Shown: one piece after another, positions 1 through 64,000 of the stretch
How the letters are laid out: every line of letters begins with the position of its first letter
Numbering within the stretch: position 1 is the first letter of the stretch
Source: Caldilineaceae bacterium SB0664_bin_27
GTDB lineage: Bacteria; Chloroflexota; Anaerolineae; Caldilineales; Caldilineaceae
Length of the DNA: 64,000 nucleotides
NCBI GenBank assembly: GCA_009838625.1
Contig: VXRG01000034.1
Span: forward strand, 1 to 64,000
Direction: 5' to 3'
Notes under the pieces: model-generated
Seen by the model: the letters and a program-made list of their open reading frames with translations, nothing else
What the model was told of the DNA's origin: nothing
Database searches by the model: none
Translations under genes and position numbers: made by a program

Positions 1-35
1 CCTCACTCCTCGATGCATCCCCTCCGCCCGATTAG

Positions 36-64
36 TTGACACCGCAGGTTGGATTCCCTAGAAT
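36..64 (+). promoter_or_regulatory. Sigma70-type promoter of tRNA-Leu
   Basis: TTGACA at 36-41, a 17-base spacer and TAGAAT at 59-64, ending 9 bases before the tRNA. Both hexamers are near consensus and the spacing is ideal. Confidence 0.8.
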
Positions 65-73
65 TGACCCTGC

Positions 74-156
<83 letters not shown>

Positions 157-577
157 CTGCCGCTTTTCTTCCCCCTTTGATTTTCGGGGACGAAGAAGAG
201 CAATTCCACTTCGCCGTTGCTCTCGCACCCAGTTCACTGATGCGAATCGCCGTCCCTTCGGAGTCGAAAGATGGCCAAGGCCTTTTCGAGCCGAGAGCCA
301 TTCTCTGCGTCCTCTTCTGACTGGAGACCAGGGGATTCAATTCTTGTCTGGAGACTGACGGGAGCAGTCAGATGTCAAGGTAAAGCACAGTGGGAAGACA
401 GATTTGACAATCAGTCCCCTCTGAACGAAACTAGGCGCACTTCCCCCGGAAATTGGTCCAATTCAGATTGCCGTCTTGCATCTGAAATTGGCAGGCGGCT
501 GATCGCTCCGTGCGCTCTACGTCCGCCTTTGTCACTTCTATTTGTTTCTTTTCCACAACCCTGAAGGAGGGAAATCA
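157..577. other. Intergenic leader upstream of the peptide ABC operon
   Basis: No open frame here looks like a conserved protein. The only signals I see are a weak promoter candidate at 404-432 and the ribosome binding site at 565-570 belonging to the next gene. No terminator for tRNA-Leu is obvious. Confidence 0.5.
404..432 (+). promoter_or_regulatory. Weak promoter candidate for the peptide ABC operon
   Basis: TTGACA (404-409), 17 bases, then GAAACT (427-432). The -35 is perfect but the -10 is poor. It would give a leader of about 140 bases before the GTG at 578. Confidence 0.3.
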
Positions 578-2641
578 GTGAAGCGAACCAGATTGATCGC
601 GAGTTTATTCCTTATCCTTGGCCTGGTTCTGGCCGGCTGTGGCGGTGGTGCGCCGCAGGAAGCCGAGATGGCCGAAGAACCGGCAATGGAAGAAGAAGCC
701 TCGTCGGAAGATGAGGAGATGGCCGATGATGACATGATGATGGGCGACTTCACCGGGCAGGTCGTGCAGTACAACACCATCGCCGACTATGAAGCGGCCA
801 CAGGTAACGAAATCTCGACATTCCAGCAGTCTCCGATGCTGGATGCCGCAGTCGCGGATGGCACACTGCCCCCGGTTGAAGAGCGGTTGCCGGATGAGCC
901 GCTGGTCATGCAGCCGGCCGACCAGATCGGCGAGTACGGCGGCACCATGCGGAATACGCACGAGGGCAACTTCGACTTCCTCGAGGACCTGCTGCGCGAG
1001 TTCCCGCACGTCTACGGCTCAAACATGCAGGGCGTCCTGCCCAACGTCTTCATGAACGCCGAGACGAGCGCCGACGGTCTCTCGACGACCTTCACGATCC
1101 GCCCGGGCATCAAGTGGTCTGACGGCCATCCCTTTGGCGCCGACGACTTCGTATTCTGGTACGAGGCGATTGCGGCCAACGAAGAGCTGAACCCCAACGG
1201 CGTCAACAACATGAAGGTTGGCGGCGAGATGGGTACGGTCACCAAGGTCGACGAAAATACTATCGTGATGGAATTCAAGGCGCCTTACGGTGTCCTGCTT
1301 GAGCGCCTCAACCGCTGGCGCCCCATGCCCTATGCGCCTGCCCACTATCTGAAGCAGTTCCATCCCGACTACACCGATGCCGCCAAGGTTGACGCCCTGG
1401 CCGAGGAGAGAGGTTTCTCGAACTGGGTTGAGCTGTTCCAGGCCGAGCACGACTGGTACGGCAATCCTGACGAACCGACGATCTTCGCCTGGAAGGCCGT
1501 TACGCGCGGCGCCAGTGTTCCGGTTCAGGAGTTGGAAAGGAACCCTTACTACTGGAAGATCGACACCGCCGGCAACCAGTTGCCCTATGTTGACCGCATC
1601 AACAGACCCAACCTCGGTGACCGCGAAGCGATTCTGCTGGACGTTATCGCCGGCCAGACCGACTACATGAACCCGTATACGCTCGGTTACCTGACCAACT
1701 ATCCGGTCCTCAAGCAGAACGAAGAGAGCGGTGGTTACAGAGTGCTGCCTCAGTTCGGCTGGTCGGACGTGCTGGGCGTGGTAACGTTCAACATGTCGAT
1801 TGACGACGACGTCTTGCGAGAGCTGTTCCGCAACAAGGAGTTCCGCGTTGCGCTGTCGATCGGTTACGATCGCGACAGGATCAACGAGGTCGTATTCAAT
1901 GGGCTCTACAAGCCTTCGCAGGTTGCGCCGCCCGATGCATCGGTCTATAACGGCGCCGACCCGGGCTTCAAGCTGCACACCGAACACGATCCCGATCGAG
2001 CAAATGAGATCCTCGACAGCCTGGGCTTGACCTGGAATGATGACCAGAGCCAGCGTCTGCTGCCCGATGGCCGGCCCTTTGAGCTTTCCGCCCAGGTACA
2101 CACGGGCTGGGTTCAGCAGGTCCCCATCGCCGAGTTGATCGCACAGGGCTGGGAAGACATTGGCCTGAAGACAACTATCGTTCCTCTGGATGGCCGACTG
2201 CATACTGAGCGGCGGCTGGCCGGAGACTACGAGCTCCAGGTCCGCCCCGTCAACTGGGCTGGCCAGGCCCCGATCATCGGTGCCATGCGCGGCGAGCCGA
2301 TGCCTATCAGCAATAGCTGGCTGGTGAACCCGCCGTGGGCCCAGTATGTCATGTCAGGCGGCGCTGAGGGCGAGGAGCCCCCGGACGACGTCAAGCGGCT
2401 CTACGAGATCTTCGAGGAGTTCATCGCCGAGCCGAATGCCCAGGTACGCTTCGACCTGGAATCTGAGATGTATAAGATCCACCAGGACAACCTGTGGGTC
2501 ATTGGCTCGATCAAGCAGCCGGGTGACCTGGAAGCGGTCTGGTACGCGGTCTTCTCGGACCGCATGTACAACATCCCCAACCCGGTAGCCCCTGAGTGGT
2601 ACTACGCCGCTCCCGAAACCTGGGCCTACCGCTCTGAGTAA
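578..2641 (+). CDS. Peptide/opine-type ABC transporter substrate-binding lipoprotein (SBP family 5)
   Basis: Extracytoplasmic receptor of an ABC importer of the Opp/Dpp class, 687 aa. I start at GTG 578 because AGGAGG lies 7 bases upstream and the product then begins with a signal peptide ending in a lipobox (LAGC, Cys near residue 18). A Glu/Met/Asp-rich linker of about 35 residues follows, then the family-5 fold, including the IRPGIKWSDGHPFGADDFVF block typical of these receptors near residue 180. The four genes downstream supply two permeases and two ATPases, so this is a complete importer. Substrate cannot be read from sequence; family members bind peptides, opines, nickel chelates or oligosaccharides. 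At about 690 aa it is longer than DppA (about 535 aa), as is common in Chloroflexota-type receptors. Confidence 0.9.
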   Translation: MKRTRLIASLFLILGLVLAGCGGGAPQEAEMAEEPAMEEEASSEDEEMADDDMMMGDFTGQVVQYNTIADYEAATGNEISTFQQSPMLDAAVADGTLPPVEERLPDEPLVMQPADQIGEYGGTMRNTHEGNFDFLEDLLREFPHVYGSNMQGVLPNVFMNAETSADGLSTTFTIRPGIKWSDGHPFGADDFVFWYEAIAANEELNPNGVNNMKVGGEMGTVTKVDENTIVMEFKAPYGVLLERLNRWRPMPYAPAHYLKQFHPDYTDAAKVDALAEERGFSNWVELFQAEHDWYGNPDEPTIFAWKAVTRGASVPVQELERNPYYWKIDTAGNQLPYVDRINRPNLGDREAILLDVIAGQTDYMNPYTLGYLTNYPVLKQNEESGGYRVLPQFGWSDVLGVVTFNMSIDDDVLRELFRNKEFRVALSIGYDRDRINEVVFNGLYKPSQVAPPDASVYNGADPGFKLHTEHDPDRANEILDSLGLTWNDDQSQRLLPDGRPFELSAQVHTGWVQQVPIAELIAQGWEDIGLKTTIVPLDGRLHTERRLAGDYELQVRPVNWAGQAPIIGAMRGEPMPISNSWLVNPPWAQYVMSGGAEGEEPPDDVKRLYEIFEEFIAEPNAQVRFDLESEMYKIHQDNLWVIGSIKQPGDLEAVWYAVFSDRMYNIPNPVAPEWYYAAPETWAYRSE

Positions 2642-2669
2642 CCAGCTCCAGCAGTCCTTCTGAAACAAT

Positions 2670-2692
2670 GGGAGGCCACCTTGTGGCCTCCC
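2670..2692 (+). promoter_or_regulatory. Intercistronic hairpin after the binding-protein gene
   Basis: A perfect 10-bp inverted repeat (GGGAGGCCAC / GTGGCCTCCC) with a 3-base loop, 28 bases after the binding-protein stop and 18 bases before the permease start. No T run follows, so it is unlikely to be a full terminator. Hairpins in this position are known in other importer operons to protect the receptor mRNA or attenuate read-through; that role here is inferred. Confidence 0.7.
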
Positions 2693-2710
2693 GACTCTGA
2701 GTCAGGACAA

Positions 2711-3697
2711 ATGCTGTTATACATCTTGAGAAGACTGATCGTCATGATTCCTGTGACGATCCTGATCAGTGTCATTGGATTCATAATTATCCAGGCGCCG
2801 CCCGGCGACTTCGTAAGTTCCTACATCGCCGGGCTGGAGGCACAGGGCGATATCATTGAACCGGAGTTGATCGACTCACTGCGGGCGCGCTACGGTCTTG
2901 GTGAACCGATCTATGTACAGTACTTCAAGTGGGTCTCAAGCTTTGTTGAGGGCGATCTCGGTTACTCGATGATCTACCGCGAACCGGTTGTGGACATTAT
3001 TGCCCAGCGGCTGCCGTCCAGCTTTACCATCTCGCTGCTCTCATTGATCCTGGTCTTCGCGATCGGCATCCCCATTGGCATTCTTTCCGCTACAAAACAA
3101 TACTCGCTTGCAGACTATTCGTTTACCGTTGTCGGATTTTTGGGCGTGGCTACCCCCAATTTTCTGCTCGCCCTGGTAGGGCTCTGGCTACTGTTCAAGT
3201 GGACCGGCAACGTCGCGATTGGTCTCTACTCGCCGGAAATGCAGAACGCGCCCTTTGGCATAGCCAAGTTCCTGGACCTGGTTGGCCACATTTGGTTGCC
3301 GGCTCTGATCGTCGGTACTGCGGGAACTGCAGAGTTGATCAGGACGATGCGCGCCAATCTGCTGGACGAGTTACCCAAGCAATATGTCACGGTCGCACGC
3401 GCACGAGGCGTCAAGCCGACGAAACTGCTCTACAAGTACCCCCTGCGCATAGCGATCAATCCTGTGATCAGCACTGTTGGCTGGCTCTTGCCGGTCCTGG
3501 TTGAAGGTGAGGTCCTGGTTTCGCTGGTATTGGGGCTCCCTACGATTGCGCCGGTTCTGCTGGACTCGCTTTTGCAACAGGACATGTTCCTGGCGACGAG
3601 TATTATCATGATTCTGGGAATCCTTACGCTCGTTGGCACTCTTCTATCCGATATTCTTCTGGCTATCGTTGATCCGCGCATCCGGGGGGCGGTATGA
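2711..3697 (+). CDS. ABC transporter permease, DppB/OppB type
   Basis: First inner-membrane permease of the importer, 328 aa from ATG 2711. I prefer this ATG over an in-frame one at 2681, which would place the intercistronic hairpin inside the gene. The N-terminal LLYILRRLIVMIPVTIL segment is the typical first helix of DppB proteins. Five further hydrophobic segments follow, together with the cytoplasmic coupling loop (ELIRTMRANLLDELPKQYV, then ARARGVK) that contacts the ATPases. The stop overlaps the next start by ATGA, showing translational coupling. It pairs with the second permease at 5840-6991. Confidence 0.9.
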   Translation: MLLYILRRLIVMIPVTILISVIGFIIIQAPPGDFVSSYIAGLEAQGDIIEPELIDSLRARYGLGEPIYVQYFKWVSSFVEGDLGYSMIYREPVVDIIAQRLPSSFTISLLSLILVFAIGIPIGILSATKQYSLADYSFTVVGFLGVATPNFLLALVGLWLLFKWTGNVAIGLYSPEMQNAPFGIAKFLDLVGHIWLPALIVGTAGTAELIRTMRANLLDELPKQYVTVARARGVKPTKLLYKYPLRIAINPVISTVGWLLPVLVEGEVLVSLVLGLPTIAPVLLDSLLQQDMFLATSIIMILGILTLVGTLLSDILLAIVDPRIRGAV

Positions 3698-4758
3698 GCG
3701 AGCTTCAACGTGGGGGAACCGCAACTGATGAACTGGCGCCCCCTGCCGGCGGTTTGAACGGCGCGCTGCTGTCGGTGCGCAATCTGCAGACCCATTTCTT
3801 CTCGCGCGAAGGGGTTGTCAAGGCAGTCGACGGCGTCAGTTTCGATGTCAAACCTGGCGAGATTCTCGGAATCGCCGGGGAGAGCGGTTGCGGAAAGAGC
3901 GTGACCAGCCAGTCGATCCTCCGTATCCTTCCCAGGAACGGCAAGATCGTGGGAGGCGAAATCCTCTTCCAAAACGAAGACCAGACGATCGATCTGGCAA
4001 CCGAAGATGCCGATGGCCGTGTACTCAGGGACATTCGGGGCAAAGACATAGCCATGATCTTCCAGGAGCCGATGACTGCATTTAGCCCCGTGCACACCGT
4101 CGGTGACCAGATCATCGAGACGATCCGCATCCACCAGGAAGTTAGCAAGGAGGAGGCGCACGACCAGGCCGTCGAAATGCTGCGACGGGTCGGCATGCCA
4201 AATCCGGCGCGCAACATAGACGAGTATACCTTTAATCTGAGCGGCGGCATGCGACAGCGGGCAATGGTCGCGCTTTCACTCTCTTGCCGACCTAAACTGC
4301 TGATCGCGGATGAGCCGACAACGGCCGTAGACGTGACGATTCAGGCCCAGATGCTTGAGCTGCTTCGGGATATTCAGGCCGATCTGGGCATGGCGATCAT
4401 TATGATTACCCACGATCTGGGTGTAATCGCCGAGCTGACCGACCGGGTCATGATCATGTACCTGGGCAAGGAGGTGGAGCACGGAACGGTTGAGGATGTC
4501 TTTCATCGGCCACAGCATCCCTACACGCGCGGCCTGCTGGCTTCGATCCCAAAAATGGAGCCGGGCAGAGTGGAAATCGAACCGATTGAGGGAGTCGTGC
4601 CCAACCCCTACGCGTTGCCAACCGGCTGCAAGTTTCATACCCGCTGCCCTGACTTTATCGCCGGCGTCTGTGAAAAACACGATCCCCCCCTTACCGAAGT
4701 CGCAAAGGGTCACGAGGTGAGCTGCTTCCTGTACGGCGGCAGGGACCGGCTCGAATGA
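3694..4758 (+). CDS. ABC transporter ATP-binding protein, OppD/DppD type
   Basis: One of two ATPases powering the peptide-type importer, 354 aa, cytoplasmic. Walker A is GESGCGKS at residues 62-69, the signature LSGGMRQR begins near residue 182, and Walker B LLIADE with the following D-loop lies near 203-213. The C-terminal oligopeptide-transporter extension (about residues 290-350) contains the Cys pattern GCKFHTRCP, GVC and SCFLYG found in OppD/DppD proteins. Four-base overlaps with both neighbours indicate one transcription and translation unit. The first 25 residues are not conserved-looking, so a later start is possible. Confidence 0.92.
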   Translation: MSELQRGGTATDELAPPAGGLNGALLSVRNLQTHFFSREGVVKAVDGVSFDVKPGEILGIAGESGCGKSVTSQSILRILPRNGKIVGGEILFQNEDQTIDLATEDADGRVLRDIRGKDIAMIFQEPMTAFSPVHTVGDQIIETIRIHQEVSKEEAHDQAVEMLRRVGMPNPARNIDEYTFNLSGGMRQRAMVALSLSCRPKLLIADEPTTAVDVTIQAQMLELLRDIQADLGMAIIMITHDLGVIAELTDRVMIMYLGKEVEHGTVEDVFHRPQHPYTRGLLASIPKMEPGRVEIEPIEGVVPNPYALPTGCKFHTRCPDFIAGVCEKHDPPLTEVAKGHEVSCFLYGGRDRLE

Positions 4759-5843
4759 CGACAACCACCCGCGCAGAAAACATGAACGAGCGCACCATCA
4801 TCTCGGTTCGCAACCTCGTAAAACATTTCCCAATAGAGACAGGCTTCCTGCGCCGTCAGGTTGGCGTGGTGAAGGCAGTCGATAATGTGAACTTCGACCT
4901 GAACGAGGGCGAAACGCTGGCCTTGGTCGGGGAGAGCGGTTGTGGCAAGACGACAACCAGCCACTGCATCATCCAGGCCCAACGACCTACTGCGGGCCGT
5001 GTTCTCTTCCGGATCGGAGACGCGGACCCGATGGATCTCACGCAGATGGAGAAAGGGGAGCTCAAGGAAGCTCGTCGAAACATCCGCATGATCTACCAGG
5101 ACCCGTATTCATCCTTGAATCCGCGCATGACACTGCTCCAGATTATCGGCGAGCCGCTTGTCATTCATCGCATAGTCAAAGATCAGGACGATCTGCAGGA
5201 GCGGGTAGCGGAACTGCTGCGTCTCGTGCGCCTCGATCCTTCAACGATGAACAGGTATCCCCACGCATTTAGCGGTGGTCAGCGTCAGCGTATCGCCATC
5301 GCACGCGCCCTCTCCCTTTCGCCCAAGGTTGTGATCGCAGATGAGGCAGTGTCGGCCCTGGACGTCTCAGTTCAGGCCCAGATTCTGAACTTGCTCAAGG
5401 AGCTTCAGAACCAGCTCGGCCTCACTTATCTCTTCGTTGCCCACAATCTGGCTGTCGTAAAGTATGAAGCCGATCGGGTGGCCGTCATGTACGCGGGCAA
5501 GATAGTGGAGATCGGCGAAACCGAGGCCTTGTACACGAATCCCAGGCACCCCTACACCGAGGCGTTGATTTCCGCGGCGCCGAATCCCGATCCCGACACA
5601 AAGCACCGGGAGCGAATCGTGCTCTCTGGCGAAGTGGCCGATCCCGGGAACCTGCCGGGCGGTTGCGCTTTCCATCCCCGCTGCCGCTATGCAGAGGACC
5701 GCTGCAGGCAGGAAACGCCGGAGCTGATCGATGTCGGCGGAAGTGAGACTCAATCGCACCAAGCTGCCTGCCATTTCGCAGATAGTCTGGAGCTGACAGG
5801 TATCGCAGGCCCAATTCTGCGCGAGGAAGGTGGAAGCGCATGA
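4755..5843 (+). CDS. ABC transporter ATP-binding protein, OppF/DppF type
   Basis: Second ATPase of the importer, 362 aa. Walker A is GESGCGKT at residues 59-66, followed by the Q-loop YQDPYSSLNPRMT typical of OppF, the signature FSGGQRQRIAIARAL, Walker B VVIADEAVSALD and the H-loop VAHNLAVV. Here DEAVSALD takes the place of the commoner DEPVSALD. The C-terminal domain has the Cys-containing GGCAFHPRCRYAEDRC segment of this family. An internal ATG at residue 10 is an alternative start, but the ATGA overlap with the upstream gene supports the longer form. Confidence 0.92.
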   Translation: MTTTTRAENMNERTIISVRNLVKHFPIETGFLRRQVGVVKAVDNVNFDLNEGETLALVGESGCGKTTTSHCIIQAQRPTAGRVLFRIGDADPMDLTQMEKGELKEARRNIRMIYQDPYSSLNPRMTLLQIIGEPLVIHRIVKDQDDLQERVAELLRLVRLDPSTMNRYPHAFSGGQRQRIAIARALSLSPKVVIADEAVSALDVSVQAQILNLLKELQNQLGLTYLFVAHNLAVVKYEADRVAVMYAGKIVEIGETEALYTNPRHPYTEALISAAPNPDPDTKHRERIVLSGEVADPGNLPGGCAFHPRCRYAEDRCRQETPELIDVGGSETQSHQAACHFADSLELTGIAGPILREEGGSA

Positions 5844-6991
5844 CGCAAGCAGCGGGCGCGGCGCCGATTGACGGAATCGCCGCAGGAGACCAGACGGACC
5901 AGCGAATTCTGGTCGCTTCACAGTGGCAGCTGATCCGCTGGCGCTTTTTTCAGCACAAGCTGGCGGTCATTTCGCTGGTTGTACTGGGACTATTCTACTT
6001 TGTCGCCGTTTTCGCAGAGTTCGTGGCCCCCTACGACCCGTATATCTTCAGAGAAGAACTGACCCTGGCGCCCCCGCACACGGTTCGCTTCATCGACCCT
6101 GAAGGGAACTTCCATCTCCGTCCCTTTGTACACCCATTTGAGAAAAGCCTGGACCCGGAAACTTACGCCGCGATCTTCGTGGAAGATGAAACGGTAATGC
6201 AGCCGCTGGGGCTTTTTGTGCGCGGCGACCCGTACAAACTGTGGGGTCTCTTCGAAAGCGAGATTCATCTGTTCGGTCTGCAGGATCCGGAGGCCCGCCT
6301 TTCGCTGCTGGGACAGGATACGGTGGGGCGCGATCTCTTTACCCGAATCGTATATGGCGCCCGCATCTCGCTCACCATTGGTCTGGTGGGCGTCGCCATG
6401 AGTTTTTTCCTGGGCATCTTGATTGGCGGACTGTCCGGCTACCTGGGCGGCACGGTGGATATGGTGATCCAGCGAGTCATTGAATCACTGCGCGCGCTGC
6501 CGACGCTGCCGCTGTGGATGGCTCTGAGTATTGCGCTGCCCTCGGACTGGCCCGTGGTGAGGACCTATTTTGCAATCGTCCTCATTTTGTCCATTGTCGG
6601 CTGGACCAGTATCGCGCGTGTTGTTCGCGGGCGCTTTTTTGCCCTGAGAGAGGAAGACTTCGTCGGCGCGGCGGAGCTGGATGGGGCGAGCAACCTGCGG
6701 ATCATATTTCGCTACCTGCTGCCCTCCTTTATGAGCTACATAATCGCGCGCCTGACACTGGCCATCCCCCAGATGATCTTGGGCGAGACTGCCCTCAGTT
6801 TCATCGGACTGGGCCTGCAGCCTCCGGCCATAAGCTGGGGCGTACTGCTCAAGGACGCCCAGGCGATTCGTGTTCTTGCGCTTTCACCCTGGCTGCTGTT
6901 GCCGACCGTGTTCGTCGTGGTCAGCATTCTCGCATTCAATTTTGTCGGCGACGGCCTGCGTGACGCTTCCGATCCCTATACGCACGTCTAG
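5840..6991 (+). CDS. ABC transporter permease, DppC/OppC type
   Basis: Second membrane subunit of the importer, 383 aa, coupled to the ATPase gene by an ATGA overlap. It has an N-terminal OppC-like segment (SQWQLIRWRFFQHKLAVIS) with the first helix. An unusually long extracytoplasmic stretch follows, about residues 60-165. Next come the family motif LGQDTVGRDLFTR and the transmembrane core with the coupling loop DFVGAAELDGASNLRIIFR. Typical DppC proteins are about 300 aa, and the extra length lies in the extracytoplasmic insert. It is the last gene of the importer; the PhyH gene starts 73 bases later on the same strand and may be co-transcribed. Confidence 0.9.
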   Translation: MTQAAGAAPIDGIAAGDQTDQRILVASQWQLIRWRFFQHKLAVISLVVLGLFYFVAVFAEFVAPYDPYIFREELTLAPPHTVRFIDPEGNFHLRPFVHPFEKSLDPETYAAIFVEDETVMQPLGLFVRGDPYKLWGLFESEIHLFGLQDPEARLSLLGQDTVGRDLFTRIVYGARISLTIGLVGVAMSFFLGILIGGLSGYLGGTVDMVIQRVIESLRALPTLPLWMALSIALPSDWPVVRTYFAIVLILSIVGWTSIARVVRGRFFALREEDFVGAAELDGASNLRIIFRYLLPSFMSYIIARLTLAIPQMILGETALSFIGLGLQPPAISWGVLLKDAQAIRVLALSPWLLLPTVFVVVSILAFNFVGDGLRDASDPYTHV

Positions 6992-7064
6992 CAATCTCTC
7001 GCCACTCCCAGTCTGTCGCACTGAATCTCCATCGCGTATATTCAGCCAAAGGAAGAACAGAACA

Positions 7065-7946
7065 GTGAATCCATTTGTTGACTCCAGCGACATTAAGGAC
7101 GACGGAAAAGCCCTGCGCCAACAGGCCGACCGCGACGGCTATCTGTTTCTACGAAACTTCGTAGACAAGGAGGCCATCCTTCAGGCCCGGAGAGACATAA
7201 TTACCGTCTTGCGCGAGGTTGGTTGGATCGATGCCGGTCACGACCCCTACGGGACAGAAACAAGCCACCCGCCCCATGTGTCCGGTGAGCCCGAGTTTTC
7301 CCCGGTGTACGATATGGTCCAGGGTTTGGAGTCCTTCCACACCCTCGCCCACGACCGGGCGCTCTTGAGCGTCATCAGCCATCTTCTCGGAAGCGACGTA
7401 CTCCTGCAGCCCAGCAACATTGCCCGATTCATCTTCCCCACGAACCTGGAGCAGACGACCCCGGCCCACCAGGACTTCGTGCACATTCAGGGGACGCCGG
7501 ACGTTTGGACTGCCTGGCTACCCCTGGGCGACTGTCCGCACTCCATGGGTGGCCTGAGCGTGCTGTCCGGGTCGCACAAACATGGGATCCTGCCGGTTTC
7601 GCGGTCCCTCGGCGCGGGGGGACTGAGGGCGCATTTTGAGAAGATCGGCGGCGAGTGGGTCTCGAGTCCTTTTGAGAACGGGGACATACTCTTCTTCCAC
7701 AGCCACACCGTGCACAAAGGTCTGCCCAACCTGTCGGGGGATCGAATCCGGCTGTCGGTAGACTATCGCTACCAGAGGGCATCGGACCCCGTCATGGACT
7801 TAGTCCTGACCCCCCATCAGGGCCGGCTCTCGTGGGAAGAGATCTACAAAGATTGGAAGTCGAAAGAGTTCCAGTATCACTGGGAAAAGTACGAGCTCAT
7901 TCCTGTCGAAAAAGTGCCCGTACAGCCGGTGGAAGAGATGGGCTAG
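7065..7946 (+). CDS. Phytanoyl-CoA dioxygenase family (PhyH) oxygenase
   Basis: Fe(II)/2-oxoglutarate-dependent oxygenase of the PhyH family, 293 aa. The GTG at 7065 is chosen because AAGGAAG lies about 9 bases upstream; the upstream extension in this frame overlaps the permease gene. The iron-binding triad is visible as HQD in TPAHQDFVHIQG (about residues 133-144) and a distal His in FHSHTVHKGLPNLSGDRIRLS, whose Arg would bind 2-oxoglutarate. Its place at the end of a peptide-type importer operon suggests it hydroxylates or oxidatively opens the imported compound, but the substrate is not predictable. Confidence 0.85.
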   Translation: MNPFVDSSDIKDDGKALRQQADRDGYLFLRNFVDKEAILQARRDIITVLREVGWIDAGHDPYGTETSHPPHVSGEPEFSPVYDMVQGLESFHTLAHDRALLSVISHLLGSDVLLQPSNIARFIFPTNLEQTTPAHQDFVHIQGTPDVWTAWLPLGDCPHSMGGLSVLSGSHKHGILPVSRSLGAGGLRAHFEKIGGEWVSSPFENGDILFFHSHTVHKGLPNLSGDRIRLSVDYRYQRASDPVMDLVLTPHQGRLSWEEIYKDWKSKEFQYHWEKYELIPVEKVPVQPVEEMG

Positions 7947-8015
7947 AGGCGCAGAGGCGGAGCGGGTACTGGGGAATGGCATTGAGGTGTTAGTCGACGG
8001 CTCCGGATGTGACGC

Positions 8016-8984
8016 CTACTCGCCTTCGACTTCAGTTAAGGCCGTCGACCACACCCGTTCAGGTCTCAATACCCCTTTCTCAGTGATATAGGCTGTCACC
8101 AGCTTCCCCGGCGTCTTTTCAAGCGGGGGATAGGTCGTCCCGATTCGATCCCCGTCCAAAAGTTCTGAATGCCCGGCCAGTGGTTCGCAGAAGGTCCGCT
8201 CTGGCTGGGCGTCCCGTCTTTGCCCATGGTCCGCTTTGCTGAGGTCGGTCACGGCGAAAAATGGGACCGCAAAATGTTTGGCGACAACTGCGGTAGTCAG
8301 CGAGCCGACCGTATTTGTGAAGGAACCGTCTCTGAAGAATGTTTCCACGCCGACCAATACGGCATCGCACTTGGGCATGGCGAATGCCAGCGCTGCATCG
8401 GGAACTAGCCATTGCCTGCACGTCAGCTCTTTCCCATGACGAAGGATCGGCAGACCCCCGTCGCACGTCCTGCTCTCCGGCACGACCAACTGCAGATTCC
8501 CGTTCTCCTTTGCCAGGGCGGCTACTACCTTGAACACTGTGCTGCTGTAGTCATACAGAAGCAAGCTGTCGGCCCCTGACAGTTGATTCGCCCCTGCGGC
8601 GGCAATAGCGTCCATTCTGCCTTGCCGGTCAGACGCAAGGCGGCGGCGAAAGTCCCTGAGCGCCAGGGACACCTCCTCTACACTGCGGTCGCTTGTCCGC
8701 ATTTCGTCTAGCTGACTGCGCAAAGCGGCAAAACTGTTGACCACCGCAACGGTGAAACGCCCGCGCGTCTTCAAAAAGTAACTGATCAGATTCAGGGCTT
8801 GACCAGCCAGGTCACCCCCCGACCTGGCCGTGCTTTCAACCGCGAGCATCTCCAGGGCCCGGCCATACATCCCGATAACTGCGCTCGTGCCCAAAGGGCC
8901 CGAACTATCGATGACTTCCATCAGTTGGCGGACTGGTTGGGGGAAGGAGGAGAGCTGCCGGTTGTCGTCGGGTGGCGTTTCCAT
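8016..8984 (-). CDS. eIF2B/IF-2B-like family protein lacking isomerase catalytic residues
   Basis: 322-aa protein of the fold shared by eIF2B alpha/beta/delta, MtnA and archaeal ribose-1,5-bisphosphate isomerase. Recognisable blocks are LLLYDYSSTVFKVV, VVPESRTCDGGLPIL, VPDAALAFAM, AVLVGVETFFRDGSFTNTVG and PFFAVTDLSKAD. The active enzymes use a Cys in a THCNxG-type motif and an Asp in GAD; here these positions read YDYSST and GVE, more like the non-catalytic eIF2B alpha. The gene starts 2 bases after the PfkB kinase stop, with its ribosome binding site (GAGGAAG) inside that gene. Linkage to kinase and SIS genes suggests a role in sugar-phosphate sensing or conversion, but function is open. Confidence 0.7.
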   Translation of the reverse strand: METPPDDNRQLSSFPQPVRQLMEVIDSSGPLGTSAVIGMYGRALEMLAVESTARSGGDLAGQALNLISYFLKTRGRFTVAVVNSFAALRSQLDEMRTSDRSVEEVSLALRDFRRRLASDRQGRMDAIAAAGANQLSGADSLLLYDYSSTVFKVVAALAKENGNLQLVVPESRTCDGGLPILRHGKELTCRQWLVPDAALAFAMPKCDAVLVGVETFFRDGSFTNTVGSLTTAVVAKHFAVPFFAVTDLSKADHGQRRDAQPERTFCEPLAGHSELLDGDRIGTTYPPLEKTPGKLVTAYITEKGVLRPERVWSTALTEVEGE

Positions 8985-8986
8985 TC

Positions 8987-9973
8987 TCAGACTTCCTCAC
9001 ATAGGCGGTCAACATCCGCCTTCTCAAATTCGGCGCCCTGCGAACCATGACCTGTGCAAACGAGCGCGGCCACTGCCGCGCCGATTCTGGCAGCCTCATG
9101 CAGGTCGAGGCCCCGCAGCAAGCCCCAAAGTGTACCCGCAACCACGCCGTCGCCTGCGCCGATGGAATCTACGACGGGCACTTCAATTGCAGAAAGGCAG
9201 TCCAGCCTCCGCCGAGTCGCGCAGATCAGACCTTCACTGCCATTCTTCACGACCACCATCGGCAAGTCCCAAGAGATAAGCGTGCGCGCAGCCTCCTCGA
9301 CGGACGCAGCCCCCGTCACTGCCAGTGCCTCATATCCATTGGCAAACAGAATGTCGGCCTGCGGGACTATCTCTCTGACCCGCTCCGGCTGGTTGTCGCA
9401 GATCGCTCGATTCAAGTCGATCGACAGGGCCGCGCCTGAACTACTGGCCAGTTCGAGCAAGAATTGGGCCGACTGGATTTGGGATTCGAGGTTCAGCGCG
9501 CCCAGGGAGAAGCCGTCGAAATGCACATGGCGGGCGGCCATTCCTGTGACATGGGCGACGTCTGCAGGGTTGAACGCAAGTCCGGCGCGGTCCGAGACGA
9601 AGACACCGTATTCTCCTTGGTCGTCTGCGACAAGCAGAACGTAGGGGGCCGGGCTGACGTACTCGGGCACAAGGAGGGAGCCGTCCACGCCTGAACGCTT
9701 GAGTACACCGGAAACTTCCGGCCAGATGTCTATTGGAATCTTGGAGATGAGGGCAACGTCGGCGCCGAGGCGGGCGGCATGCACGGCGACGTTGAGACCG
9801 TTCCCGCCTACGCTTTGCCAGCGGCCGCGAATTTCGATTTCACGATGGCTGTCGAGCGCCGGCAGCGAATCTACGCCGATAATCTCCTCGGTGCAAGTGA
9901 CGCCAACTACGATCAGGTCGTGCTGACGGGCAGTTCCGTCCCTACCTGCCGTGCCCCATTCGGGGGAACTCAT
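8987..9973 (-). CDS. PfkB-family carbohydrate kinase
   Basis: Ribokinase-like sugar or nucleoside kinase, 328 aa, cytoplasmic. The N-terminal PfkB signature appears as GGNGLNVAVHAARLG and the C-terminal ATP/catalytic signature as DSIGAGDGVVAGTL, where the Asp of GAGD is the catalytic base. An acceptor such as ribose, fructose, 2-keto-3-deoxygluconate, fructosamine or ribose-1-phosphate cannot be told apart by eye. It overlaps the SIS gene by four bases and precedes the eIF2B-like gene by two, so the three are almost certainly co-translated. It lacks a strong Shine-Dalgarno site, consistent with coupling. Confidence 0.88.
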   Translation of the reverse strand: MSSPEWGTAGRDGTARQHDLIVVGVTCTEEIIGVDSLPALDSHREIEIRGRWQSVGGNGLNVAVHAARLGADVALISKIPIDIWPEVSGVLKRSGVDGSLLVPEYVSPAPYVLLVADDQGEYGVFVSDRAGLAFNPADVAHVTGMAARHVHFDGFSLGALNLESQIQSAQFLLELASSSGAALSIDLNRAICDNQPERVREIVPQADILFANGYEALAVTGAASVEEAARTLISWDLPMVVVKNGSEGLICATRRRLDCLSAIEVPVVDSIGAGDGVVAGTLWGLLRGLDLHEAARIGAAVAALVCTGHGSQGAEFEKADVDRLCEEV

Positions 9974-11217
9974 TTTCGAGGAGGGTGAAACTCGATCAAC
10001 TGGCTCTCCTGGATCGTGCGCATGTTCATTTCATACTGGAGCGGAGAGTCAAATTCAAAGGCCAACCGGCCGCGCGATCGGGCCAGACAAGTTGCGAAGA
10101 GCTGGCCCGGGACGCAGTAGACGAGCGGCGACAGCTCCTCTGACACGGACCCAGCGACCGGCAAAGTCACGTCCGCAGCCTCGGAAAGTTCCGGGTTGCT
10201 TTCATCGGTGACGACGACGCCGCACCCACCCATGGTCTGCGTTGTGTGCAGCAACTCTCTGATCCGGCTGACGCTGCGGCCTTGCGGCGCAATGAACAGG
10301 ACCTGTGTGCCGGTTCCTGTGAGGAAAAACTGCTCGTGCGCCCACTCTTCCAACTCCTGGGAGACGCCGTAAACGCGCGGCAGTTCATACGTCTTGGCCG
10401 CGTAAAACAGGCTGGTGGCAAGGCTGGGGCCGGAGCCGAGAAAAGTATAGCTCTCGATCTCCTTCACCTGCTCGGCATAGGCTTCGGCGGCCGGCGTGCA
10501 GATGCGCACGGTCTCGGCGATCAGCTCTGCAGTGGACCGCAGCTCTTCCCGTAAGGCATCGGCCTCACCCTCTGTGATGCGGCCGCGCACGACTCCGGTC
10601 TGGAATGCGATCAGATAGAGCGTGGTCAGGCTGGCCAGGTAGTTGACCAGACCGAACGAGCCGCGGCGTGGTTTGTCCTCCTCTTCGTCAGTAGCCAGGT
10701 TGCTCGGCATTCCGATCAGCTCCCCGTCTAGCCGGACGCTCTGATCCAGGATGGTTTCTGCCTCCTGGGCCAGCCAGCCTTCCGAATTGCCCGTAATCGC
10801 GACAGTGTGGGCCCTGCCCAGGCGGGCGTTGACAAGCGCTTCGACGGAGCGGGCGGCCTTCCCGGAGTTCGAGATTCCGAAGACGGTGGAGCCGGGCGGA
10901 ACGAACCCTGCCGCATAGCGCCCGAACTCGAGTGCTTCCAGCGCTTCGGTGGGAACGCCGGCATAGCGGGCAAAGGCAAAGCGGGCGGCCAGACCGGCAA
11001 AGTAGGAGTCGCCGCAGCCTGTGATGTAGAAGTGGGAGCTCTCCGCCAGGAGGGAGGGATCTAGGGCTTCAAGCTGCGGCTGGACCGAACTGATGACCGC
11101 CGGGATGGCCGGACCCTGGTTGCTGATCTCATTCAGCATGTCTTCGATGGTAACGGGTATCGGTTCGCCGAACTCTGCCTTCCGTATTGGCCGCGCGACT
11201 ATCTCATCTCTTTCCAT
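9970..11217 (-). CDS. SIS-domain sugar isomerase/deglycase-like protein (GlmS C-terminal type)
   Basis: 415-aa protein with two SIS phosphosugar-binding domains and no glutaminase domain. SIS1 contains SSHFYITGCGDSYFAG and the phosphate-binding FGISNSGKAARS. SIS2 contains TFLGSGPSLATSLFYAAK and the conserved Glu/His region ELEEWAHEQF. Stand-alone proteins of this form include AgaS-like aldose-ketose isomerases and FrlB-type fructosamine-6-phosphate deglycases; with a PfkB kinase next door, a FrlD/FrlB-like kinase-deglycase pair is one plausible reading. GAGG lies upstream of the ATG. It is the first gene of a tight three-gene set, 156 bases downstream of the Rieske gene. Confidence 0.82.
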   Translation of the reverse strand: MERDEIVARPIRKAEFGEPIPVTIEDMLNEISNQGPAIPAVISSVQPQLEALDPSLLAESSHFYITGCGDSYFAGLAARFAFARYAGVPTEALEALEFGRYAAGFVPPGSTVFGISNSGKAARSVEALVNARLGRAHTVAITGNSEGWLAQEAETILDQSVRLDGELIGMPSNLATDEEEDKPRRGSFGLVNYLASLTTLYLIAFQTGVVRGRITEGEADALREELRSTAELIAETVRICTPAAEAYAEQVKEIESYTFLGSGPSLATSLFYAAKTYELPRVYGVSQELEEWAHEQFFLTGTGTQVLFIAPQGRSVSRIRELLHTTQTMGGCGVVVTDESNPELSEAADVTLPVAGSVSEELSPLVYCVPGQLFATCLARSRGRLAFEFDSPLQYEMNMRTIQESQLIEFHPPRK

Positions 11218-11373
11218 TTCTGCCTCTTGCCGAATGAATTGGGTTCGCTGACGTTTGACTGTTGTGAGGACCGAGAGTTTAGGACTTGGGCTTTCCTGGT
11301 AGATGCACTGAGGACATCCCTATGTCCACGGAGGGCGACGGAGAACATCCTGATTTGGAACGAGAGCCTGTCC

Positions 11374-11766
11374 CTACATGACAACGATTACCTGGCCGTC
11401 TTCCACCACGACTTCGTAGGTACGCAGTTTGAGGTCGTAGCCAAAGGCCTTGCCGCTGCGAATGTTGTACTCCATCCCATGCCCCGGGCAGACAAGAACC
11501 TCGCCTTCGTGGGCCCATTGCGTTTCCCAGCACGTATCCGCATTGCAGACTACTGTGCCCTGCAGTCGTCCCCTGCTCAATGGGGCTGACTGGTGTGGAC
11601 AGCGGCCAAAGAGTGCGAAAAACTCTCCGTCTACGTTGAAGACAGCGATCAGCACTCGTCCGACCTTGACCTCCATGCGCGTGCCGGGAGGGAAGTCGCT
11701 GAGAGGCGCAACCGAGATCTTACGTTGAGTACGGGTGCGACTAGAGGACTGCTTTTCGGGAGTCAT
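11374..11766 (-). CDS. Small Rieske [2Fe-2S] protein
   Basis: 130-aa soluble Rieske domain. The cluster ligands are visible as CPH in FGRCPHQSAPLSRG (about residues 55-57) and CPGH in LVCPGHGMEYN (about 92-95). This places it with the ferredoxin/NirD-like stand-alone Rieske proteins that feed electrons to oxygenases or reductases. It overlaps the amidohydrolase stop by four bases. No oxygenase alpha subunit is adjacent; the nearest oxygenases are the PhyH proteins, which do not normally need a Rieske partner. Its partner is therefore unknown. The spacing between the two motifs is longer than in short ferredoxins and includes a third and fourth Cys (VVCNADTCW). Confidence 0.87.
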   Translation of the reverse strand: MTPEKQSSSRTRTQRKISVAPLSDFPPGTRMEVKVGRVLIAVFNVDGEFFALFGRCPHQSAPLSRGRLQGTVVCNADTCWETQWAHEGEVLVCPGHGMEYNIRSGKAFGYDLKLRTYEVVVEDGQVIVVM

Positions 11767-12938
11767 TTTCGCGGCGTCAGCCCGAAGAACTGGAGCGCGT
11801 TCTCGCCCAGGATCTTGCGGCGAAGTGTATCGTCCATCTCATAGCGCATAAAGCCCGCGATCAGGTCCCGTTCCAGGTGCGGCCAGTCTGAGGCCCACAT
11901 CGTCGTGTCCTGGCCCTGGTACAGATCGATCAGCTTGGCCAGATCGCCCCGGCGGGGTAGCGCCTCCAGTTCGTGTGTGCCGATGTACCAGTCCCGGATA
12001 TAGTCGCTGGGCTTCTTCTCCAGCGCCGGTAACTCAGTGCGGTAACGCAAGTATGCAGCGTCAAGCCGGTACATGATGAATGGCATCCACGTCAGCCCTG
12101 CCTCCAGGATTGCGAACTTCAGGTTGGGGAATCGGACAGGGATGCCGGCACATACCACCGACATAATCTGCAGCATCGACGTGAATGGAAAGCCCATGCT
12201 GTTGACCTGCATCAGCGTATGAAAGTGGGCTACTCGCAGGGGATAGTTGTCGTGGATGAGGGCTTCTATGCCGTGGAAGCTGATGGAAAGGTCGTGCCTG
12301 GCCGCCGCTTCGAATATCGGCCAGTACTTCTCGTCGCCGATTGGCGGGTTGACTCCGACGTCAGGGATGCAGACGCTTACGACGTCCGGGTGACTTGCAT
12401 GGCGGTCGATCTCCTGTGCAGCTCGCGCCGGATGCTGGGGCGCGACCACGATGGCAATCTTGACGCCGCCCAAGCCATTGTAGGCGTCGACCATGTACTG
12501 GTTGTAGGCTGTGGCGAGGGCGGCCGCCCATTCCGGTTCCGGCAGATAGCCGATTGGCAGAAGCTCGCTAGGGAAGAGAATGCTGTAGTCAATGATTCCC
12601 TTCTCCATCCTCGCGAGAAGGTCTTCCTTGGTGGCCAGCTTGGCGCGCGGCGGCTTGTCATAGGAGGAGCCGAGCCAGGCGATGTGGGCGATCATGTTAC
12701 GTAGCGAGTTGCCGGGCTCACCTTTGAAGTCGGCCTGGAGCACTGTCTCCATTCGCTTGCGGAAGTGGCCGTCCATGTAGTCGAGCATGAACATCAACGT
12801 GTCGTCAACGTGCACGTCAACGTCGACTATTGTCAGCCCTGACAGCTCTTCGCCGTACTGGTCGAGATCTTCGTCCTGCACGGGATTGAAGGAGGGCTCG
12901 ACCTTTTCGACGGTAACGGATTGCCCATCGGCTGCCAT
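11763..12938 (-). CDS. Amidohydrolase family 2 (ACMSD-like) metal-dependent hydrolase/decarboxylase
   Basis: 391-aa TIM-barrel metallo-enzyme of the amidohydrolase-2 superfamily. I choose ATG 12938 because AGGAGA lies 8 bases upstream, whereas the longer frame upstream is unconserved. The N-terminal strand reads IVDVDVHVDDTL, giving one His where many members have HxH. Further likely ligands are the His in DLSISFHGIEAL and the Asp in MWASDWPHLERDL. Such enzymes hydrolyse or decarboxylate small carboxylated or aromatic compounds. Overlap with the Rieske gene and linkage to DppBC permeases suggest catabolism of an imported compound. Confidence 0.83.
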   Translation of the reverse strand: MAADGQSVTVEKVEPSFNPVQDEDLDQYGEELSGLTIVDVDVHVDDTLMFMLDYMDGHFRKRMETVLQADFKGEPGNSLRNMIAHIAWLGSSYDKPPRAKLATKEDLLARMEKGIIDYSILFPSELLPIGYLPEPEWAAALATAYNQYMVDAYNGLGGVKIAIVVAPQHPARAAQEIDRHASHPDVVSVCIPDVGVNPPIGDEKYWPIFEAAARHDLSISFHGIEALIHDNYPLRVAHFHTLMQVNSMGFPFTSMLQIMSVVCAGIPVRFPNLKFAILEAGLTWMPFIMYRLDAAYLRYRTELPALEKKPSDYIRDWYIGTHELEALPRRGDLAKLIDLYQGQDTTMWASDWPHLERDLIAGFMRYEMDDTLRRKILGENALQFFGLTPRK

Positions 12939-13054
12939 CGTGGAATCTCCTGTCGGGCTCGTTTCGAGAGGCGGAACACGCTCGCAAAAAGCGAGCCCTG
13001 CGAAAGCGGTATTGGGTCTCTGGAGTGTAGCAGACCAGAGCGAGCGCATACAAA

Positions 13055-13957
13055 TCAGGTGGCTGATTGGCCGTTGCGGGCCCCCTTGGCAGCGCGTGGG
13101 TTCATCACGTCGATCAGGCCGTCGCCCACCAGGTTGACGCTCAGCACAAGCAGGGTCAGGACGAGTCCGGGAAAGCCAGGATACCAGGGGGCGACAGTGA
13201 TGTAGCCGCGGCCGTCGCTTATGATTGAGCCCAGGCTCGGGGTCGGCGGCTGAATGCCGAAGCCAAAGAAGCTCAGCCCTGCTTCATACATGATGGCGCC
13301 GGGGATGCCCATCGAGAAGGCGACGATTATCGGCCCCAGGCAATTGGGAAGTACGTGTCGAAGCAGAATACGCCAGTTGCCTGCGCCAATGCTGCGCGCC
13401 GCCTCCACGTAAGTCTGGTCTCTGATCGCCAGAACTTGTCCCCTCACCAGCCGGGCCACGTCAGGCCAGGCCACCAGCGCCAGCGCCAGGCAGACCGTCA
13501 ACAGACCGGGCCCGAGCACCGCCGTCACCGTCATCGCCAGCAGAATGACGGGGAAGGCGAGCATGATGTCGGTGATGCGCATGATGATGTCATCAACGCT
13601 CTTTGGGAAATAACCCGAAATCAGGCCGAGCATGGTGCCTGCCACCATCGACAGGCCTCGTACGAGGATGCCGACTATCAACGACGTGCGCAGACCGAAT
13701 ACTACCCGGGCAAAGATGTCCCTCCCCAGCTGGTCGGTGCCAAACAGGTTCTGGGAATTTGGGGCAAACGGCGGCCTGATCGTCTCGCCGTCCTGCTCCC
13801 GGCGCATTTCGATTTCGGTGGGGTCGCTGACGATAAAGGGCGCGAACGCTGCTAGCAGTACGAAGACCAGGATCACGCCCACGCCGACCAGCGGCAGGCG
13901 GGCTTGCAGAAAGCGCCGCCAGTCAAACGTAGCGGATTCGCGGATTGATAAACGCAT
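13055..13957 (-). CDS. ABC transporter permease, DppC type
   Basis: 300-aa inner-membrane subunit of a peptide/nickel-type importer. It has the first helix near residues 20-40 and the family motif LFGTDQLGRDIFARVVFG. Five more helices follow, with the coupling loop TYVEAARSIGAGNWRILLRHVLP. The gene starts inside the upstream dppB-like gene (35-base overlap). No OppD/OppF ATPase is encoded anywhere in this leftward cluster, so the pair must share ATPases from elsewhere. The presumed receptor is the binding protein at 20318-21961, separated by an ECF module. Confidence 0.9.
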   Translation of the reverse strand: MRLSIRESATFDWRRFLQARLPLVGVGVILVFVLLAAFAPFIVSDPTEIEMRREQDGETIRPPFAPNSQNLFGTDQLGRDIFARVVFGLRTSLIVGILVRGLSMVAGTMLGLISGYFPKSVDDIIMRITDIMLAFPVILLAMTVTAVLGPGLLTVCLALALVAWPDVARLVRGQVLAIRDQTYVEAARSIGAGNWRILLRHVLPNCLGPIIVAFSMGIPGAIMYEAGLSFFGFGIQPPTPSLGSIISDGRGYITVAPWYPGFPGLVLTLLVLSVNLVGDGLIDVMNPRAAKGARNGQSAT

Positions 13958-14849
13958 ACAGGAGGTCCACTGCCAGGTTGACCAGGGATACGGAGACAGC
14001 CAGTACGATTACTGAGGCCTGCAAGGCTGGGAGATCGCGAAAGACCAGCGCGTCATAGGCGTACTTGCCTATGCCGGGCCAGGCGAAGATCACTTCGATT
14101 ATCGGGATACCCCCAAGCAACCTGACAAAATCTGTGCCGATGGTCGTGACGATTGGAATCAACGCATTCGGAAGAACATGCCGTCTGACGACCAGCACAC
14201 CCTTTAGCCCCTTGGCGCGCGCGGTGCGTATGTAGTCCTCACCCAGGACCTCAAGCAGGGCGGCGCGGGTGATTCTGGCCAAAAGGCCTAGCGACGGCAA
14301 CGCCAAGGTGACCGCCGGCAATATGACAAACTGGTCGAATCCTGCCCCATAGCCGGAGGGTGGTAGCAGCCGCAGAAAAACTGCGAAAACGATCTGCAGC
14401 ATGAGGGCCAGCCAGAAAAGCGGAAAGGAAAGATTCAATGCCGCTATCGTCATGATCAGACGGTCTGCCCAGCCGTTGCGGCGCGTGGCCGCGACGATTC
14501 CTAGCCAGACACCGATGAGCGCGCTCGTAACTTCGGCGGCAATGGCCAGCTGCACGGTTTTGGGGAAAACTTCCAGGAGATCCTTCAGTATGGGGCGGCG
14601 GGACTGGTAGGAGCGTCCGAACTCGCCTCGCGCCAGGTTCCACAGATTGTCCACGTACTGGACCCAGAGCGGGCGGTCGAATCCCATCTCCTCCCGAATC
14701 GTTTCAACGACGTCGGGGTTGGCGAAAGGACCGGCCATCATGCGGGCGGGATCCCCGGGCAGGATGTTCAACAGCGCGAACAATACGGTGACCAGCCCGA
14801 TGAGAATGGGGATGAATTGTAGGATGCGTCGAACTGTGTAACCGAGCAT
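13923..14849 (-). CDS. ABC transporter permease, DppB type
   Basis: 308-aa permease with the standard DppB N-terminus (MLGYTVRRILQFIPILIGL), a periplasmic loop with FGRSYQSRRPILKDL, and the coupling loop TRAALLEVLGEDYIRTARAK. The length is normal for the family. It lies 105 bases downstream of a PhyH gene and overlaps the dppC-like gene. No clear Shine-Dalgarno sequence is visible before the ATG. It pairs with the 13055-13957 permease as a heterodimeric channel. Confidence 0.9.
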   Translation of the reverse strand: MLGYTVRRILQFIPILIGLVTVLFALLNILPGDPARMMAGPFANPDVVETIREEMGFDRPLWVQYVDNLWNLARGEFGRSYQSRRPILKDLLEVFPKTVQLAIAAEVTSALIGVWLGIVAATRRNGWADRLIMTIAALNLSFPLFWLALMLQIVFAVFLRLLPPSGYGAGFDQFVILPAVTLALPSLGLLARITRAALLEVLGEDYIRTARAKGLKGVLVVRRHVLPNALIPIVTTIGTDFVRLLGGIPIIEVIFAWPGIGKYAYDALVFRDLPALQASVIVLAVSVSLVNLAVDLLYAFINPRIRYV

Positions 14850-14954
14850 GCTGGGGCAGCGGCGGTCTCAGTGAAGGTTATCTGCTCTCTTTACCCGCAC
14901 TCGGGCAACAGGTAAGGAATTACCGGCGCTGCGCAGAGTGCGGCTGATGCAACT

Positions 14955-16097
14955 TCAGAGCCCAAGATCTTGCAAGTTGTAGTTCTTGAGTAAGCTCTCC
15001 CTCGTCGCGTCGCTCCAGCGGTTGGCCTCTTCCTCGCCGGCCAGTGGCTGGTAGACATAGCGGCTCTCGTGCGGGAAACGCTGCTGGCGGGCGTCGATTG
15101 CAAGCGCGATCACCCTTGAGCGTTCGCGTACCCGTTCTTCATCGTAAACGACCTCCTGTCCTGCGTGTACCGTGCGGACATTGAGAACGGAGCGGCGGCG
15201 GTGAAAACCGAAATTGATCGTGATTCTCCTGTCCGGCGAGGTATTCGCGAAGGAGGCGTGCAGGGCCTGCCTGTTGGACATACAGACGTCGCCTGGCTCA
15301 CAGACCATCGGCACCGCGCCTGGTAGACGGTCGGAGCCGTTCTCCTCAACCATGGACTTGATGTCCAATTTGCCCAGTTTGTGCGAACCGGGAAGCAGCC
15401 AGACACCGTTCTCGGCCGTACTCCCATAAAGTTGCGCCATGAAGTTGAAGCCATGTGTGCCCTCGTCCAGGTCGGGGCTGTCCCAGTGGGTTGTGCCGTC
15501 GTGGTGCCAGGCGACGGAAGGTCCAAGCCCGGCGCGTTTCACGATGACCGACTCTGTAAAAGGGGTAAAGTCTGGCCCGTTGATGCTTTCAGCGATTGCC
15601 AGCAGCTGCGGGTGACCGTAGAGTCTCAGGCAAGAGTCCATGAGCTGGAGCGGACTGCCGATGCTGGAAACTACGAATTCAGGGGCGTCGGCAGGCGGGG
15701 TTGGCTCGCTCATCTTGGCTTCGTAGCGGCCGCCTGTGGCATTGGTTCCCCCATAGGGGTCGCTCAATGGCTTCGCGAAACGGAATGATGGCCGCTCGAA
15801 CTCAGAGCCGATGGCCGGCCTGCCCTGTGCGTCGACTGTTGCGTCCTTCGTAAAGGGAGCCCGCTCCAGGGCGTTTTCCATATCCGCCCGCAAGTCGCTA
15901 AGTTCCTCCGCGCCCAGAGCGCCCTCCAACACATAGAATCCGCAACGCCAGAATGCATCGATGATCGCCTGGTCGAGAGTGCCGTCGTCGTTGAATCGAA
16001 TCGGCCCTCGGTTGCCCAACTCGTAGGCCTGGCGTTTTCCCTCGCGGACATACGCTTCCAGGCTGCTTGAATCCTCTACTTTGGTTTCTGTGCTCAT
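14955..16097 (-). CDS. Phytanoyl-CoA dioxygenase family (PhyH) oxygenase
   Basis: 380-aa Fe(II)/2-oxoglutarate oxygenase. ATG 16097 is chosen since GAGGGA sits about 9 bases upstream and the protein before it is unconserved. The metal motif is HHD in VAWHHDGTTHWD, and the distal His and 2-oxoglutarate Arg are in RQALHASFANTSPDRRITIN. It is about 90 residues longer than the 7065-7946 paralogue, with an extra N-terminal region. It stands between the ECF transporter and the DppBC permeases, so it likely acts on a compound taken up by one of them; substrate unknown. Confidence 0.87.
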   Translation of the reverse strand: MSTETKVEDSSSLEAYVREGKRQAYELGNRGPIRFNDDGTLDQAIIDAFWRCGFYVLEGALGAEELSDLRADMENALERAPFTKDATVDAQGRPAIGSEFERPSFRFAKPLSDPYGGTNATGGRYEAKMSEPTPPADAPEFVVSSIGSPLQLMDSCLRLYGHPQLLAIAESINGPDFTPFTESVIVKRAGLGPSVAWHHDGTTHWDSPDLDEGTHGFNFMAQLYGSTAENGVWLLPGSHKLGKLDIKSMVEENGSDRLPGAVPMVCEPGDVCMSNRQALHASFANTSPDRRITINFGFHRRRSVLNVRTVHAGQEVVYDEERVRERSRVIALAIDARQQRFPHESRYVYQPLAGEEEANRWSDATRESLLKNYNLQDLGL

Positions 16098-16179
16098 CGT
16101 GAGATTCCCTCTCTTGAAGAAGCTGCTTAAGCCCAACTCTTTCGGAGCGGCAGCACTCCCATAGTTTGCAGAAAAAAGG

Positions 16180-16191
16180 AGAACGCGTTCT
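16180..16191. promoter_or_regulatory. 12-bp perfect palindrome upstream of the PhyH gene
   Basis: AGAACGCGTTCT reads the same on both strands and lies 83 bases upstream of the PhyH start, in the 280-base gap after the ECF T-component gene. It may be an operator, but a 12-bp palindrome could also be chance. Confidence 0.25.
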
Positions 16192-16377
16192 GTTCTATGT
16201 AACTGCTGAAATGAAGGCTTGGTAATGCTTCTCGAATTTGCTGTTTTCCCTGGATCAATGGAACCACACCATATTCTACTGTCTGGCCCATCCAAATGGA
16301 AGGATGGATTTCAGTCTTTGCACTTCTTGCGCTGGCGGACCACCGGACATTCGTCAATGGAATTGCCTGACTTGCAA

Positions 16378-17262
16378 CTAGATGTTTCGCTGAGGAGTAT
16401 AGGGCAGCACACCAAGGCCGTAGCTGTTGGCCAGAATGAGGCACCCAATAGCAATGATAATCAGCAACGCGCAAACCCCCCAGTCCGCCCTTCGCCAGTG
16501 GACTTCATGAATGAATGTCCGTTCAGTGGGAGCGCCGAACGCCCGCGTCTCCAGAGCAAGTGTCAAATCGTGCGCACTCAACAGGGAGCTTGTCAATACC
16601 GGTACAAACAGGGTCATCACCACTCTTATCTGGCGAATGGGATTGTAGCCGCCGAAGTTAACGCCGCGCGACCGTTGTGCGTCCAGGGTCTGATCAAACT
16701 CCCGGCTGACGGTGGGAATGTACCGAAAGGCTGTTGTAAACACGAAGATAACGTTGTAAGGAATCCTCCAGGATCCTATGCGTATCTGTGACAGAAATCT
16801 GGTGAGGTCGCTGGGGTGAGTCGTCAGTACCAGAATAGGGAAGGCGAGCGAGATCGCGACGACTCGCAGTCCCAACGAGAACCCGTAGTTCGCTCCCTCG
16901 AGGATGACCGGAATCCGAGGCCCGCCCGGAGCCCAGGCGGGCCACAGATGAAAGAGCGTCCGCCACTCGAACTCCACGTCAATGTCCCCAAAATCGCCAA
17001 AACTGGTGAACCAGACGCCCTGGGTGATCACCATGAACAGCACAATGTATGCGAGCACCCACATGTACCGGAACTTCCTGACAGGGATCTTTGCCAGCGA
17101 GGCCACGCCAATGATCGCCAGGATAACAACAGCAAGGAACAGAGGTTCGTTGAAGGCCGCTGCAATCACAAGGACGGCTATTTCAAAGAGGACTTTAGTG
17201 AATGGGTGCAAGCGATGTACAAAGGAATCTTCTTTGAAGTACTGAATGTCAATTGTCGGCAT
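16378..17262 (-). CDS. ECF transporter transmembrane (T) component, EcfT/CbiQ family
   Basis: 294-aa integral membrane scaffold of an energy-coupling-factor vitamin/metal importer. The N-terminus has HRLHPFTKVLFEI, matching the family's HRLDPRTKL-type start. The two ATPase-coupling motifs are present as AQRSRGVNFGG (about residues 192-202) and LETRAFGAP (about 237-245). Its start follows AGGAA and lies 34 bases after the second ATPase gene. With the two ATPases and the S component further upstream it forms a complete dedicated ECF system. Confidence 0.9.
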   Translation of the reverse strand: MPTIDIQYFKEDSFVHRLHPFTKVLFEIAVLVIAAAFNEPLFLAVVILAIIGVASLAKIPVRKFRYMWVLAYIVLFMVITQGVWFTSFGDFGDIDVEFEWRTLFHLWPAWAPGGPRIPVILEGANYGFSLGLRVVAISLAFPILVLTTHPSDLTRFLSQIRIGSWRIPYNVIFVFTTAFRYIPTVSREFDQTLDAQRSRGVNFGGYNPIRQIRVVMTLFVPVLTSSLLSAHDLTLALETRAFGAPTERTFIHEVHWRRADWGVCALLIIIAIGCLILANSYGLGVLPYTPQRNI

Positions 17263-17296
17263 GTCTGATTCCTGCCAATACAGTCGACTCTTGCGT

Positions 17297-18157
17297 CTAA
17301 CTTCTGATAGCTGTTAGCAGATTCTCAACAAGCTCTGTTTGCGTCAAGGGCGTGTCTGAAAAACCGTAAGCCCGCAACCCGCGGGCGATTTTCGCCACCG
17401 GAGGTAAATCCAGACCGGTGGACTTCAGAACCTCGTCCTGCTTGAAAACCTCGTTGGGGGAGGCGTCACATACGGCAGCCCCATCCTTCATGACAATAAC
17501 CCTTGTCGCATATTCGGCTACTAAGGCCATGTCGTGGGTGACCATAAGCACGGTTCGCCCGTCGGCATGCAGTTCCACGGCCAACGCCATGATCTGACGC
17601 CTGGAGAGGAAGTCCTGCCCGGTCGTGGGCTCATCAAGCACCAGGACGGGCGTTCTCAAAGCGAGGATCGAGGCCGTGGCCAACCTCTGGCGCTGGCCTC
17701 TGCTGAGCGCCCTTGGGTGACGGTCGCGTAGTTCATCCAGTGAAACTGCCTGGAGAGCTTCGGTCGTCTGTTGTTCGACCGTTTCTGCATCCAATTTGTG
17801 TAGCTTGAGTCCAAAGGACGCTTCTTCCCATACGGAATAGGCAAATATCTGATGGTCCGGATTTTGAAAGACAAAGCCGACGATGCGAGACAGCTCCGAT
17901 ACCCTCGTGGTGCGAGTGTCCAGGCCGTCAACCATAACGTGACCTTGTGATGGTTTCAGTAAGCCATTGAAATGTTTGACGAGCGTAGTCTTCCCCGAGC
18001 CGTTCGAGCCGATGATCGCTACGAACTCCCCTTGCCGGATCTCCAAATTCACACTGCTCAGCGCAGAGATTCCTCCGGGATACGAATAACTGAGGTCACG
18101 AGTTTCGATAATGGCTTCGCTTGCCAATTGGCCCTCCAAGTCAAAGAAGCTCGCCAA
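17297..18157 (-). CDS. ECF transporter ATP-binding protein (second A component)
   Basis: 286-aa ATPase of the ECF module. Walker A GSNGSGKTT lies near residues 49-57 and the Q-loop FVFQNPDHQIFAYSVWEE is typical of EcfA. Walker B reads VLVLDEPTTGQD. The ABC signature is LSRGQRQR rather than LSGGQ, a known ECF-type variation that also suggests this subunit is asymmetric with its partner. The N-terminus overlaps the first ATPase gene by 17 bases. A C-terminal EcfA domain with the DLPPVAKIARGLRAYG segment is present. Substrate depends on the S component at 19417-20199. Confidence 0.92.
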   Translation of the reverse strand: MASFFDLEGQLASEAIIETRDLSYSYPGGISALSSVNLEIRQGEFVAIIGSNGSGKTTLVKHFNGLLKPSQGHVMVDGLDTRTTRVSELSRIVGFVFQNPDHQIFAYSVWEEASFGLKLHKLDAETVEQQTTEALQAVSLDELRDRHPRALSRGQRQRLATASILALRTPVLVLDEPTTGQDFLSRRQIMALAVELHADGRTVLMVTHDMALVAEYATRVIVMKDGAAVCDASPNEVFKQDEVLKSTGLDLPPVAKIARGLRAYGFSDTPLTQTELVENLLTAIRS

Positions 18158-18989
18158 ATGCCTGGATACCTTCTTCCGCGGTCAAGGGCCAGGAATCGAA
18201 TGTATAGCCATACTTGCTGAGCTCAAAAGCCACTTCTGCCGCAGTAGGCGCCACCAGTCCCAACTGGTGGAGCTCCTCGGTCTGGGAAAAGACCTGGCGA
18301 GGCTTTCCCTGCATCGCAATCTGGCCTTCGTGCATTACCAGGATGGAGTCGGCCAAATGGGCCACGGCATCGATCTTGTGTTCAGCGATCAAGATTGTCT
18401 TCCCATGCTCAGAGTTTAGGGCCCGGATCAACTCGAGGACACGCCGGCTGCTCTGCGGATCTAGATTAGAGGTAGGCTCATCCAGGATCAAGATTTCGGG
18501 AAGCATCGCCCAAATTGCGCCGATGGCTACGGACTGCTGCTGGCCTCCGGAGAGATAGGCAGGTTCGCGTTCCAGGAGTTCCTCTATACCAATCGTCGTG
18601 GCCGCGAGTTGTATCCGGCGAAGAATTTCCGACTTTGCCAGGCCCAGGTTTTCCGGCCCAAAGGCGAGTTCCTCCCTCACTGTATGGGCAAACAACTGCA
18701 CATCCGGACTCTGGAAGACGAATCCAACCTTTTGCGCCAACTCAGAAATCGACTGGTCTCTCGTGGCAGTTCCGTCGATGTCTACCCTTCCGCCCACGCG
18801 CCCAGGGACGAGATGCGGAATCAAGCCGTTTAGGCACATGTACAGCGTGCTCTTGCCGGCCCCCGTCGCGCCGATGAGCAGTGCGATCTCACCTTGCTCA
18901 AAGGTCAGATTGATGTCACGCAGCGCGGGCTCTTTCGTGCCTGAATAGGAGAAGGTCAGGTCTTCTACAACTACAACTGGCTCACTCAC
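18141..18989 (-). CDS. ECF transporter ATP-binding protein (first A component)
   Basis: 282-aa ATPase with Walker A GATGAGKST at residues 40-48, the Q-loop VFQSPDVQLFAHTVREEL, the canonical signature LSGGQQQ and Walker B ILILDEPTSNLDP. It starts at GTG 18989; no convincing Shine-Dalgarno sequence precedes it, so the exact start is uncertain. Its C-terminus carries the EcfA segment LGLVAPTAAEVAFELSKYG. It is separated from the S-component gene by 427 bases, an unusually long gap for this operon. Confidence 0.91.
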   Translation of the reverse strand: MSEPVVVVEDLTFSYSGTKEPALRDINLTFEQGEIALLIGATGAGKSTLYMCLNGLIPHLVPGRVGGRVDIDGTATRDQSISELAQKVGFVFQSPDVQLFAHTVREELAFGPENLGLAKSEILRRIQLAATTIGIEELLEREPAYLSGGQQQSVAIGAIWAMLPEILILDEPTSNLDPQSSRRVLELIRALNSEHGKTILIAEHKIDAVAHLADSILVMHEGQIAMQGKPRQVFSQTEELHQLGLVAPTAAEVAFELSKYGYTFDSWPLTAEEGIQAFGELL

Positions 18990-19416
18990 GTGGATTCAGG
19001 GGGACAGTCAGAATGAAAGGCAAACTCATCACTCTCTCCTACTCTATCGTCCAGGACTCACCATAGGTTTCTTCGGGACATGGTGCGGAGGCGGCAGCCC
19101 AGCCCAAAGGCGGATGATTGAGATCTGTAACAAGTGATGGTGAGCGGACTCATGCATGGGTCTGACACGCTTGACCTCTCTCACTGAGTACTGCGCCCGC
19201 TCGGCAACATTGCGTGGACCTGACGATGACTGCTCGGTCTTGCCCACGCAACGTGCTAGAGCACTGCCGAATGACCCTGCCTCTTGCGCTTTTTCAGACT
19301 TCGGTCGTTCCTGATGCGATCTTTGGGGGAACTTGCATTTCGCCTGAGGGTAGCGAAACCTGTGACTCTGCCCTTGCCAAGCCATCCTGCGCCTGCGGAA
19401 AAAGGTTTGCCGAATC
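18990..19416. other. 427-base gap between ECF S-component and ATPase genes
   Basis: No frame on either strand resembles a known protein. The leftward frame 19044-19466 is rich in Arg/Lys/His and overlaps the S-component gene. I looked for thiamine, cobalamin and similar riboswitch boxes and recognised none. The gap may hold a leader or separate promoter for the A-A'-T genes, or decayed sequence. Confidence 0.4.
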
Positions 19417-20199
19417 CTATTCTTCTTCCTCGTTCGCTGCCAGGATCGATCCTGAGACGGCAGCAAACCTTATGCCGGCACGATGTAACCCGATAATCAC
19501 AGCGGCCCCAATTACGATTGAGATGACTGTCAACAGGATACGCTGGGCGGGCACGATCCCCGACCAGAAAGCAAATACCCACTGATCGGGGCCTTCAGGA
19601 AACAGGTATGACCAACCCAGACTCAGGTAGACGTGGTTGATCATGTATGCAGTCCATGAAATAATCGCCACCCCGATTGAAGTAGGAACCGGTTGCAATT
19701 CGCGAATTTTGCTGACTGCCCAAGGTGAAAACCAGAGCCCTACCAGACCCGTGAGATACATTGGCCAGTAGGCGAATTCCGCGTAAACATAGGAGCCTAT
19801 GGCCGAGAACATGGGCAGCACCGGCCAGGCAATCACGGCGATCAGATAGATTACGAGTGTCGCGATGCGAGACTTGCGCGTATTCACCATCAGCAGTCCT
19901 GCTGCCAGCGCGCCGATGGTATGGGGATAGAAGGTGGCAAATCCGAAGTATGCGGTGGCAGGACCGATGAAACTTGCGAGCAGTCCGCCAATCGTAGCAG
20001 CGATCGCGCCGGCAATCGGGCCGAACAGAATCCCTGCCAGGGTCAGGATAAACTCCTGACCGCCAAAAGTGCCCCCGCCGACCAGGGGAATCGCGGGAAG
20101 TATTGAGGCAACCGCATAAATGGCTGCCCAGACTGCGAGGTACGCGACTGGAATGCCGGCGATCGCCCCTCGCCGGCCGCCCGAAATCTGTGTCGTCAT
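19417..20199 (-). CDS. Probable ECF transporter substrate-binding (S) component
   Basis: 260-aa membrane protein with about six hydrophobic segments. I choose ATG 20199 because AAAGGAGG lies 7 bases upstream. The stretch LTLAGILFGPIAGAIAATIG matches the Gly/Ala-rich third-helix region common to S components such as BioY, ThiT and HmpT-like proteins. The protein ends in an acidic tail (ANEEEE). The residues that set vitamin specificity are not recognisable, so the substrate (vitamin, precursor or metal) is unassigned. It lies between a family-5 binding lipoprotein and the ECF ATPases on the same strand. Confidence 0.75.
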   Translation of the reverse strand: MTTQISGGRRGAIAGIPVAYLAVWAAIYAVASILPAIPLVGGGTFGGQEFILTLAGILFGPIAGAIAATIGGLLASFIGPATAYFGFATFYPHTIGALAAGLLMVNTRKSRIATLVIYLIAVIAWPVLPMFSAIGSYVYAEFAYWPMYLTGLVGLWFSPWAVSKIRELQPVPTSIGVAIISWTAYMINHVYLSLGWSYLFPEGPDQWVFAFWSGIVPAQRILLTVISIVIGAAVIIGLHRAGIRFAAVSGSILAANEEEE

Positions 20200-20217
20200 G
20201 TCTGCCTCCTTTGCAAG

Positions 20218-20260
20218 ATGCATGTCACCTGTCAGATATTTCAGGACAGGTGACATGCAT
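20218..20260 (-). promoter_or_regulatory. Perfect 16-bp inverted repeat between binding-protein and S-component genes
   Basis: ATGCATGTCACCTGTC at 20218-20233 and its exact reverse complement at 20245-20260, with an 11-base loop. It lies 57 bases after the binding-protein stop and just upstream of the S-component ribosome binding site. No T run follows on the leftward strand, so an RNA-stabilising or attenuating hairpin is likelier than a simple terminator. Its position mirrors the hairpin at 2670-2692. Confidence 0.8.
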
Positions 20261-20317
20261 TTCTAGGACACGCTGAATGAAGGAGCAGATCCTGGGCGTC
20301 GGGTGCTACTCTGCGAC

Positions 20318-21961
20318 CTACTCCGTTACCCAGACACGGTGAAACATATGGGTATCCATCGGCGACGGTACGTAGTTCTGCACGCGAGGCGTCGATACGT
20401 CCACATAGATGTTGTGCGTCAACGGAATGTAAGGCAGGTCTTCGGCGAATTGGGCGTCCACCTCTTGGTAGAGACGGGCGCGTTCGGCGTCGTCGATAGT
20501 GGCGCGGGCGGTGGCGATGTTGGCATCCACGTCTGCGTTGGCGTAGCGGGCGTAGTTGCCGCCTGCGCCCAGATTGTCGGAGTGCATCAGGGGATAGTAG
20601 AAGCCGTCCGGGTCGGCGTAGTCGGTGACTCGGTACATCCAGGCGAGATCGTAGCTGCCCGATTCAAGCGCTTCCATGTAGGGCCCGAACTCTGTCGGTT
20701 TGATCTCGATGTTGATGCCGATCTCTTTCAGGTTGGCCTGGTAAATTTCCAGCAGCTTGATCAGGTTGCCCCAAGGCGGAAGAATGACGTCAAAAGTGCC
20801 GGGAACACCGTCTGCAAAGCCGGCCTCCGCCATAAGGGCCTTGGCTGAATCGAGGTTGGTTGGGTAATTCAGCATCGCGTCCTCATTGTAGCCAAGCAGT
20901 CCGGGAGGAAGCAGGCCCTGGGCGACATTGGCTCGCCCTTGCAAGCTGGCGATGATGGCATCCAGATCGAGTGCGTAGCGGACCGCCTGCCGCAACTTGG
21001 CATTGGTTCCGAACGGTTCGTTGTCAAGGTTGACGACGATAAAATCGGTATGGAATGTCTCTGCCCAGCCCAGCTTCTCCTTGTAGACCGGGTCCGTGCT
21101 GAACCGCTCCCAGTGCGCCGGGGGAACCCAGGCCATATCCAGTCGCCCGGCATCCAGCTCTACGATGCGCGTGTTTTCGTCACCTATGAAGCGGAACATG
21201 ACCGCATCCAGGTAGGGGCGTCCGTTCCAGTAATCTTCGAAGGCGTTGAGTGTTACGTCCTGGTTGAGATTCCACTCGCCCAGGGAGAACGGCCCGGCCG
21301 CGACGACATTCTGGCCGAAATCTTCACCCCACTTCTCGACCTCTTCCTGCGGCACGACGGCCAGGTTGATGCTGGCCAGCATAGCCTTGAAGGGGGCCAG
21401 CGGTTCGGCAAGTTCGATCTCCAGGGTCCCGGCATCGACGACTCTGATGCCGCTGACTTCATCGGCGGACCCATCCTGGAAAGCCTCGGCGCCGACAATT
21501 ATTGAGAGCATCCAGGCCTTGGGGCTCCTGGTCTCCGGATTCAGGACACGTTCAAAGCTGTACTTGAAGTCGTAAGCTGTGATTTCCCGGCCGTTGTGGA
21601 ACTTCGCGCCTGATCGCAGATTGAAAGTCCAAGTCTTGCCGTCTTCGGACACTTCAAAACTCTCGGCGATGGCCGGTTCTATCTCACGACCATCCGGTGA
21701 AAGGCGGAAAAGACCTTCAAGCAGATTGGGGGCTATAACCCCTTGATCCCAGCCGGCGATGGCAGCCGGATCAAAGCTCTTTGGATCGGATGAGACAAAG
21801 CCGGCCACGACGCCGCCCATTTTCGGTCCTTCTGCCATGCTCGAATCAGCGGCCATCGTGTCGGCGGCCGGGGCCACCGGCGCGGCAACACAGGCGATCA
21901 TGAGCGATGCCAGTAGTGCAAGACAAAAAACCAGCTTCAACACATGCTTCGATGACTTCAT
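20318..21961 (-). CDS. ABC transporter substrate-binding lipoprotein, SBP family 5
   Basis: 547-aa receptor of the DppA/OppA/NikA family. ATG 21961 follows AGGAGA. The signal peptide ends with a lipobox-like SLMIAC (Cys near residue 23), then an Ala/Pro/Met linker, then the family-5 domain with AESFEVSEDGKTWTFNLRSG and HNGREITAYDFKYSFERVL. It is 550 aa long, a normal size. It has its own promoter at 22078-22106. Its natural partners would be the DppB/DppC permeases at 13055-14849, which are separated from it by the ECF genes and a PhyH gene; no other family-5 permease is closer. Confidence 0.9.
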   Translation of the reverse strand: MKSSKHVLKLVFCLALLASLMIACVAAPVAPAADTMAADSSMAEGPKMGGVVAGFVSSDPKSFDPAAIAGWDQGVIAPNLLEGLFRLSPDGREIEPAIAESFEVSEDGKTWTFNLRSGAKFHNGREITAYDFKYSFERVLNPETRSPKAWMLSIIVGAEAFQDGSADEVSGIRVVDAGTLEIELAEPLAPFKAMLASINLAVVPQEEVEKWGEDFGQNVVAAGPFSLGEWNLNQDVTLNAFEDYWNGRPYLDAVMFRFIGDENTRIVELDAGRLDMAWVPPAHWERFSTDPVYKEKLGWAETFHTDFIVVNLDNEPFGTNAKLRQAVRYALDLDAIIASLQGRANVAQGLLPPGLLGYNEDAMLNYPTNLDSAKALMAEAGFADGVPGTFDVILPPWGNLIKLLEIYQANLKEIGINIEIKPTEFGPYMEALESGSYDLAWMYRVTDYADPDGFYYPLMHSDNLGAGGNYARYANADVDANIATARATIDDAERARLYQEVDAQFAEDLPYIPLTHNIYVDVSTPRVQNYVPSPMDTHMFHRVWVTE

Positions 21962-22077
21962 GTCATTCTCCTGAAATAGTGTGGATTCTGAGGGAATCTG
22001 AAGGAAGTAAAGGAATTGGCCTGGAAACTGTTGAGAGGCTTGGACGGTTGTCCCGGTCCGGCTCCCATGCTGCGCCA

Positions 22078-22106
22078 AAGTTAACAAATCGAAATTCCGT
22101 TGTCAA
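22078..22106 (-). promoter_or_regulatory. Promoter of the family-5 binding-protein gene
   Basis: On the minus strand TTGACA (22106-22101), 17 bases, TAACTT (22083-22078). The -35 overlaps the stop codon of the upstream kinase gene. The leader to the ATG is about 110 bases. This separates the transporter genes transcriptionally from the kinase and PhyH genes. Confidence 0.65.
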
Positions 22107-23161
22107 GCGTTCGAATCCTGCCGAGCAAGGCGCATCTGCAGTTGCTGCAGCCTTGAATGCGCCTGAGCTGCGTCAACTCTCAGGGCGTGAAGCACGCCAA
22201 AGTCCTTAATGATGAATGAAGCCGAGACCGCGCCATAAAGGGCGGCCTGCCGGGCGTCTCCAGTCTGGGCCATCCCGACCAGAAAGCCGCCGCAGAAGGC
22301 ATCGCCGGCCCCGGTCGGATCGACCGCCGCCGTCGGGAAAGTCGGGATCTGAGTCCAGTTCTTCTCTCCTTGCAGCAGCAGGCGCAATCCGCGTGCCCCC
22401 ATTTTGACTCCGATCCCGCGGGGTCCCAGCGCGAGCAGGCGCTGCGCCGCCTCGAAGACGTGTCCACGATCCGCCTCACTCTCACTTGCGGCACAGTTGG
22501 CGGCATCGGCGTGGATGGTCAGTTCCTCAATGCTTGGCAGGAGATAGTCGATATTTCTGAGCAGGGCGAGGTCAACCTCGGCTTCCTGGTCCCAGTCCCA
22601 CCAGGGCCAGTCGAAGGTAATGACGACCTGGTCGCCTCGCAGCTCTTTGAGAAAGGTGGCGTTGGCGCGGCTGCAAGGAAGCGGCCCCGGGGCCAGATGG
22701 ACGAAGGATGCCTCTTCGGCCAGGTCCGCGAACTGAGTGAGGTCAGGGCAGAAGCTCGGCCAGATGCGGCGGTGGAGGGGGCTGCCTGTGTCGGTGTACT
22801 CGCTTTCCAGGTCGATGATTTCGCCGGCATGGGCAGGCAGGATCGAGCGCGCCTCTTCGATGCGGTCGGTGCGGCTGCCGTCGGCAAAGTAGAATGCGCG
22901 CGAGCGCAGCAGGTGAGGATCGGGGATCTCGACCACGCCCGAGACGTTGATGCCTGCGCCGGCCAGCTGGTCCAGCCACTGGGAGGGATAGTCGCAGCCG
23001 ACGACGCTGACCAGGCTGACGTCTACACCCCAGAGGCGCATGCCTGCGGCCGCATAGACGGCATTGCCGCCAAGCTGACGCGGTGAAATCTGTCCGTCGG
23101 GGGTGACTACGTCGTCTAGAGTGCAATTGCCTACCGCAAGGAAAGGGCTGGCTGCACTCAC
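22103..23161 (-). CDS. PfkB-family carbohydrate kinase
   Basis: 352-aa ribokinase-like enzyme starting at GTG 23161, with GAGAGGAA about 9 bases upstream. The N-terminal signature is LGGNAVYAAAGMRLWG and the ATP/catalytic motif is DPTGAGDAFCGGFLVG near residue 285. It is about 25 residues longer than its paralogue at 8987-9973 and only moderately similar by eye. Family substrates include ribose, adenosine, fructose and related sugars. It lies 102 bases downstream of a PhyH gene and 141 bases upstream of the binding protein. Confidence 0.87.
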   Translation of the reverse strand: MSAASPFLAVGNCTLDDVVTPDGQISPRQLGGNAVYAAAGMRLWGVDVSLVSVVGCDYPSQWLDQLAGAGINVSGVVEIPDPHLLRSRAFYFADGSRTDRIEEARSILPAHAGEIIDLESEYTDTGSPLHRRIWPSFCPDLTQFADLAEEASFVHLAPGPLPCSRANATFLKELRGDQVVITFDWPWWDWDQEAEVDLALLRNIDYLLPSIEELTIHADAANCAASESEADRGHVFEAAQRLLALGPRGIGVKMGARGLRLLLQGEKNWTQIPTFPTAAVDPTGAGDAFCGGFLVGMAQTGDARQAALYGAVSASFIIKDFGVLHALRVDAAQAHSRLQQLQMRLARQDSNA

Positions 23162-23263
23162 GGGCCGGGTTCCTCTCTGCGGTAATCGATCGTCATCTGT
23201 CGCGTCTGCTTCCAGTCAATGTCTTTCTGTCTGCCTAATTCCGAGCTGCTGGTAGTCTTGCCG

Positions 23264-24061
23264 TCAGAAGCGCATGCGCAGCATGGGATGGCTGAAGTTG
23301 ACTGGAATAGTCTCACCAGTGCGCGCCGACTTGGTGCCCGGCGTCATGAAATGGATGGCAAGGGCGCGACGCTGGCGATCGGTCGTGTTGGGCGCCGTGC
23401 GGTGCAGAGTCTGACAGTGGTGGAGTGTGATGCCGCCGGCCGGCAGGTCGCCCACGACCGCCTCGTTATCGTCGACCAGCTTGCCCATGTCGAGAAGGAC
23501 GTCGCTGCCCTGGGCCTGGTCATGGATCATCGGTCGCAGATGCGAGCCGGGAATGAACTGCATGGCCCCGTTGTGCAAGTCCACGTCGTCAAGAGTGAGC
23601 CAGCAACTGACCAGGTTCGGGGGTAGGCACCTCCAGTAGGCGTTGTCCTGGTGCCAGAATATAGGCCCCCCGTGATGCGGCGGTTTGTACAGCCCCTGGT
23701 TATGGAACAGCTGGATGTTGGGTCCGATTACGTCTTCGATGATGTCGAGTATGCCCTGATGGTAGATCAGCTTGTGGAACTGCACGTTGTGCTCGGAGAT
23801 CTGCATGAATTGGAGCATCTCCTGCTCCCCTTCTTCATCATGGTCATGATCATCTTCGAAGACTGCCAGGTTTCGAACTGGCCGGTCTCCGCTGCGCCCT
23901 AGCGCGAATTCGTCGTCGTACTCAGCGCGCATTTCCTCTATGAGGTCGTCCTCAAGCACCTTACCGACGACCAGATAGCCGTTCTCCCAAAAGCTGGCAA
24001 CCTGCGCCTGGGTCAGGACATTGAAGCCGCTCTCTTGCTCGGCTGTTTCTGCTGATTGCAT
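23264..24061 (-). CDS. Phytanoyl-CoA dioxygenase family (PhyH) oxygenase
   Basis: 265-aa PhyH protein, the third in the window. ATG 24061 is preferred because AGGAGA is 9 bases upstream; a slightly longer in-frame ATG at 24097 lacks this and would overlap the palindrome at 24086-24105. The metal site is HQD in IFWHQDNAYWRCLPPN, with the distal His and Arg in HCQTLHRTAPNTTDRQRRALA. An acidic run with His (DDHDHDEEGEQE) lies before the core. It begins the leftward cluster that includes the kinase and transporter genes. Confidence 0.88.
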   Translation of the reverse strand: MQSAETAEQESGFNVLTQAQVASFWENGYLVVGKVLEDDLIEEMRAEYDDEFALGRSGDRPVRNLAVFEDDHDHDEEGEQEMLQFMQISEHNVQFHKLIYHQGILDIIEDVIGPNIQLFHNQGLYKPPHHGGPIFWHQDNAYWRCLPPNLVSCWLTLDDVDLHNGAMQFIPGSHLRPMIHDQAQGSDVLLDMGKLVDDNEAVVGDLPAGGITLHHCQTLHRTAPNTTDRQRRALAIHFMTPGTKSARTGETIPVNFSHPMLRMRF

Positions 24062-24085
24062 CTGAAGGTTCTCCTGTTTCTGGAT

Positions 24086-24105
24086 GTCTGCCGACATCGG
24101 CAGAC
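24086..24105. promoter_or_regulatory. 20-bp palindrome upstream of the PhyH gene
   Basis: GTCTGCCGA, a 2-base centre (CA) and TCGGCAGAC form a perfect 9-bp-arm dyad 25 bases upstream of the PhyH ATG, just before its ribosome binding site. The 2-base loop favours a DNA operator over an RNA hairpin. Confidence 0.55.
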
Positions 24106-24145
24106 GGTTTAAGAATTTATTTGACTGTTTAAGGCGTTCGAAAGT

Positions 24146-24169
24146 GAAGGGGAGTACACCTTCCCCTTC
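24146..24169 (-). terminator. Candidate terminator after the sugar ABC permease gene
   Basis: An inverted repeat GAAGGGGA / TCCCCTTC with an 8-base loop starts 10 bases after the stop of the 24179-25051 gene. Only a weak T-rich stretch follows, so termination may be partial. Confidence 0.45.
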
Positions 24170-24178
24170 GCACTGCCT

Positions 24179-25051
24179 TCAGCCCTTTATGCCGGTAATG
24201 ACGATGCCTTGAATGAAGTAACGCTGCGTAAGAAAGAATATCCCGATTGGAATGAGAGTGGAAACTATCGTCATGGCCATCAGAAACTGTATATCGATCT
24301 GGGCGCGGCCAATGAAACGGTGCAATCCTAAGGTGATCGGAAACAGTTTTGGCGAGTCCAGATAGATTAGGGGAGTGAAAAACTCATTCCAGGCCCAGGT
24401 AAAATTGAATATTGCAACGACGGCGAGGGCCGGACTCGTCAAGGGCAGCAGAATGCGAAACAGAACGCCCAGGCGGCGGCAGCCGTCAATTAGCGCGGCG
24501 TCATCCAGCTCTCTGGAAATGGTTAGAAAGAATTGACGCAGAAGAAAAATGCTGAAGGCGTCGCCAAAGAACAATGGGACAATTAAGGGCTTGAACGTGT
24601 TTATCCATCCCAGCTCACTGAATATCATATAGAGGGGAATCAGCGTCACTTGCCTGGGCAGCATCATCGTGCTGAGAACGACGACGAAAAGAATGTCTCG
24701 GCCGGGAAAACGAATGCGGGCAAAAGCGTAGGCTGCCAGGACGCTGGAAAAGAGAATGCCTATGACATTCATGCCGCTGATATAAAACGTATTGAGATAG
24801 TAGACCGCGAAATCGCCCTGCAGCCAGGCCTTGATGAAGTTTTCCCAGTGGTACACGGGCGGAATCCACACCGGCGGCGTCTTCCAGATGAGAGCGGTCT
24901 CCTTGCCTGCCGTGGACAGCATCCACAACCAGGGAATCAGGAACAAACTGGCGCCCGGAAGGACAAGAACCAACAACCCGACCTGACGAAAGACCGGATG
25001 CCAGACTCGTCTGGTGTTGATGTTGAGGGCAGAGTCGAGAAAGGAACTCAT
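24179..25051 (-). CDS. Carbohydrate ABC transporter permease, MalG type
   Basis: 290-aa inner-membrane permease of the CUT1 sugar-transporter class. It has about six hydrophobic segments and the MalG coupling loop ELDDAALIDGCRRLGVLFRI. The C-terminal FFLTQRYFIQGIVITGIKG matches the family ending. It follows the MalF-type permease gene by 36 bases. No sugar-ABC ATPase (MalK/UgpC/MsiK type) is encoded nearby; such importers often share one ATPase encoded elsewhere in the genome. Confidence 0.92.
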   Translation of the reverse strand: MSSFLDSALNINTRRVWHPVFRQVGLLVLVLPGASLFLIPWLWMLSTAGKETALIWKTPPVWIPPVYHWENFIKAWLQGDFAVYYLNTFYISGMNVIGILFSSVLAAYAFARIRFPGRDILFVVVLSTMMLPRQVTLIPLYMIFSELGWINTFKPLIVPLFFGDAFSIFLLRQFFLTISRELDDAALIDGCRRLGVLFRILLPLTSPALAVVAIFNFTWAWNEFFTPLIYLDSPKLFPITLGLHRFIGRAQIDIQFLMAMTIVSTLIPIGIFFLTQRYFIQGIVITGIKG

Positions 25052-25087
25052 CGGGTTGCGGCCTGTTACCGCGATATCCTGTCCGTA

Positions 25088-26020
25088 CTACTCATCCCTC
25101 TCTTCGCCGGCGTAATAGACCCAGAGGCTGGAAGAGCGGATAAAGAGCAGTGTAAAGCAGATGATGATGGCGAAAAGAACCCAGGCGACCGCGGAGGCAT
25201 AACCGAAACGAGTCTGCTGAAACGCCTTGCGATACAGAAACAGGACCATGCTCAGAGTCGAGTTGTTCGGGCCGCCGTTCGTCATGATGAACGATTGGGT
25301 GAAGAACTGGAAGGCCGCGATCAGACTGATGACGACATTGAAGAAGATCGTCGGCGAAAGCATCGGAATGGTCACGTGCCAGAAGCGCCGCCCGACGTTG
25401 GCGCCGTCGATCTTCGCCGCCTCATACAAATGGGTGGGGATCCCCTGCAGTCCAGCCAGGTAGAGAAGCATGTTGGCGCCGACCGCCCACAGGCTCATGA
25501 TGATCAACGACGGCAGCGCCCAGGTGGAATCGAATATCCAGCTCGGACCCTCAATACCCACCACTTTGAGAGCATTGTTGATGAGCCCCATTCTCGGATT
25601 GAAAATCTGCAACCACAGCACGGCAACTGCAACACCTGATATGACGGAGGGGAGGTAGTAGACTGTACGCCACACGCCGAGCCCGACAACCTTCTGATTA
25701 AGTAGCAGGGCTACTGCCAGCGCCGTTGCCGCGCCCAGCGGCACTGAAACAAAGGCATATATGGCAGTGATGCGCAGACTCTTCAGGAACAGGGGGTCCT
25801 GGACCAGGTCCACGTAGTTCCCGAAACCTACAAAGATGTTGCGGGTAAAGAGGTCGGCCTGGAAGAAGCTCAAAACCAACGAGAAGACCAGCGGCCCCAA
25901 TGTAAACGCCAGAAAGCCGATAATCCACGGCAGCAAGCAAAGATAGGCGGTGAGAACGTCCTCAGTTCTCTGCGTGATTCGGCGCTTCAGGAAATCCGAC
26001 AGGCCGCTATGAACTGTCAC
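25088..26020 (-). CDS. Carbohydrate ABC transporter permease, MalF type
   Basis: 310-aa permease. I choose GTG 26020 because GAGGAG lies about 10 bases upstream and the product then begins VTVHSGLSDFLKRRITQR, just before the first helix (AYLCLLPWIIGFLAFTLGP); the longer frame is unconserved. The coupling loop is YEAAKIDGANVGRRFWHVTI. It forms the heterodimeric channel with the MalG-type protein downstream and takes substrate from the lipoprotein encoded upstream. Confidence 0.91.
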   Translation of the reverse strand: MTVHSGLSDFLKRRITQRTEDVLTAYLCLLPWIIGFLAFTLGPLVFSLVLSFFQADLFTRNIFVGFGNYVDLVQDPLFLKSLRITAIYAFVSVPLGAATALAVALLLNQKVVGLGVWRTVYYLPSVISGVAVAVLWLQIFNPRMGLINNALKVVGIEGPSWIFDSTWALPSLIIMSLWAVGANMLLYLAGLQGIPTHLYEAAKIDGANVGRRFWHVTIPMLSPTIFFNVVISLIAAFQFFTQSFIMTNGGPNNSTLSMVLFLYRKAFQQTRFGYASAVAWVLFAIIICFTLLFIRSSSLWVYYAGEERDE

Positions 26021-26252
26021 TCTTCGTCTGCTCCTCGACAGGGCTGTCGCCCGGACGGTACTGGTCGGTACTCGTTTGCATGGGTCAGTCCAGCACTTCG
26101 CAGTGGAGGCGGTCAGGAGGTACGGCGTGCGTCTTGGTTGTCGGGGCAGGGGGCAGGACGATCGGCCTGCCCCCAGATGCCCCATTCAGTCAAATGTTTC
26201 GCTGCATCCGCGGCCGCGGTTTCGGCCGGTGGGGTCAATTGCTTTAGCCGTT

Positions 26253-27674
26253 CTATCCCGTCGCCCGCTGCAGTGCATCCTGCTGCGCTTCCGTTACTTG
26301 AGGACCAATATCCTCAAAGATGGAGACGGGTGCCTTGCCTTCGATAAAGACCTGATCGACTGCGGGATTGATCAGCTCTTCGGCAATCTGCTGGAATCGG
26401 AACGTTGGGCCGCGTCGCGGGTATCCCATCTGCAGCTGTTCGACAACCGTCTCCAGGCGGACCTGCTCCAACCGGGGATCGGTCTGGCGAAGCGTATCGG
26501 CCCACGAGTCCGCCATGGCAAGAAGCCCAGGGATGCGCCCGGACACCGTCGCGATCTTCTCCTGGTACCACTCTCCCGTCAGCCACTTCATCATCTCCCA
26601 GACCTCGTCATGATTCCCCCTCTCGACGACGCCCTTGTAGACGACCCATTCGTCTGGCAGGCCCATGCATGCGCGATCCTTGGGGCCGCTCGGGATATGA
26701 GCGATGTCCCACTCGAACTCGGTGATACTCTCTGCGAGCGCGAAGAACTGATCGGCGCTGCGCTCTGCCATGGCCACGACTTCGGCGGGCAGCAGGCCGG
26801 TCCACATGTTGGGGATTCCAGTGGCGGTCATCTGGTTATTCTGGGCAAAGACGTTGGTGTCCCACATGTTTCTGCGTACCCACTCAAGCCCTTCCTGCGC
26901 TTCTGGCTCGCCCAGGCCGCAGAGCATTCTGGTCTCCTCGTCCCGTACCTCGCCGCCATGAGTCTCAACGTGGTAGGAGTAGCTGAGCCAGAAACCGGGC
27001 CGCAACTGCCCTCCCCAGCGGGTTATGTCGCCGTTGTCGTCGCGGATTGTAAGAGTCTCCGCCGCGACCAGGTACTCGTCTTCAGTCCAGTCGATTGTCG
27101 GCAGCGGCAGTCCTTCTTCCTCGAAAGCGGTCTTATTGTAGTAGATGCTCGTGATATCCAGGTCCGACAACATGCCCATGCGGATGTTGTTGAACGGGTC
27201 CCACATCTGGTCCCAAGCGAAGCCAATATAGATGTCGTCGGCGTTGGGAATGTCGGCATCGATCAAGGGCTGCAGATCGAGGAGCTGGTGCTTCTCTGCC
27301 CAGGTATCGATATGGGGGGACCAAGTCGAAATAATGTCCGGCGCAGTGCCGGCGGCCATCTGCGTGAGAATCTTGTCCGGCCAGCCGCTGCCTAACGGCT
27401 CCCATTCCAGCTTTGTGCCGGGGTTGGCCTCCTCGAACAGCGGGAAAGCCTCGGTCTGGTTCCACTCGTCCCAGCGGACACCCGGCGTGTTTGCGTACCA
27501 GTCCCACATGGCGAAGCGGATCAGAATCTCCTCCGCGGCGGCCATCTCATCGCCTGACTCGGCCATGTCACCGGCGGGTTGCGCAGCAGGGGCGCATGCC
27601 GTCAGGACGGCCGCGCCGGCAGCAATAGCGGACCCTCTCAGAAAATCGCGTCTCGTGCGCAGCTTGCTTTCCAT
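26253..27674 (-). CDS. Sugar ABC transporter substrate-binding lipoprotein (SBP family 1), Tat-type signal
   Basis: 473-aa receptor of a CUT1 importer. ATG 27674 has AGGAGG 7 bases upstream. The signal peptide RTRRDFLRGSAIAAGAAVLT followed by Cys combines a twin-arginine motif with a lipobox, implying folded export and lipid anchoring. The mature part has family features, for example ILTQMAAGTAPDIISTWSP and late FRFQQIAEELINPAVDQVF. A gap of about 230 bases separates it from the MalF-type gene, with no gene in it. The sugar is unknown. Confidence 0.9.
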   Translation of the reverse strand: MESKLRTRRDFLRGSAIAAGAAVLTACAPAAQPAGDMAESGDEMAAAEEILIRFAMWDWYANTPGVRWDEWNQTEAFPLFEEANPGTKLEWEPLGSGWPDKILTQMAAGTAPDIISTWSPHIDTWAEKHQLLDLQPLIDADIPNADDIYIGFAWDQMWDPFNNIRMGMLSDLDITSIYYNKTAFEEEGLPLPTIDWTEDEYLVAAETLTIRDDNGDITRWGGQLRPGFWLSYSYHVETHGGEVRDEETRMLCGLGEPEAQEGLEWVRRNMWDTNVFAQNNQMTATGIPNMWTGLLPAEVVAMAERSADQFFALAESITEFEWDIAHIPSGPKDRACMGLPDEWVVYKGVVERGNHDEVWEMMKWLTGEWYQEKIATVSGRIPGLLAMADSWADTLRQTDPRLEQVRLETVVEQLQMGYPRRGPTFRFQQIAEELINPAVDQVFIEGKAPVSIFEDIGPQVTEAQQDALQRATG

Positions 27675-28309
27675 CGATCTGCCTCCTTGGATTTGGAACT
27701 CCAGATGCCGAGGGGGATTGTCAGAATTCAAGGGAAACTCCGGGACGGTGATGCAGGTTGTATGAACGCCGTTCCACTATGAAATCGTACAGCCAGTTGG
27801 CTGGTCAATTGGCTAAAGCAAAGTTCAGGGGAATCAGCCGTCTCAGAGAGATGCACGTTGTCAGCGACGGCATGTCGCTTCACTGGGGAGGATGGAAGAT
27901 CGAACTGTGTGGTCAGCCCGTTGCGGGAGGTTGTCCACCCGCTGGTCAGCCATCTTTCGCGAGCTGGACCGCAGGTCTGAGAAGATCTCTTCAAGAGGAA
28001 ACTTGCAGGCAATGACATGAGTCAGGTCTGCCGGCTGTCCATAGGAGACCTATGTCTCTCCGTGCTACTCTACCGTGGACTTGAGTCAAAGTCCTGGCCG
28101 AGTAAGCCTGAAAGAATTCGCCGCATTTTACTACGGCGGATTGGGATGGGCAAACACGTTTCAACTGCCCGGCGCAGCGCCCAGTGAGGGCATATTGGAG
28201 ATACGGCTTGATTGCAAAGTGCGTCCGGACCTCGCCGGATAGAGTCAGGACGTGAGAGAAAGATTGCGCCGGAACTGATGCGAGACCAGGCTGGACTCTG
28301 AGCATGTCA
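27675..28309. other. 635-base intergenic region between sugar importer and DMFase-like gene
   Basis: It contains the leader and control region of the sugar-binding-protein gene, including a palindrome at 27790-27803. The remaining 500 bases up to the DMFase-like stop have no credible gene; the open frames there are short and compositionally random. I see no clear terminator for the DMFase-like gene. Confidence 0.5.
27790..27808 (-). promoter_or_regulatory. Candidate operator and -35 of the sugar importer
   Basis: CAGCCA-GT-TGGCTG (27790-27803) is a perfect 6-bp-arm palindrome, and its edge touches a minus-strand TTGACC (27808-27803). A TTTCAT 18 bases further on could be the -10. The size and symmetry resemble LacI-family operators; no regulator gene is adjacent. 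Confidence 0.35.
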
Positions 28310-30571
28310 TTATAAGGCGGTCGGAGGAAGCTTTTCAGCTTTCGAGAAGGCATCCAGCACATTCTGAGTAATGCGCGATACGTTATTGTCATAATCGTTG
28401 TGTGACAGACTTGCGCACCAGCATATCGATCCAACCGAAAAAACCGCGCCGTTATTGGGCGTCTCGAAGTAGACCATGTCTGCGCGCACATTCGGCCAGT
28501 CTCTGCCCAGCAGACTGCTGTCAGCCTGAAGGTAGTCCTCGATGACTGGACTGATTGAAGGCCCATGGCCGCTGGAAGAGGCCAGCAGCAGCGTGTGGTG
28601 AGGGGTTCCCAGGCCGAAGTCGATTCGGTCCAGCTCATCACCGGCCGCGCCGCCGTAGATCAGTCCGAATTCGCAAATGGTTTCGTCTGCGCCGATTCCC
28701 TCAAAAATGAAGGCCGCCCGCCGGTCAAAGCTCCCGGGCTGCCGGGTGTAGCCGGGTGCCGGATCGCTCCAGCCCTGGGCGGCAAAGCCAATGCCTGCGA
28801 TCTTGTTGGGAGCCTTGCCGCGATACCGCCACAGTCCGCCCATCTCGCCGGTCGTGCTGTGAAAACATTCCCCGGGCGCGGAGTCCCAGGCGCGTGTACC
28901 TGCCATACCGCGGCGGCATTCAATTACGTGGGGCCGCTCCGGGTCAACACTCGTAACCCAGTAGAAGCCGTTTCCCCCCAGATACGCGAGCCTCCCGCCT
29001 TGTGCGAGAAAGCGCTCCAGCGATTCAAGCATTTGCGCGGTCCAGTATTCAGGGTGCGTACCGGTGACCAGGACCCTATAGCCGGCCAGGAGGTCCAGCC
29101 CGTCCTCGTGCAGGTCCCCGTCGGTGGCAACATCATATTCGTAACCCTTTTGGTCCAGCCAGTCGATCAGGTAGAGATCGGCTGACAGATTTCGCCCGCC
29201 TTTGGTCAGGATGTGGCGGTATTTGGGCCGCATGTTTACGAGCGGACGCAGGCTGGACGAGTAGCAGCAGCCGCTGCCATCTGAATGATTGTCGTAAAAG
29301 GACATTGCGAATTCGGGCCGCTGGGAAAGGTAATGATCGAGTGGGTCTTGCGTGAACATCCCTTCTGGCTGGGAGGCAAAGAAAGTCTGGCCTGCCTCCA
29401 TCCTGTCATTCGCGTAGGCCAGATAGGTGAAGGTGGGGACGAGGAACAGAATTGGCCCTCTAGTGGCGCCGCGTGGCGGCCGAACGATAAACGGAACATG
29501 GTCTTCCTGCCCTTCTCCAACAAGACGCGCGGCGTAGATGCCGCTGCGCAGTCCCACCGGCACACTCAACTCGAAGTCCGGCTGCCACCTTGCGTCTTCA
29601 AGATCATCCTGATGGAAATGAACGGCTCCGTACTCCTGGGGGGCGTGCTTGTGGTCGGCTTCGGAGGAAGTCCAGTTGTGGCCGGTTACGGCGCGAGTGG
29701 GCATGTTTACGGCCGCGCCATGCAGCTGGTTAGGACCGGAGTCAGTTATTTTCGCCGACGATTGGTCCAATGAGAAATCCCAGCAACCCACAAGGTCGTC
29801 TCCTGCAACCTCCGTGGGAGGAATGTCTCGTTTCAGCAGCTCGATCTCGTCGTGGTTCAACGCGCGGTTAAAGAGGCGGGGGCTGTCGATCTTGCCGTTG
29901 AACAGCCCGAGTGCCGCTCTGTAGTTTGCAGGATCCGTTCCGAGGCATGAGGCGGCCATGACCATAGGCTGGCCATTACGGCAGGAGACGCGGGCCTGAA
30001 CGGTCTCTTCAAGGCATGCGGAAGAAGAGTCGGCCGGCCAGCCGGAGCACTGCCATTGGACCAGGACCAGCCTCCCGGACTGGCTATCAAACGAGGCAGC
30101 GACGAAGTACCATTCGCGTGCCCTCAGCGCGCACTCTGTACTGAATTTGGATGCCGTCCCGCCATCCCCCAACCAGAGCTCGAGCGCGCCCTCCTCCCCA
30201 ATCTCGAGGCTGAAGCCCTTCCCTTCTGGGGCCCACTTGCTCAACAGTCCCTGAGTCTCCCCGAACTGAGGAGTTGTCGGCCAGATCCAGGCCTGGAGAG
30301 TAAAGCTGGTTACTTCACTCAGCAAAGTGCAGTCGGGCACGACCACAAAGGAACCAGTGCGGGCGACCTGCCGGCGGCCTGGCTTGAAGCCGTCGATCTC
30401 CGTCACTACCGCCTCTTCTTTGAACCCAGGCCCGGCCGCGTTTTCATCGCCGTGAATCAGCCGAACCAGGTTCGAGGTGTAGCTCGTGAGCTCTGTACTC
30501 ACCATGAAACGAATCTGTTCGCCGGGAGCGACGCTCAGTTTATCGGTGTAACCTGTCAACTCCGCTGTCAT
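28310..30571 (-). CDS. N,N-dimethylformamidase large-subunit-like protein with LamG domain
   Basis: 753-aa protein. ATG 30571 has GGAGG 6 bases upstream. An N-terminal beta-domain is followed by a LamG/concanavalin-like sandwich at about residues 85-265 (TSFTLQAWIWPTT, GLLSKW, FNGKIDSPRLFNRALNHDEI). The DMFase-like catalytic region contains HPEYW at 506-510, LAQGGRLAYLGGNGFYWVT and SSSGHGPSISPVIEDY. The large subunit of dimethylformamidase hydrolyses N-substituted formamides with a mononuclear iron; the small subunit is not encoded next to it. No signal peptide is seen, so it is probably cytoplasmic. Actual substrate may be another small amide. Confidence 0.8.
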   Translation of the reverse strand: MTAELTGYTDKLSVAPGEQIRFMVSTELTSYTSNLVRLIHGDENAAGPGFKEEAVVTEIDGFKPGRRQVARTGSFVVVPDCTLLSEVTSFTLQAWIWPTTPQFGETQGLLSKWAPEGKGFSLEIGEEGALELWLGDGGTASKFSTECALRAREWYFVAASFDSQSGRLVLVQWQCSGWPADSSSACLEETVQARVSCRNGQPMVMAASCLGTDPANYRAALGLFNGKIDSPRLFNRALNHDEIELLKRDIPPTEVAGDDLVGCWDFSLDQSSAKITDSGPNQLHGAAVNMPTRAVTGHNWTSSEADHKHAPQEYGAVHFHQDDLEDARWQPDFELSVPVGLRSGIYAARLVGEGQEDHVPFIVRPPRGATRGPILFLVPTFTYLAYANDRMEAGQTFFASQPEGMFTQDPLDHYLSQRPEFAMSFYDNHSDGSGCCYSSSLRPLVNMRPKYRHILTKGGRNLSADLYLIDWLDQKGYEYDVATDGDLHEDGLDLLAGYRVLVTGTHPEYWTAQMLESLERFLAQGGRLAYLGGNGFYWVTSVDPERPHVIECRRGMAGTRAWDSAPGECFHSTTGEMGGLWRYRGKAPNKIAGIGFAAQGWSDPAPGYTRQPGSFDRRAAFIFEGIGADETICEFGLIYGGAAGDELDRIDFGLGTPHHTLLLASSSGHGPSISPVIEDYLQADSSLLGRDWPNVRADMVYFETPNNGAVFSVGSICWCASLSHNDYDNNVSRITQNVLDAFSKAEKLPPTAL

Positions 30572-30674
30572 TCTCAGCCTCCGCTTGCCGCGACGAACAG
30601 TGAGCAGCGTCAACCGTTAAAGAAGCTCGCGGTCAGCTCAGGAATCCTGGTTTCGCCAGCCCCATAACTTACGC

Positions 30675-30721
30675 GCCGTCTGATTCAGGGCAAATTTAGC
30701 ACAGACGGCCTCGCCGTTCAA
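30675..30721 (-). promoter_or_regulatory. Promoter with flanking dyad for the DMFase-like gene
   Basis: Minus-strand TTGAAC (30721-30716), 17 bases, TAAATT (30698-30693). An 8-bp inverted repeat, GCCGTCTG (30675-30682) and CAGACGGC (30702-30709), brackets the -10 with arm centres 27 bp apart. This is the layout expected for repression by a dimer or looped regulator. Confidence 0.55.
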
Positions 30722-31339
30722 ATGAGTTTTCGGGATGCAGAATACAGACAGTAATGAACTGAACCTGTACAATGTGCGGAAAGGATTGCAGAAGCGCCGA
30801 GAGTTCGGTTGGGAGGCAGACATTTCGGAGCGAGTAAGAGTGAATTGGAACAGAGTGCGCTTTTCTTGGATATGGGGACCCTGCCAGTGCTTGATCAAAG
30901 AGACCGATTCCCGGTGCCGGTGACGGCGGGATCTTCTCCGCGAGAGTCCCGAAACTGGTTGCATTTCTAGGGCGGTGGACGCCTGGTTGGTCGATTTCTA
31001 TTTCCCTGAATCAGTGCATCTGTGTTACTGTAGCCCTGAGACTGGGTTGGGCAGAAGTTTGGCTTTGCATTCACGAGTTTCAATTGACGAATGTTTGCGC
31101 AATTCGTCCAGAACAGAGGTTGACACCGTGTACGGTGGCGGCATTCTTCGGCAGAATGGGGCACAGAGAGGCCGAGATTTTCGGGAGAAGTCGGCGTGAT
31201 CAGCGAGTCTTTTGAGCTGGGCCCTGGATCCCTTAGGGAAGACGTACGTCAGTCTGGCTGTGCAAGTTTGAATGCCGAATCCACCAGCAACATGAGTGTT
31301 TGACGTGGTGTTGTCCAGGAAAGGAACGCGGACCACCAG
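30722..31339. other. Intergenic region upstream of copA
   Basis: Divergent control region of about 620 bases with no convincing gene; short frames such as 30735-30923 have no conserved look. The notable element is the dyad next to TTGACA at 31119-31137. Confidence 0.5.
31119..31137 (+). promoter_or_regulatory. Candidate metal-responsive operator/promoter upstream of copA
   Basis: TTGACA is followed at once by CACCGT-GT-ACGGTG (31124-31137), sharing bases with it. A -35 followed by a short dyad in the spacer is the geometry of MerR/CueR-controlled promoters. No good -10 is seen at the expected 19-20 bases, so this is tentative. Confidence 0.35.
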
Positions 31340-33961
31340 ATGAACGAAGCAAAGCAACTAACTGTCCCGGTGATCGGGATGACCTGTCTCGGATGCGCGG
31401 CGTCAGTGGAGGCCAGCAGCAAAAAGGCCGGGGCAGTGGAAGAGGCCGCGGTCAACTTTGCCAGTGAGCGGCTGACTCTTACCGTCGATTCGAATCAACG
31501 GCCGGCGAATGAAGTGCTGGCAGAAGTGCGCCAGCAGATTAAACGCGCCGGTTACAAGATCCCCACGTTAACTCTGTCATTGCCAATCATTGGAATGTCA
31601 TGTACCGCCTGTGCCAGTGCCGTCGAAAAAGCTGTCGGCCAGGTTGACGGCGTCGTGTATGCCAGCGTCAACTTTGCTTCGGAGCAGGCGAGCGTCGAAT
31701 ACGTTAGCGGGTTGGGCTCACGCGGTCCAATCGTGGAGGCCATCCGCAAGGCGGGATACGATACAATTGCGACGGCTGCCCCGCCGCCCGCAGCGGCTCC
31801 GGTTGTCGATTCACCTGGCGTTGCCGATGCACCGCTCGCTGACAACCTGACAACTCCGGTTCCCCAGCCTGCAGCGCCTCAGGTTCTCGAAGAGGCGGAA
31901 GAGGATGCTGAGGCGGCGGCCCGCGCGGCAGTGATTCAGCATGAGTCCATTCGACTGCTTGTAGGCGTACTCTTTTCGCTTCCGCTGCTGACGATCAGCA
32001 TGGGGCGGGACTTCGGACTCTTGGGTACCTGGGCGCACTACGCCTGGGTCAACTGGCTGCTCTTCCTGCTGGCTACTCCTGTACAGTTCTTCGTCGGCTG
32101 GGACTACTACGTGGGCGCGTTCAAGAGCCTGCGTAATCGCAGTGCCAACATGGATGTCCTGGTGGCGATGGGCACGACGGTCGCCTACGTTTTCAGCCTG
32201 GCAGTGCTGGCGGCCATGTCCGTCGGCAGCGAGCTGCTGGGCGGGCACGTCTATTTTGAGACTTCGGCGGTTATCATCACCCTCATAGTTCTCGGAAAGC
32301 TTCTCGAAGCGAGAGCGAAGGGCCGTACGAGCGCCGCAATTCGGGAGTTGATGGGTCTGCAAAGCCGCACGGCGCGAGTCCTGCGCGAAGGCCAGGAATT
32401 CGACATCCCGGTCGAGGAGGTTCTGGTCGGGGACATGGTTGTCGTTCGCCCCGGGGAGAGGATTCCCGTCGACGGGGTCGTAGTCTCAGGCGAGTCCAGT
32501 GTCGACGAGAGCATGTTCACCGGGGAGAGCATGCCGGTAGACAAGGCGTCGGGGGCCGACGTCTTCGGAGCGACTCTGAACGGAAGGGGTCTGCTGGGAA
32601 TCGAAGCGACCAAAGTGGGTCGAGAGACGGCACTTGCGCAGATTATCAGGCTGGTCGAGGAAGCGCAGGGCAGCAAGGCCCCGATTCAGAGAACAGTTGA
32701 TCAGGTTGCGGCCTACTTTGTGCCGGCGGTGATCGCCTTGGCGGCCGTGACCTTTGTTGTCTGGATGTTTGCAGGGGCGGGCTTCGTGGCTGCATTGCTG
32801 AGAGTCGTGGCGGTCTTGGTGATCGCCTGTCCCTGCGCAATGGGTCTGGCCACCCCCACGTCTATCATGGTGGGCATCGGCAAAGGCGCCGGCATCGGCA
32901 TCCTGTTCAAGAACAGTGTCGCTCTGGAACAGACGCAGAAGCTCACGGCAGTACTGTTGGACAAGACCGGGACGATCACCCTGGGTGAACCGGCAGTCAC
33001 CGACCTGGTAGTGAGTCAGGAAACGCCCCGAATCGGCTCTGACCGCCCCAACGGGCAGTTGACTATCCCGGCGGGACGAACTGATCTGCTGAGGCTCGCT
33101 GCATCGGCCGAGCGCGGATCGGAGCATCCCCTCGGCGAGGCCATTGTGCGGGCCGCCCAGGCCAACGGACTGGAACTGGCCGAACCCGCCAAATTTGAAG
33201 CCCTCGCCGGCCACGGGATCGCTGCCGATGTTGAGGAAAAGCGGGTCCTGCTCGGCAACCTGCGGCTGATGGAACGGGAGGAAATCGACCTGAACGGACT
33301 CGAGCCGCGGTATGAGGAACTTCAGGCCGAAGCCAAGTCCACGGTCTGGTTGGCTGTGGACGGCCGGGCGGCGGCGCTGATCGCAGTCGCTGACACGGTG
33401 AAGGAGGGTTCCGCTGAGGCTGTGGCCGCCTTGCGCAAGATGGGACTCACTGTTGCCATGCTGACCGGCGACAACCAGGCAACTGCCGACGCCATTGCAA
33501 GGGAAGTAGGCATCAACCGGGTAATCGCAGAGTTGCTGCCCGGCCAGAAGGCCGAACAGGTTAAGGCGATGCAGGCGGAAGGATTCCGCGTGGCCATGCT
33601 TGGTGACGGCATCAATGATGCGCCGGCCTTGGCCCAGGCTGACGTTGGAATCGCGATCGGTGCTGGCACTGATGTGGCAATGGAGGCGGCCGACGTGACC
33701 CTCATCCGGGGCGACCTGCGCACCGTTCCTCAGGCGATCATTCTCTCCCAGGCAACGATGAGAAACATCAGACAGAATCTGAGCTGGGCGTTCGGCTATA
33801 ACGTCGCTCTGCTTCCGATTGCAGCCGGTATCCTCGCTCCCTTTGTCTGGGCTCCTCCATTTCTTCAGCAGCTTCACCCGATTCTGGCGGCGGCAGCCAT
33901 GGCCTTCTCGAGTGTCAGTGTCGTCGTCAATGCACTTCGTCTCCGCCAGCTCAAGTTCTAA
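31340..33961 (+). CDS. copA: Copper-exporting P1B-type ATPase
   Basis: 873-aa heavy-metal ATPase in the cytoplasmic membrane that exports Cu(I). Two N-terminal metal-binding domains carry GMTCLGC (Cys 16, 19) and GMSCTAC (Cys 88, 91). A Pro/Ala-rich linker of about 60 residues follows, then the eight-helix core with the transport motif CPC (497-499). The phosphorylation site is DKTGT, from Asp 541. Later come a SEHP-type motif ([10 protein letters not shown]), GDGINDAP and the final helices. CPC with GYN (FGYNVALLP) points to Cu(I) rather than Zn or Cd. It ends 6 bases before ccmF, so copper handling and cytochrome maturation genes are probably co-transcribed. Confidence 0.95.
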
Positions 33962-33967
33962 CCGGCG

Positions 33968-36058
33968 ATGATATTTGATTTCGCTTACTTGACGCTGGTG
34001 CTGGCCTTGGTCCTTTCCGCATTCGGTGCGGCGGCGGGATTCTGGGGAGGCCGGCTCGTTCCGGGTGTAGCCTCACAAGGCACTGCAGCTTCAGGGCAGA
34101 ACGGTCCCACAGTAAGAAATCCATCAGCTGCCTGGGGTCACAGGCTCACCGCGAGCAGTTTCCACTCGATCTATGCTGTTTGCGCACTGGTGGGTATCTC
34201 GGCGGCCGTACTCTGGTACGGTCTGCTGACGGACCAGTTTCAGATCACCTATATCTGGAACAGCTCGGAGCGAACTCTGCCCACCTTCTACAAGTTCGCC
34301 GCCATCTGGGGCGGTCAGGCCGGAAGTCTCCTCTTCTGGACTCTCCTTCTCAGCCTGTTCACTACGGCTGCAGCGCTGACCTTTCGAGCGAGTCAGGGCA
34401 CGCTGATGCCCTACGTCAACGGGACGCTGCTGGCCATAATTCTCTTCTTCCTTGTTCTGCTGGTCTTCAGCGCGAACCCCTTTGAACAGATCGGAGTAGT
34501 GCCGAGTGATGGACGCGGACTGAACCCCTTGCTCCAAAACTACTGGATGGTGATTCACCCTGTCATGCTCTATCTGGGCTGGGTTGGTCTGAGTATACCC
34601 TTCGCGTTTGCGGTCGCCGCCCTGTTGAGCAGGCGCCTGGACCGGCGCTGGGTGAGGACCGTGCGGCGCTGGACCCTGATTCCGTGGATGTTTCTCTCCG
34701 CGGGCATCATCATGGGCAGCCAGTGGGCCTACATGGAGTTGGGCTGGGGCGGGTACTGGGCCTGGGACCCGGTGGAAAACGCCAGTTTCCTGCCGTGGCT
34801 GACTGCGACGGCGTTTTTGCACAGTATTATTATCCAGGAGCAGCGCGGCATATTGAAGGTGTGGAATGTCACGCTGATATGGCTGACGTTCACCCTGGTC
34901 ATCCTCGGCACATTTACGACGCGCAGCGGCATTCTGAGCAGCGTTCACAGCTTTGCGCAGAGCCCGGTTGGCCCCTATTTCCTCGTTTTCCTGGCGGTCA
35001 TTACGGTCGGTTTCCTGCTGCTTCTCTATCAGCGCCTGCCCTTCCTACAGGGTGAAAACGAGATCGATTCTATCTCGAGCCGGGAGGGGGCCTTTCTGGC
35101 CAACAACTGGTTGTTTGCCGGTATTGCATTCGTTGTGCTGTGGGGTACCTTCTACCCCATGTTCAGCGAGATACTGACGGGAGAGAGGATCTCGGTGGCC
35201 GCGCCTTGGTTCAATCGGGTGGCGGGTCCCCTTTTCCTGCTGCTCTTTGTCTTGATGGGCGTCGGTCCGCTGCTGGGATGGCGGCGAACCGGTGCGAATG
35301 CGCTGCGAAGACAGTTCACCTGGCCGCTGGCGGCAGCGCTGATTTCGGTACCCTTTCTGCTATTCACAAGCCGAAACATCTTTCCGATTGTCGGGTTCAG
35401 TGTCTGTATTTTCGTAGCGGCGACAATTGTTCAGGAATTCGTACGCGGGGCAACTGCGCGGCGGCGATCGAGAGGGGAACCGTTGCCCGCCGCTTTGTGG
35501 GGCTTGATCCGCCGCAACGGGCGCCGCTACGGCGGCTACGTCATTCATTTTGGCATCGTACTGATTGGGGTCGCAATTATTGGAAACGAGTTCTACCAGT
35601 CGACGACTCACGTCACCTTGAGCGAAGGGGACACGGTCGAGCTTTCAGGATACACGTTGAAATACGTGGGGCTCGAATCGGAGCAGAAGAGCAACCACAC
35701 CGAGATCAGGGCCACTCTCAATGTGTCAGATGCCTCGTCCGGGCGGCCCCTGTCAAAGATCTTTCCCCGCCGCAACATTTATGAAAAGACGCCCGATCAA
35801 CCTACGAGCGAAGTCGGGCTGCGCATGACACCTGCAGAAGATGTATATGTCATTCTCAACGGCTGGGAAGGCGACGGAAAAAGCGCGACCTTCACCGTTT
35901 ACATCAATCCGCTTACAATGTGGATGTGGGTCGGCGGGCTGCTTGTTGTGTTGGGCACACTTGTCAGCGTGTGGCCCCATCCGCAGCCTGCGCGCGCCTC
36001 CCAGGAGTTGACCTCCCCTATGCCTGAAGGTGCAACGGCCGGTCAGGCGACCGCCTAA
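33968..36058 (+). CDS. ccmF: Cytochrome c heme lyase subunit CcmF
   Basis: 696-aa polytopic membrane protein of system I cytochrome c maturation that attaches heme to apocytochromes. The tryptophan-rich WWD signature appears as [18 protein letters not shown] at about residues 259-276, preceded by [18 protein letters not shown]. The C-terminus has a soluble OB-like portion and a last helix ([15 protein letters not shown]). Length is close to CcmF/NrfE proteins (about 650 aa). CcmA-E, G and H are not in the window apart from a CcmI-like protein downstream, so the rest of the system must be elsewhere. Confidence 0.92.
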
Positions 36059-36182
36059 AAAAGGGCGTGCAAAGCGGCTCTGGCTCATCACCCGTGAAGG
36101 TCAGCGACTTCATGACGTTGGACTTTACCCGCTCGAGTTTTTTCTCAGGCAGGTACTCTAGCTTCTGAGTCCAGGGAACGGA

Positions 36183-36593
36183 TTGGCAAAAATGTGGGTA
36201 ACGCTAACGCTGATCAGTATAGTAGGCATTGCGGCGGTGGGATACGTCGTATGGCCTCTGTTCGGCCGGACAGAAGGCCCGGTCTCGAGCGAAGGAGAGC
36301 AACTGGCAGACCTGCTAACGCGCAAAGAGGTCGCGTTGGAGGCGATCAGAGAGCTTGAGTTCGATCACGGAGTCGGCAAAATCGAAGACGCCGACTTCGA
36401 GCGTTTCAATCGGATTCTGCGCAACAGGGCATTGAGGCTCATCGAGTTGATCGACGCCCGTTACGGCGCTGCGGACAGTACAAGGACACCGTTCTTTCAG
36501 CTGAGTGAAGGGCTGGAACACGATATTTTGAGTCGGCGCAGAGTAGAGGAACTTCCCCCGAATGAAAGCGGCGGTCGTTTACAAGAAGAATGA
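36183..36593 (+). CDS. CcmI-like small membrane protein
   Basis: 136-aa protein with one N-terminal membrane helix (about residues 5-27) and a cytoplasmic helical segment similar to the N-terminal part of CcmI (LLTRKEVALEAIRELEFDHG, GKIEDADFE). This pattern, with conserved Asp/Glu, also occurs in stand-alone Chloroflexota proteins near cytochrome maturation genes. I take TTG 36183 as start because AGGGAAC is just upstream; ATG 36192 is an alternative. The end overlaps the alcohol dehydrogenase gene by 32 bases. It lacks the TPR half of full CcmI. Confidence 0.65.
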   Translation: MAKMWVTLTLISIVGIAAVGYVVWPLFGRTEGPVSSEGEQLADLLTRKEVALEAIRELEFDHGVGKIEDADFERFNRILRNRALRLIELIDARYGAADSTRTPFFQLSEGLEHDILSRRRVEELPPNESGGRLQEE

Positions 36594-37599
36594 CATCAGA
36601 ATAGCCGATGTTCCTCGGCCCCAAGCCCACACCGGTGAGATTGTCGTAAAGGTCAGGGCGTCCGGCATCTGCGCAACCGACGTCAAGATCCTGGGCGGCG
36701 CCGGGATTCCTGCCGAGCTTCCTGCCATACTGGGGCATGAAGTCGCCGGAACAATTGCTGAACTGGGAGCTGGGCCCGGAAACACCTCTTTGCACGTCGG
36801 CCAGCGCGTGGCGGTATATCCGATCGCTGCCTGCGGCAAATGCCTGTACTGCCGCCAGGGCCGCAATAGCCTCTGTCTTCACGAGCATGGACTGGGACAT
36901 GGTGACGACGGCGGATTCGCGGAATACGTGAGGGTTCCGGCGGAAGTCGTTGGGTTGGGCGGGGTCATTGACATCGGCGACATGCCGTTCGACCTGGCGG
37001 CGATGATCGAACCGGTTTCCTGTTGCATTGCGGCCGCCGACCGCTGCGGGACAAAGGCCGGTGATACAGTTGTCGTCGTCGGGGCGGGTCCGTTGGGTCT
37101 GCTGCATACGGTCGTGTCTAAAGCGCTGGGCGCCAACGTCATCTGCATAGACGTGAACGAGGATCGGCTCGCAAAGGCCCTGAGCCTGGGCGCGACAAAT
37201 GTGATCAATCCCGAGAAGGAAGACGCGGCGGAGGTGGTGCGCGGCCTTACGGTCGTCGGCGCCGACGTTGCTATTGCGGCTGTCGGTGTCCCTCGGGTGA
37301 TGGAAAGCTATCTGCCCCTCGTGCGCAACGGTGGAGTTTTCAACGTGTTTGGGGGCACACCGCGCGGTGAAATGATGACCGTTGATCCCCGCTGGATCCA
37401 CTACGGGGAGATCGTTTTGACTGGGACATTTGCATCATCGGTGACGCAGTTCCACAGAGCGTTCAGTTTTGTTGGGAAGCACGCTGAGGAAGTGGAGTCT
37501 GTGATTTCGACACGCTGCGGGCTGGATGATATCCTGGCGGCGGTGCGGCGAGTGCAGAACGGCGAAGGGACCAAGTCTGTCCTGCTGTTTCCGGAATGA
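36562..37599 (+). CDS. Zinc-dependent alcohol/polyol dehydrogenase (MDR family)
   Basis: 345-aa medium-chain dehydrogenase. Catalytic zinc ligands are Cys 37 (ASGICATD) and His 59-Glu 60 (GHE). Structural zinc is held by Cys 91, 94, 97 and 105 (CGKCLYCRQGRNSLC). The NAD-binding Rossmann motif GAGPLG lies near residue 174, and VICIDVNEDRLAKA follows. The layout matches sorbitol, threonine or L-idonate dehydrogenases, oxidising a secondary alcohol to a ketone; the substrate is not certain. It overlaps the preceding CcmI-like gene, so it shares the transcript. Confidence 0.92.
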   Translation: MKAAVVYKKNDIRIADVPRPQAHTGEIVVKVRASGICATDVKILGGAGIPAELPAILGHEVAGTIAELGAGPGNTSLHVGQRVAVYPIAACGKCLYCRQGRNSLCLHEHGLGHGDDGGFAEYVRVPAEVVGLGGVIDIGDMPFDLAAMIEPVSCCIAAADRCGTKAGDTVVVVGAGPLGLLHTVVSKALGANVICIDVNEDRLAKALSLGATNVINPEKEDAAEVVRGLTVVGADVAIAAVGVPRVMESYLPLVRNGGVFNVFGGTPRGEMMTVDPRWIHYGEIVLTGTFASSVTQFHRAFSFVGKHAEEVESVISTRCGLDDILAAVRRVQNGEGTKSVLLFPE

Positions 37600-37633
37600 G
37601 TCTACCGGCCATAGCAATTGCGAGAGGGAAAGC

Positions 37634-38365
37634 ATGATAATCAAGTGGTATGCGCATGCCTGTCTGCGAATCGAAGGTGACGGCGTCAGCATCATAACAG
37701 ACCCCTATACGCCGCAGAATTCCGGATTCGCAGCTGTAACCGAGTCTGCCGACATCGTTGTTCGCAGCTCGGATGACGACTCCGCTCATGCCAACGTGGA
37801 GATGATCCCTGGAGACCCTGAAATAGTAACGGCCACGCACATTCTGAGTTTTGTGAACGGGGAGGGTCAGGGCACTGGCGGCTTTTCGGCTCGGCAGCCC
37901 GTGGATTCGAGTTTCGTGACGCGGGCAGGAGTCCGTTTCAGAGCTATCCCGGCGATGGAGTCGATGCGCGTAAAGCTGCAACCGCGCGACAATGCGATGT
38001 ACTGTTTTGAAGTCGAGAGAATCCGCATCGTTCATTTCGGGGACGTGGGCAATCGCCTGGAAGAGTGGCAGCTGGAGCAGATGGGTAACGTGGATGTGGC
38101 GATAGTTCCAACAGGCGGGCCGCCCACAATAGAACTGCCGGACCTCCATGATGCCTTGGACATCTTGCGGCCGGCGGTAACGATCCCCATGCACTATGAC
38201 CTGCCGGGCTGCAAATTCCCCAGGATGGCCGACGTAAGTGAGTTCACCCAGCGATATCCGCCGGCGCGTGTCCGGACGTCCAATGCCCCTGAAGTTGCGT
38301 TGAACAAGGCTCTCTTGCCGTACGAACCCCAAGTTTGGGTGCTCCAGGCGACTACAGCCGGGTAG
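37634..38365 (+). CDS. Metallo-beta-lactamase-fold protein with degenerate metal motif
   Basis: 243-aa protein resembling the UlaG/UPF0173-type MBL hydrolases (IKWYAHACLRIEGDGVSIIT near the start, IRIVHFGDVGN and TIPMHYDLPG later). ATG 37634 follows GAGAGGGAAAG. The canonical HxHxDH reads DDDSAH in RSSDDDSAHANVE, so the first two His and the Asp appear replaced by Asp, Asp and Ala. It may use a different metal set or be non-hydrolytic. It follows the dehydrogenase by 34 bases, the last gene of this rightward run. Confidence 0.75.
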   Translation: MIIKWYAHACLRIEGDGVSIITDPYTPQNSGFAAVTESADIVVRSSDDDSAHANVEMIPGDPEIVTATHILSFVNGEGQGTGGFSARQPVDSSFVTRAGVRFRAIPAMESMRVKLQPRDNAMYCFEVERIRIVHFGDVGNRLEEWQLEQMGNVDVAIVPTGGPPTIELPDLHDALDILRPAVTIPMHYDLPGCKFPRMADVSEFTQRYPPARVRTSNAPEVALNKALLPYEPQVWVLQATTAG

Positions 38366-38435
38366 AAACATCCGTCATGGCTCTGGCCCTGATGCGTGCA
38401 CCGAACTGTGCGGGCGTCTACTGTCCCAGCGAATG

Positions 38436-39695
38436 TCAGTCCGCCCTTTGCCTCTGTGTTCGCTGTCTGCCGGATAGAAGCGGTGCCGACACCGCTGCGA
38501 CCGCGCTGACGAGCGCCGCCGCGAAATAGAGCCACGACAACCCCACCGCGTCAAGAACCAGGCCGAGAAGCCAGCTCCCCAGTCCGATTCCCAGGTCGAA
38601 GGCCAGATAGAAGCCGGCCGTGGCACGACCGCGCTGCGCCGATGGCATGCGGTCCACGCAGATTGCAATCAAGGCGGGGTGGCAGATGCCGGAACCTATG
38701 CCCATCAGAACGGCGCTGCTTGCAAGGATAGACATGTCGGCCGCGACCGCGAGGCCCGCCAACCCTGCGGCGTTAATGATCAAGGCAGGTAGAAGCACCC
38801 GCGCCCGGTTGGGTCTGTCGAGCAGCCGTCCGGTCAGGATGCGGGTGGCGATAATCGACACGCCGTATACCGCGTACGCGGCGCCCGTCGAGGCCAGCTC
38901 CCTGCGTTCCGCCAGCAGCGGAAGAAAGGCTAAGAGGGCGCCGAAGCTGACGCCGAAGAGTGCTGTCGTGAGCATCGGTCCCCGCAAGGGTTGCGGCAAG
39001 GAGACCAGCTCGGCGAAGCTGAAACCGCCTCTTGCCCTGCCGCTGACCCCTGGTATCACCCGCCAGACAAGGCCGCCGGCAAGGAGAGAAAGCGCCGAAC
39101 TCAGAAAGAAAGCGCTATGGCCAATGCCGCGTCCCCAAATTGGGCACAGACCACCGCCTTCGACGGTAGCAGAACCGTCACCTGCTTGAAAACACCAGGT
39201 TGGGCAAGTGGAGACCGGACAGCCGAACTGCAGTGCGAGCTGCTCCAGGCCGGCGCTGACCGCAGCCGGGGTCAAGGTTATCGCGACATTGGCGGCGGCG
39301 CCGAACAGGGCGAGCGCCGCGCCCCTTCGATTTGGGTCTGCCAGGTCGGCAACGAGAGCGGTGGCGGCGGTCGTAAAGGTGACATAACCCGCTGCCTGGA
39401 GGACGCGCAGCCCAAAGAGCAGCACGGGGCTGGAAGTGAAGCTCATCAGGGCCGCGCCCGCGGCTAGGGAGACCGTACCGAACAGGATGACAGGACGCCG
39501 GCCCAGACTGTCGCTAACCGCGCCGGTCAGTGGGCGGCCAACCAGGGAGGCAACGCCAAACGCCCCCAGAACCAACCCAATCTGCCAGTCCGGTAGGCCG
39601 GCTGCCTCCATGTAGAGGGGAACAGGTACCAGGAGGGCGTAGAAGGCGGCAAAGAACAGCAGAGCCGCCGCCCAGACCGTCCAGTACCTGCTCAC
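38436..39695 (-). CDS. MFS efflux transporter of the arsenic operon
   Basis: 419-aa major facilitator protein with about 12 helices. GTG 39695 starts 2 bases after the arsM stop, so translation is coupled; the longer frame runs antisense-like through arsM and is not credible. The MFS loop motif GRPLTGAVSDSLGRRP is present, with repeats later (RILTGRLLDRPNRAR). An unusual 30-residue loop near residues 155-185 contains four cysteines (159, 164, 168, 184), roughly between helices 5 and 6. Linkage to arsR-arsM suggests export of methylated arsenicals or arsenite, a role proposed but not established here. Confidence 0.82.
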   Translation of the reverse strand: MSRYWTVWAAALLFFAAFYALLVPVPLYMEAAGLPDWQIGLVLGAFGVASLVGRPLTGAVSDSLGRRPVILFGTVSLAAGAALMSFTSSPVLLFGLRVLQAAGYVTFTTAATALVADLADPNRRGAALALFGAAANVAITLTPAAVSAGLEQLALQFGCPVSTCPTWCFQAGDGSATVEGGGLCPIWGRGIGHSAFFLSSALSLLAGGLVWRVIPGVSGRARGGFSFAELVSLPQPLRGPMLTTALFGVSFGALLAFLPLLAERRELASTGAAYAVYGVSIIATRILTGRLLDRPNRARVLLPALIINAAGLAGLAVAADMSILASSAVLMGIGSGICHPALIAICVDRMPSAQRGRATAGFYLAFDLGIGLGSWLLGLVLDAVGLSWLYFAAALVSAVAAVSAPLLSGRQRTQRQRAD

Positions 39696-39697
39696 CG

Positions 39698-40591
39698 TCA
39701 GGGCTTTCGCGCCTGAATGCTGCTGCTGGTAAAGCGATGAAGCAGTTCCTGCAACTGGCCCGGCTGGAGCTCCGAGAGTGCCGAGGGCTGGTCGCGCGTG
39801 AAGTCGGACGGCGTGTAACGCTGCTCGATCGTAATGGCGATTTCGCCGAAGCCGGCCGCCTGCAGGAGCGCGGTGAACTCGCTGATTGTCAGGGCCCCTG
39901 CAATGCAACCGGCCCGATTCAGACCGGCGCGAATCTGCGCCTCGCTGACCGGCAGCCCCGACAGATCGCGGTCGACCACTATGTCCGAAATCGCGATCCT
40001 GCCTCCCGGCTTGAGAACACGGAAGGCCTCATTGAGAACCTTGCCTTTGTCGGCTGTGAGGTTGATTACGCAGTTGGAGATTACTACGTCTACCGTATTG
40101 GGTGGCAAAGGGAGTTCTTCCAGGTCTCCCTTGCGAAACTCCACGTTGGTCGCGCCTGCTTTTTCGGCATTACGCCCAGCCAGCTCCAGCATTTTGTCGT
40201 TCATGTCGACGCCGTAGACGAATCCGTCGACACCAACCTGGCGGGCCGCGAGCAGAACATCCAGGCCGCCGCCCGAACCGAGATCGAGTACCTTTTCGCC
40301 GCGCCGCAACGAGGCGATCGCGTTCGGGTTGCCGCAACCTCTGCTGCTGTTTACGGCGCCGTCTGGCAGCTGGCTCAAGTCTTCTATTTCGTAGTACTCG
40401 CTGCCGCAGCAGCCCTGCGACGCGCTGCCATACAATTGCATTTCGGCGAGGTTTCCATAGTAGGTCTGGACTTCGTCGCGAATGGCCTGGTGGTCCTCGA
40501 GGGCAACCGCTGACGACTCGCCTATTGTTCCGCAGCAATCTTGCAGCTGCATTTCGTTCGATTCTTGTGTTGCCTTGGTCTGAACTGGCAT
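39698..40591 (-). CDS. arsM: Arsenite S-adenosylmethionine methyltransferase
   Basis: 297-aa cytoplasmic enzyme converting As(III) to methylated arsenicals. ATG 40591 has AGGAGA about 8 bases upstream. The SAM site is VLDLGSGGGLDVLLAA (about 101-116). The arsenic-binding cysteines are Cys 86 (SRGCGNP), Cys 174 (ISNCVINL) and Cys 229 (RAGCIAG), matching the three conserved in ArsM. Extra vicinal pairs occur at 19-20 and 61-62. The regulator arsR is 13 bases upstream and the MFS gene is coupled downstream. Confidence 0.95.
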   Translation of the reverse strand: MPVQTKATQESNEMQLQDCCGTIGESSAVALEDHQAIRDEVQTYYGNLAEMQLYGSASQGCCGSEYYEIEDLSQLPDGAVNSSRGCGNPNAIASLRRGEKVLDLGSGGGLDVLLAARQVGVDGFVYGVDMNDKMLELAGRNAEKAGATNVEFRKGDLEELPLPPNTVDVVISNCVINLTADKGKVLNEAFRVLKPGGRIAISDIVVDRDLSGLPVSEAQIRAGLNRAGCIAGALTISEFTALLQAAGFGEIAITIEQRYTPSDFTRDQPSALSELQPGQLQELLHRFTSSSIQARKP

Positions 40592-40604
40592 GTGCGTTTT
40601 CTCC

Positions 40605-41015
40605 TTAATCGCAGACAATTGAATTCATGAAGGTATAGAGAGGCCCGACCCCTTCTCTTCTGACTGAATAGTAGATCCATGTCCCGCGCCGCTCGCTGTT
40701 CACCAGGCCCGCCTTGCGCAGCAGGCGCAGATGATGCGAGATCGTTGGTTGCGAAAGTGTGAACCGTGACTCGATATGGCAGACGCACATGGGGTCTGAC
40801 TGGCAAGACAGTATCTCAAGGATTTGCAGACGAACGGGGTGGCCTATGGCTTTGAACGCGGCCGCCAAGGCGTCTTCTCTTGCTTCGTTCGCAAACTCCG
40901 TATCGGGGAAACCTTTGAATGGCCCTCCAATCCGGGACTCTTCGACGGGCTCTGCCAGCAGGCCAGGCGCTCCCGAGCTCTCTGGACGTCCAAACGGTAC
41001 AAACTCGGTTGCCAT
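40605..41015 (-). CDS. arsR: ArsR-family metalloid-responsive repressor
   Basis: 136-aa winged-helix repressor. The N-terminal 45 residues are unstructured-looking. The DNA-binding helix-turn-helix is LSQPTISHHLRLLRKAGLV (about 88-106), followed by the wing RRGTWIYYSV. Candidate As(III) ligands are Cys 71, Cys 77 and Cys 79 (CVC) near the recognition region, as in E. coli-type ArsR, and Cys 135 at the end. GAGGGG precedes the ATG. It heads the operon with arsM and the MFS gene and should bind the dyad at 41118-41139. Confidence 0.94.
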   Translation of the reverse strand: MATEFVPFGRPESSGAPGLLAEPVEESRIGGPFKGFPDTEFANEAREDALAAAFKAIGHPVRLQILEILSCQSDPMCVCHIESRFTLSQPTISHHLRLLRKAGLVNSERRGTWIYYSVRREGVGPLYTFMNSIVCD

Positions 41016-41106
41016 CGCTTGTTCCCCTCTTCACTTCGGAAAACCATACCTATCAACCACCTGTTGCACAGAAGGCCTTTGGACCGGAAACTCCAGTTGG
41101 CAATAA

Positions 41107-41139
41107 ATCCTAATGTTTATATTGATGTTTGTCAATATA
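41107..41139 (-). promoter_or_regulatory. ars promoter with overlapping ArsR operator
   Basis: Minus-strand TTGACA (41135-41130), 17 bases, TAGGAT (41112-41107). The dyad TATATTGA (41118-41125) / TCAATATA (41132-41139) with a 6-base spacer covers the -35 and half the spacer. This is an ideal layout for repression released by arsenite. Confidence 0.8.
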
Positions 41140-41358
41140 TAGAGTGAAGATGTTCGCATGTATCATTCCCTTCACCGCCTTTTTATTCACACCCCGCCGC
41201 CGCTGCATCGCGGACAGACTACCGCTCAGCCATTGATTTGATGAACCGGGGTTACCCAAAAGACTAGAACAAGCTGTCGAAACTTGACGACCACCTGCAG
41301 CGCTTTCACCGTTGAGCAGCAGAGAAAAACGGGCGGTTCCCCAAAAAAGCCGATATTT

Positions 41359-41390
41359 GGTGTCAAAATGGTGTCAAAGTGCGTCAAGTT
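41359..41390 (+). repeat. Three 11-bp-phased direct repeats
   Basis: GGTGTCAAAAT (41359-41369), GGTGTCAAAGT (41370-41380) and a partial GCGTCAAGTT (41381-41390) follow each other in 10-11 bp phase, placing the GTCAA cores on one DNA face. Confidence 0.5.
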
Positions 41391-41594
41391 CCACTTTTGA
41401 GCCGTTGACTGGAACAGAGGAGTTCCTCTAAAAAAACCGGCCAAGACCTAGAAAAACCTTCAGCGCTCTCTTCACCACGCGCCCCCCCACGCCACTCTCT
41501 CCTCGCCTCTAATCCTATTTCAGACGACGAACTCATAAGAATCCGGGATGTATCCTGCACGGGCATCTCCTGTGAGAACGGACCCCGGACGTGG

Positions 41595-41600
41595 TAGAAT
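41595..41600 (+). promoter_or_regulatory. -10 element suggesting a near-leaderless xseA transcript
   Basis: TAGAAT ends 9 bases before the ATG at 41610, and no Shine-Dalgarno sequence lies between. The -35 (GTGAGA) is poor. Confidence 0.3.
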
Positions 41601-41609
41601 TCCGCGACT

Positions 41610-42923
41610 ATGAATCCACTGACGATAACGCAACTGACGGCGCACGTAACTTCACTGTTCGAGCAAGACGAGCTGCTCCGGGATGTCTGGGTCTTGGCCG
41701 AGGTCAGCCGGTGGACGAGAGCGGCCAGTGGCCATATCTACTTCAGCATGAAGGACAGCGGCGCGGTCATCAACTCGCTGATGTGGCGAGGAAACGCGCA
41801 CCGGCACACCTGGCTGCCGAATGAGGGCGACCAGATCCTGGCGCATGGGCACGTGACCGTCTATCCCGAGCGCGGCCAGTATCAGTTCTATGCGGATGAA
41901 ATCCGGCCTGCGGGTCGGGGGCAGCTATACGCTCAGTTCGAGGCGCTCAAGGAAAGGCTCGCCGCGGAGGGCCTGTTTGAGGAAGAGCGCAAGCGTCCTA
42001 TTCCGGTTTCGCCTCGCCGGTTGGGAATCGTGACCAGCCAGAGCGCTGCGGCGCTTCAGGACGTGTTGCGCGTTCTGCGCCAGCGCTGGCCGCTGGCCGA
42101 TTCGGTCCTCTTTCCGACGCAAGTCCAGGGGGCGGAGGCGCCTGGGCAGATCGTTGCAGCTCTCGCGGCGGCGAACATGTACACGACAAAGGAGGGAACT
42201 CCCCGTGATTCCTCCAGAGAAGATCTGGCCGGACTGCCCCTGCTGTTCAATGACAACGGGAGCAGCACTTTCGATTCGGAGCCGGGGCACGCCTGGCGCG
42301 GCGACGGACATTTGGACACAATTCTGCTCGTGCGCGGCGGCGGTTCGATCGAGGACCTGTGGGCATTCAACGAGGAAGCGGTCGCCTACGCCGTCGCAGG
42401 GAGCAACGTGCCGGTCGTGACCGGAATCGGCCACGAGACCGACTTCACGATTGCCGACTTTGTCGCCGACCTGCGGGCGCCGACCCCGACAGGTGCGGCG
42501 GTCGCGGCAACGCCCGATCGCTGGGAGATGCTGGACGGGGTCAAACAGACACGCCTGTGGTTGCTCAGGGCCGGTTCTGAAGAGGTCTCTGGTCGGAGAG
42601 TGCAGTGGCGGGAGCTGCGCCGTCGGTTGGTCCGGAGTGCCCCCTTGCGCCAGATCGATCTTGCGCGACAGCGGCTGGATGACGTCGAGGAGCGGCTGAG
42701 AAGGGTCACATCAAATGAGTTGCGCCGCAGGAAAGAGCAGCTGGAATCCGGTAAGGCTCGGCTTGAGGGCCTCAATCCTTCCGGGGTGCTGTCCCGCGGG
42801 TATAGCATCGTGCAGAAGAGTGACGGGGCGGTCGTGAGTGCGCCTGGGCAGACTTCCATAGGGGAGCGGCTGCAGGTGCGCTCGGCAGGTGGAGCTTACC
42901 CGGTTCAACGTGAGAGCGACTGA
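41610..42923 (+). CDS. xseA: Exodeoxyribonuclease VII large subunit
   Basis: 437-aa catalytic subunit of exonuclease VII, which degrades single-stranded DNA to oligonucleotides. The N-terminal OB fold (DVWVLAEVSRWTRAASGHIY) is followed by the catalytic domain with RLGIVTSQSAAALQDVLRVL, LLVRGGGSIEDLWAFNEE and PVVTGIGHETDFTIADFVAD. The Arg/Glu-rich helical region binds the small subunit, and the C-terminus has SRGYSIVQKSDG. About 45 residues (roughly 190-235) are inserted before the RGGG motif. The small-subunit gene xseB is not adjacent. No Shine-Dalgarno site is seen. Confidence 0.94.
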   Translation: MNPLTITQLTAHVTSLFEQDELLRDVWVLAEVSRWTRAASGHIYFSMKDSGAVINSLMWRGNAHRHTWLPNEGDQILAHGHVTVYPERGQYQFYADEIRPAGRGQLYAQFEALKERLAAEGLFEEERKRPIPVSPRRLGIVTSQSAAALQDVLRVLRQRWPLADSVLFPTQVQGAEAPGQIVAALAAANMYTTKEGTPRDSSREDLAGLPLLFNDNGSSTFDSEPGHAWRGDGHLDTILLVRGGGSIEDLWAFNEEAVAYAVAGSNVPVVTGIGHETDFTIADFVADLRAPTPTGAAVAATPDRWEMLDGVKQTRLWLLRAGSEEVSGRRVQWRELRRRLVRSAPLRQIDLARQRLDDVEERLRRVTSNELRRRKEQLESGKARLEGLNPSGVLSRGYSIVQKSDGAVVSAPGQTSIGERLQVRSAGGAYPVQRESD

Positions 42924-43015
42924 GCGTTAGGCGCCCTGTAATCCACTCGGCGAGAACCTGTGCGCCCTCTGCGCAATTCTTCTCCTATTCGGAAAACTGA
43001 ATGAAACTGGGGGAC

Positions 43016-44407
<1,392 letters not shown>

Positions 44408-44600
44408 AGCGGATACGCCCCTCGTAGAAAACTGGGAGACAGTTTGGCAATTGGTGGCTAAGCGAACAGTGCCACAATAGTAACAGAGCTGTTGCCGTCA
44501 GGCGAACCTGCCACTGTAGGGCAAGATGGACAACGCAAACCCTGCATATGTGTCGGCAGTCCGATCTGCCAGGTGCAGTTTTCTCGTCACCACCGACGTT

Positions 44601-45359
44601 TCAGTCCTCACGCCAGTCCATCTTGCGATCGACGAATCGGAAACTGATTACAGTGCAGGCAGCCAGCAGGGCAGAGTCCAGAAGGAGACGTGAGGCAAGA
44701 GGGCCTAATAGGACTTGGCGCAGGGCAGAGGCGGCGTATGTAGCTGGGCTGAGGAAGCCGAGCCAGACCAGCCAGCTTGGAAGGCGCTCCGGCGGGATCA
44801 GAACAGGTCCGATCGTTAACATCAGAATCGTCAGTAACCGTCCCGTGGCCGCGGCCTCTTCCGGCGTACGAAAGCTTACGCCCATCAGCGCACCGATGCC
44901 TGCCAGCGGAAGCGCGCAAAGCGGAACGACAAAGAGAGCCAGCGGATGAAGATGAAGCTCCAGCCGCAGTATCCAGGCGCCACCGGCGAGGACAACGAAC
45001 ATTGAAGGGAGGAACAGGATAAAGAATGCGGATGAGGCCGCAAGAATCAATACGCTTTTTCGAATAGGAAGGGTGGCGAAATAGTCCAGACTGCCGGCCA
45101 TTTTCAGGTAAGCGAAATGGCTGATCAACTTTCCCATGTGTTCAAAAAGCAGCGCCATGACCAGGTTCCCGACCAGGACGAAAGAAAGGGCATGGGCACC
45201 CAGATCGCGAGCAAATGAGCCGAGCAGTAGGATCCCGAAAATCGGCAGAACTGTACCTGTCAGGACAAGGTTTCGCCAACCCCATCTCCAGTTGCTTAAC
45301 TCAATGAGAAACAGGTCCCAGAACTGCAGATGGACAGGCAGAGGCAGTCGAGTCTTCAT
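44601..45359 (-). CDS. ABC-2 type exporter permease
   Basis: 252-aa membrane protein with six hydrophobic segments, from LVLTGTVLPIFGILLLGS to LLLDSALLAACTVISF. The pre-last segment WLGFLSPATYAASALRQVLL is the ABC-2 family mark (LSPxxY). Its start overlaps the ATPase stop as TGATG. Together they form an export system of drug, lipid or polysaccharide type; substrate unknown. Confidence 0.85.
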   Translation of the reverse strand: MKTRLPLPVHLQFWDLFLIELSNWRWGWRNLVLTGTVLPIFGILLLGSFARDLGAHALSFVLVGNLVMALLFEHMGKLISHFAYLKMAGSLDYFATLPIRKSVLILAASSAFFILFLPSMFVVLAGGAWILRLELHLHPLALFVVPLCALPLAGIGALMGVSFRTPEEAAATGRLLTILMLTIGPVLIPPERLPSWLVWLGFLSPATYAASALRQVLLGPLASRLLLDSALLAACTVISFRFVDRKMDWRED

Positions 45360-46273
45360 CAGGTGTAATGCAGATAGAGGTCTTCCAGCGTCGCGGAGTT
45401 GAGTTGAAAGTCGTCGATTCGTGATAAGTCCAGCCCCGACAGGGCAGCCTCGACCTGGTGCCGTTCTAGTCGAACCATCCAGTGATCTTCTGCAAGCTCT
45501 TGCGGCTGCAAACCTGGCGGAAGGTCAGGTGGCGAATCCGGCTGAAAGCGCAGCTCAAGTCTAAGCTGCTGGTCCAACTGCTTCTTCAGATTGGAGGGCT
45601 TGCCGAGAGCCACCAGCCGCGCCTTGTGCATGATGCCTACCTGCTGAATGATCTTTTCCGCCTCAATCGCATCGTGTGTGATGAAGATAATCGTTGTGCC
45701 CCGTTCGCTGTTTTCTGCGCGCAACGTCTCCCAGACGTGCCTGCGCCTCTGCGGTGACAACTCATTGGTCGGCTCATCCAGAATGAGAATAGGGGGTCGC
45801 CCAGCCATGGCTGTGGCCAGTTGCAGCATTCGTTGCTGACCGCCCGAAAGCCGCGAACAGAGTTCAGTCCGAATGTCTTTGAGGTCCCACAGTTGCAGGA
45901 GCCGTTCCTGTTCGCGTTTCGATTCCTGGCGGCTGCATCCTCGCAGGTGTGAAGTGAAGTACAATGCCTCACTTACGGTCAGCGAATTGAGCGTGCGTGC
46001 AGTCTGGGGCATGTAACCAACGTACCTGGGTACGAGCAAAGGGTCCTCCTGCAACGGTTGCCCATAGAGACTGACATTGCCCCCTGTAGGACGCAGGAGG
46101 TTCGCCATCTGCTTCACGAGCGTACTCTTGCCTGCCCCATTGTCCCCCAACAGTCCAAAGATTTCGCCCTGTTTTACCTCAAAGCTGATTTCATCATTGG
46201 CCGGCGTGTTCTTCCCTGGGTATATCTTCGTGAGTCGGGAAACCGAGTAGACGCTGTCGGATCTGTTCTTCAT
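45359..46273 (-). CDS. ABC-2 exporter ATP-binding protein
   Basis: 304-aa ATPase. Walker A GDNGAGKST is near residues 43-51, the signature LSGGQQRMLQL near 142, and Walker B ILILDEPTNELSPQRR with the H-loop FITHDAIEAE later. The C-terminal 80 residues form the CcmA/DrrA-type tail. DEPTNELSP replaces the commoner DEPTNGLDP. It is coupled to the permease gene, whose product it drives. A family member commonly called CcmA; drug or lipid export is the usual role. Confidence 0.9.
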   Translation of the reverse strand: MKNRSDSVYSVSRLTKIYPGKNTPANDEISFEVKQGEIFGLLGDNGAGKSTLVKQMANLLRPTGGNVSLYGQPLQEDPLLVPRYVGYMPQTARTLNSLTVSEALYFTSHLRGCSRQESKREQERLLQLWDLKDIRTELCSRLSGGQQRMLQLATAMAGRPPILILDEPTNELSPQRRRHVWETLRAENSERGTTIIFITHDAIEAEKIIQQVGIMHKARLVALGKPSNLKKQLDQQLRLELRFQPDSPPDLPPGLQPQELAEDHWMVRLERHQVEAALSGLDLSRIDDFQLNSATLEDLYLHYT

Positions 46274-46366
46274 GGCATTATGGAAGGCTGTAAGGTTGAT
46301 CTGTACCAGGAAAATGGGTAGGAGCTGAGCTGCCCGTGGTTGGATGGAGGCCGAGCAATTGCTGGC

Positions 46367-47719
46367 TCACATCTTGAGGCTCTCTGCTACAGCGTCTAAC
46401 GAAGGTGGTATGACTTCCGGTTCCCCGACGATCCGCATGGCCGCCGGGACGTCCTTGAGTCCACTGCCCGTACTGATGACCACGACCGTTTCTCCGGGGT
46501 CGATCAGGTCTTGGTGCACGGCCTCCTGCAGGCCCGCGAGGGCGGTAGCGCCTGCCGGTTCCGCGAAGACGCCGCCCAGCCGGGCGAGAGGTAGAATAGC
46601 TTGAAGTATCGACTCGTCTTCGACTAAAAGGAAGGCGCCTCCGCTTGCACGCACCGCGCGCAGCGCTTTGGCGGCGTCGCGCGGCTCGTTCACGCTGATT
46701 GAATCCGCGGCTGTCCCCGCTGTGACGGCAAGAGGCACCTCAAGGTCGTCGCGCCAGGCGTTGTGAATGGCTGCGCTGGCCGTGGACTGAACGCCAAAAA
46801 TGCGTGGCACACGGTCGCTCCAGCCGAGCCTCTTCAGTTCCCGGAACCCCTTGTACACGCCCCCGATGATCGACCCGTCGCCCACCGGAACGAAGACTGA
46901 GTCAGGCGAGACAAAAGGAGCGTTGGGACTGTTAGTCTCCATATTGCCTGCAGCCGCCTTCGCTTCGGCGAGCTGGGCCGCGATTTCGAAACTGACCGTC
47001 TTTTTCCCTTCAGTCATGAAGGGGTTGTAGCCGGTGTTGCGATTATACCAACCGAATTCACTGCAGGCGTGCACACACAGATCGAAGGCGTCGTCATAAG
47101 AGCCGTCGACAGCGAGGACCTGGCTGCCGTAAACGAGAAGTTGCGCGATCTTTGCCTGCGGCGCGGAACGGGGAACAAATATAACGGACGCGTGTGCGGC
47201 CGCGGCGCTCATCGCAGCCAGTGCGGCTGCAGCGTTGCCTGTGCTTGCGGTGGCGACGACATCGCGGCCCGTTTCGCGTGCGCGGGCAACGGCGATGGCG
47301 GAAGCTCGGTCCTTCAGAGAACCGGATGGGTTTCGCCCATCGTCCTTAATGTACAGACAACGAAGTCCCAAGGCATCAGCGAGCCGGTCTGCGCGTAGCA
47401 GAGGAGTATCTCCTACGGGCAGAGGCGGGAGCGAATCCGGCGCTACCGGCAGCAATGGCCACCAGCGCTCGATAGTGCGGGTCGTGAACTGTGAAAAGGC
47501 AGCGCCCATGCTTGTGTTGCTGGAACCGGAAGAGTCTGAGAGGGTCGTTCGTATAGTCGAGACTGCGTCGTAATGGTAGAAGGCATCAAGGTGCCCCAGG
47601 TCGCTGCCGCTGTTGGGGCGGCAGGAGCAGACGTAGTCGACCGTCCCCGGTTGGTAGATGCGGCCGCAACGAAGACAGCGCAGACCTGCGAAATAAGTGT
47701 CTGGGCTGGTGCTTGACAT
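46367..47719 (-). CDS. thrC: Threonine synthase
   Basis: 450-aa PLP enzyme turning O-phosphohomoserine into threonine. AGGGGAA lies just before the ATG. The N-terminus has a zinc-ribbon-like quartet (Cys 15, 18, 31, 33: LRCLRCG and VCSCR) often seen in archaeal-type threonine synthases. The cofactor Lys is in DGRNPSGSLKDRAS. The substrate loop STGNAAAALAAMSA and phosphate-binding VPVGDGSIIGGVYKG follow. The C-terminus EPAGATALAGLQ and VVVISTGSGLKD complete the family pattern. Confidence 0.92.
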   Translation of the reverse strand: MSSTSPDTYFAGLRCLRCGRIYQPGTVDYVCSCRPNSGSDLGHLDAFYHYDAVSTIRTTLSDSSGSSNTSMGAAFSQFTTRTIERWWPLLPVAPDSLPPLPVGDTPLLRADRLADALGLRCLYIKDDGRNPSGSLKDRASAIAVARARETGRDVVATASTGNAAAALAAMSAAAAHASVIFVPRSAPQAKIAQLLVYGSQVLAVDGSYDDAFDLCVHACSEFGWYNRNTGYNPFMTEGKKTVSFEIAAQLAEAKAAAGNMETNSPNAPFVSPDSVFVPVGDGSIIGGVYKGFRELKRLGWSDRVPRIFGVQSTASAAIHNAWRDDLEVPLAVTAGTAADSISVNEPRDAAKALRAVRASGGAFLLVEDESILQAILPLARLGGVFAEPAGATALAGLQEAVHQDLIDPGETVVVISTGSGLKDVPAAMRIVGEPEVIPPSLDAVAESLKM

Positions 47720-47906
47720 TTCCCCTGATCCTTTCCCATGGCTGTATCTTTTTTTGGTATGGTATAGTAGGATTCATGAGTTCGTTTGGCAAGTCAATTC
47801 TACGGCGCATATGCGAAAAGGGTAGCGCAACTGGCTGGACGGTCAGATGTGCACAGAAAGCCTGATGTCCGGGTTGATCGAACTGTGTCGTGCCAGGAGG
47901 GAACTC

Positions 47907-48359
47907 TTGAAGGAAGAGGTCCACGTTGAAGCAAGGGAAACTGACAGGGTGCTGTCTTTGCGCGTACTGGTTGCAAGCGACCTTTTCTCCTATCTGGTCT
48001 TCGCAATTGGCGGACGTATGACGCACAGCTCGGGCGGGCCCGCCGATTGGCTGTTCAATACGCCCCGTATAATCGCGCCTTTTCTGATAGGTTGGTTTAC
48101 AGCCGCACTTGTCTTCGGGGCCTACCCCAAATCAGGCGGCATCGGTCTGCGGTCCTTTGCGCTTAACTCGATACTGGCAGTGCTGGTCGGGAACGCCATC
48201 GGCTTCGCTCTGCGCGCCGTCGTCTTTAGGGACGGGATCGACCCTGCATTCATCATTGCCGCGCTCAGTTTGACCACTTTGGTTGTGGTAGGACTGCGTC
48301 TGCTCTACTATTGGTATGTTGCGACAAAGACATCTGTAAAAGGAAAGGCGCGAGGTTGA
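47907..48359 (+). CDS. DUF3054-like membrane protein
   Basis: 150-aa integral membrane protein with four hydrophobic segments (LVASDLFSYLVFAIGGR, IIAPFLIGWFTAALVFG, LNSILAVLVGNAIGFALRAV, AFIIAALSLTTLVVVGLRLL). TTG 47907 is chosen because AGGAGG lies 6 bases upstream; an ATG at 47847 without a site is the alternative. The D-x4-F-x-I-G pattern and the closing WYVATK look like the DUF3054 family of unknown function. It is divergent from thrC, so the 47720-47906 region may hold both promoters. Confidence 0.75.
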   Translation: MKEEVHVEARETDRVLSLRVLVASDLFSYLVFAIGGRMTHSSGGPADWLFNTPRIIAPFLIGWFTAALVFGAYPKSGGIGLRSFALNSILAVLVGNAIGFALRAVVFRDGIDPAFIIAALSLTTLVVVGLRLLYYWYVATKTSVKGKARG

Positions 48360-48638
48360 AGTGGAGGAGAGTGGAGAGAGAACATCTTTGGAGCCTGTCT
48401 AAGTCCGGGCCTGGAAAGAAGGGCTTCGGTACAGTTGTTCAAGACCGTCATCACACGCCAAGGCATTTGCAACATTCCCCTTCCCGCAACGTAATTGGAA
48501 ATGTAAGTATGGGAGGTTATTGGCTGACAGGTAGGGTCCCTCTTACTTGCTTGAGACATCAGGGTGCCGCATTCAGAGCTCGGCCCGAGGCAGAACTGTG
48601 GGCGCCGGCTTACAGGGAAGGAGTCGAATAGAAATCAG

Positions 48639-49775
48639 ATGCGAATTGCCCTTTTTAGCGACGTCTATAAGCCCCATATAAACGGCGTCGTAAACCACGT
48701 GGGACTGTTGAAAGAACACTTCGATCGTTGGGGTGAGCAGGTCTATCTGTTTGTTCCTGAACAGGACAAAAAGACGGTAGACGAGAACAACGTTATCCGC
48801 CTGCCCAGCATACCGATCGCTGACACCGGCTATCATCTTACGGTGCGAGTCGACTCGCGCTGCCGGGACATTCTTAAGCTCATGGACGTGATTCACGTTC
48901 ACCATCCCTTTATCAGTGGCAGCTTCGGTCTGAACTTTTCGCGGCGCTACGACGTTCCGCTGGTCTTCACCAGCCATACCCGCTACGACCTGTACGTGCA
49001 GCAGCACCTGCCACTGGTGCCGGACACACTCTCCGACACGGCCCTGCACGCGTTTTTCCATCGGTTCAGCCAGCGATGCAGCGCAATCATCGCCCCGAGC
49101 CAGAGCGCCGCGGAGGTCATGCAGACTTGGGGAATCCAAGGGCGCGTCGCCGTCATTCCGAACGGCATCGAGTTGGGGCAGTTCCAAAGCCCGGAGCATG
49201 AGGCGACGCGCACCGAATTCAGAATTCCCGCGAACGCTGTTGTCGGCGTCTATGTAGGGCGTATCAGCCAGGAAAAAGCCGTAGACCGACTCTTGGGCAT
49301 ATTCTCTGCCTTGAAAGAAGAGATTCCTGCTCTCCATCTGCTTCTTGTCGGAGGTGGCCCCAGTCTGGATTATTGCCGCCAGCTTGCCCGCAGTTCCGGA
49401 ATGGAGGGGCGCGTGACCTTCACGGGGCCGATTTCATACGAACGAATCGGGGGCGTGCTTGCCGTGGCGGACTTCTTCGTATCCGCCAGTGTAAGCGAGG
49501 TGCATCCGCTGACTTTTATTGAAGCCGCAGCCGCGGGTCTGCCATCCATCGGTATCGATTCCCCTGGCGTGGCGGACGTGATCCTCGACGAAGAGACCGG
49601 CTTCCTGACAGACAATAACGACCTGAGCTTCGGTCTTCGCATAATGAAAATGGCGCAGGATGCCCAATTGAGGCGCGATATGGGATGCGCGGCGCGAAAA
49701 CACAGCCAGCGATTCTCCGCCCACCACAACGCACGCGAAGTTCTGGGGTTGTACCAGTCATTGCAGGAGCAGTAG
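48639..49775 (+). CDS. Glycosyltransferase, GT4 family
   Basis: 378-aa GT-B-fold retaining glycosyltransferase. The start is ATG 48639, giving the typical MRIALFSDVYKPHINGVV; AAGGAG is upstream but spaced rather far. The N-terminal acceptor domain includes HVHHPFISGSFGLNFSRRY. The C-terminal donor domain has VYVGRISQEKAVDRLL and the EX7E motif in EVHPLTFIEAAAAGLPSIG. Similar enzymes add glucose, galactose or mannose to diacylglycerol or to phosphatidylinositol. Donor and acceptor cannot be set here. The 279 bases before it hold no gene. Confidence 0.9.
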   Translation: MRIALFSDVYKPHINGVVNHVGLLKEHFDRWGEQVYLFVPEQDKKTVDENNVIRLPSIPIADTGYHLTVRVDSRCRDILKLMDVIHVHHPFISGSFGLNFSRRYDVPLVFTSHTRYDLYVQQHLPLVPDTLSDTALHAFFHRFSQRCSAIIAPSQSAAEVMQTWGIQGRVAVIPNGIELGQFQSPEHEATRTEFRIPANAVVGVYVGRISQEKAVDRLLGIFSALKEEIPALHLLLVGGGPSLDYCRQLARSSGMEGRVTFTGPISYERIGGVLAVADFFVSASVSEVHPLTFIEAAAAGLPSIGIDSPGVADVILDEETGFLTDNNDLSFGLRIMKMAQDAQLRRDMGCAARKHSQRFSAHHNAREVLGLYQSLQEQ

Positions 49776-49886
49776 TCCTTGCCCGGAAAATCAGATCTCC
49801 GTGCGTTGCATCGACGGGCCAAACTGAAACCCGACCCCGGAAATGCTGGCGTAGTTGCAATCACTTTCGGATAGAGAAACGCGGCA

Positions 49887-49915
49887 TTGCGCTCTATTTG
49901 GAGATGCTGTATTAT
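49887..49915 (+). promoter_or_regulatory. Promoter of the PIN/TRAM gene
   Basis: TTGCGC (49887-49892), 17 bases, TATTAT (49910-49915), leaving a leader of about 42 bases before the ATG at 49963. Confidence 0.65.
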
Positions 49916-49962
49916 GAATTCATTGCGGATTTTTCAAATTGCTTCGTCAGGGGAGTTCGGAT

Positions 49963-51090
49963 ATGCGTTGGGCGTTGCTGCTGAGGGGGCTGGTCACCTT
50001 TGTTTTTGTCCTGCTGGGATGGGAACTGGGCAGGCAATTGACGGGTGTGGAGGCCCTTGAGAGTTTGACGCTCTCGTCAGCGCGCCTGATTGTTCCTCTC
50101 GTCATCATCAGCGGGGTTGTTGGCCTTGTCGGCGCCCCTTGGCTGACGGTCAAGCCGGCAAACGCGCTGCGCTCAAGTTTGAGACAGATTCCCACGGTGC
50201 AGCTCATGGCAGCCACCGTCGGCATGGCGATCGGGCTGGCCATCGCCGCGCTCCTGGCCTATCCTCTGTCTCTCTTGCCCAATCCTTTCGGTACTATTCT
50301 GCCATTTGTCGGCGTCATAGTTATGGGCTATCTGGGCGTAACGATGATGGTTTTGCGCCATCGTGAGATCCTGAATTTTTTTCGATTCCCCAATGTAGGT
50401 GAAGAAGGCAGGGATCTGCCCAAGCTGCCTCTTTTCGCGAAGGGCGGCCGGCCGCAATATGCGGACACGATGCTGCTGGATACCAGCGTTATCATAGATG
50501 GACGCATCGCCGACGTGGCCGAGACCGGATTTCTTTGGGCGGTCCTTGCAGTTCCGCGCTTCATTCTCAATGAGCTCCAATACATCGCGGATTCGGCCGA
50601 AGTATTGCGCCGCAATCGCGGCAGGAGAGGCCTTGAGATCCTCGACAGACTGCAGAAGATCGAAGGTGTGAGTATCGTCTTTCTGGACCAGGACCCCGCC
50701 GAAGCCCAGCAAGTGGACGAAAAGCTGGTTTTTCTCGCCCGGGAGATGAGCGCAGCCATTGTTACCAATGACTACAACCTGAATCGGGTGGCAAAACTGC
50801 AGGGCGTTCGCGTCTTGAACATCAACGAGCTGGCCAACGCAGTCAAATCTGTGGTCCTCCCTGGTGAAGAGATGACGATCCACGTGATTCAGGAAGGCAA
50901 GGAGATGAATCAGGGCGTCGGATATCTTGATGACGGGACGATGGTCGTCGTCGAACAGGGCAGGCGCCACATGGGCGCCAGGCTCTCTGTACGTGTTACC
51001 AAGGTGCTGCAGACCAACGCCGGTCGACTCATATTTGCCATTCCGGAGGATGTTCAGGAGCGCCGCAGGGCATACGAGTCGGTCCGCTGA
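49963..51090 (+). CDS. PIN and TRAM domain membrane protein (YacL type)
   Basis: 375-aa protein with four N-terminal membrane helices (to about residue 140), then a PIN-like nuclease domain and a C-terminal TRAM RNA-binding domain. The PIN acidic residues show in [23 protein letters not shown] and [13 protein letters not shown]. The TRAM part begins near [15 protein letters not shown]. Gram-positive YacL homologues sit beside cysS and rlmB as here. The PIN triad suggests RNase activity; its target is not known. Confidence 0.92.
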
Positions 51091-51140
51091 ACAGAGGAGA
51101 AGCTGCAAAACAACCGGGTGAGCCAACGACAGGGATTCAG

Positions 51141-52553
51141 ATGACGCTCAACATCTACAATACGCTGACTCGCCGGCGAGAACCGTTTGAAACATTGGAA
51201 GAAGGACGCGTGCGCATGTACGTCTGTGGGCCCACAGTCTACGCTGACGCCCACATCGGCCACGCGATGAGCGCAATCGTCTTTGACATGATCCGGCGCT
51301 ACCTGGAGTTCGCTGGCTATGAAGTTACCTACGTCACAAACTTCACCGATGTGGATGACAAGATCATCATCCGGGCCCAGGAGACGGGTCAGGACCCCTT
51401 TGAGATGGCGCAGTACTTCACGGACAAGTACTTGACGCATCTGAGTGACCTGAACATCAAGCCGGCAGACACCTATCCCCGCGTGACAAGCGAAATCACG
51501 AATATCATACGAGTGATCGAAGACTTGGGCGAGGCAGATTACGCTTACTCCGTAGACGGCAGCGTCTATTTTCGGGTCGACAGGGATGACGACTACGGAA
51601 AGCTCAGCCGGCGCCGGCAGGAGGACGCCATAGCCGGAACACGCGTCGCCGGGGAGGAGGGCAAGGAGAATGAGGCAGACTTTGCTCTTTGGAAGGGGGC
51701 CAAACAGGGCGAGCCCTCCTGGGAGAGCCCTTGGGGTCCCGGCCGTCCCGGGTGGCACATTGAATGTTCGGTCATGTGCTTGCACCATTTGGGCGAGATG
51801 ATCGACATCCATGGCGGCGGCAATGACCTGATCTTCCCGCACCACGAAAACGAAATTGCGCAGAGCGAAAGTCTCACCGGGAAACCGTTCGCCCGCTATT
51901 GGGTCCACAACGGGATGCTCCAACTGTCCGGCGAGAAGATGAGCAAGTCGATTGGGAACCTGGTTACCATCGACAGTTTCTTGCGCCGGTATTCGGCCGA
52001 CGCGCTGCGTGTGTTGATCTTCTCAGGACACTATCGCAAACCGGTTTCCTATTCGGATGAGTCTATCGAGGCGGCAGTACGAAGCACGGCCCGCTTGAGA
52101 GGCGGATTGCGGCCTCCGACTGGGAACGTTGCGGTGGGTGAAGAGGCCAGCAGCCTGCGAGAGGTGACCGAGTCCGCGCGCGGCGGTTTCTGCCAGGCCA
52201 TGGACGACGATTTCAATACGAGCGCGGCTCTGTCCCACCTGTTCGAACTGGTCAGGGCAATCAATTCGGCCCGCGCGGCAGGTATTTCTGGCCCGTTTTT
52301 TCAGGCTGCCCAGGATACACTGCGTGAGCTGGCGGGCGTCCTGGGCCTCTCACTGACAGAGCCGGGCGGCCCCGAGGGCGACGTGCTGGCGGCCAAGCCT
52401 TTCATCGACCTGCTCGTTTCTGTGCGAACTGCCATGCGAGAGCAGAAGCAGTGGGCCATGGCGGACATGGTACGCGATGGACTGGCAGCCCACTCGGTAC
52501 AGCTGGAGGATACACCGAACGGTACGACCTGGCGCATCGAGGACGCCAGGTGA
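51141..52553 (+). CDS. cysS: Cysteinyl-tRNA synthetase
   Basis: 470-aa class I synthetase. The HIGH motif is at residues 38-41 (DAHIGHAMS), the KMSKS loop at 266-270, and the zinc ligands include Cys 29 (YVCGPTVY), Cys in GWHIECSVM, and His in [12 protein letters not shown]. The length and C-terminal anticodon domain are normal. Its stop overlaps the GTG start of the rRNA methyltransferase gene, and it lies 50 bases after the PIN/TRAM gene, so all three form an operon. Confidence 0.97.
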
Positions 52554-53314
52554 GTGAACTGCTCGTAGGCCGGCACGCCGTCCTGGAGTCCTTGCGTGCG
52601 CGGCGAAGGCACTACTACCGGCTGTGGTTGGAAGGTGACGGCCAGACCGCCCCCAAGGGAAGCCTCGCCGAGATCGTACAGTTGGCCCATAAGATCAACC
52701 TCCCTACGCGGCACGTAGAGGGAGGTATCTTCGACCGCATTCGACGCGCCCAGCTGAATCCACAGGGCGTTGCCCTTGAGACAGGCCCCTTTCCCTACGC
52801 AGAACTGGACGACATACTCTCTCTGGCCAGTCGGAAGTCAGAGCCGCTGCTTCTCGTATTGGACCACCTGGAGGACCCGCGCAATCTTGGCACACTGTTT
52901 CGCAGCGGAGAAGCGTTCGGTGTCGACGGCGTCATTCTGCCGGAGCGAAGGGCGGCGGGAATTACACCTGCGGTCAGCAATGCCTCCTCCGGGGCGGTCG
53001 AGCACATTCCCGTCGCCCTGGTAGGCAACGTCAACAGAACAATCGATCGACTCAAGAAGTCGAATATCTGGACAGTCGGGTTGGACTTGGGTCAGGATGC
53101 CATCCCACTTTCGGGCGCCGACCTGAGCGGGCCGCTGGCCGTGGTCGTCGGCAATGAGGGTAAGGGACTCAGCCGGCTGGCTCGTGAGAAATGCGATTTC
53201 TGCGTTACGATTCCGATGGCAGGCTCTGTGGACAGCTTGAACGCGGCGATCGCGGGAAGCATCGTCCTCTTTCAGGCATTTCAGGCGCGTTCACAGGGGG
53301 AAACTGCCGCTTAG
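52550..53314 (+). CDS. 23S rRNA (guanosine-2'-O)-methyltransferase, RlmB/TrmH family
   Basis: 254-aa SPOUT methyltransferase. It starts at GTG 52550, overlapping cysS by four bases (GTGA). The N-terminal substrate-binding domain begins [13 protein letters not shown]. The SPOUT motifs are [33 protein letters not shown] and [20 protein letters not shown], forming the SAM knot. cysS-rlmB pairing is widespread and favours G2251-type 23S rRNA 2'-O-methylation, although tRNA targets cannot be excluded. Confidence 0.92.
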
Positions 53315-53415
53315 ACGTAGGCTGGTTCCGGTCACATTGGCGGGCATGCCACTTCTCAGGCGGTGAACCATCGCGCCCCTTGTCATCTCCGACCGGAAAG
53401 CGCCTTGCGTGATGT

Positions 53416-53760
53416 TCAGCTGCGAAGCCACTCTTTCGGACGCCGTCCCGGCATCTCTTCTTCACTGCGGGGCCAGCCCACCGTCTCCTCGATCTTCCGC
53501 GCCAGACTGAAGTCCAGTTTCGTCAACCCTCCGGCCTCATTTGTCGTCAGGTAGACTTCTACCGAGCGATAGTTGAGTACCAGCCTGGGATGGTGGTAGG
53601 CGGCCTCTGACAGGAAGCCGATTGTGCTGGCCGTCAACAGCGTTACGCGCCAGTTTGCCGTTTCGAAGCGCCGGTACAACTGCTCCTCGCGGGCCTCCCA
53701 TTCTGGAAGGTACTCTTTCAGCAACGGGCGAATCTCCTCCTTACTGAGCTTGTCTTCCAC
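53416..53760 (-). CDS. Pterin-4a-carbinolamine dehydratase (PCD/DCoH)
   Basis: 114-aa enzyme. I choose GTG 53760 because AAGGGGG lies 5 bases upstream and the product then has normal PCD length; the frame extends further upstream but runs into the cytochrome gene on the other strand. The signature YHHPRLVLNYRSVEVYLTTN, followed by EAGGLTKLDFSLARKIE, contains the active-site His pair. It recycles 4a-hydroxytetrahydropterin made by aromatic amino-acid hydroxylases or acts in molybdopterin-linked roles. No hydroxylase is nearby. Start could also be ATG 53913. Confidence 0.82.
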   Translation of the reverse strand: MEDKLSKEEIRPLLKEYLPEWEAREEQLYRRFETANWRVTLLTASTIGFLSEAAYHHPRLVLNYRSVEVYLTTNEAGGLTKLDFSLARKIEETVGWPRSEEEMPGRRPKEWLRS

Positions 53761-53920
53761 TGGTTCCCCCTTCTGTCGTTTCCCTGCTTCGACCCACTCC
53801 AGCACCGCAGTGAACTGCTGAAGTTCGACCACTTGCGGTATCAACTCATTTCTTTGCTGACTGCTTCGTGAAATCTGTTTCAAGCGGATTCCAAATGCGG
53901 CAATTGGCGCCTGCATGTTA

Positions 53921-53926
53921 TATAAT
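53921..53926 (+). promoter_or_regulatory. Candidate -10 of the cytochrome c gene
   Basis: A perfect TATAAT lies 72 bases upstream of the cytochrome ATG. The -35 region has no clear hexamer at 17 bases. Confidence 0.35.
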
Positions 53927-53998
53927 AGCGGCTGCATCAAATGACATTCCAATTCACAGTTGCGGCAGTTTCGCTTCAGCTCTTGATGGAGACAGTGA

Positions 53999-54538
53999 AT
54001 GGTACGTCGTAAGTCTCTTTTTCTTGCATTTGTCAGCTTTCTTCTTGCATTGGTCGTAGTCAGCGCTTGCGCGCCAAACCCGCGCCTGCAGTTGATCTCG
54101 CCCAACATGGTTGTCCTCGCGGAAGGCGAAGCCTTTGTGCCGCCCACGCCGACGCCGCGGCCCCGTATCGCAGGTCTCAGCGATGAGGAGATTCTGGCCG
54201 GGCTGCCTGACGCCGTGGTTTCGCTGATTCCGGGCGATGCAGAAAGAGGTCTGGATCTGACCGTACCTCATAACTGCATCGGCTGTCATGTAACGGACAA
54301 CAGTTTGATTGATGTAGCGCCGACCTGGTTGGAAATTGCCGATACCGCTGTCGGGCGTGCGGAGCAGTTGGGACTGGCCGGGCCGGGCCTGTATCTCTAC
54401 ACAAGCATCATCAACCCCAACGACTACATTGTCAACGGATATACTTCGGACGTGATGCCTGAAACTTACGCCGAAGACCTTAGCGAGCAGGACCTGGCGG
54501 ACCTGTTGACCTACCTGCTTTCGCTCCGTGCTGAGTAA
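53999..54538 (+). CDS. Monoheme c-type cytochrome lipoprotein
   Basis: 179-aa exported protein. The N-terminal signal peptide ends in a lipobox (VVVSAC, Cys about residue 24). A Pro-rich linker (PPTPTPRPR) follows. The heme site is CIGCH in PHNCIGCHVTDNS (about residues 92-96). The distal Met is probably in TSDVMPETYAEDLSEQDL, and the C-terminal helix LADLLTYLLSL is typical of class I cytochromes. It would carry electrons at the outer face of the membrane and need the cytochrome maturation system of which CcmF is encoded at 33968-36058. Confidence 0.88.
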   Translation: MVRRKSLFLAFVSFLLALVVVSACAPNPRLQLISPNMVVLAEGEAFVPPTPTPRPRIAGLSDEEILAGLPDAVVSLIPGDAERGLDLTVPHNCIGCHVTDNSLIDVAPTWLEIADTAVGRAEQLGLAGPGLYLYTSIINPNDYIVNGYTSDVMPETYAEDLSEQDLADLLTYLLSLRAE

Positions 54539-54654
54539 ACGCAAGCAGGTCGGAAACTGAACGCGCTCCGGCAGTTGGGCCGGCCGTCACTCTGCAACTA
54601 ACTAGGCAACGAAGGTCGGGTCGCCGCAGCGAAACTGTTCTGATTGCAAATAGA

Positions 54655-54688
54655 GGGAGCCGGGCTACTTTGAGAGTCCGGCTCCTTT
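54655..54688. terminator. Bidirectional terminator candidate
   Basis: GGAGCCGG / CCGGCTCC, an 8-bp stem extended by G-U and A-T pairs, with a 14-base loop and a short T run. It lies between the convergent cytochrome and homocysteine methyltransferase genes. Confidence 0.6.
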
Positions 54689-54702
54689 CGCGTCACCGCC
54701 TG

Positions 54703-55680
54703 TCAATCGAGGATTTCTGGCCCGCCCGACGGAAGCAGGAGTGCGCGCAAGGCCCGGATGTCGTCAGGCGTCGTGCGGCAACAGCCGCCGACCAGACTAG
54801 CGCCGGCTGCCTTCCAGGATTCGGCCCATTCAGTCGGTTGCTCCCGCCCGCGGTCGGCAGTCCATGAATGGGAGGCGCTGTCCCAGAGCTCTCCGCTGTT
54901 GGGATAGCAGACCAAAGGCTTGTCGGTTTTCTCACGGGCCTTTTGCAGAAGAGGTTCTGCGTAGCGAGGCGCTGTGCAGTTCAGACCGACTGCAGCCACA
55001 GTCGGACCGCTGTTGGCCAGGTCGGCGCAAGAGCCGAAGTCCTCTCCGCTGCACACTTCTTCTTCGTTGCGGCAACTGAAGCTCAGCCAGGCCGGCCTGT
55101 CTCTGTATTCGTCCAGCAGCTCGGCCAGGACCTCGCCCTCCTGTAAACAGGGGATCGTTTCGCAGGCGAGAAGGTCCGGTTCGGCTGCAAGCAGAGCTTC
55201 CAATCGCGGGCGGTGCCACGCCTTAAGGTCCCCGTTGGAGATTCCGTATTCGCCGCGATACTCGGAGCCGTCGGCCAGGTATGCGCCGAAGCTGCCAACC
55301 GATGCCGCCACCAGCGGACGCCTGCGGCCCACTCTTTCGGTGGGGTCCTGCAGCTCGTTCCAGAACTTGTCTCGCGCCTGCTGTGCGATGCGTACACTGC
55401 TTCGCAGCAGCTCTGCGCTCTCTCTTCGATTGAGTCCCCGTCGAGCAAATCCCTCGAAACTGGCCTGGTAGCTTGCGCTGATCGCGACGTCGGCGCCCGC
55501 CAGGAAATAGTCAAGATGGAGCTGGCTGATCAGTCCTGGGTCCTCGATGAGCAGCCGGGCCGACCATAGCTCATCGCGCAAATCGGCGCCCCTCCGCTCC
55601 AACTCGGTCGCCAGGGCGCCGTCGAGAACTACCACGCCCTGATCTTCCAGGAATGGCTGCAGAGGGTCAACCGGTGTCAT
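54703..55680 (-). CDS. Homocysteine S-methyltransferase family protein
   Basis: 325-aa zinc methyltransferase. ATG 55680 overlaps the aminopeptidase stop by four bases; the longer frame is antisense-like. The start [19 protein letters not shown] is diagnostic. Zinc ligands are the Cys in [14 protein letters not shown] and the pair in [14 protein letters not shown] near the C-terminus. It methylates homocysteine to methionine from a donor such as S-methylmethionine (MmuM/YagD type) or an unknown betaine. Confidence 0.9.
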
Positions 55681-56993
55681 GCAAGAACTGCCGCCGTGTA
55701 GCGGCCCTGCCGCATGATTTCGAGCTCGGACCCGTCGCTGAGCTGCCCGGTGACGTCGAGCGTGGGAGTTCCGATCATTACGTCTTGGTGAAGCTCGGAA
55801 CTGTTCACACCGGCTTCGAGAAGCGCCTCTTCTGAGAGCTCGGCGCCTCCTTCGAGCCCTATCGGATAGGCTTTGCCAAAGGCGACGTGGCATGCGGCGT
55901 TTTCATCGAAAAGCGTATTGTAGTAGGTCAGCCCGCTGCGGAAGATGGGCGAGGAAACATCGACGAGGGCAACTTCGCCAAGATATCGAGTGCCTTCCAC
56001 GGCGAAGAACTGTTCGTATGTCTCCTGGTCATCGCCGGCCGAGAAATCGACCACCTGGCCGTCTTCGAAGCGGAAGGATACCTCCTTCACTTCGCGGCGG
56101 AAGGGGAAGCTTGGGCGAGAGGTGCGCGTCCAGCCGTTGACGCGCAGGCGGTGCGGGGTGGTGAACAGCTCTTCGGTAGGAATGTTGGGGAGAAAAACAG
56201 GTGTCGCGGGACTCTCGTTCTCCTGTCCGGCCGGCACTTCCCCTTCTGACTCGGCACCCAGGCCGCTGTTCCCGCCGGCCCAGTGGGGCCGGTCGGTCAG
56301 TCCAATGGTCAGGTCGGTTGAGGGTTTGCCGTCGGGGCCCGGCGCCGGGTCGTAGAAATGGAGGGCGCGTACCTGCCTGGATTGAAGCGTGTCGCGGGCC
56401 TTTGCCAGATTCGCGAGATGGATCTGCCAGGCCTCAAGCGGGTCATCCGCGTCCAGGCGGATTATGCGGCGGATCTCGTCCCAGAAGCGTGCCAGGGCTT
56501 CGTCTGCAGGAAGGTCGGGGAACACCTTTTGCGCCCACGCGGGCGTTGGCAAGGCGGCCACGTTCCACTGCTGCTTCATCTCCATCATTGAGGACCGCCA
56601 GGCCATCGTCGCACGGTACTCTGCGGTCTGTAGGATGCGCAGCTTATTGGGGTCGAGCTGAGCGGGCAGCCCGGGATCTTCTTCTCCGACAAGGCTGATG
56701 GCGGCCCACCTGTCATCCTTTCGTTCACCGGCGATAGCTCCGACGTAGGCGGGAAGATATTCCAGTTGTTCCTCGGAGCACTTGCGGGCGCGAATGCTCT
56801 GAAGGCGCATGTCGTTATATTCAATGGCGACGTACTGTGCCCCAGCATCATATGCGGCGGAAGCCAGTGCCAGGGCGAACTCTCTATGAACGGGCTCCGT
56901 GCGGATGTCGAGCGACTGTCCCGGCTGCAGATTGACTCCAAGCCGGATCAGGAGGTTGGCATACTGTTGGATGTCCCTTTCCGAATACGTCAT
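55677..56993 (-). CDS. M29-family aminopeptidase
   Basis: 438-aa metallo-aminopeptidase of the AmpS/PepS/aminopeptidase T group. The start is [20 protein letters not shown]. The second half has [18 protein letters not shown]. The metal ligands are a Glu in [16 protein letters not shown], a His in [13 protein letters not shown] and His/Asp in [11 protein letters not shown]. The enzyme removes N-terminal residues from peptides with two Co or Zn ions. An insert with [16 protein letters not shown] makes it slightly longer than the usual 410 aa. It is coupled to the methyltransferase gene. Confidence 0.93.
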
Positions 56994-57057
56994 GTAAGGC
57001 CTCGGTCCTGTGTTCTGTGTGAAGTGGGAAGTTGGAACGCAATGTCCGGCTGTGAAC

Positions 57058-57086
57058 TTGACAATCCAGGGGCGCCTATCTACAAT
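57058..57086 (+). promoter_or_regulatory. Promoter of tRNA-Lys
   Basis: TTGACA (57058-57063), 17 bases, TACAAT (57081-57086), ending 13 bases before the tRNA. Near-perfect sigma70 elements. Confidence 0.85.
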
Positions 57087-57099
57087 GTGGTCTGCTAAC

Positions 57100-57172
57100 G
57101 GCCCACTAGCTCAACTGGCAGAGCAGCGGACTCTTAATCCGCGGGTTCGGGGTTCGAATCCCTGGTGGGTCA
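57100..57172 (+). tRNA. tRNA-Lys, anticodon CTT
   Basis: A 73-base cloverleaf. Acceptor GGCCCAC (57100-57106) pairs with GTGGGTC (57165-57171) with one G-U, and the discriminator is A57172. The anticodon loop is CTCTTAA with CTT. The T loop is TTCGAAT. No CCA is encoded. Confidence 0.95.
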
Positions 57173-57176
57173 TTCC

Positions 57177-57214
57177 AAAGCGGGCGGATCCGAATAGGTC
57201 GCCTGCTTTTTTGT
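57177..57214 (+). terminator. Rho-independent terminator after tRNA-Lys
   Basis: AAAGCGGGCG (57177-57186) pairs with CGCCTGCTTT (57200-57209), including one G-U, followed by TTTTTTG. A standard intrinsic terminator. Confidence 0.8.
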
Positions 57215-57279
57215 TTGAAATGACCTGAAGTTTCCGATCAAATAAGACACATGCGGACTCCGGAACCGTATAGGGATCA

Positions 57280-57317
57280 GAAACCCGCTGCTCTGAAGAA
57301 CTGTGGCAGCGGGTTTC
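57280..57317 (-). terminator. Hairpin downstream of rpmG, probable terminator
   Basis: GAAACCCGCTGC (57280-57291) and GCAGCGGGTTTC (57306-57317) form a perfect 12-bp stem with a 14-base loop, between the convergent tRNA-Lys and rpmG. A TTTC ending on both strands could support termination either way. Confidence 0.6.
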
Positions 57318-57398
57318 AATTTGCACTAGTTTGGAAAACCGGGAACTGAGTCGCGACAAGGGGTCGCGGGGGGTCAGATCGACGCCTTGATTGCGCCG

Positions 57399-57560
57399 TT
57401 ACCTAGTTTCCCGGTAAACGACGTGCTTTCGCAGGACAGGATCATATTTCTTCAATTCCAGTCTCTTGTCGTTGTTTCGGCGGTTCTTCGAAGTCAGGTA
57501 GAGATGATGGCTCTCGGTGCTGCGCATCTTCACGAGCTGACGTGGTCCCTTCTTGGCCAT
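57399..57560 (-). CDS. rpmG: 50S ribosomal protein L33
   Basis: A 53-aa protein beginning [19 protein letters not shown] and continuing with [20 protein letters not shown], then [14 protein letters not shown]. The TSKNRRN and RLELKKY blocks identify L33. It is the Cys-free form lacking the zinc ribbon CxxC pairs, normally not zinc dependent. GGAGG lies 7 bases upstream of the ATG. It is transcribed from the promoter at 57733-57761 and converges on tRNA-Lys. Confidence 0.94.
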
Positions 57561-57732
57561 TTTCGCCTCCGATTCACTTCCTGAGAGCGATGTCCCCCTC
57601 TCCCATTCGGGCGGGGCGGATCGAGCTCCTCATTTTCCAGCCCAAATCGCCGCCTTTTCGGAGACAGTTCGGGAAACAGATGGAAAGGCGCGGCAGGTTG
57701 CCCTCTCACGCGCACAGTGATCTCCGCACGAG

Positions 57733-57761
57733 ATTATAGATGTTCCAGGCACAGTTGGCAA
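57733..57761 (-). promoter_or_regulatory. Promoter of rpmG
   Basis: Minus-strand TTGCCA (57761-57756), 17 bases, TATAAT (57738-57733). The leader to the ATG is about 165 bases with no further gene seen in it. Confidence 0.8.
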
Positions 57762-57904
57762 ATCTCCACCTCCTATCGAAGCAATTCAATTTTGGAGTGA
57801 TCTCTCGCTAACCATTCGCATCGACTAAGCCGTGGCCGTCCGTTGATCGACTCTGAGCCAGCAGATGCCCCACCACTCCCCCTCCTCACTCAAGTCTCCG
57901 GTAG

Positions 57905-57925
57905 GGGCAGGCATTTTGCCTGCCC
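57905..57925. repeat. REP-like palindrome GGGCAGGCA-TTT-TGCCTGCCC
   Basis: A 9-bp perfect stem with a TTT loop, preceded by GTAGG. Short G/C-rich palindromes with GTAGGGGC starts are dispersed in many Chloroflexota-type genomes; only this copy is seen in the window. Confidence 0.5.
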
Positions 57926-58123
57926 TCGCACATTCCAACCGCGTCGCCTATCTCCATCTCCCCTGCGGACTCCCGTACCTGCAGACCTTGCGACTGACCT
58001 CGCCCTCCCCACGCGCCGGCTCACCACTCAGGCTCTACCTTCTTTCCTCGCCCCTGTTCCCTACTCCGAGCTGGGAAACAGTCCAAACTGGAACTACCAT
58101 AGAAATCTTCGATGGTCCGCGCG

Positions 58124-58151
58124 TTGCCCCGTCAGCGCTTTGCGCTACAAT
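58124..58151 (+). promoter_or_regulatory. Promoter candidate of the Gfo/Idh/MocA gene
   Basis: TTGCCC (58124-58129), 16 bases, TACAAT (58146-58151), about 105 bases before the start codon. Confidence 0.45.
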
Positions 58152-58263
58152 GGAAGGCGTTCTGAAGTGCCTACGGCGACTTTCGGAGCAACCTGACCGG
58201 CAAGGAATCGAGTGCTGCCGGAGAACCTGTTTTTCGACTTGGAACTGAGATTGAGGAACTGCG

Positions 58264-59418
58264 ATGAATGAACCTGTGCGCGTCGCCCTGATGGGACTGG
58301 GGCAGCGGGGACTGCAACATCTGAAGTCACTCTGGGCTCTCCAAGAGCAGGGCGTGGTCCAATTGACTGTCTTGGCAGACGCATTCGCCGCAAATCTGGA
58401 CCCAGGCAAGATACGAAACTATGTTGACGGCTTTCGCCCCGAAGGCATACTGCACACGACCAGTTTTGATGAACTTCTCGGCCGGGAACAGGATGCTCTC
58501 TACGTCTGCATCCCCCCAAATTTCCACTCGGGAGAAGTCGTACGCGCGGCCCAGGCTGGGCTGCATCTCTTCGTCGAGAAGCCGATGAGCCTCTATCTGG
58601 ATGAGGCGCTGGAAATGGAGGCGGCGATCACGGAGGCCGGAATCCTCTGTACCGCTGGTTTTCAGCAGCGCTTTGACGGTCGCCATGAAGCTGTCCGCCG
58701 CCATCTGCGCGAGGGCAGGCGGCCGCTGATGGCCAGCTACACATATCACGGGGCCCTGGAAGGGCACAATGTCAAGCATCACCGGACCGAGCTGCACGGG
58801 GGGCCGGGTAACCGGGTTTGGACGGCGAACCGCGCCTGGAGCGGAATGACCGTGGTCGAAGGCGGAATCCATCTGCTCGATCTCTGGCGCTACTGGTTAG
58901 GCGACGTCGAGTGGGTGCAGGCACATTACCAGCACCGCTCTGAGGATGACATATACGACGAGGCCGACAATCCCTATACCTATAGCGCTCTTTTTGGCTT
59001 TGTCGGCGGAACGATAGGAACGATGACGCTTTCGCGGCTGCGGACGGTCTTTGCAGACCACATGGACCACCAGGTGCTGTGGACTGAGGGGAGGGCGGAG
59101 ATCTGCTGGGAGGGAGTTACCGCCTACGAGTATCGAGGCGCCTATCCTCCGGCGCAGCCGCCGACTGAGGATGCCGTTTCGAATACGCTCTTCGAAGGGC
59201 GCGGCGGCGACGATACATTTGCCATCAGTCGAGTCTTCGTGCAGGCGATCGCTGATGGACGCCGGGAGTTGATCCGCTCCCCGTTCGGCGATGCCATGAA
59301 CAGCCTGGCTGCCGTTATCGGCGCGAACGTTTCGGATGAGTTGGGAGGCGAGAGAGTAGAAGTCGACCGGTTGTTGAACGATGACAGCTATGCCGCATTC
59401 AGGCGAAAGCCGGAGTAG
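58264..59418 (+). CDS. Gfo/Idh/MocA-family NAD(P)-dependent oxidoreductase
   Basis: 384-aa sugar or cyclitol dehydrogenase. The Rossmann motif is GLGQRG at residues 11-16. The family motif EKPMS is at 105-109. A catalytic-type His is in VVEGGIHLLDLWRYWLGD. The C-terminal domain is a beta sheet with FGFVGGTIGTMTLSRLRT. Typical substrates are inositol, glucose derivatives or dihydrodiols; not identifiable here. It is 21 bases upstream of the dehydrogenase at 59440, implying a two-gene operon for oxidation of one polyol or hydroxyacid. Confidence 0.9.
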   Translation: MNEPVRVALMGLGQRGLQHLKSLWALQEQGVVQLTVLADAFAANLDPGKIRNYVDGFRPEGILHTTSFDELLGREQDALYVCIPPNFHSGEVVRAAQAGLHLFVEKPMSLYLDEALEMEAAITEAGILCTAGFQQRFDGRHEAVRRHLREGRRPLMASYTYHGALEGHNVKHHRTELHGGPGNRVWTANRAWSGMTVVEGGIHLLDLWRYWLGDVEWVQAHYQHRSEDDIYDEADNPYTYSALFGFVGGTIGTMTLSRLRTVFADHMDHQVLWTEGRAEICWEGVTAYEYRGAYPPAQPPTEDAVSNTLFEGRGGDDTFAISRVFVQAIADGRRELIRSPFGDAMNSLAAVIGANVSDELGGERVEVDRLLNDDSYAAFRRKPE

Positions 59419-59439
59419 CCCACAGAGAGGAATAAATCG

Positions 59440-60390
59440 ATGAATTTTCTCATTTACCCCCCGCTTACCCCAGAAGAACTTGAGCAGGTGCAGGCGGTCT
59501 CCCCGGACCTGGAGATCGTCAACGCGCTGACCGAGGAGGATGCGCTTGCCGCCATTCCCCAGGCCGTCGGCATGTACGGTGACCTCACGCCGCGACTGCT
59601 GGAGCGGGCCGAGAGCCTGCGCTGGCTGCAGACGCCCATCGCGGGGCTGGAGCACTACATGTTCCCGCAGCTTGCCGAAAGCGACGTCGTGGTCAGCAAC
59701 ATGGCGAAGATCTACAGTGACATGATCGCAGATCATGCCTTCTGTTTTATTCTGATGTTCGCCCGGGGTATACATCTCTACATGCGCCGCCAGATAAAGG
59801 GGGAATGGCGAAAAGGGACGCCTGTCCGTCACTTGGGAGATTGCACGCTGGGCGTGATCGGTCTGGGGGGCATCGGTTCGGAGCTGGCTAGGCGAGGCAA
59901 GGCCCACGATATGCGCGTGATCGCGGTTGATGCACGGCCGGACGCGGCGCCGGGAAAAGCCTTGGACCTGGATGCGCTGTGGCCGCAGGAGCGGCTGCAC
60001 GATCTGATGGCAGAAGCAGACTTCGCAGTCAGCTGCGTGCCGCAGACGCCGGAAACGGTCGGACTGATCGGCGCCGCCGAAATCGGACACATGAAACCGT
60101 CGGCCTATCTGATCAACATCAGCCGCGGTGTCGTGGTAAAGCTGGACGCCCTCGTTGCCGCGCTGGAGTCAGGCGGAATTGCAGGTGCCGCGCTGGACGT
60201 ATACGAGACCGAGCCGCTGCCGGCCGAGCATCCCCTGTGGAAAATGGAGAACGTCATCCTCACCCCGCATGTCGCTGCCGACAATCCCCATGTGCCTCAA
60301 CGCCGCATCGACACCCTGCGCGACAACCTGCGCCGTTATCTGGCCGGCGATCCGCCGCGCAACATCGTGGACAAGCGCCGGCTGTTCTAG
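59440..60390 (+). CDS. D-isomer-specific 2-hydroxyacid dehydrogenase
   Basis: 316-aa NAD(P)-dependent enzyme. GAGG is upstream of the ATG. The cofactor motif is GLGGIGSELARRGKAHDMRV near residues 142-161. Catalytic Arg is in INISRGVVVKLDAL, the Glu in DVYETEPLPAEHPLWKME and the His in ILTPHVAADNPHVP. It reduces a 2-oxoacid or oxidises a D-2-hydroxyacid, such as glyoxylate/hydroxypyruvate. Its exact acid is unknown; the partner Gfo/Idh gene suggests sugar-acid metabolism. Confidence 0.92.
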   Translation: MNFLIYPPLTPEELEQVQAVSPDLEIVNALTEEDALAAIPQAVGMYGDLTPRLLERAESLRWLQTPIAGLEHYMFPQLAESDVVVSNMAKIYSDMIADHAFCFILMFARGIHLYMRRQIKGEWRKGTPVRHLGDCTLGVIGLGGIGSELARRGKAHDMRVIAVDARPDAAPGKALDLDALWPQERLHDLMAEADFAVSCVPQTPETVGLIGAAEIGHMKPSAYLINISRGVVVKLDALVAALESGGIAGAALDVYETEPLPAEHPLWKMENVILTPHVAADNPHVPQRRIDTLRDNLRRYLAGDPPRNIVDKRRLF

Positions 60391-60441
60391 GCCTGGTTTC
60401 CCTGCATTTGAGTTCTGGCCTAAGTGGGACGAACTGTTCAG

Positions 60442-61203
60442 TCAGATACCGAGGTATGCTTCGGCTACCTGCGGGTCGGCCAGGAGGTCCTGTGCCGCGC
60501 CGCTCAGAACAATGTTTCCTGTTTCGAGGACGTAGCCGCGATTGGCAACCTGCAGTGCCGCCTGGGCATTCTGTTCCACGAGCAGGATGGTCGTACCCTG
60601 GGCGTTGATCTCGCGGATAATCTGGAAGATCTGCTGCACGAGGATTGGGGCCAGTCCCATCGAGGGTTCGTCGAGCAGCAGGATGCGGGGACTGCTCATG
60701 AGGGCGCGTCCAATGGCCAGCATCTGCTGTTCGCCGCCTGAGAGTGTACCCCCTGGCTGAGTGAGTCTTTCCTGGAGGCGGGGAAACAGTTTGAGCACGC
60801 GATCGAGATCGCTTCTGATGCTATCGTGGTCTGTACGTGCGAAAGCGCCCATCGCGAGGTTTTCCTGAACCGAGAGGCGCGCGAAGATCTTCCGCCCCTC
60901 CGGTGACTGGGACACGCCCAGTCTGGCGATTTCGTGGGCAGGCAGCCGGTCCAGACGAATGTCACCGTCGCTGTCATGGCGGCCGCCGGCCGACCTGCTG
61001 CGCCCGTTGCGGCCGCTGTCCTGAAGGTAAATCGCCCCGCCGCGGGCAGACAGTACGCCGCTTATCGTATTGAGCGTGGTCGTTTTACCCGCCCCGTTCG
61101 AGCCGATCAGCGTTACGATTTCGCCTTCATTCACGGTCAGAGATATACCCTTGAGGGCGTGAATGTGGCCGTAGTAAGTGTGGACCGATTCCAGGATCAG
61201 CAT
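60442..61203 (-). CDS. livF: Branched-chain amino-acid ABC importer ATPase LivF
   Basis: 253-aa ATPase. Walker A is GSNGAGKTT (about residues 34-42), the signature LSGGEQQMLAIGRAL, Walker B ILLLDEPSMGLAP, and the LivF-specific LVEQNAQAALQVANRGYVLE. A Gly/Arg/Asp-rich insert of about 25 residues (roughly 61-85) lies after the first strands. It follows livG by 3 bases and ends the operon in the window. Substrate could be Leu/Ile/Val, urea or short amides, as this family is broad. Confidence 0.93.
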   Translation of the reverse strand: MLILESVHTYYGHIHALKGISLTVNEGEIVTLIGSNGAGKTTTLNTISGVLSARGGAIYLQDSGRNGRSRSAGGRHDSDGDIRLDRLPAHEIARLGVSQSPEGRKIFARLSVQENLAMGAFARTDHDSIRSDLDRVLKLFPRLQERLTQPGGTLSGGEQQMLAIGRALMSSPRILLLDEPSMGLAPILVQQIFQIIREINAQGTTILLVEQNAQAALQVANRGYVLETGNIVLSGAAQDLLADPQVAEAYLGI

Positions 61204-61206
61204 GGC

Positions 61207-62007
61207 TCAATCGACGGCGTTCCCGGCTGCCTCCTCCACAGCGACCTCTGGGCCCAGGTAGGCCTCTATCACCCTCTCGTTTGCGCGCACTTCCTCTGGC
61301 GTACCTTCGGCGATCTTCTCTCCGTAATCCAGAACCGCCACACTTTCTGAAATGCTCATCACGACCTTCATGTCGTGTTCGATCAGGAAGACTGTAACGC
61401 CCTTCTCGTCGCGCAGCCTGTGTACCAGATCCATCATGCGCTCGGTCTCGCTGGGATTCATGCCTGCGGCCGGTTCGTCGAGGAGAAGCAGTAGTGGTCG
61501 GCTTCCGAGGGCGCGCGCAACCTCAAGCAGTCTCTGGTCCCCGTATGGCAGATTGGTGGAGACGACCTCTTCGCGGCCTCTCAGGCCGACAAAGTCAAGC
61601 AGTTCGCGACCGAACTCCCGCGCGGCCCGTTCCTCCTCTTGCTGCCGGGACGTCCGCAAGACGGCACTCCAGTGGGATGACTGTAGCCGCAAATGCTGGC
61701 CGACGAGGACGTTTTCGAGAGCGGTCATTCTTCCAAAGAGGCGGATGTTCTGATAGGTACGGGCAACGCCCCGCTCTGTGATTTCATCGGGCCGCAGGCC
61801 GATAAGTGAACTCCCGTTGAACAGAATCTCGCCCACTTCAGGCCGGTGCAGGCCGGTGAGGCAGTTGAAGAGAGTCGTCTTACCGGCGCCGTTGGGGCCG
61901 ATCAGCGAGGTGATCGACCTCTCGGCGATCTCCAGATCGACGTTGTCGACGGCGGTCAGGCCCCCAAAGACCTTGGTAACGTGCTGAATGCTGAGCAGGG
62001 CCGTCAC
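61207..62007 (-). CDS. livG: Branched-chain amino-acid ABC importer ATPase LivG
   Basis: 266-aa ATPase. Walker A GPNGAGKTT (about residues 37-45) is followed by LFNCLTGLHRPEVGEI. The LivG pattern GVARTYQNIRLFGRMTALEN is present. An Arg/Glu-rich stretch precedes ELLDFVGL. The signature region reads LPYGDQRLLEVARALG instead of LSGGQ, as is normal for LivG. Walker B is LLLLDEPAAGMNP. It overlaps livM by four bases. Confidence 0.94.
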   Translation of the reverse strand: MTALLSIQHVTKVFGGLTAVDNVDLEIAERSITSLIGPNGAGKTTLFNCLTGLHRPEVGEILFNGSSLIGLRPDEITERGVARTYQNIRLFGRMTALENVLVGQHLRLQSSHWSAVLRTSRQQEEERAAREFGRELLDFVGLRGREEVVSTNLPYGDQRLLEVARALGSRPLLLLLDEPAAGMNPSETERMMDLVHRLRDEKGVTVFLIEHDMKVVMSISESVAVLDYGEKIAEGTPEEVRANERVIEAYLGPEVAVEEAAGNAVD

Positions 62008-63899
62008 TGGTCTTCCTCTTTTCCACCGTCACCGTCTGCAAGTGCCTCCCCAGTCTCCTGATCGCTGTCCCCGACTGCCTCTTCGGGATCTGCCAGCTGT
62101 ATTCGCCGCCGGGGGGAGGGCAGGATCCCGTCGGGGCGCACAATCATCATGATTACCAGAAGGGCTGCAAAGGTGACGATTCGGTACTCGTCAACGCCCC
62201 GCAGCACCTCCGGCAACCCTTTGAGCGCAAGAGCTCCCAATACGATGCCGGCGGGGCTGCCGATGCCTCCGACAATGATGAGCGCCAGGGCGTCTATTGA
62301 TACAAAGAGCGAGAAATTCTCCGGGAAGATATTGATCTGCCTTGCCGCGTAGAGTTGGCCCGCCATGCCGGCAAAGGTAGCCCCGATCGCGAAGGCGAGC
62401 AGTTTGGTGCGCACGAGATGGACGCCCGTGGCCTCGGCTACGTCTTCGTCCTCCTGCATGGCAAACCAGGCGCGTCCAAGCCGGGACCCGTTCAGGCGAT
62501 TGGCTATGAAAGCGACCAGTGCTGAACTGACCAGGGCCAGCAGGAAAATCCAGCCTTGCGAGCTGAGGAGGCCGAATGTAACATCGACGGGTGTCAGGCC
62601 AAAAAGCGCCGGTTGGGAAATCTCGAGGATGCCCCGGGGCCCGTTGGTCAGCTCACCCAGATTCAGCATGAAGAGGCGGATGATTTCGCCGAATCCAAGC
62701 GTTACAATTGCAAGATAGTCGCCCCGCAGTCGCAGGACGGGAATGCCCAACAGTACGCCTCCCACTGCGGCTGTCAACATGGCAACTGGCAGCGCCATCC
62801 AATAGCCGAGCAGGGGACTCTCGGGAGAAATGCCCAACAGAATGAGGAGGCTGCTGATGTAGGGCGAGGAGAAGGGAGCCGAGAGAAAGGCGTAGGTGTA
62901 CGCGCCGATGGCAAAGAAAGCTACGTAGCCAAGGTCCAGCAGACCTGCGTAGCCGACCACGATGTTCAGCCCAAGGCCCATCATGACGAAAATGAAGACC
63001 AGGCCCATAACGGAGTTCTGAAACTGGTCGAGGATGAAGGGCATTGTGACTACACCGAGGCCGAGCAGAACGGCCACCACCAGCTTTTCCCGCCCCGGCC
63101 GGCACAGGCGCAATGCGAAGAGCCCGCTTCCGGTTGCGATCAAGGTGAGAAGCAGTCTGACGGTCCCCTCATTTGTGCCGAAAGCGGTTACGCCTGGGAG
63201 GCCAAGCCACGCAATGTAAACCAGCAGGACAAAGGGTAGAGCGATCCCGGCGAAACGGCCGCCGGACCTGATAGTAGGGCCGGAAAGATGCGCTGATAGG
63301 CGACCGGTCAACGCGTTCTGTGCCGGTTCGTTTCTTCCCGCGGCCGCCACCAGGGCCGCAAGAATGCCGGCGCCTGCGAACAACAGGACCTGGACGAGAA
63401 ACCGAATGAACGAGACGTCTGATTGGGCAATCTGTCCTGGACTTACGCCGATCAAGGCGGCGATGTTGAGGGGAACAATCTTGTCCAGGACAGGTTGGAT
63501 CGCAACGCCGTTGCCCATTGCAGTGGCAAATATGCCGCTCACTATGGCAACAAGCAGACCTGTTGTCACACCGGACACCAAGCCCTTTAGGACTAGGGGT
63601 GTGCCGAATCGGGAGGGCAGAAGCTCACGGACGCGTGACCCGTTTGCACCCGCCTGCGGGCCTATCTCCCATCCAGGTTTTCCCTCGGAGCTGTCCTGCC
63701 CCACTCCTGAAACCTGTCTGAACTGTCCGATCGATTCACGGCGCAATATCAGCCAAAAAAACAGTGCGGCAATAAGCGCCAGTACGGGCAGGGCCGGGCC
63801 GCCGATGCGTCCGGGAATGCCTATGAGGATGAGGTAGCTTAAGAAGGCAAAGGCGATGAGCCCTGTTCTGACGGCTCTTGTCGCTGATTCAAGAGGCAT
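62004..63899 (-). CDS. livM: Branched-chain amino-acid ABC importer permease LivM with long N-terminal extension
   Basis: 631-aa permease, nearly double the usual 320-420 aa. The C-terminal half is LivM (ILDQFQNSVMGLVFIFVMMG, then GLNIVVGYAGLLDLGYVAFF, and the coupling loop AWFAMQEDEDVAEATGVHLV). The N-terminal ~280 residues contain about seven further hydrophobic segments and a charged loop (about 60-100). The end has an acidic tail (DPEEAVGDSDQETGEALADG). It overlaps livG and the livH stop (TGATG). Confidence 0.9.
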   Translation of the reverse strand: MPLESATRAVRTGLIAFAFLSYLILIGIPGRIGGPALPVLALIAALFFWLILRRESIGQFRQVSGVGQDSSEGKPGWEIGPQAGANGSRVRELLPSRFGTPLVLKGLVSGVTTGLLVAIVSGIFATAMGNGVAIQPVLDKIVPLNIAALIGVSPGQIAQSDVSFIRFLVQVLLFAGAGILAALVAAAGRNEPAQNALTGRLSAHLSGPTIRSGGRFAGIALPFVLLVYIAWLGLPGVTAFGTNEGTVRLLLTLIATGSGLFALRLCRPGREKLVVAVLLGLGVVTMPFILDQFQNSVMGLVFIFVMMGLGLNIVVGYAGLLDLGYVAFFAIGAYTYAFLSAPFSSPYISSLLILLGISPESPLLGYWMALPVAMLTAAVGGVLLGIPVLRLRGDYLAIVTLGFGEIIRLFMLNLGELTNGPRGILEISQPALFGLTPVDVTFGLLSSQGWIFLLALVSSALVAFIANRLNGSRLGRAWFAMQEDEDVAEATGVHLVRTKLLAFAIGATFAGMAGQLYAARQINIFPENFSLFVSIDALALIIVGGIGSPAGIVLGALALKGLPEVLRGVDEYRIVTFAALLVIMMIVRPDGILPSPRRRIQLADPEEAVGDSDQETGEALADGDGGKEEDQ

Positions 63900-64000
63900 C
63901 AGGCTCTCTTCTCACTCAGTACTTCACCGAACAGGCCGGTGGGACGGAAAATGAGGATGAGCACGAGTAATGTAAAGGCGATGACGTCCTTGTATTCCGT
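63899..64000 (-). CDS. livH: Branched-chain amino-acid ABC importer permease LivH, C-terminal fragment
   Basis: The last 33 residues, ending TLLVLILIFRPTGLFGEVLS, are the standard LivH ending with FRPxGLFG. The gene is cut by the window edge, not broken. The stop overlaps the livM start by one base. Confidence 0.88.
   Translation of the reverse strand, partial: TEYKDVIAFTLLVLILIFRPTGLFGEVLSEKRA

Follow-up and report, generated by a model that had tools for sequence, protein, structure and literature searches.

Our main finding is that the eIF2B-like protein encoded at the 3' end of a gene cluster in the window (the whole stretch of DNA analyzed, 64,000 nucleotides long) belongs to a distinct bacterial clade of the PF01008 family, and that its site is remodelled rather than decayed, because both positions of the catalytic pair are invariant acids in a clade under purifying selection. 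The reading we favor, with a probability of about 45%, is that the protein is an isomerase of a sugar monophosphate (5- or 6-phosphate), of the aldose-ketose or glycosylamine-ketosamine type, which would use D145 and E214 within a PfkB-SIS module for nucleosides or N-glycosides. How a sugar-phosphate isomerase became the regulatory subunits of eIF2B is an open question, and eIF2B-alpha has retained sugar-phosphate binding at the active site of its ancestor. A clade that combines an eIF2B-alpha-like Glu/Asn/Lys/Tyr set with an Asp at the Cys position, beside a likely kinase, offers a small test system for distinguishing enzyme from sensor; if our reading is true, a bacterial enzyme would have a ligand site much like the one in the eIF2B-alpha sensor, and would model the change from isomerase to sensor. 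The locus also points to an uncharacterized PfkB-SIS catabolic module, with natural fusions and a nucleoside link.

The protein is encoded by the last gene of a trio in a single orientation. The initial annotation had described these genes as overlapping or abutting, which holds for coordinates, strand, overlap (four bases, ATGA, between SIS and PfkB_B) and gap (two bases between PfkB_B and the eIF2B-like gene), and Pfam names all three:

9970 to 11217, minus strand: SIS gene, double-SIS protein of 415 amino acids (PF01380, 5.5e-18, above cut-off)
8987 to 9973, minus strand: PfkB_B, PfkB-family kinase of 328 amino acids (PF00294, 3.8e-37, 128.7 bits, above cut-off)
8016 to 8984, minus strand: eIF2B-like protein of 322 amino acids (PF01008, IF-2B, 4.9e-28), placed by pocket mapping and a clade support of 100/98 in what we call the DYSST clade

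The eIF2B-like protein scores 98.6 bits on PF01008, against a gathering cut-off of 22.4. None of the three proteins receives a specific enzyme name from NCBIfam, where even the highest scores lie far below equivalog cut-offs: PfkB_B, whose GAGD (272-275) and GGNGLN (at 56) motifs are intact, reaches 82.2 bits on the ribose-1-phosphate kinase model NF053626 (cut-off 330), and the SIS protein 16.8 bits on the FrlB model NF008481 (cut-off 430).

The pocket of the eIF2B-like protein was mapped on two references, an archaeal ribose-1,5-bisphosphate (R15P) isomerase from genome G449 and the PDB sequence of PH0208, whose ligand-contact residues were taken from PMC5789824. Its elements lie as follows:

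8538 to 8552, minus strand: motif D145-Y-S-S-T149, with D145 at the catalytic Cys position of R15P isomerase and MtnA
8343 to 8345, minus strand: E214, at the catalytic Asp position, equivalent to E198 of human eIF2B-alpha (PMC8187479)
8310 to 8315, minus strand: N224, a sugar contact that is kept, and T225, which replaces the 1-phosphate/sugar Lys of R15P isomerase
8235 to 8237, minus strand: K250, the 5-phosphate-binding Lys, which is kept (K240 in PH0208, K234 in eIF2B-alpha)

Alignment to R15P isomerase bears out the earlier proposal that YDYSST and GVE stand at the isomerase Cys and Asp positions: Cys135 of PH0208 corresponds to D145 (the D of YDYSST) and Asp204 to E214 (the E of GVE), so that the catalytic Cys and Asp of an R15P isomerase are both missing. 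In R15P isomerase, the changes C135S and D204N inactivate the enzyme (PMC5789824). A shift of the catalytic residues to nearby positions, which the same annotation had considered, is ruled out: the alignments place the Cys at D145 and the Asp at E214 with no gaps nearby, and no Cys occupies a shifted position in the pocket, the protein's own cysteines (174, 189, 206 and 266) lying elsewhere and being absent from the distant clade members. Among the PH0208 ligand contacts, those to the 5-phosphate (S137 and K240) are retained as S147 and K250, and the sugar contact N214 as N224. Only one of the four 1-phosphate contacts is kept, R22, R65, Q166 and K215 being L31, R74, G176 and T225, respectively, with Thr at the K215 position in all clade members; the AMP-site residues are not retained.

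The clade has five known members: that of the window, those of two congeners, G311 and G315 (66% and 60% identity), one from another family of the class, G977 (32%), and one from the same phylum, G035 (24%). In a tree of 26 proteins they form one group (support 100/98), separate from MtnA, from R15P isomerase and from at least two groups of other bacterial eIF2B-like proteins, in which Ser occupies the Cys position and, with one exception among those seen, the Asp is retained. Down to 24% identity, D145-Y146-S147-S148-T149, G-x-E214, N224, T225 and K250 are invariant in all five members, and the columns that contact the ligand in R15P isomerase are strongly enriched among invariant ones (10/14, vs 39/322 overall; hypergeometric P about 1.6e-7). 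Within the genus, pN/pS is 0.35-0.46 for the copies of the window, G311 and G315, all full length, values that are approximate as synonymous sites are near saturation. The description 'apparently non-catalytic' given initially to this protein is thus not upheld, D145 and E214 being invariant acids in a clade under purifying selection. An AlphaFold2 model whose input alignment consisted of distant MtnA-like proteins (mean pLDDT 68, with low values in 253-286) gives the expected fold, with Z scores of 23-25 to R15P isomerase and MtnA, and of 20-25 when eIF2B subunits are included. Searches for further members found none at E 1e-27 in 398 genomes of another phylum (a search run without positive control), only MtnA/eIF2B-like matches below 36% identity when plasmids were searched by tblastn with the proteins of the window and of G035, and only distant matches, mostly MtnA-like in the motifs read, in a scan of genome contigs.

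The trio forms the 3' end of a longer same-strand cluster, which runs from PfkB_A through a solute-binding protein, an ECF importer (S component, two ATPases, T component), PhyH, DppB, DppC, an amidohydrolase and a Rieske protein to SIS, PfkB_B and the eIF2B-like gene:

11374 to 11766, minus strand: Rieske ferredoxin-like protein (PF00355), position conserved in the genus
11763 to 13049, minus strand: Amidohydro_2 protein (PF04909), 82-97% identical in the genus
13055 to 14849, minus strand: Dpp-type ABC permeases DppC2 (13055-13957) and DppB2 (13923-14849), from ORF translations, conserved in the genus
14955 to 16295, minus strand: PhyH-family dioxygenase (PF05721), conserved in the genus
16378 to 20256, minus strand: ECF importer (CbiQ, ABC_tran, ECF-ribofla_trS), with the four parts that follow
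16378 to 17262, minus strand: EcfT (CbiQ)
17297 to 18157, minus strand: ECF ATPase (ABC_tran)
18141 to 18989, minus strand: ECF ATPase, assigned from translation
19417 to 20256, minus strand: ECF S component (ECF-ribofla_trS)
20318 to 22087, minus strand: oligopeptide-type solute-binding protein (SBP_bac_5)
22103 to 23161, minus strand: PfkB_A kinase, of the type that adjoins or is fused to the SIS family in relatives

Within the genus, each of the 15 congeneric loci examined has the order DppB-DppC-amidohydrolase-Rieske-SIS; most of the loci that extend far enough also have PhyH upstream, and PfkB_A is present in 8/8 of the genus loci that reach its position. The SIS gene is present in 16 of 17 genus genomes, that of the window included, while PfkB_B and the eIF2B-like gene are intact in three. 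Joint conservation of the trio, on which the earlier proposal had been made to depend, is found in the form of the same gene order in two congeners. Four more genomes carry remnants: broken 5' parts of PfkB_B lie directly 3' of SIS in G306, G309 and G316, and in G318 a PfkB-like N-terminal sequence runs straight into an eIF2B-like C-terminal sequence. As the pair or its remains thus occur in 7/17 genomes, these data argue for ancestral presence in the genus and repeated loss. PfkB_B and the eIF2B-like gene are an accessory, often lost pair, and the eIF2B-like step is non-essential to the SIS pathway, since in most of the genus SIS persists and the pair has been lost. The trio as an obligate or stand-alone unit is ruled out, because it ends a longer cluster and most congeners keep SIS alone. 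The SIS protein evolves more slowly than the eIF2B-like protein.

That the eIF2B-like protein is a sensor or regulatory subunit, which would bind a sugar phosphate made by the kinases without turnover and regulate PfkB_B or SIS by conformation or complex formation, is the main rival reading, a possibility that we hold to be real but doubtful. Human eIF2B-alpha binds fructose 6-phosphate in a non-catalytic pocket via G196, A129, Y130, E198, N208, R132 and K234 (PMC8187479), to which G212, D145, Y146, E214, N224, S148 and K250 correspond, respectively; the correspondence at 129/130 was derived via the published statement that Ala takes the place of Cys135 in the human protein (PMC5789824), and not from an alignment of the human chain itself. 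As in the eIF2B-alpha of human and S. pombe, there is a Glu at the Asp position, an Asn, a Lys and an aromatic residue after the Cys position, while the catalytic Cys and the 1-phosphate contacts are missing. Moreover, the first-pass PDB sequence matches of the protein are eIF2B-alpha, and the pair that it forms with PfkB_B is dispensable in most relatives. Unlike in eIF2B-alpha, however, an invariant Asp instead of Ala or Gly stands at the Cys position, and the R132 phosphate contact is Ser148. The gene is a stand-alone bacterial one in a catabolic cluster, its neighbors being catabolic enzymes, and no eIF2B beta/delta-like partner is present: the PF01008 proteins of the genome are MtnA and the eIF2B-like protein only.

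An ordinary R15P or MtnA isomerase, performing the same reaction in a pentose bisphosphate pathway with substituted catalytic residues, appears very unlikely. It is true that the protein resembles R15P isomerase (PH0208, Tk-R15Pi; TIGR00511) in its fold, its length, the lack of an MtnA loop and the S137, K240 and N214 contacts, that a PfkB kinase adjoins the eIF2B-like gene as in archaeal R15P pathways, the two families forming the pair of Thermococcales and haloarchaea (PMC9700705), and that PfkB_B has a weak score to ribose-1-phosphate kinase models. In haloarchaea, the non-carboxylating pentose bisphosphate pathway handles nucleoside ribose via a PfkB-family kinase and a PF01008 protein (PMC9700705). 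However, the TIGR00511 score is 54 bits vs a cut-off of 314, Cys135 and Asp204 are replaced by Asp and Glu, and R22, Q166, K215 and the AMP site are lost; compared with the haloarchaeal pathway, the R15P-type catalytic residues are missing and the module includes a SIS enzyme. From MtnA (5-methylthioribose-1-phosphate isomerase), with which it shares the PF01008 fold, the protein differs by the lack of the Cys/Asp pair and of a GALAT-type insertion and by its separate clade, and the genome has its own MtnA. Rubisco (PF00016), part of the Thermococcales pathway, was not found in the window's genome, which is 96.7% complete, and a pentose bisphosphate pathway with Rubisco is therefore ruled out. 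The analogy with R15P and RuBP drawn initially consequently fails, on the 1-phosphate contacts as on Rubisco. The protein is neither an R15P isomerase nor an MtnA, but a PF01008 member in a setting like theirs. Finally, the pair could be a decaying or selfish remnant, specific to the genus, without important function and on its way to being lost, which we consider unlikely: it is intact in few genomes and broken or deleted in others, and the eIF2B-like protein evolves faster than SIS, but the three full-length copies show the pN/pS given above, and the invariant pocket is common to other families.

The initial proposal of a sensor or a new enzyme was a fair one: the canonical pair is indeed lacking, the three genes are found together repeatedly, and their setting is sugar-phosphate catabolism. 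Between the two, we favor the isomerase because its chemistry is that of the family, because the Asp would disfavor a 1-phosphate, and because acid pairs do such chemistry elsewhere, as in HisA and RpiA. HisA has an Asp/Asp pair at the positions of Cys/Asp in TrpF, and RpiA works with Asp/Glu. One paper on the TrpF/HisA precedent shows only the shared Asp. Retention of the 5-phosphate residues S147 and K250 and of the sugar contact N224, with loss of the 1-phosphate contacts R22, K215 and Q166, is consistent with a monophosphate isomerase, while E214, N224, Y146 and K250 would fit the non-catalytic eIF2B-alpha pocket equally (PMC8187479). In the proposed route, PfkB_B (and PfkB_A) would phosphorylate an imported sugar or nucleoside, and the eIF2B-like protein would convert a sugar phosphate between its aldose and ketose (or its glycosylamine and ketosamine) forms, with D145 and E214 in place of the Cys/Asp acid-base pair. 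At the end of the pocket for the 1-phosphate, an Asp would count against a 1-phosphate and suit a neutral or basic group. The SIS protein carries the Lys/Glu/His set of GlmS-type enzymes and may perform a neighboring isomerization, or a deamination or deglycation. Gene order, clade, pocket residues, intact SIS and PfkB motifs, genomic context and repeated loss are observed; we infer the monophosphate ligand, the catalysis, the order of the steps and the substrate class of the module. To our knowledge, no PF01008 protein that carries Asp/Glu at the catalytic positions has a known activity. Tentatively, the whole clade may represent a new class of PF01008 isomerase that acts on a sugar monophosphate by means of an Asp/Glu pair, within a PfkB-SIS route for nucleosides or N-glycosides, and whose site is near that of eIF2B-alpha.

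The SIS protein and its relatives give this module its outline. K275, E278 and H294 are equivalent to K485, E488 and H504 of GlmS and are invariant in the 13 SIS proteins aligned; relatives at 34-42% identity keep the three residues, and most of them carry the signature EEWAH(E/L)QYF. The association of a PfkB kinase with a double-SIS enzyme that has these equivalents recalls FrlD/FrlB and GlmS-type enzymes, but FrlB/GlmS model scores are far below cut-off, GlmS K503 and T302 are Ala and Asp, and the SIS relatives reside in nucleoside, not fructosamine, clusters. Outside the genus, 14 of the 23 SIS loci inspected (3-17 kb each) have a PfkB gene in the same stretch, and in two of the 23 PfkB_A is fused to SIS. 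Nucleoside hydrolases, adenine deaminase, ADP-ribosylglycohydrolase, RpiA or a transaldolase/PGI fusion lie near SIS in at least one of four relatives (G328, G302, G015 and G176). In G977, the clade member adjoins a SIS gene, in a cluster with an Amidohydro_2 protein, PfkB_A, a Q_salvage protein, two further SIS genes of the window's type and a uridine phosphorylase (TIGR01718, above cut-off). That of G035 adjoins an allantoinase-like gene, an isochorismatase-type hydrolase and an ABC importer of sugar/nucleoside type (judged from translation), and neither SIS nor PfkB was detected in the 13 kb of that locus. The common thread appears to be sugar release from nucleosides or related N-glycosides, which for the window we infer, since no recognized nucleoside-cleaving gene is found among the genes scanned in its cluster. 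None of the titles and abstracts returned by a limited, open-access literature search describes a module of SIS, PfkB and nucleoside hydrolase. The kinases beside or fused to SIS in relatives are mostly of the PfkB_A rather than the PfkB_B type; the usual kinase partner of SIS is thus PfkB_A, which lies 11 kb upstream of the trio and had been missed in the initial annotation.

The PfkB_A type of kinase, encoded in the window at 22103-23161, is naturally fused to SIS as one protein at locus L171 of another genome (1584-3749, 721 aa) and again at L176 (1458-3257, at least 600 aa); these fusions tie this kinase type to the window's SIS family.

Among genomes of the window's genus, G318 retains a remnant (L058:9390-9710) in which PfkB-like N-terminal sequence runs directly into eIF2B-like C-terminal sequence, a form such as an internal deletion would leave. 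In G307 (L106), about 2.4 kb between SIS and PhyH1 is filled by an open frame of about 700 codons on the opposite strand; in the other congeners this interval holds PfkB/eIF2B, or nothing.

The PfkB-SIS-eIF2B cluster of G977, from another family of the class, includes a Q_salvage-family protein (PF10343; L184:7463-8572), which suggests modified nucleosides.

Other bacterial eIF2B-like genes include a tandem pair with non-Cys motifs, GAE in one of the two (L187:6131-8096), with BtpA on one side and genes of a Dpp transporter on the other; in L174, a BtpA gene comes after an SIS gene. A separate group, with the motif THSxSSTV...GADS, keeps a conserved position adjoining a MoCF_biosynth (CinA-like) gene (L185, L188, L189, L190).

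In the window itself, three PhyH-family dioxygenases lie within 17 kb, each adjoined by transporter genes; they are listed here with one further protein:
6870-7946, PhyH-family dioxygenase
14955-16295, PhyH-family dioxygenase
23264-24097, PhyH-family dioxygenase
28310-30613, protein of 767 aa whose C-terminal domains are laminin-G and N,N-dimethylformamidase-beta-like
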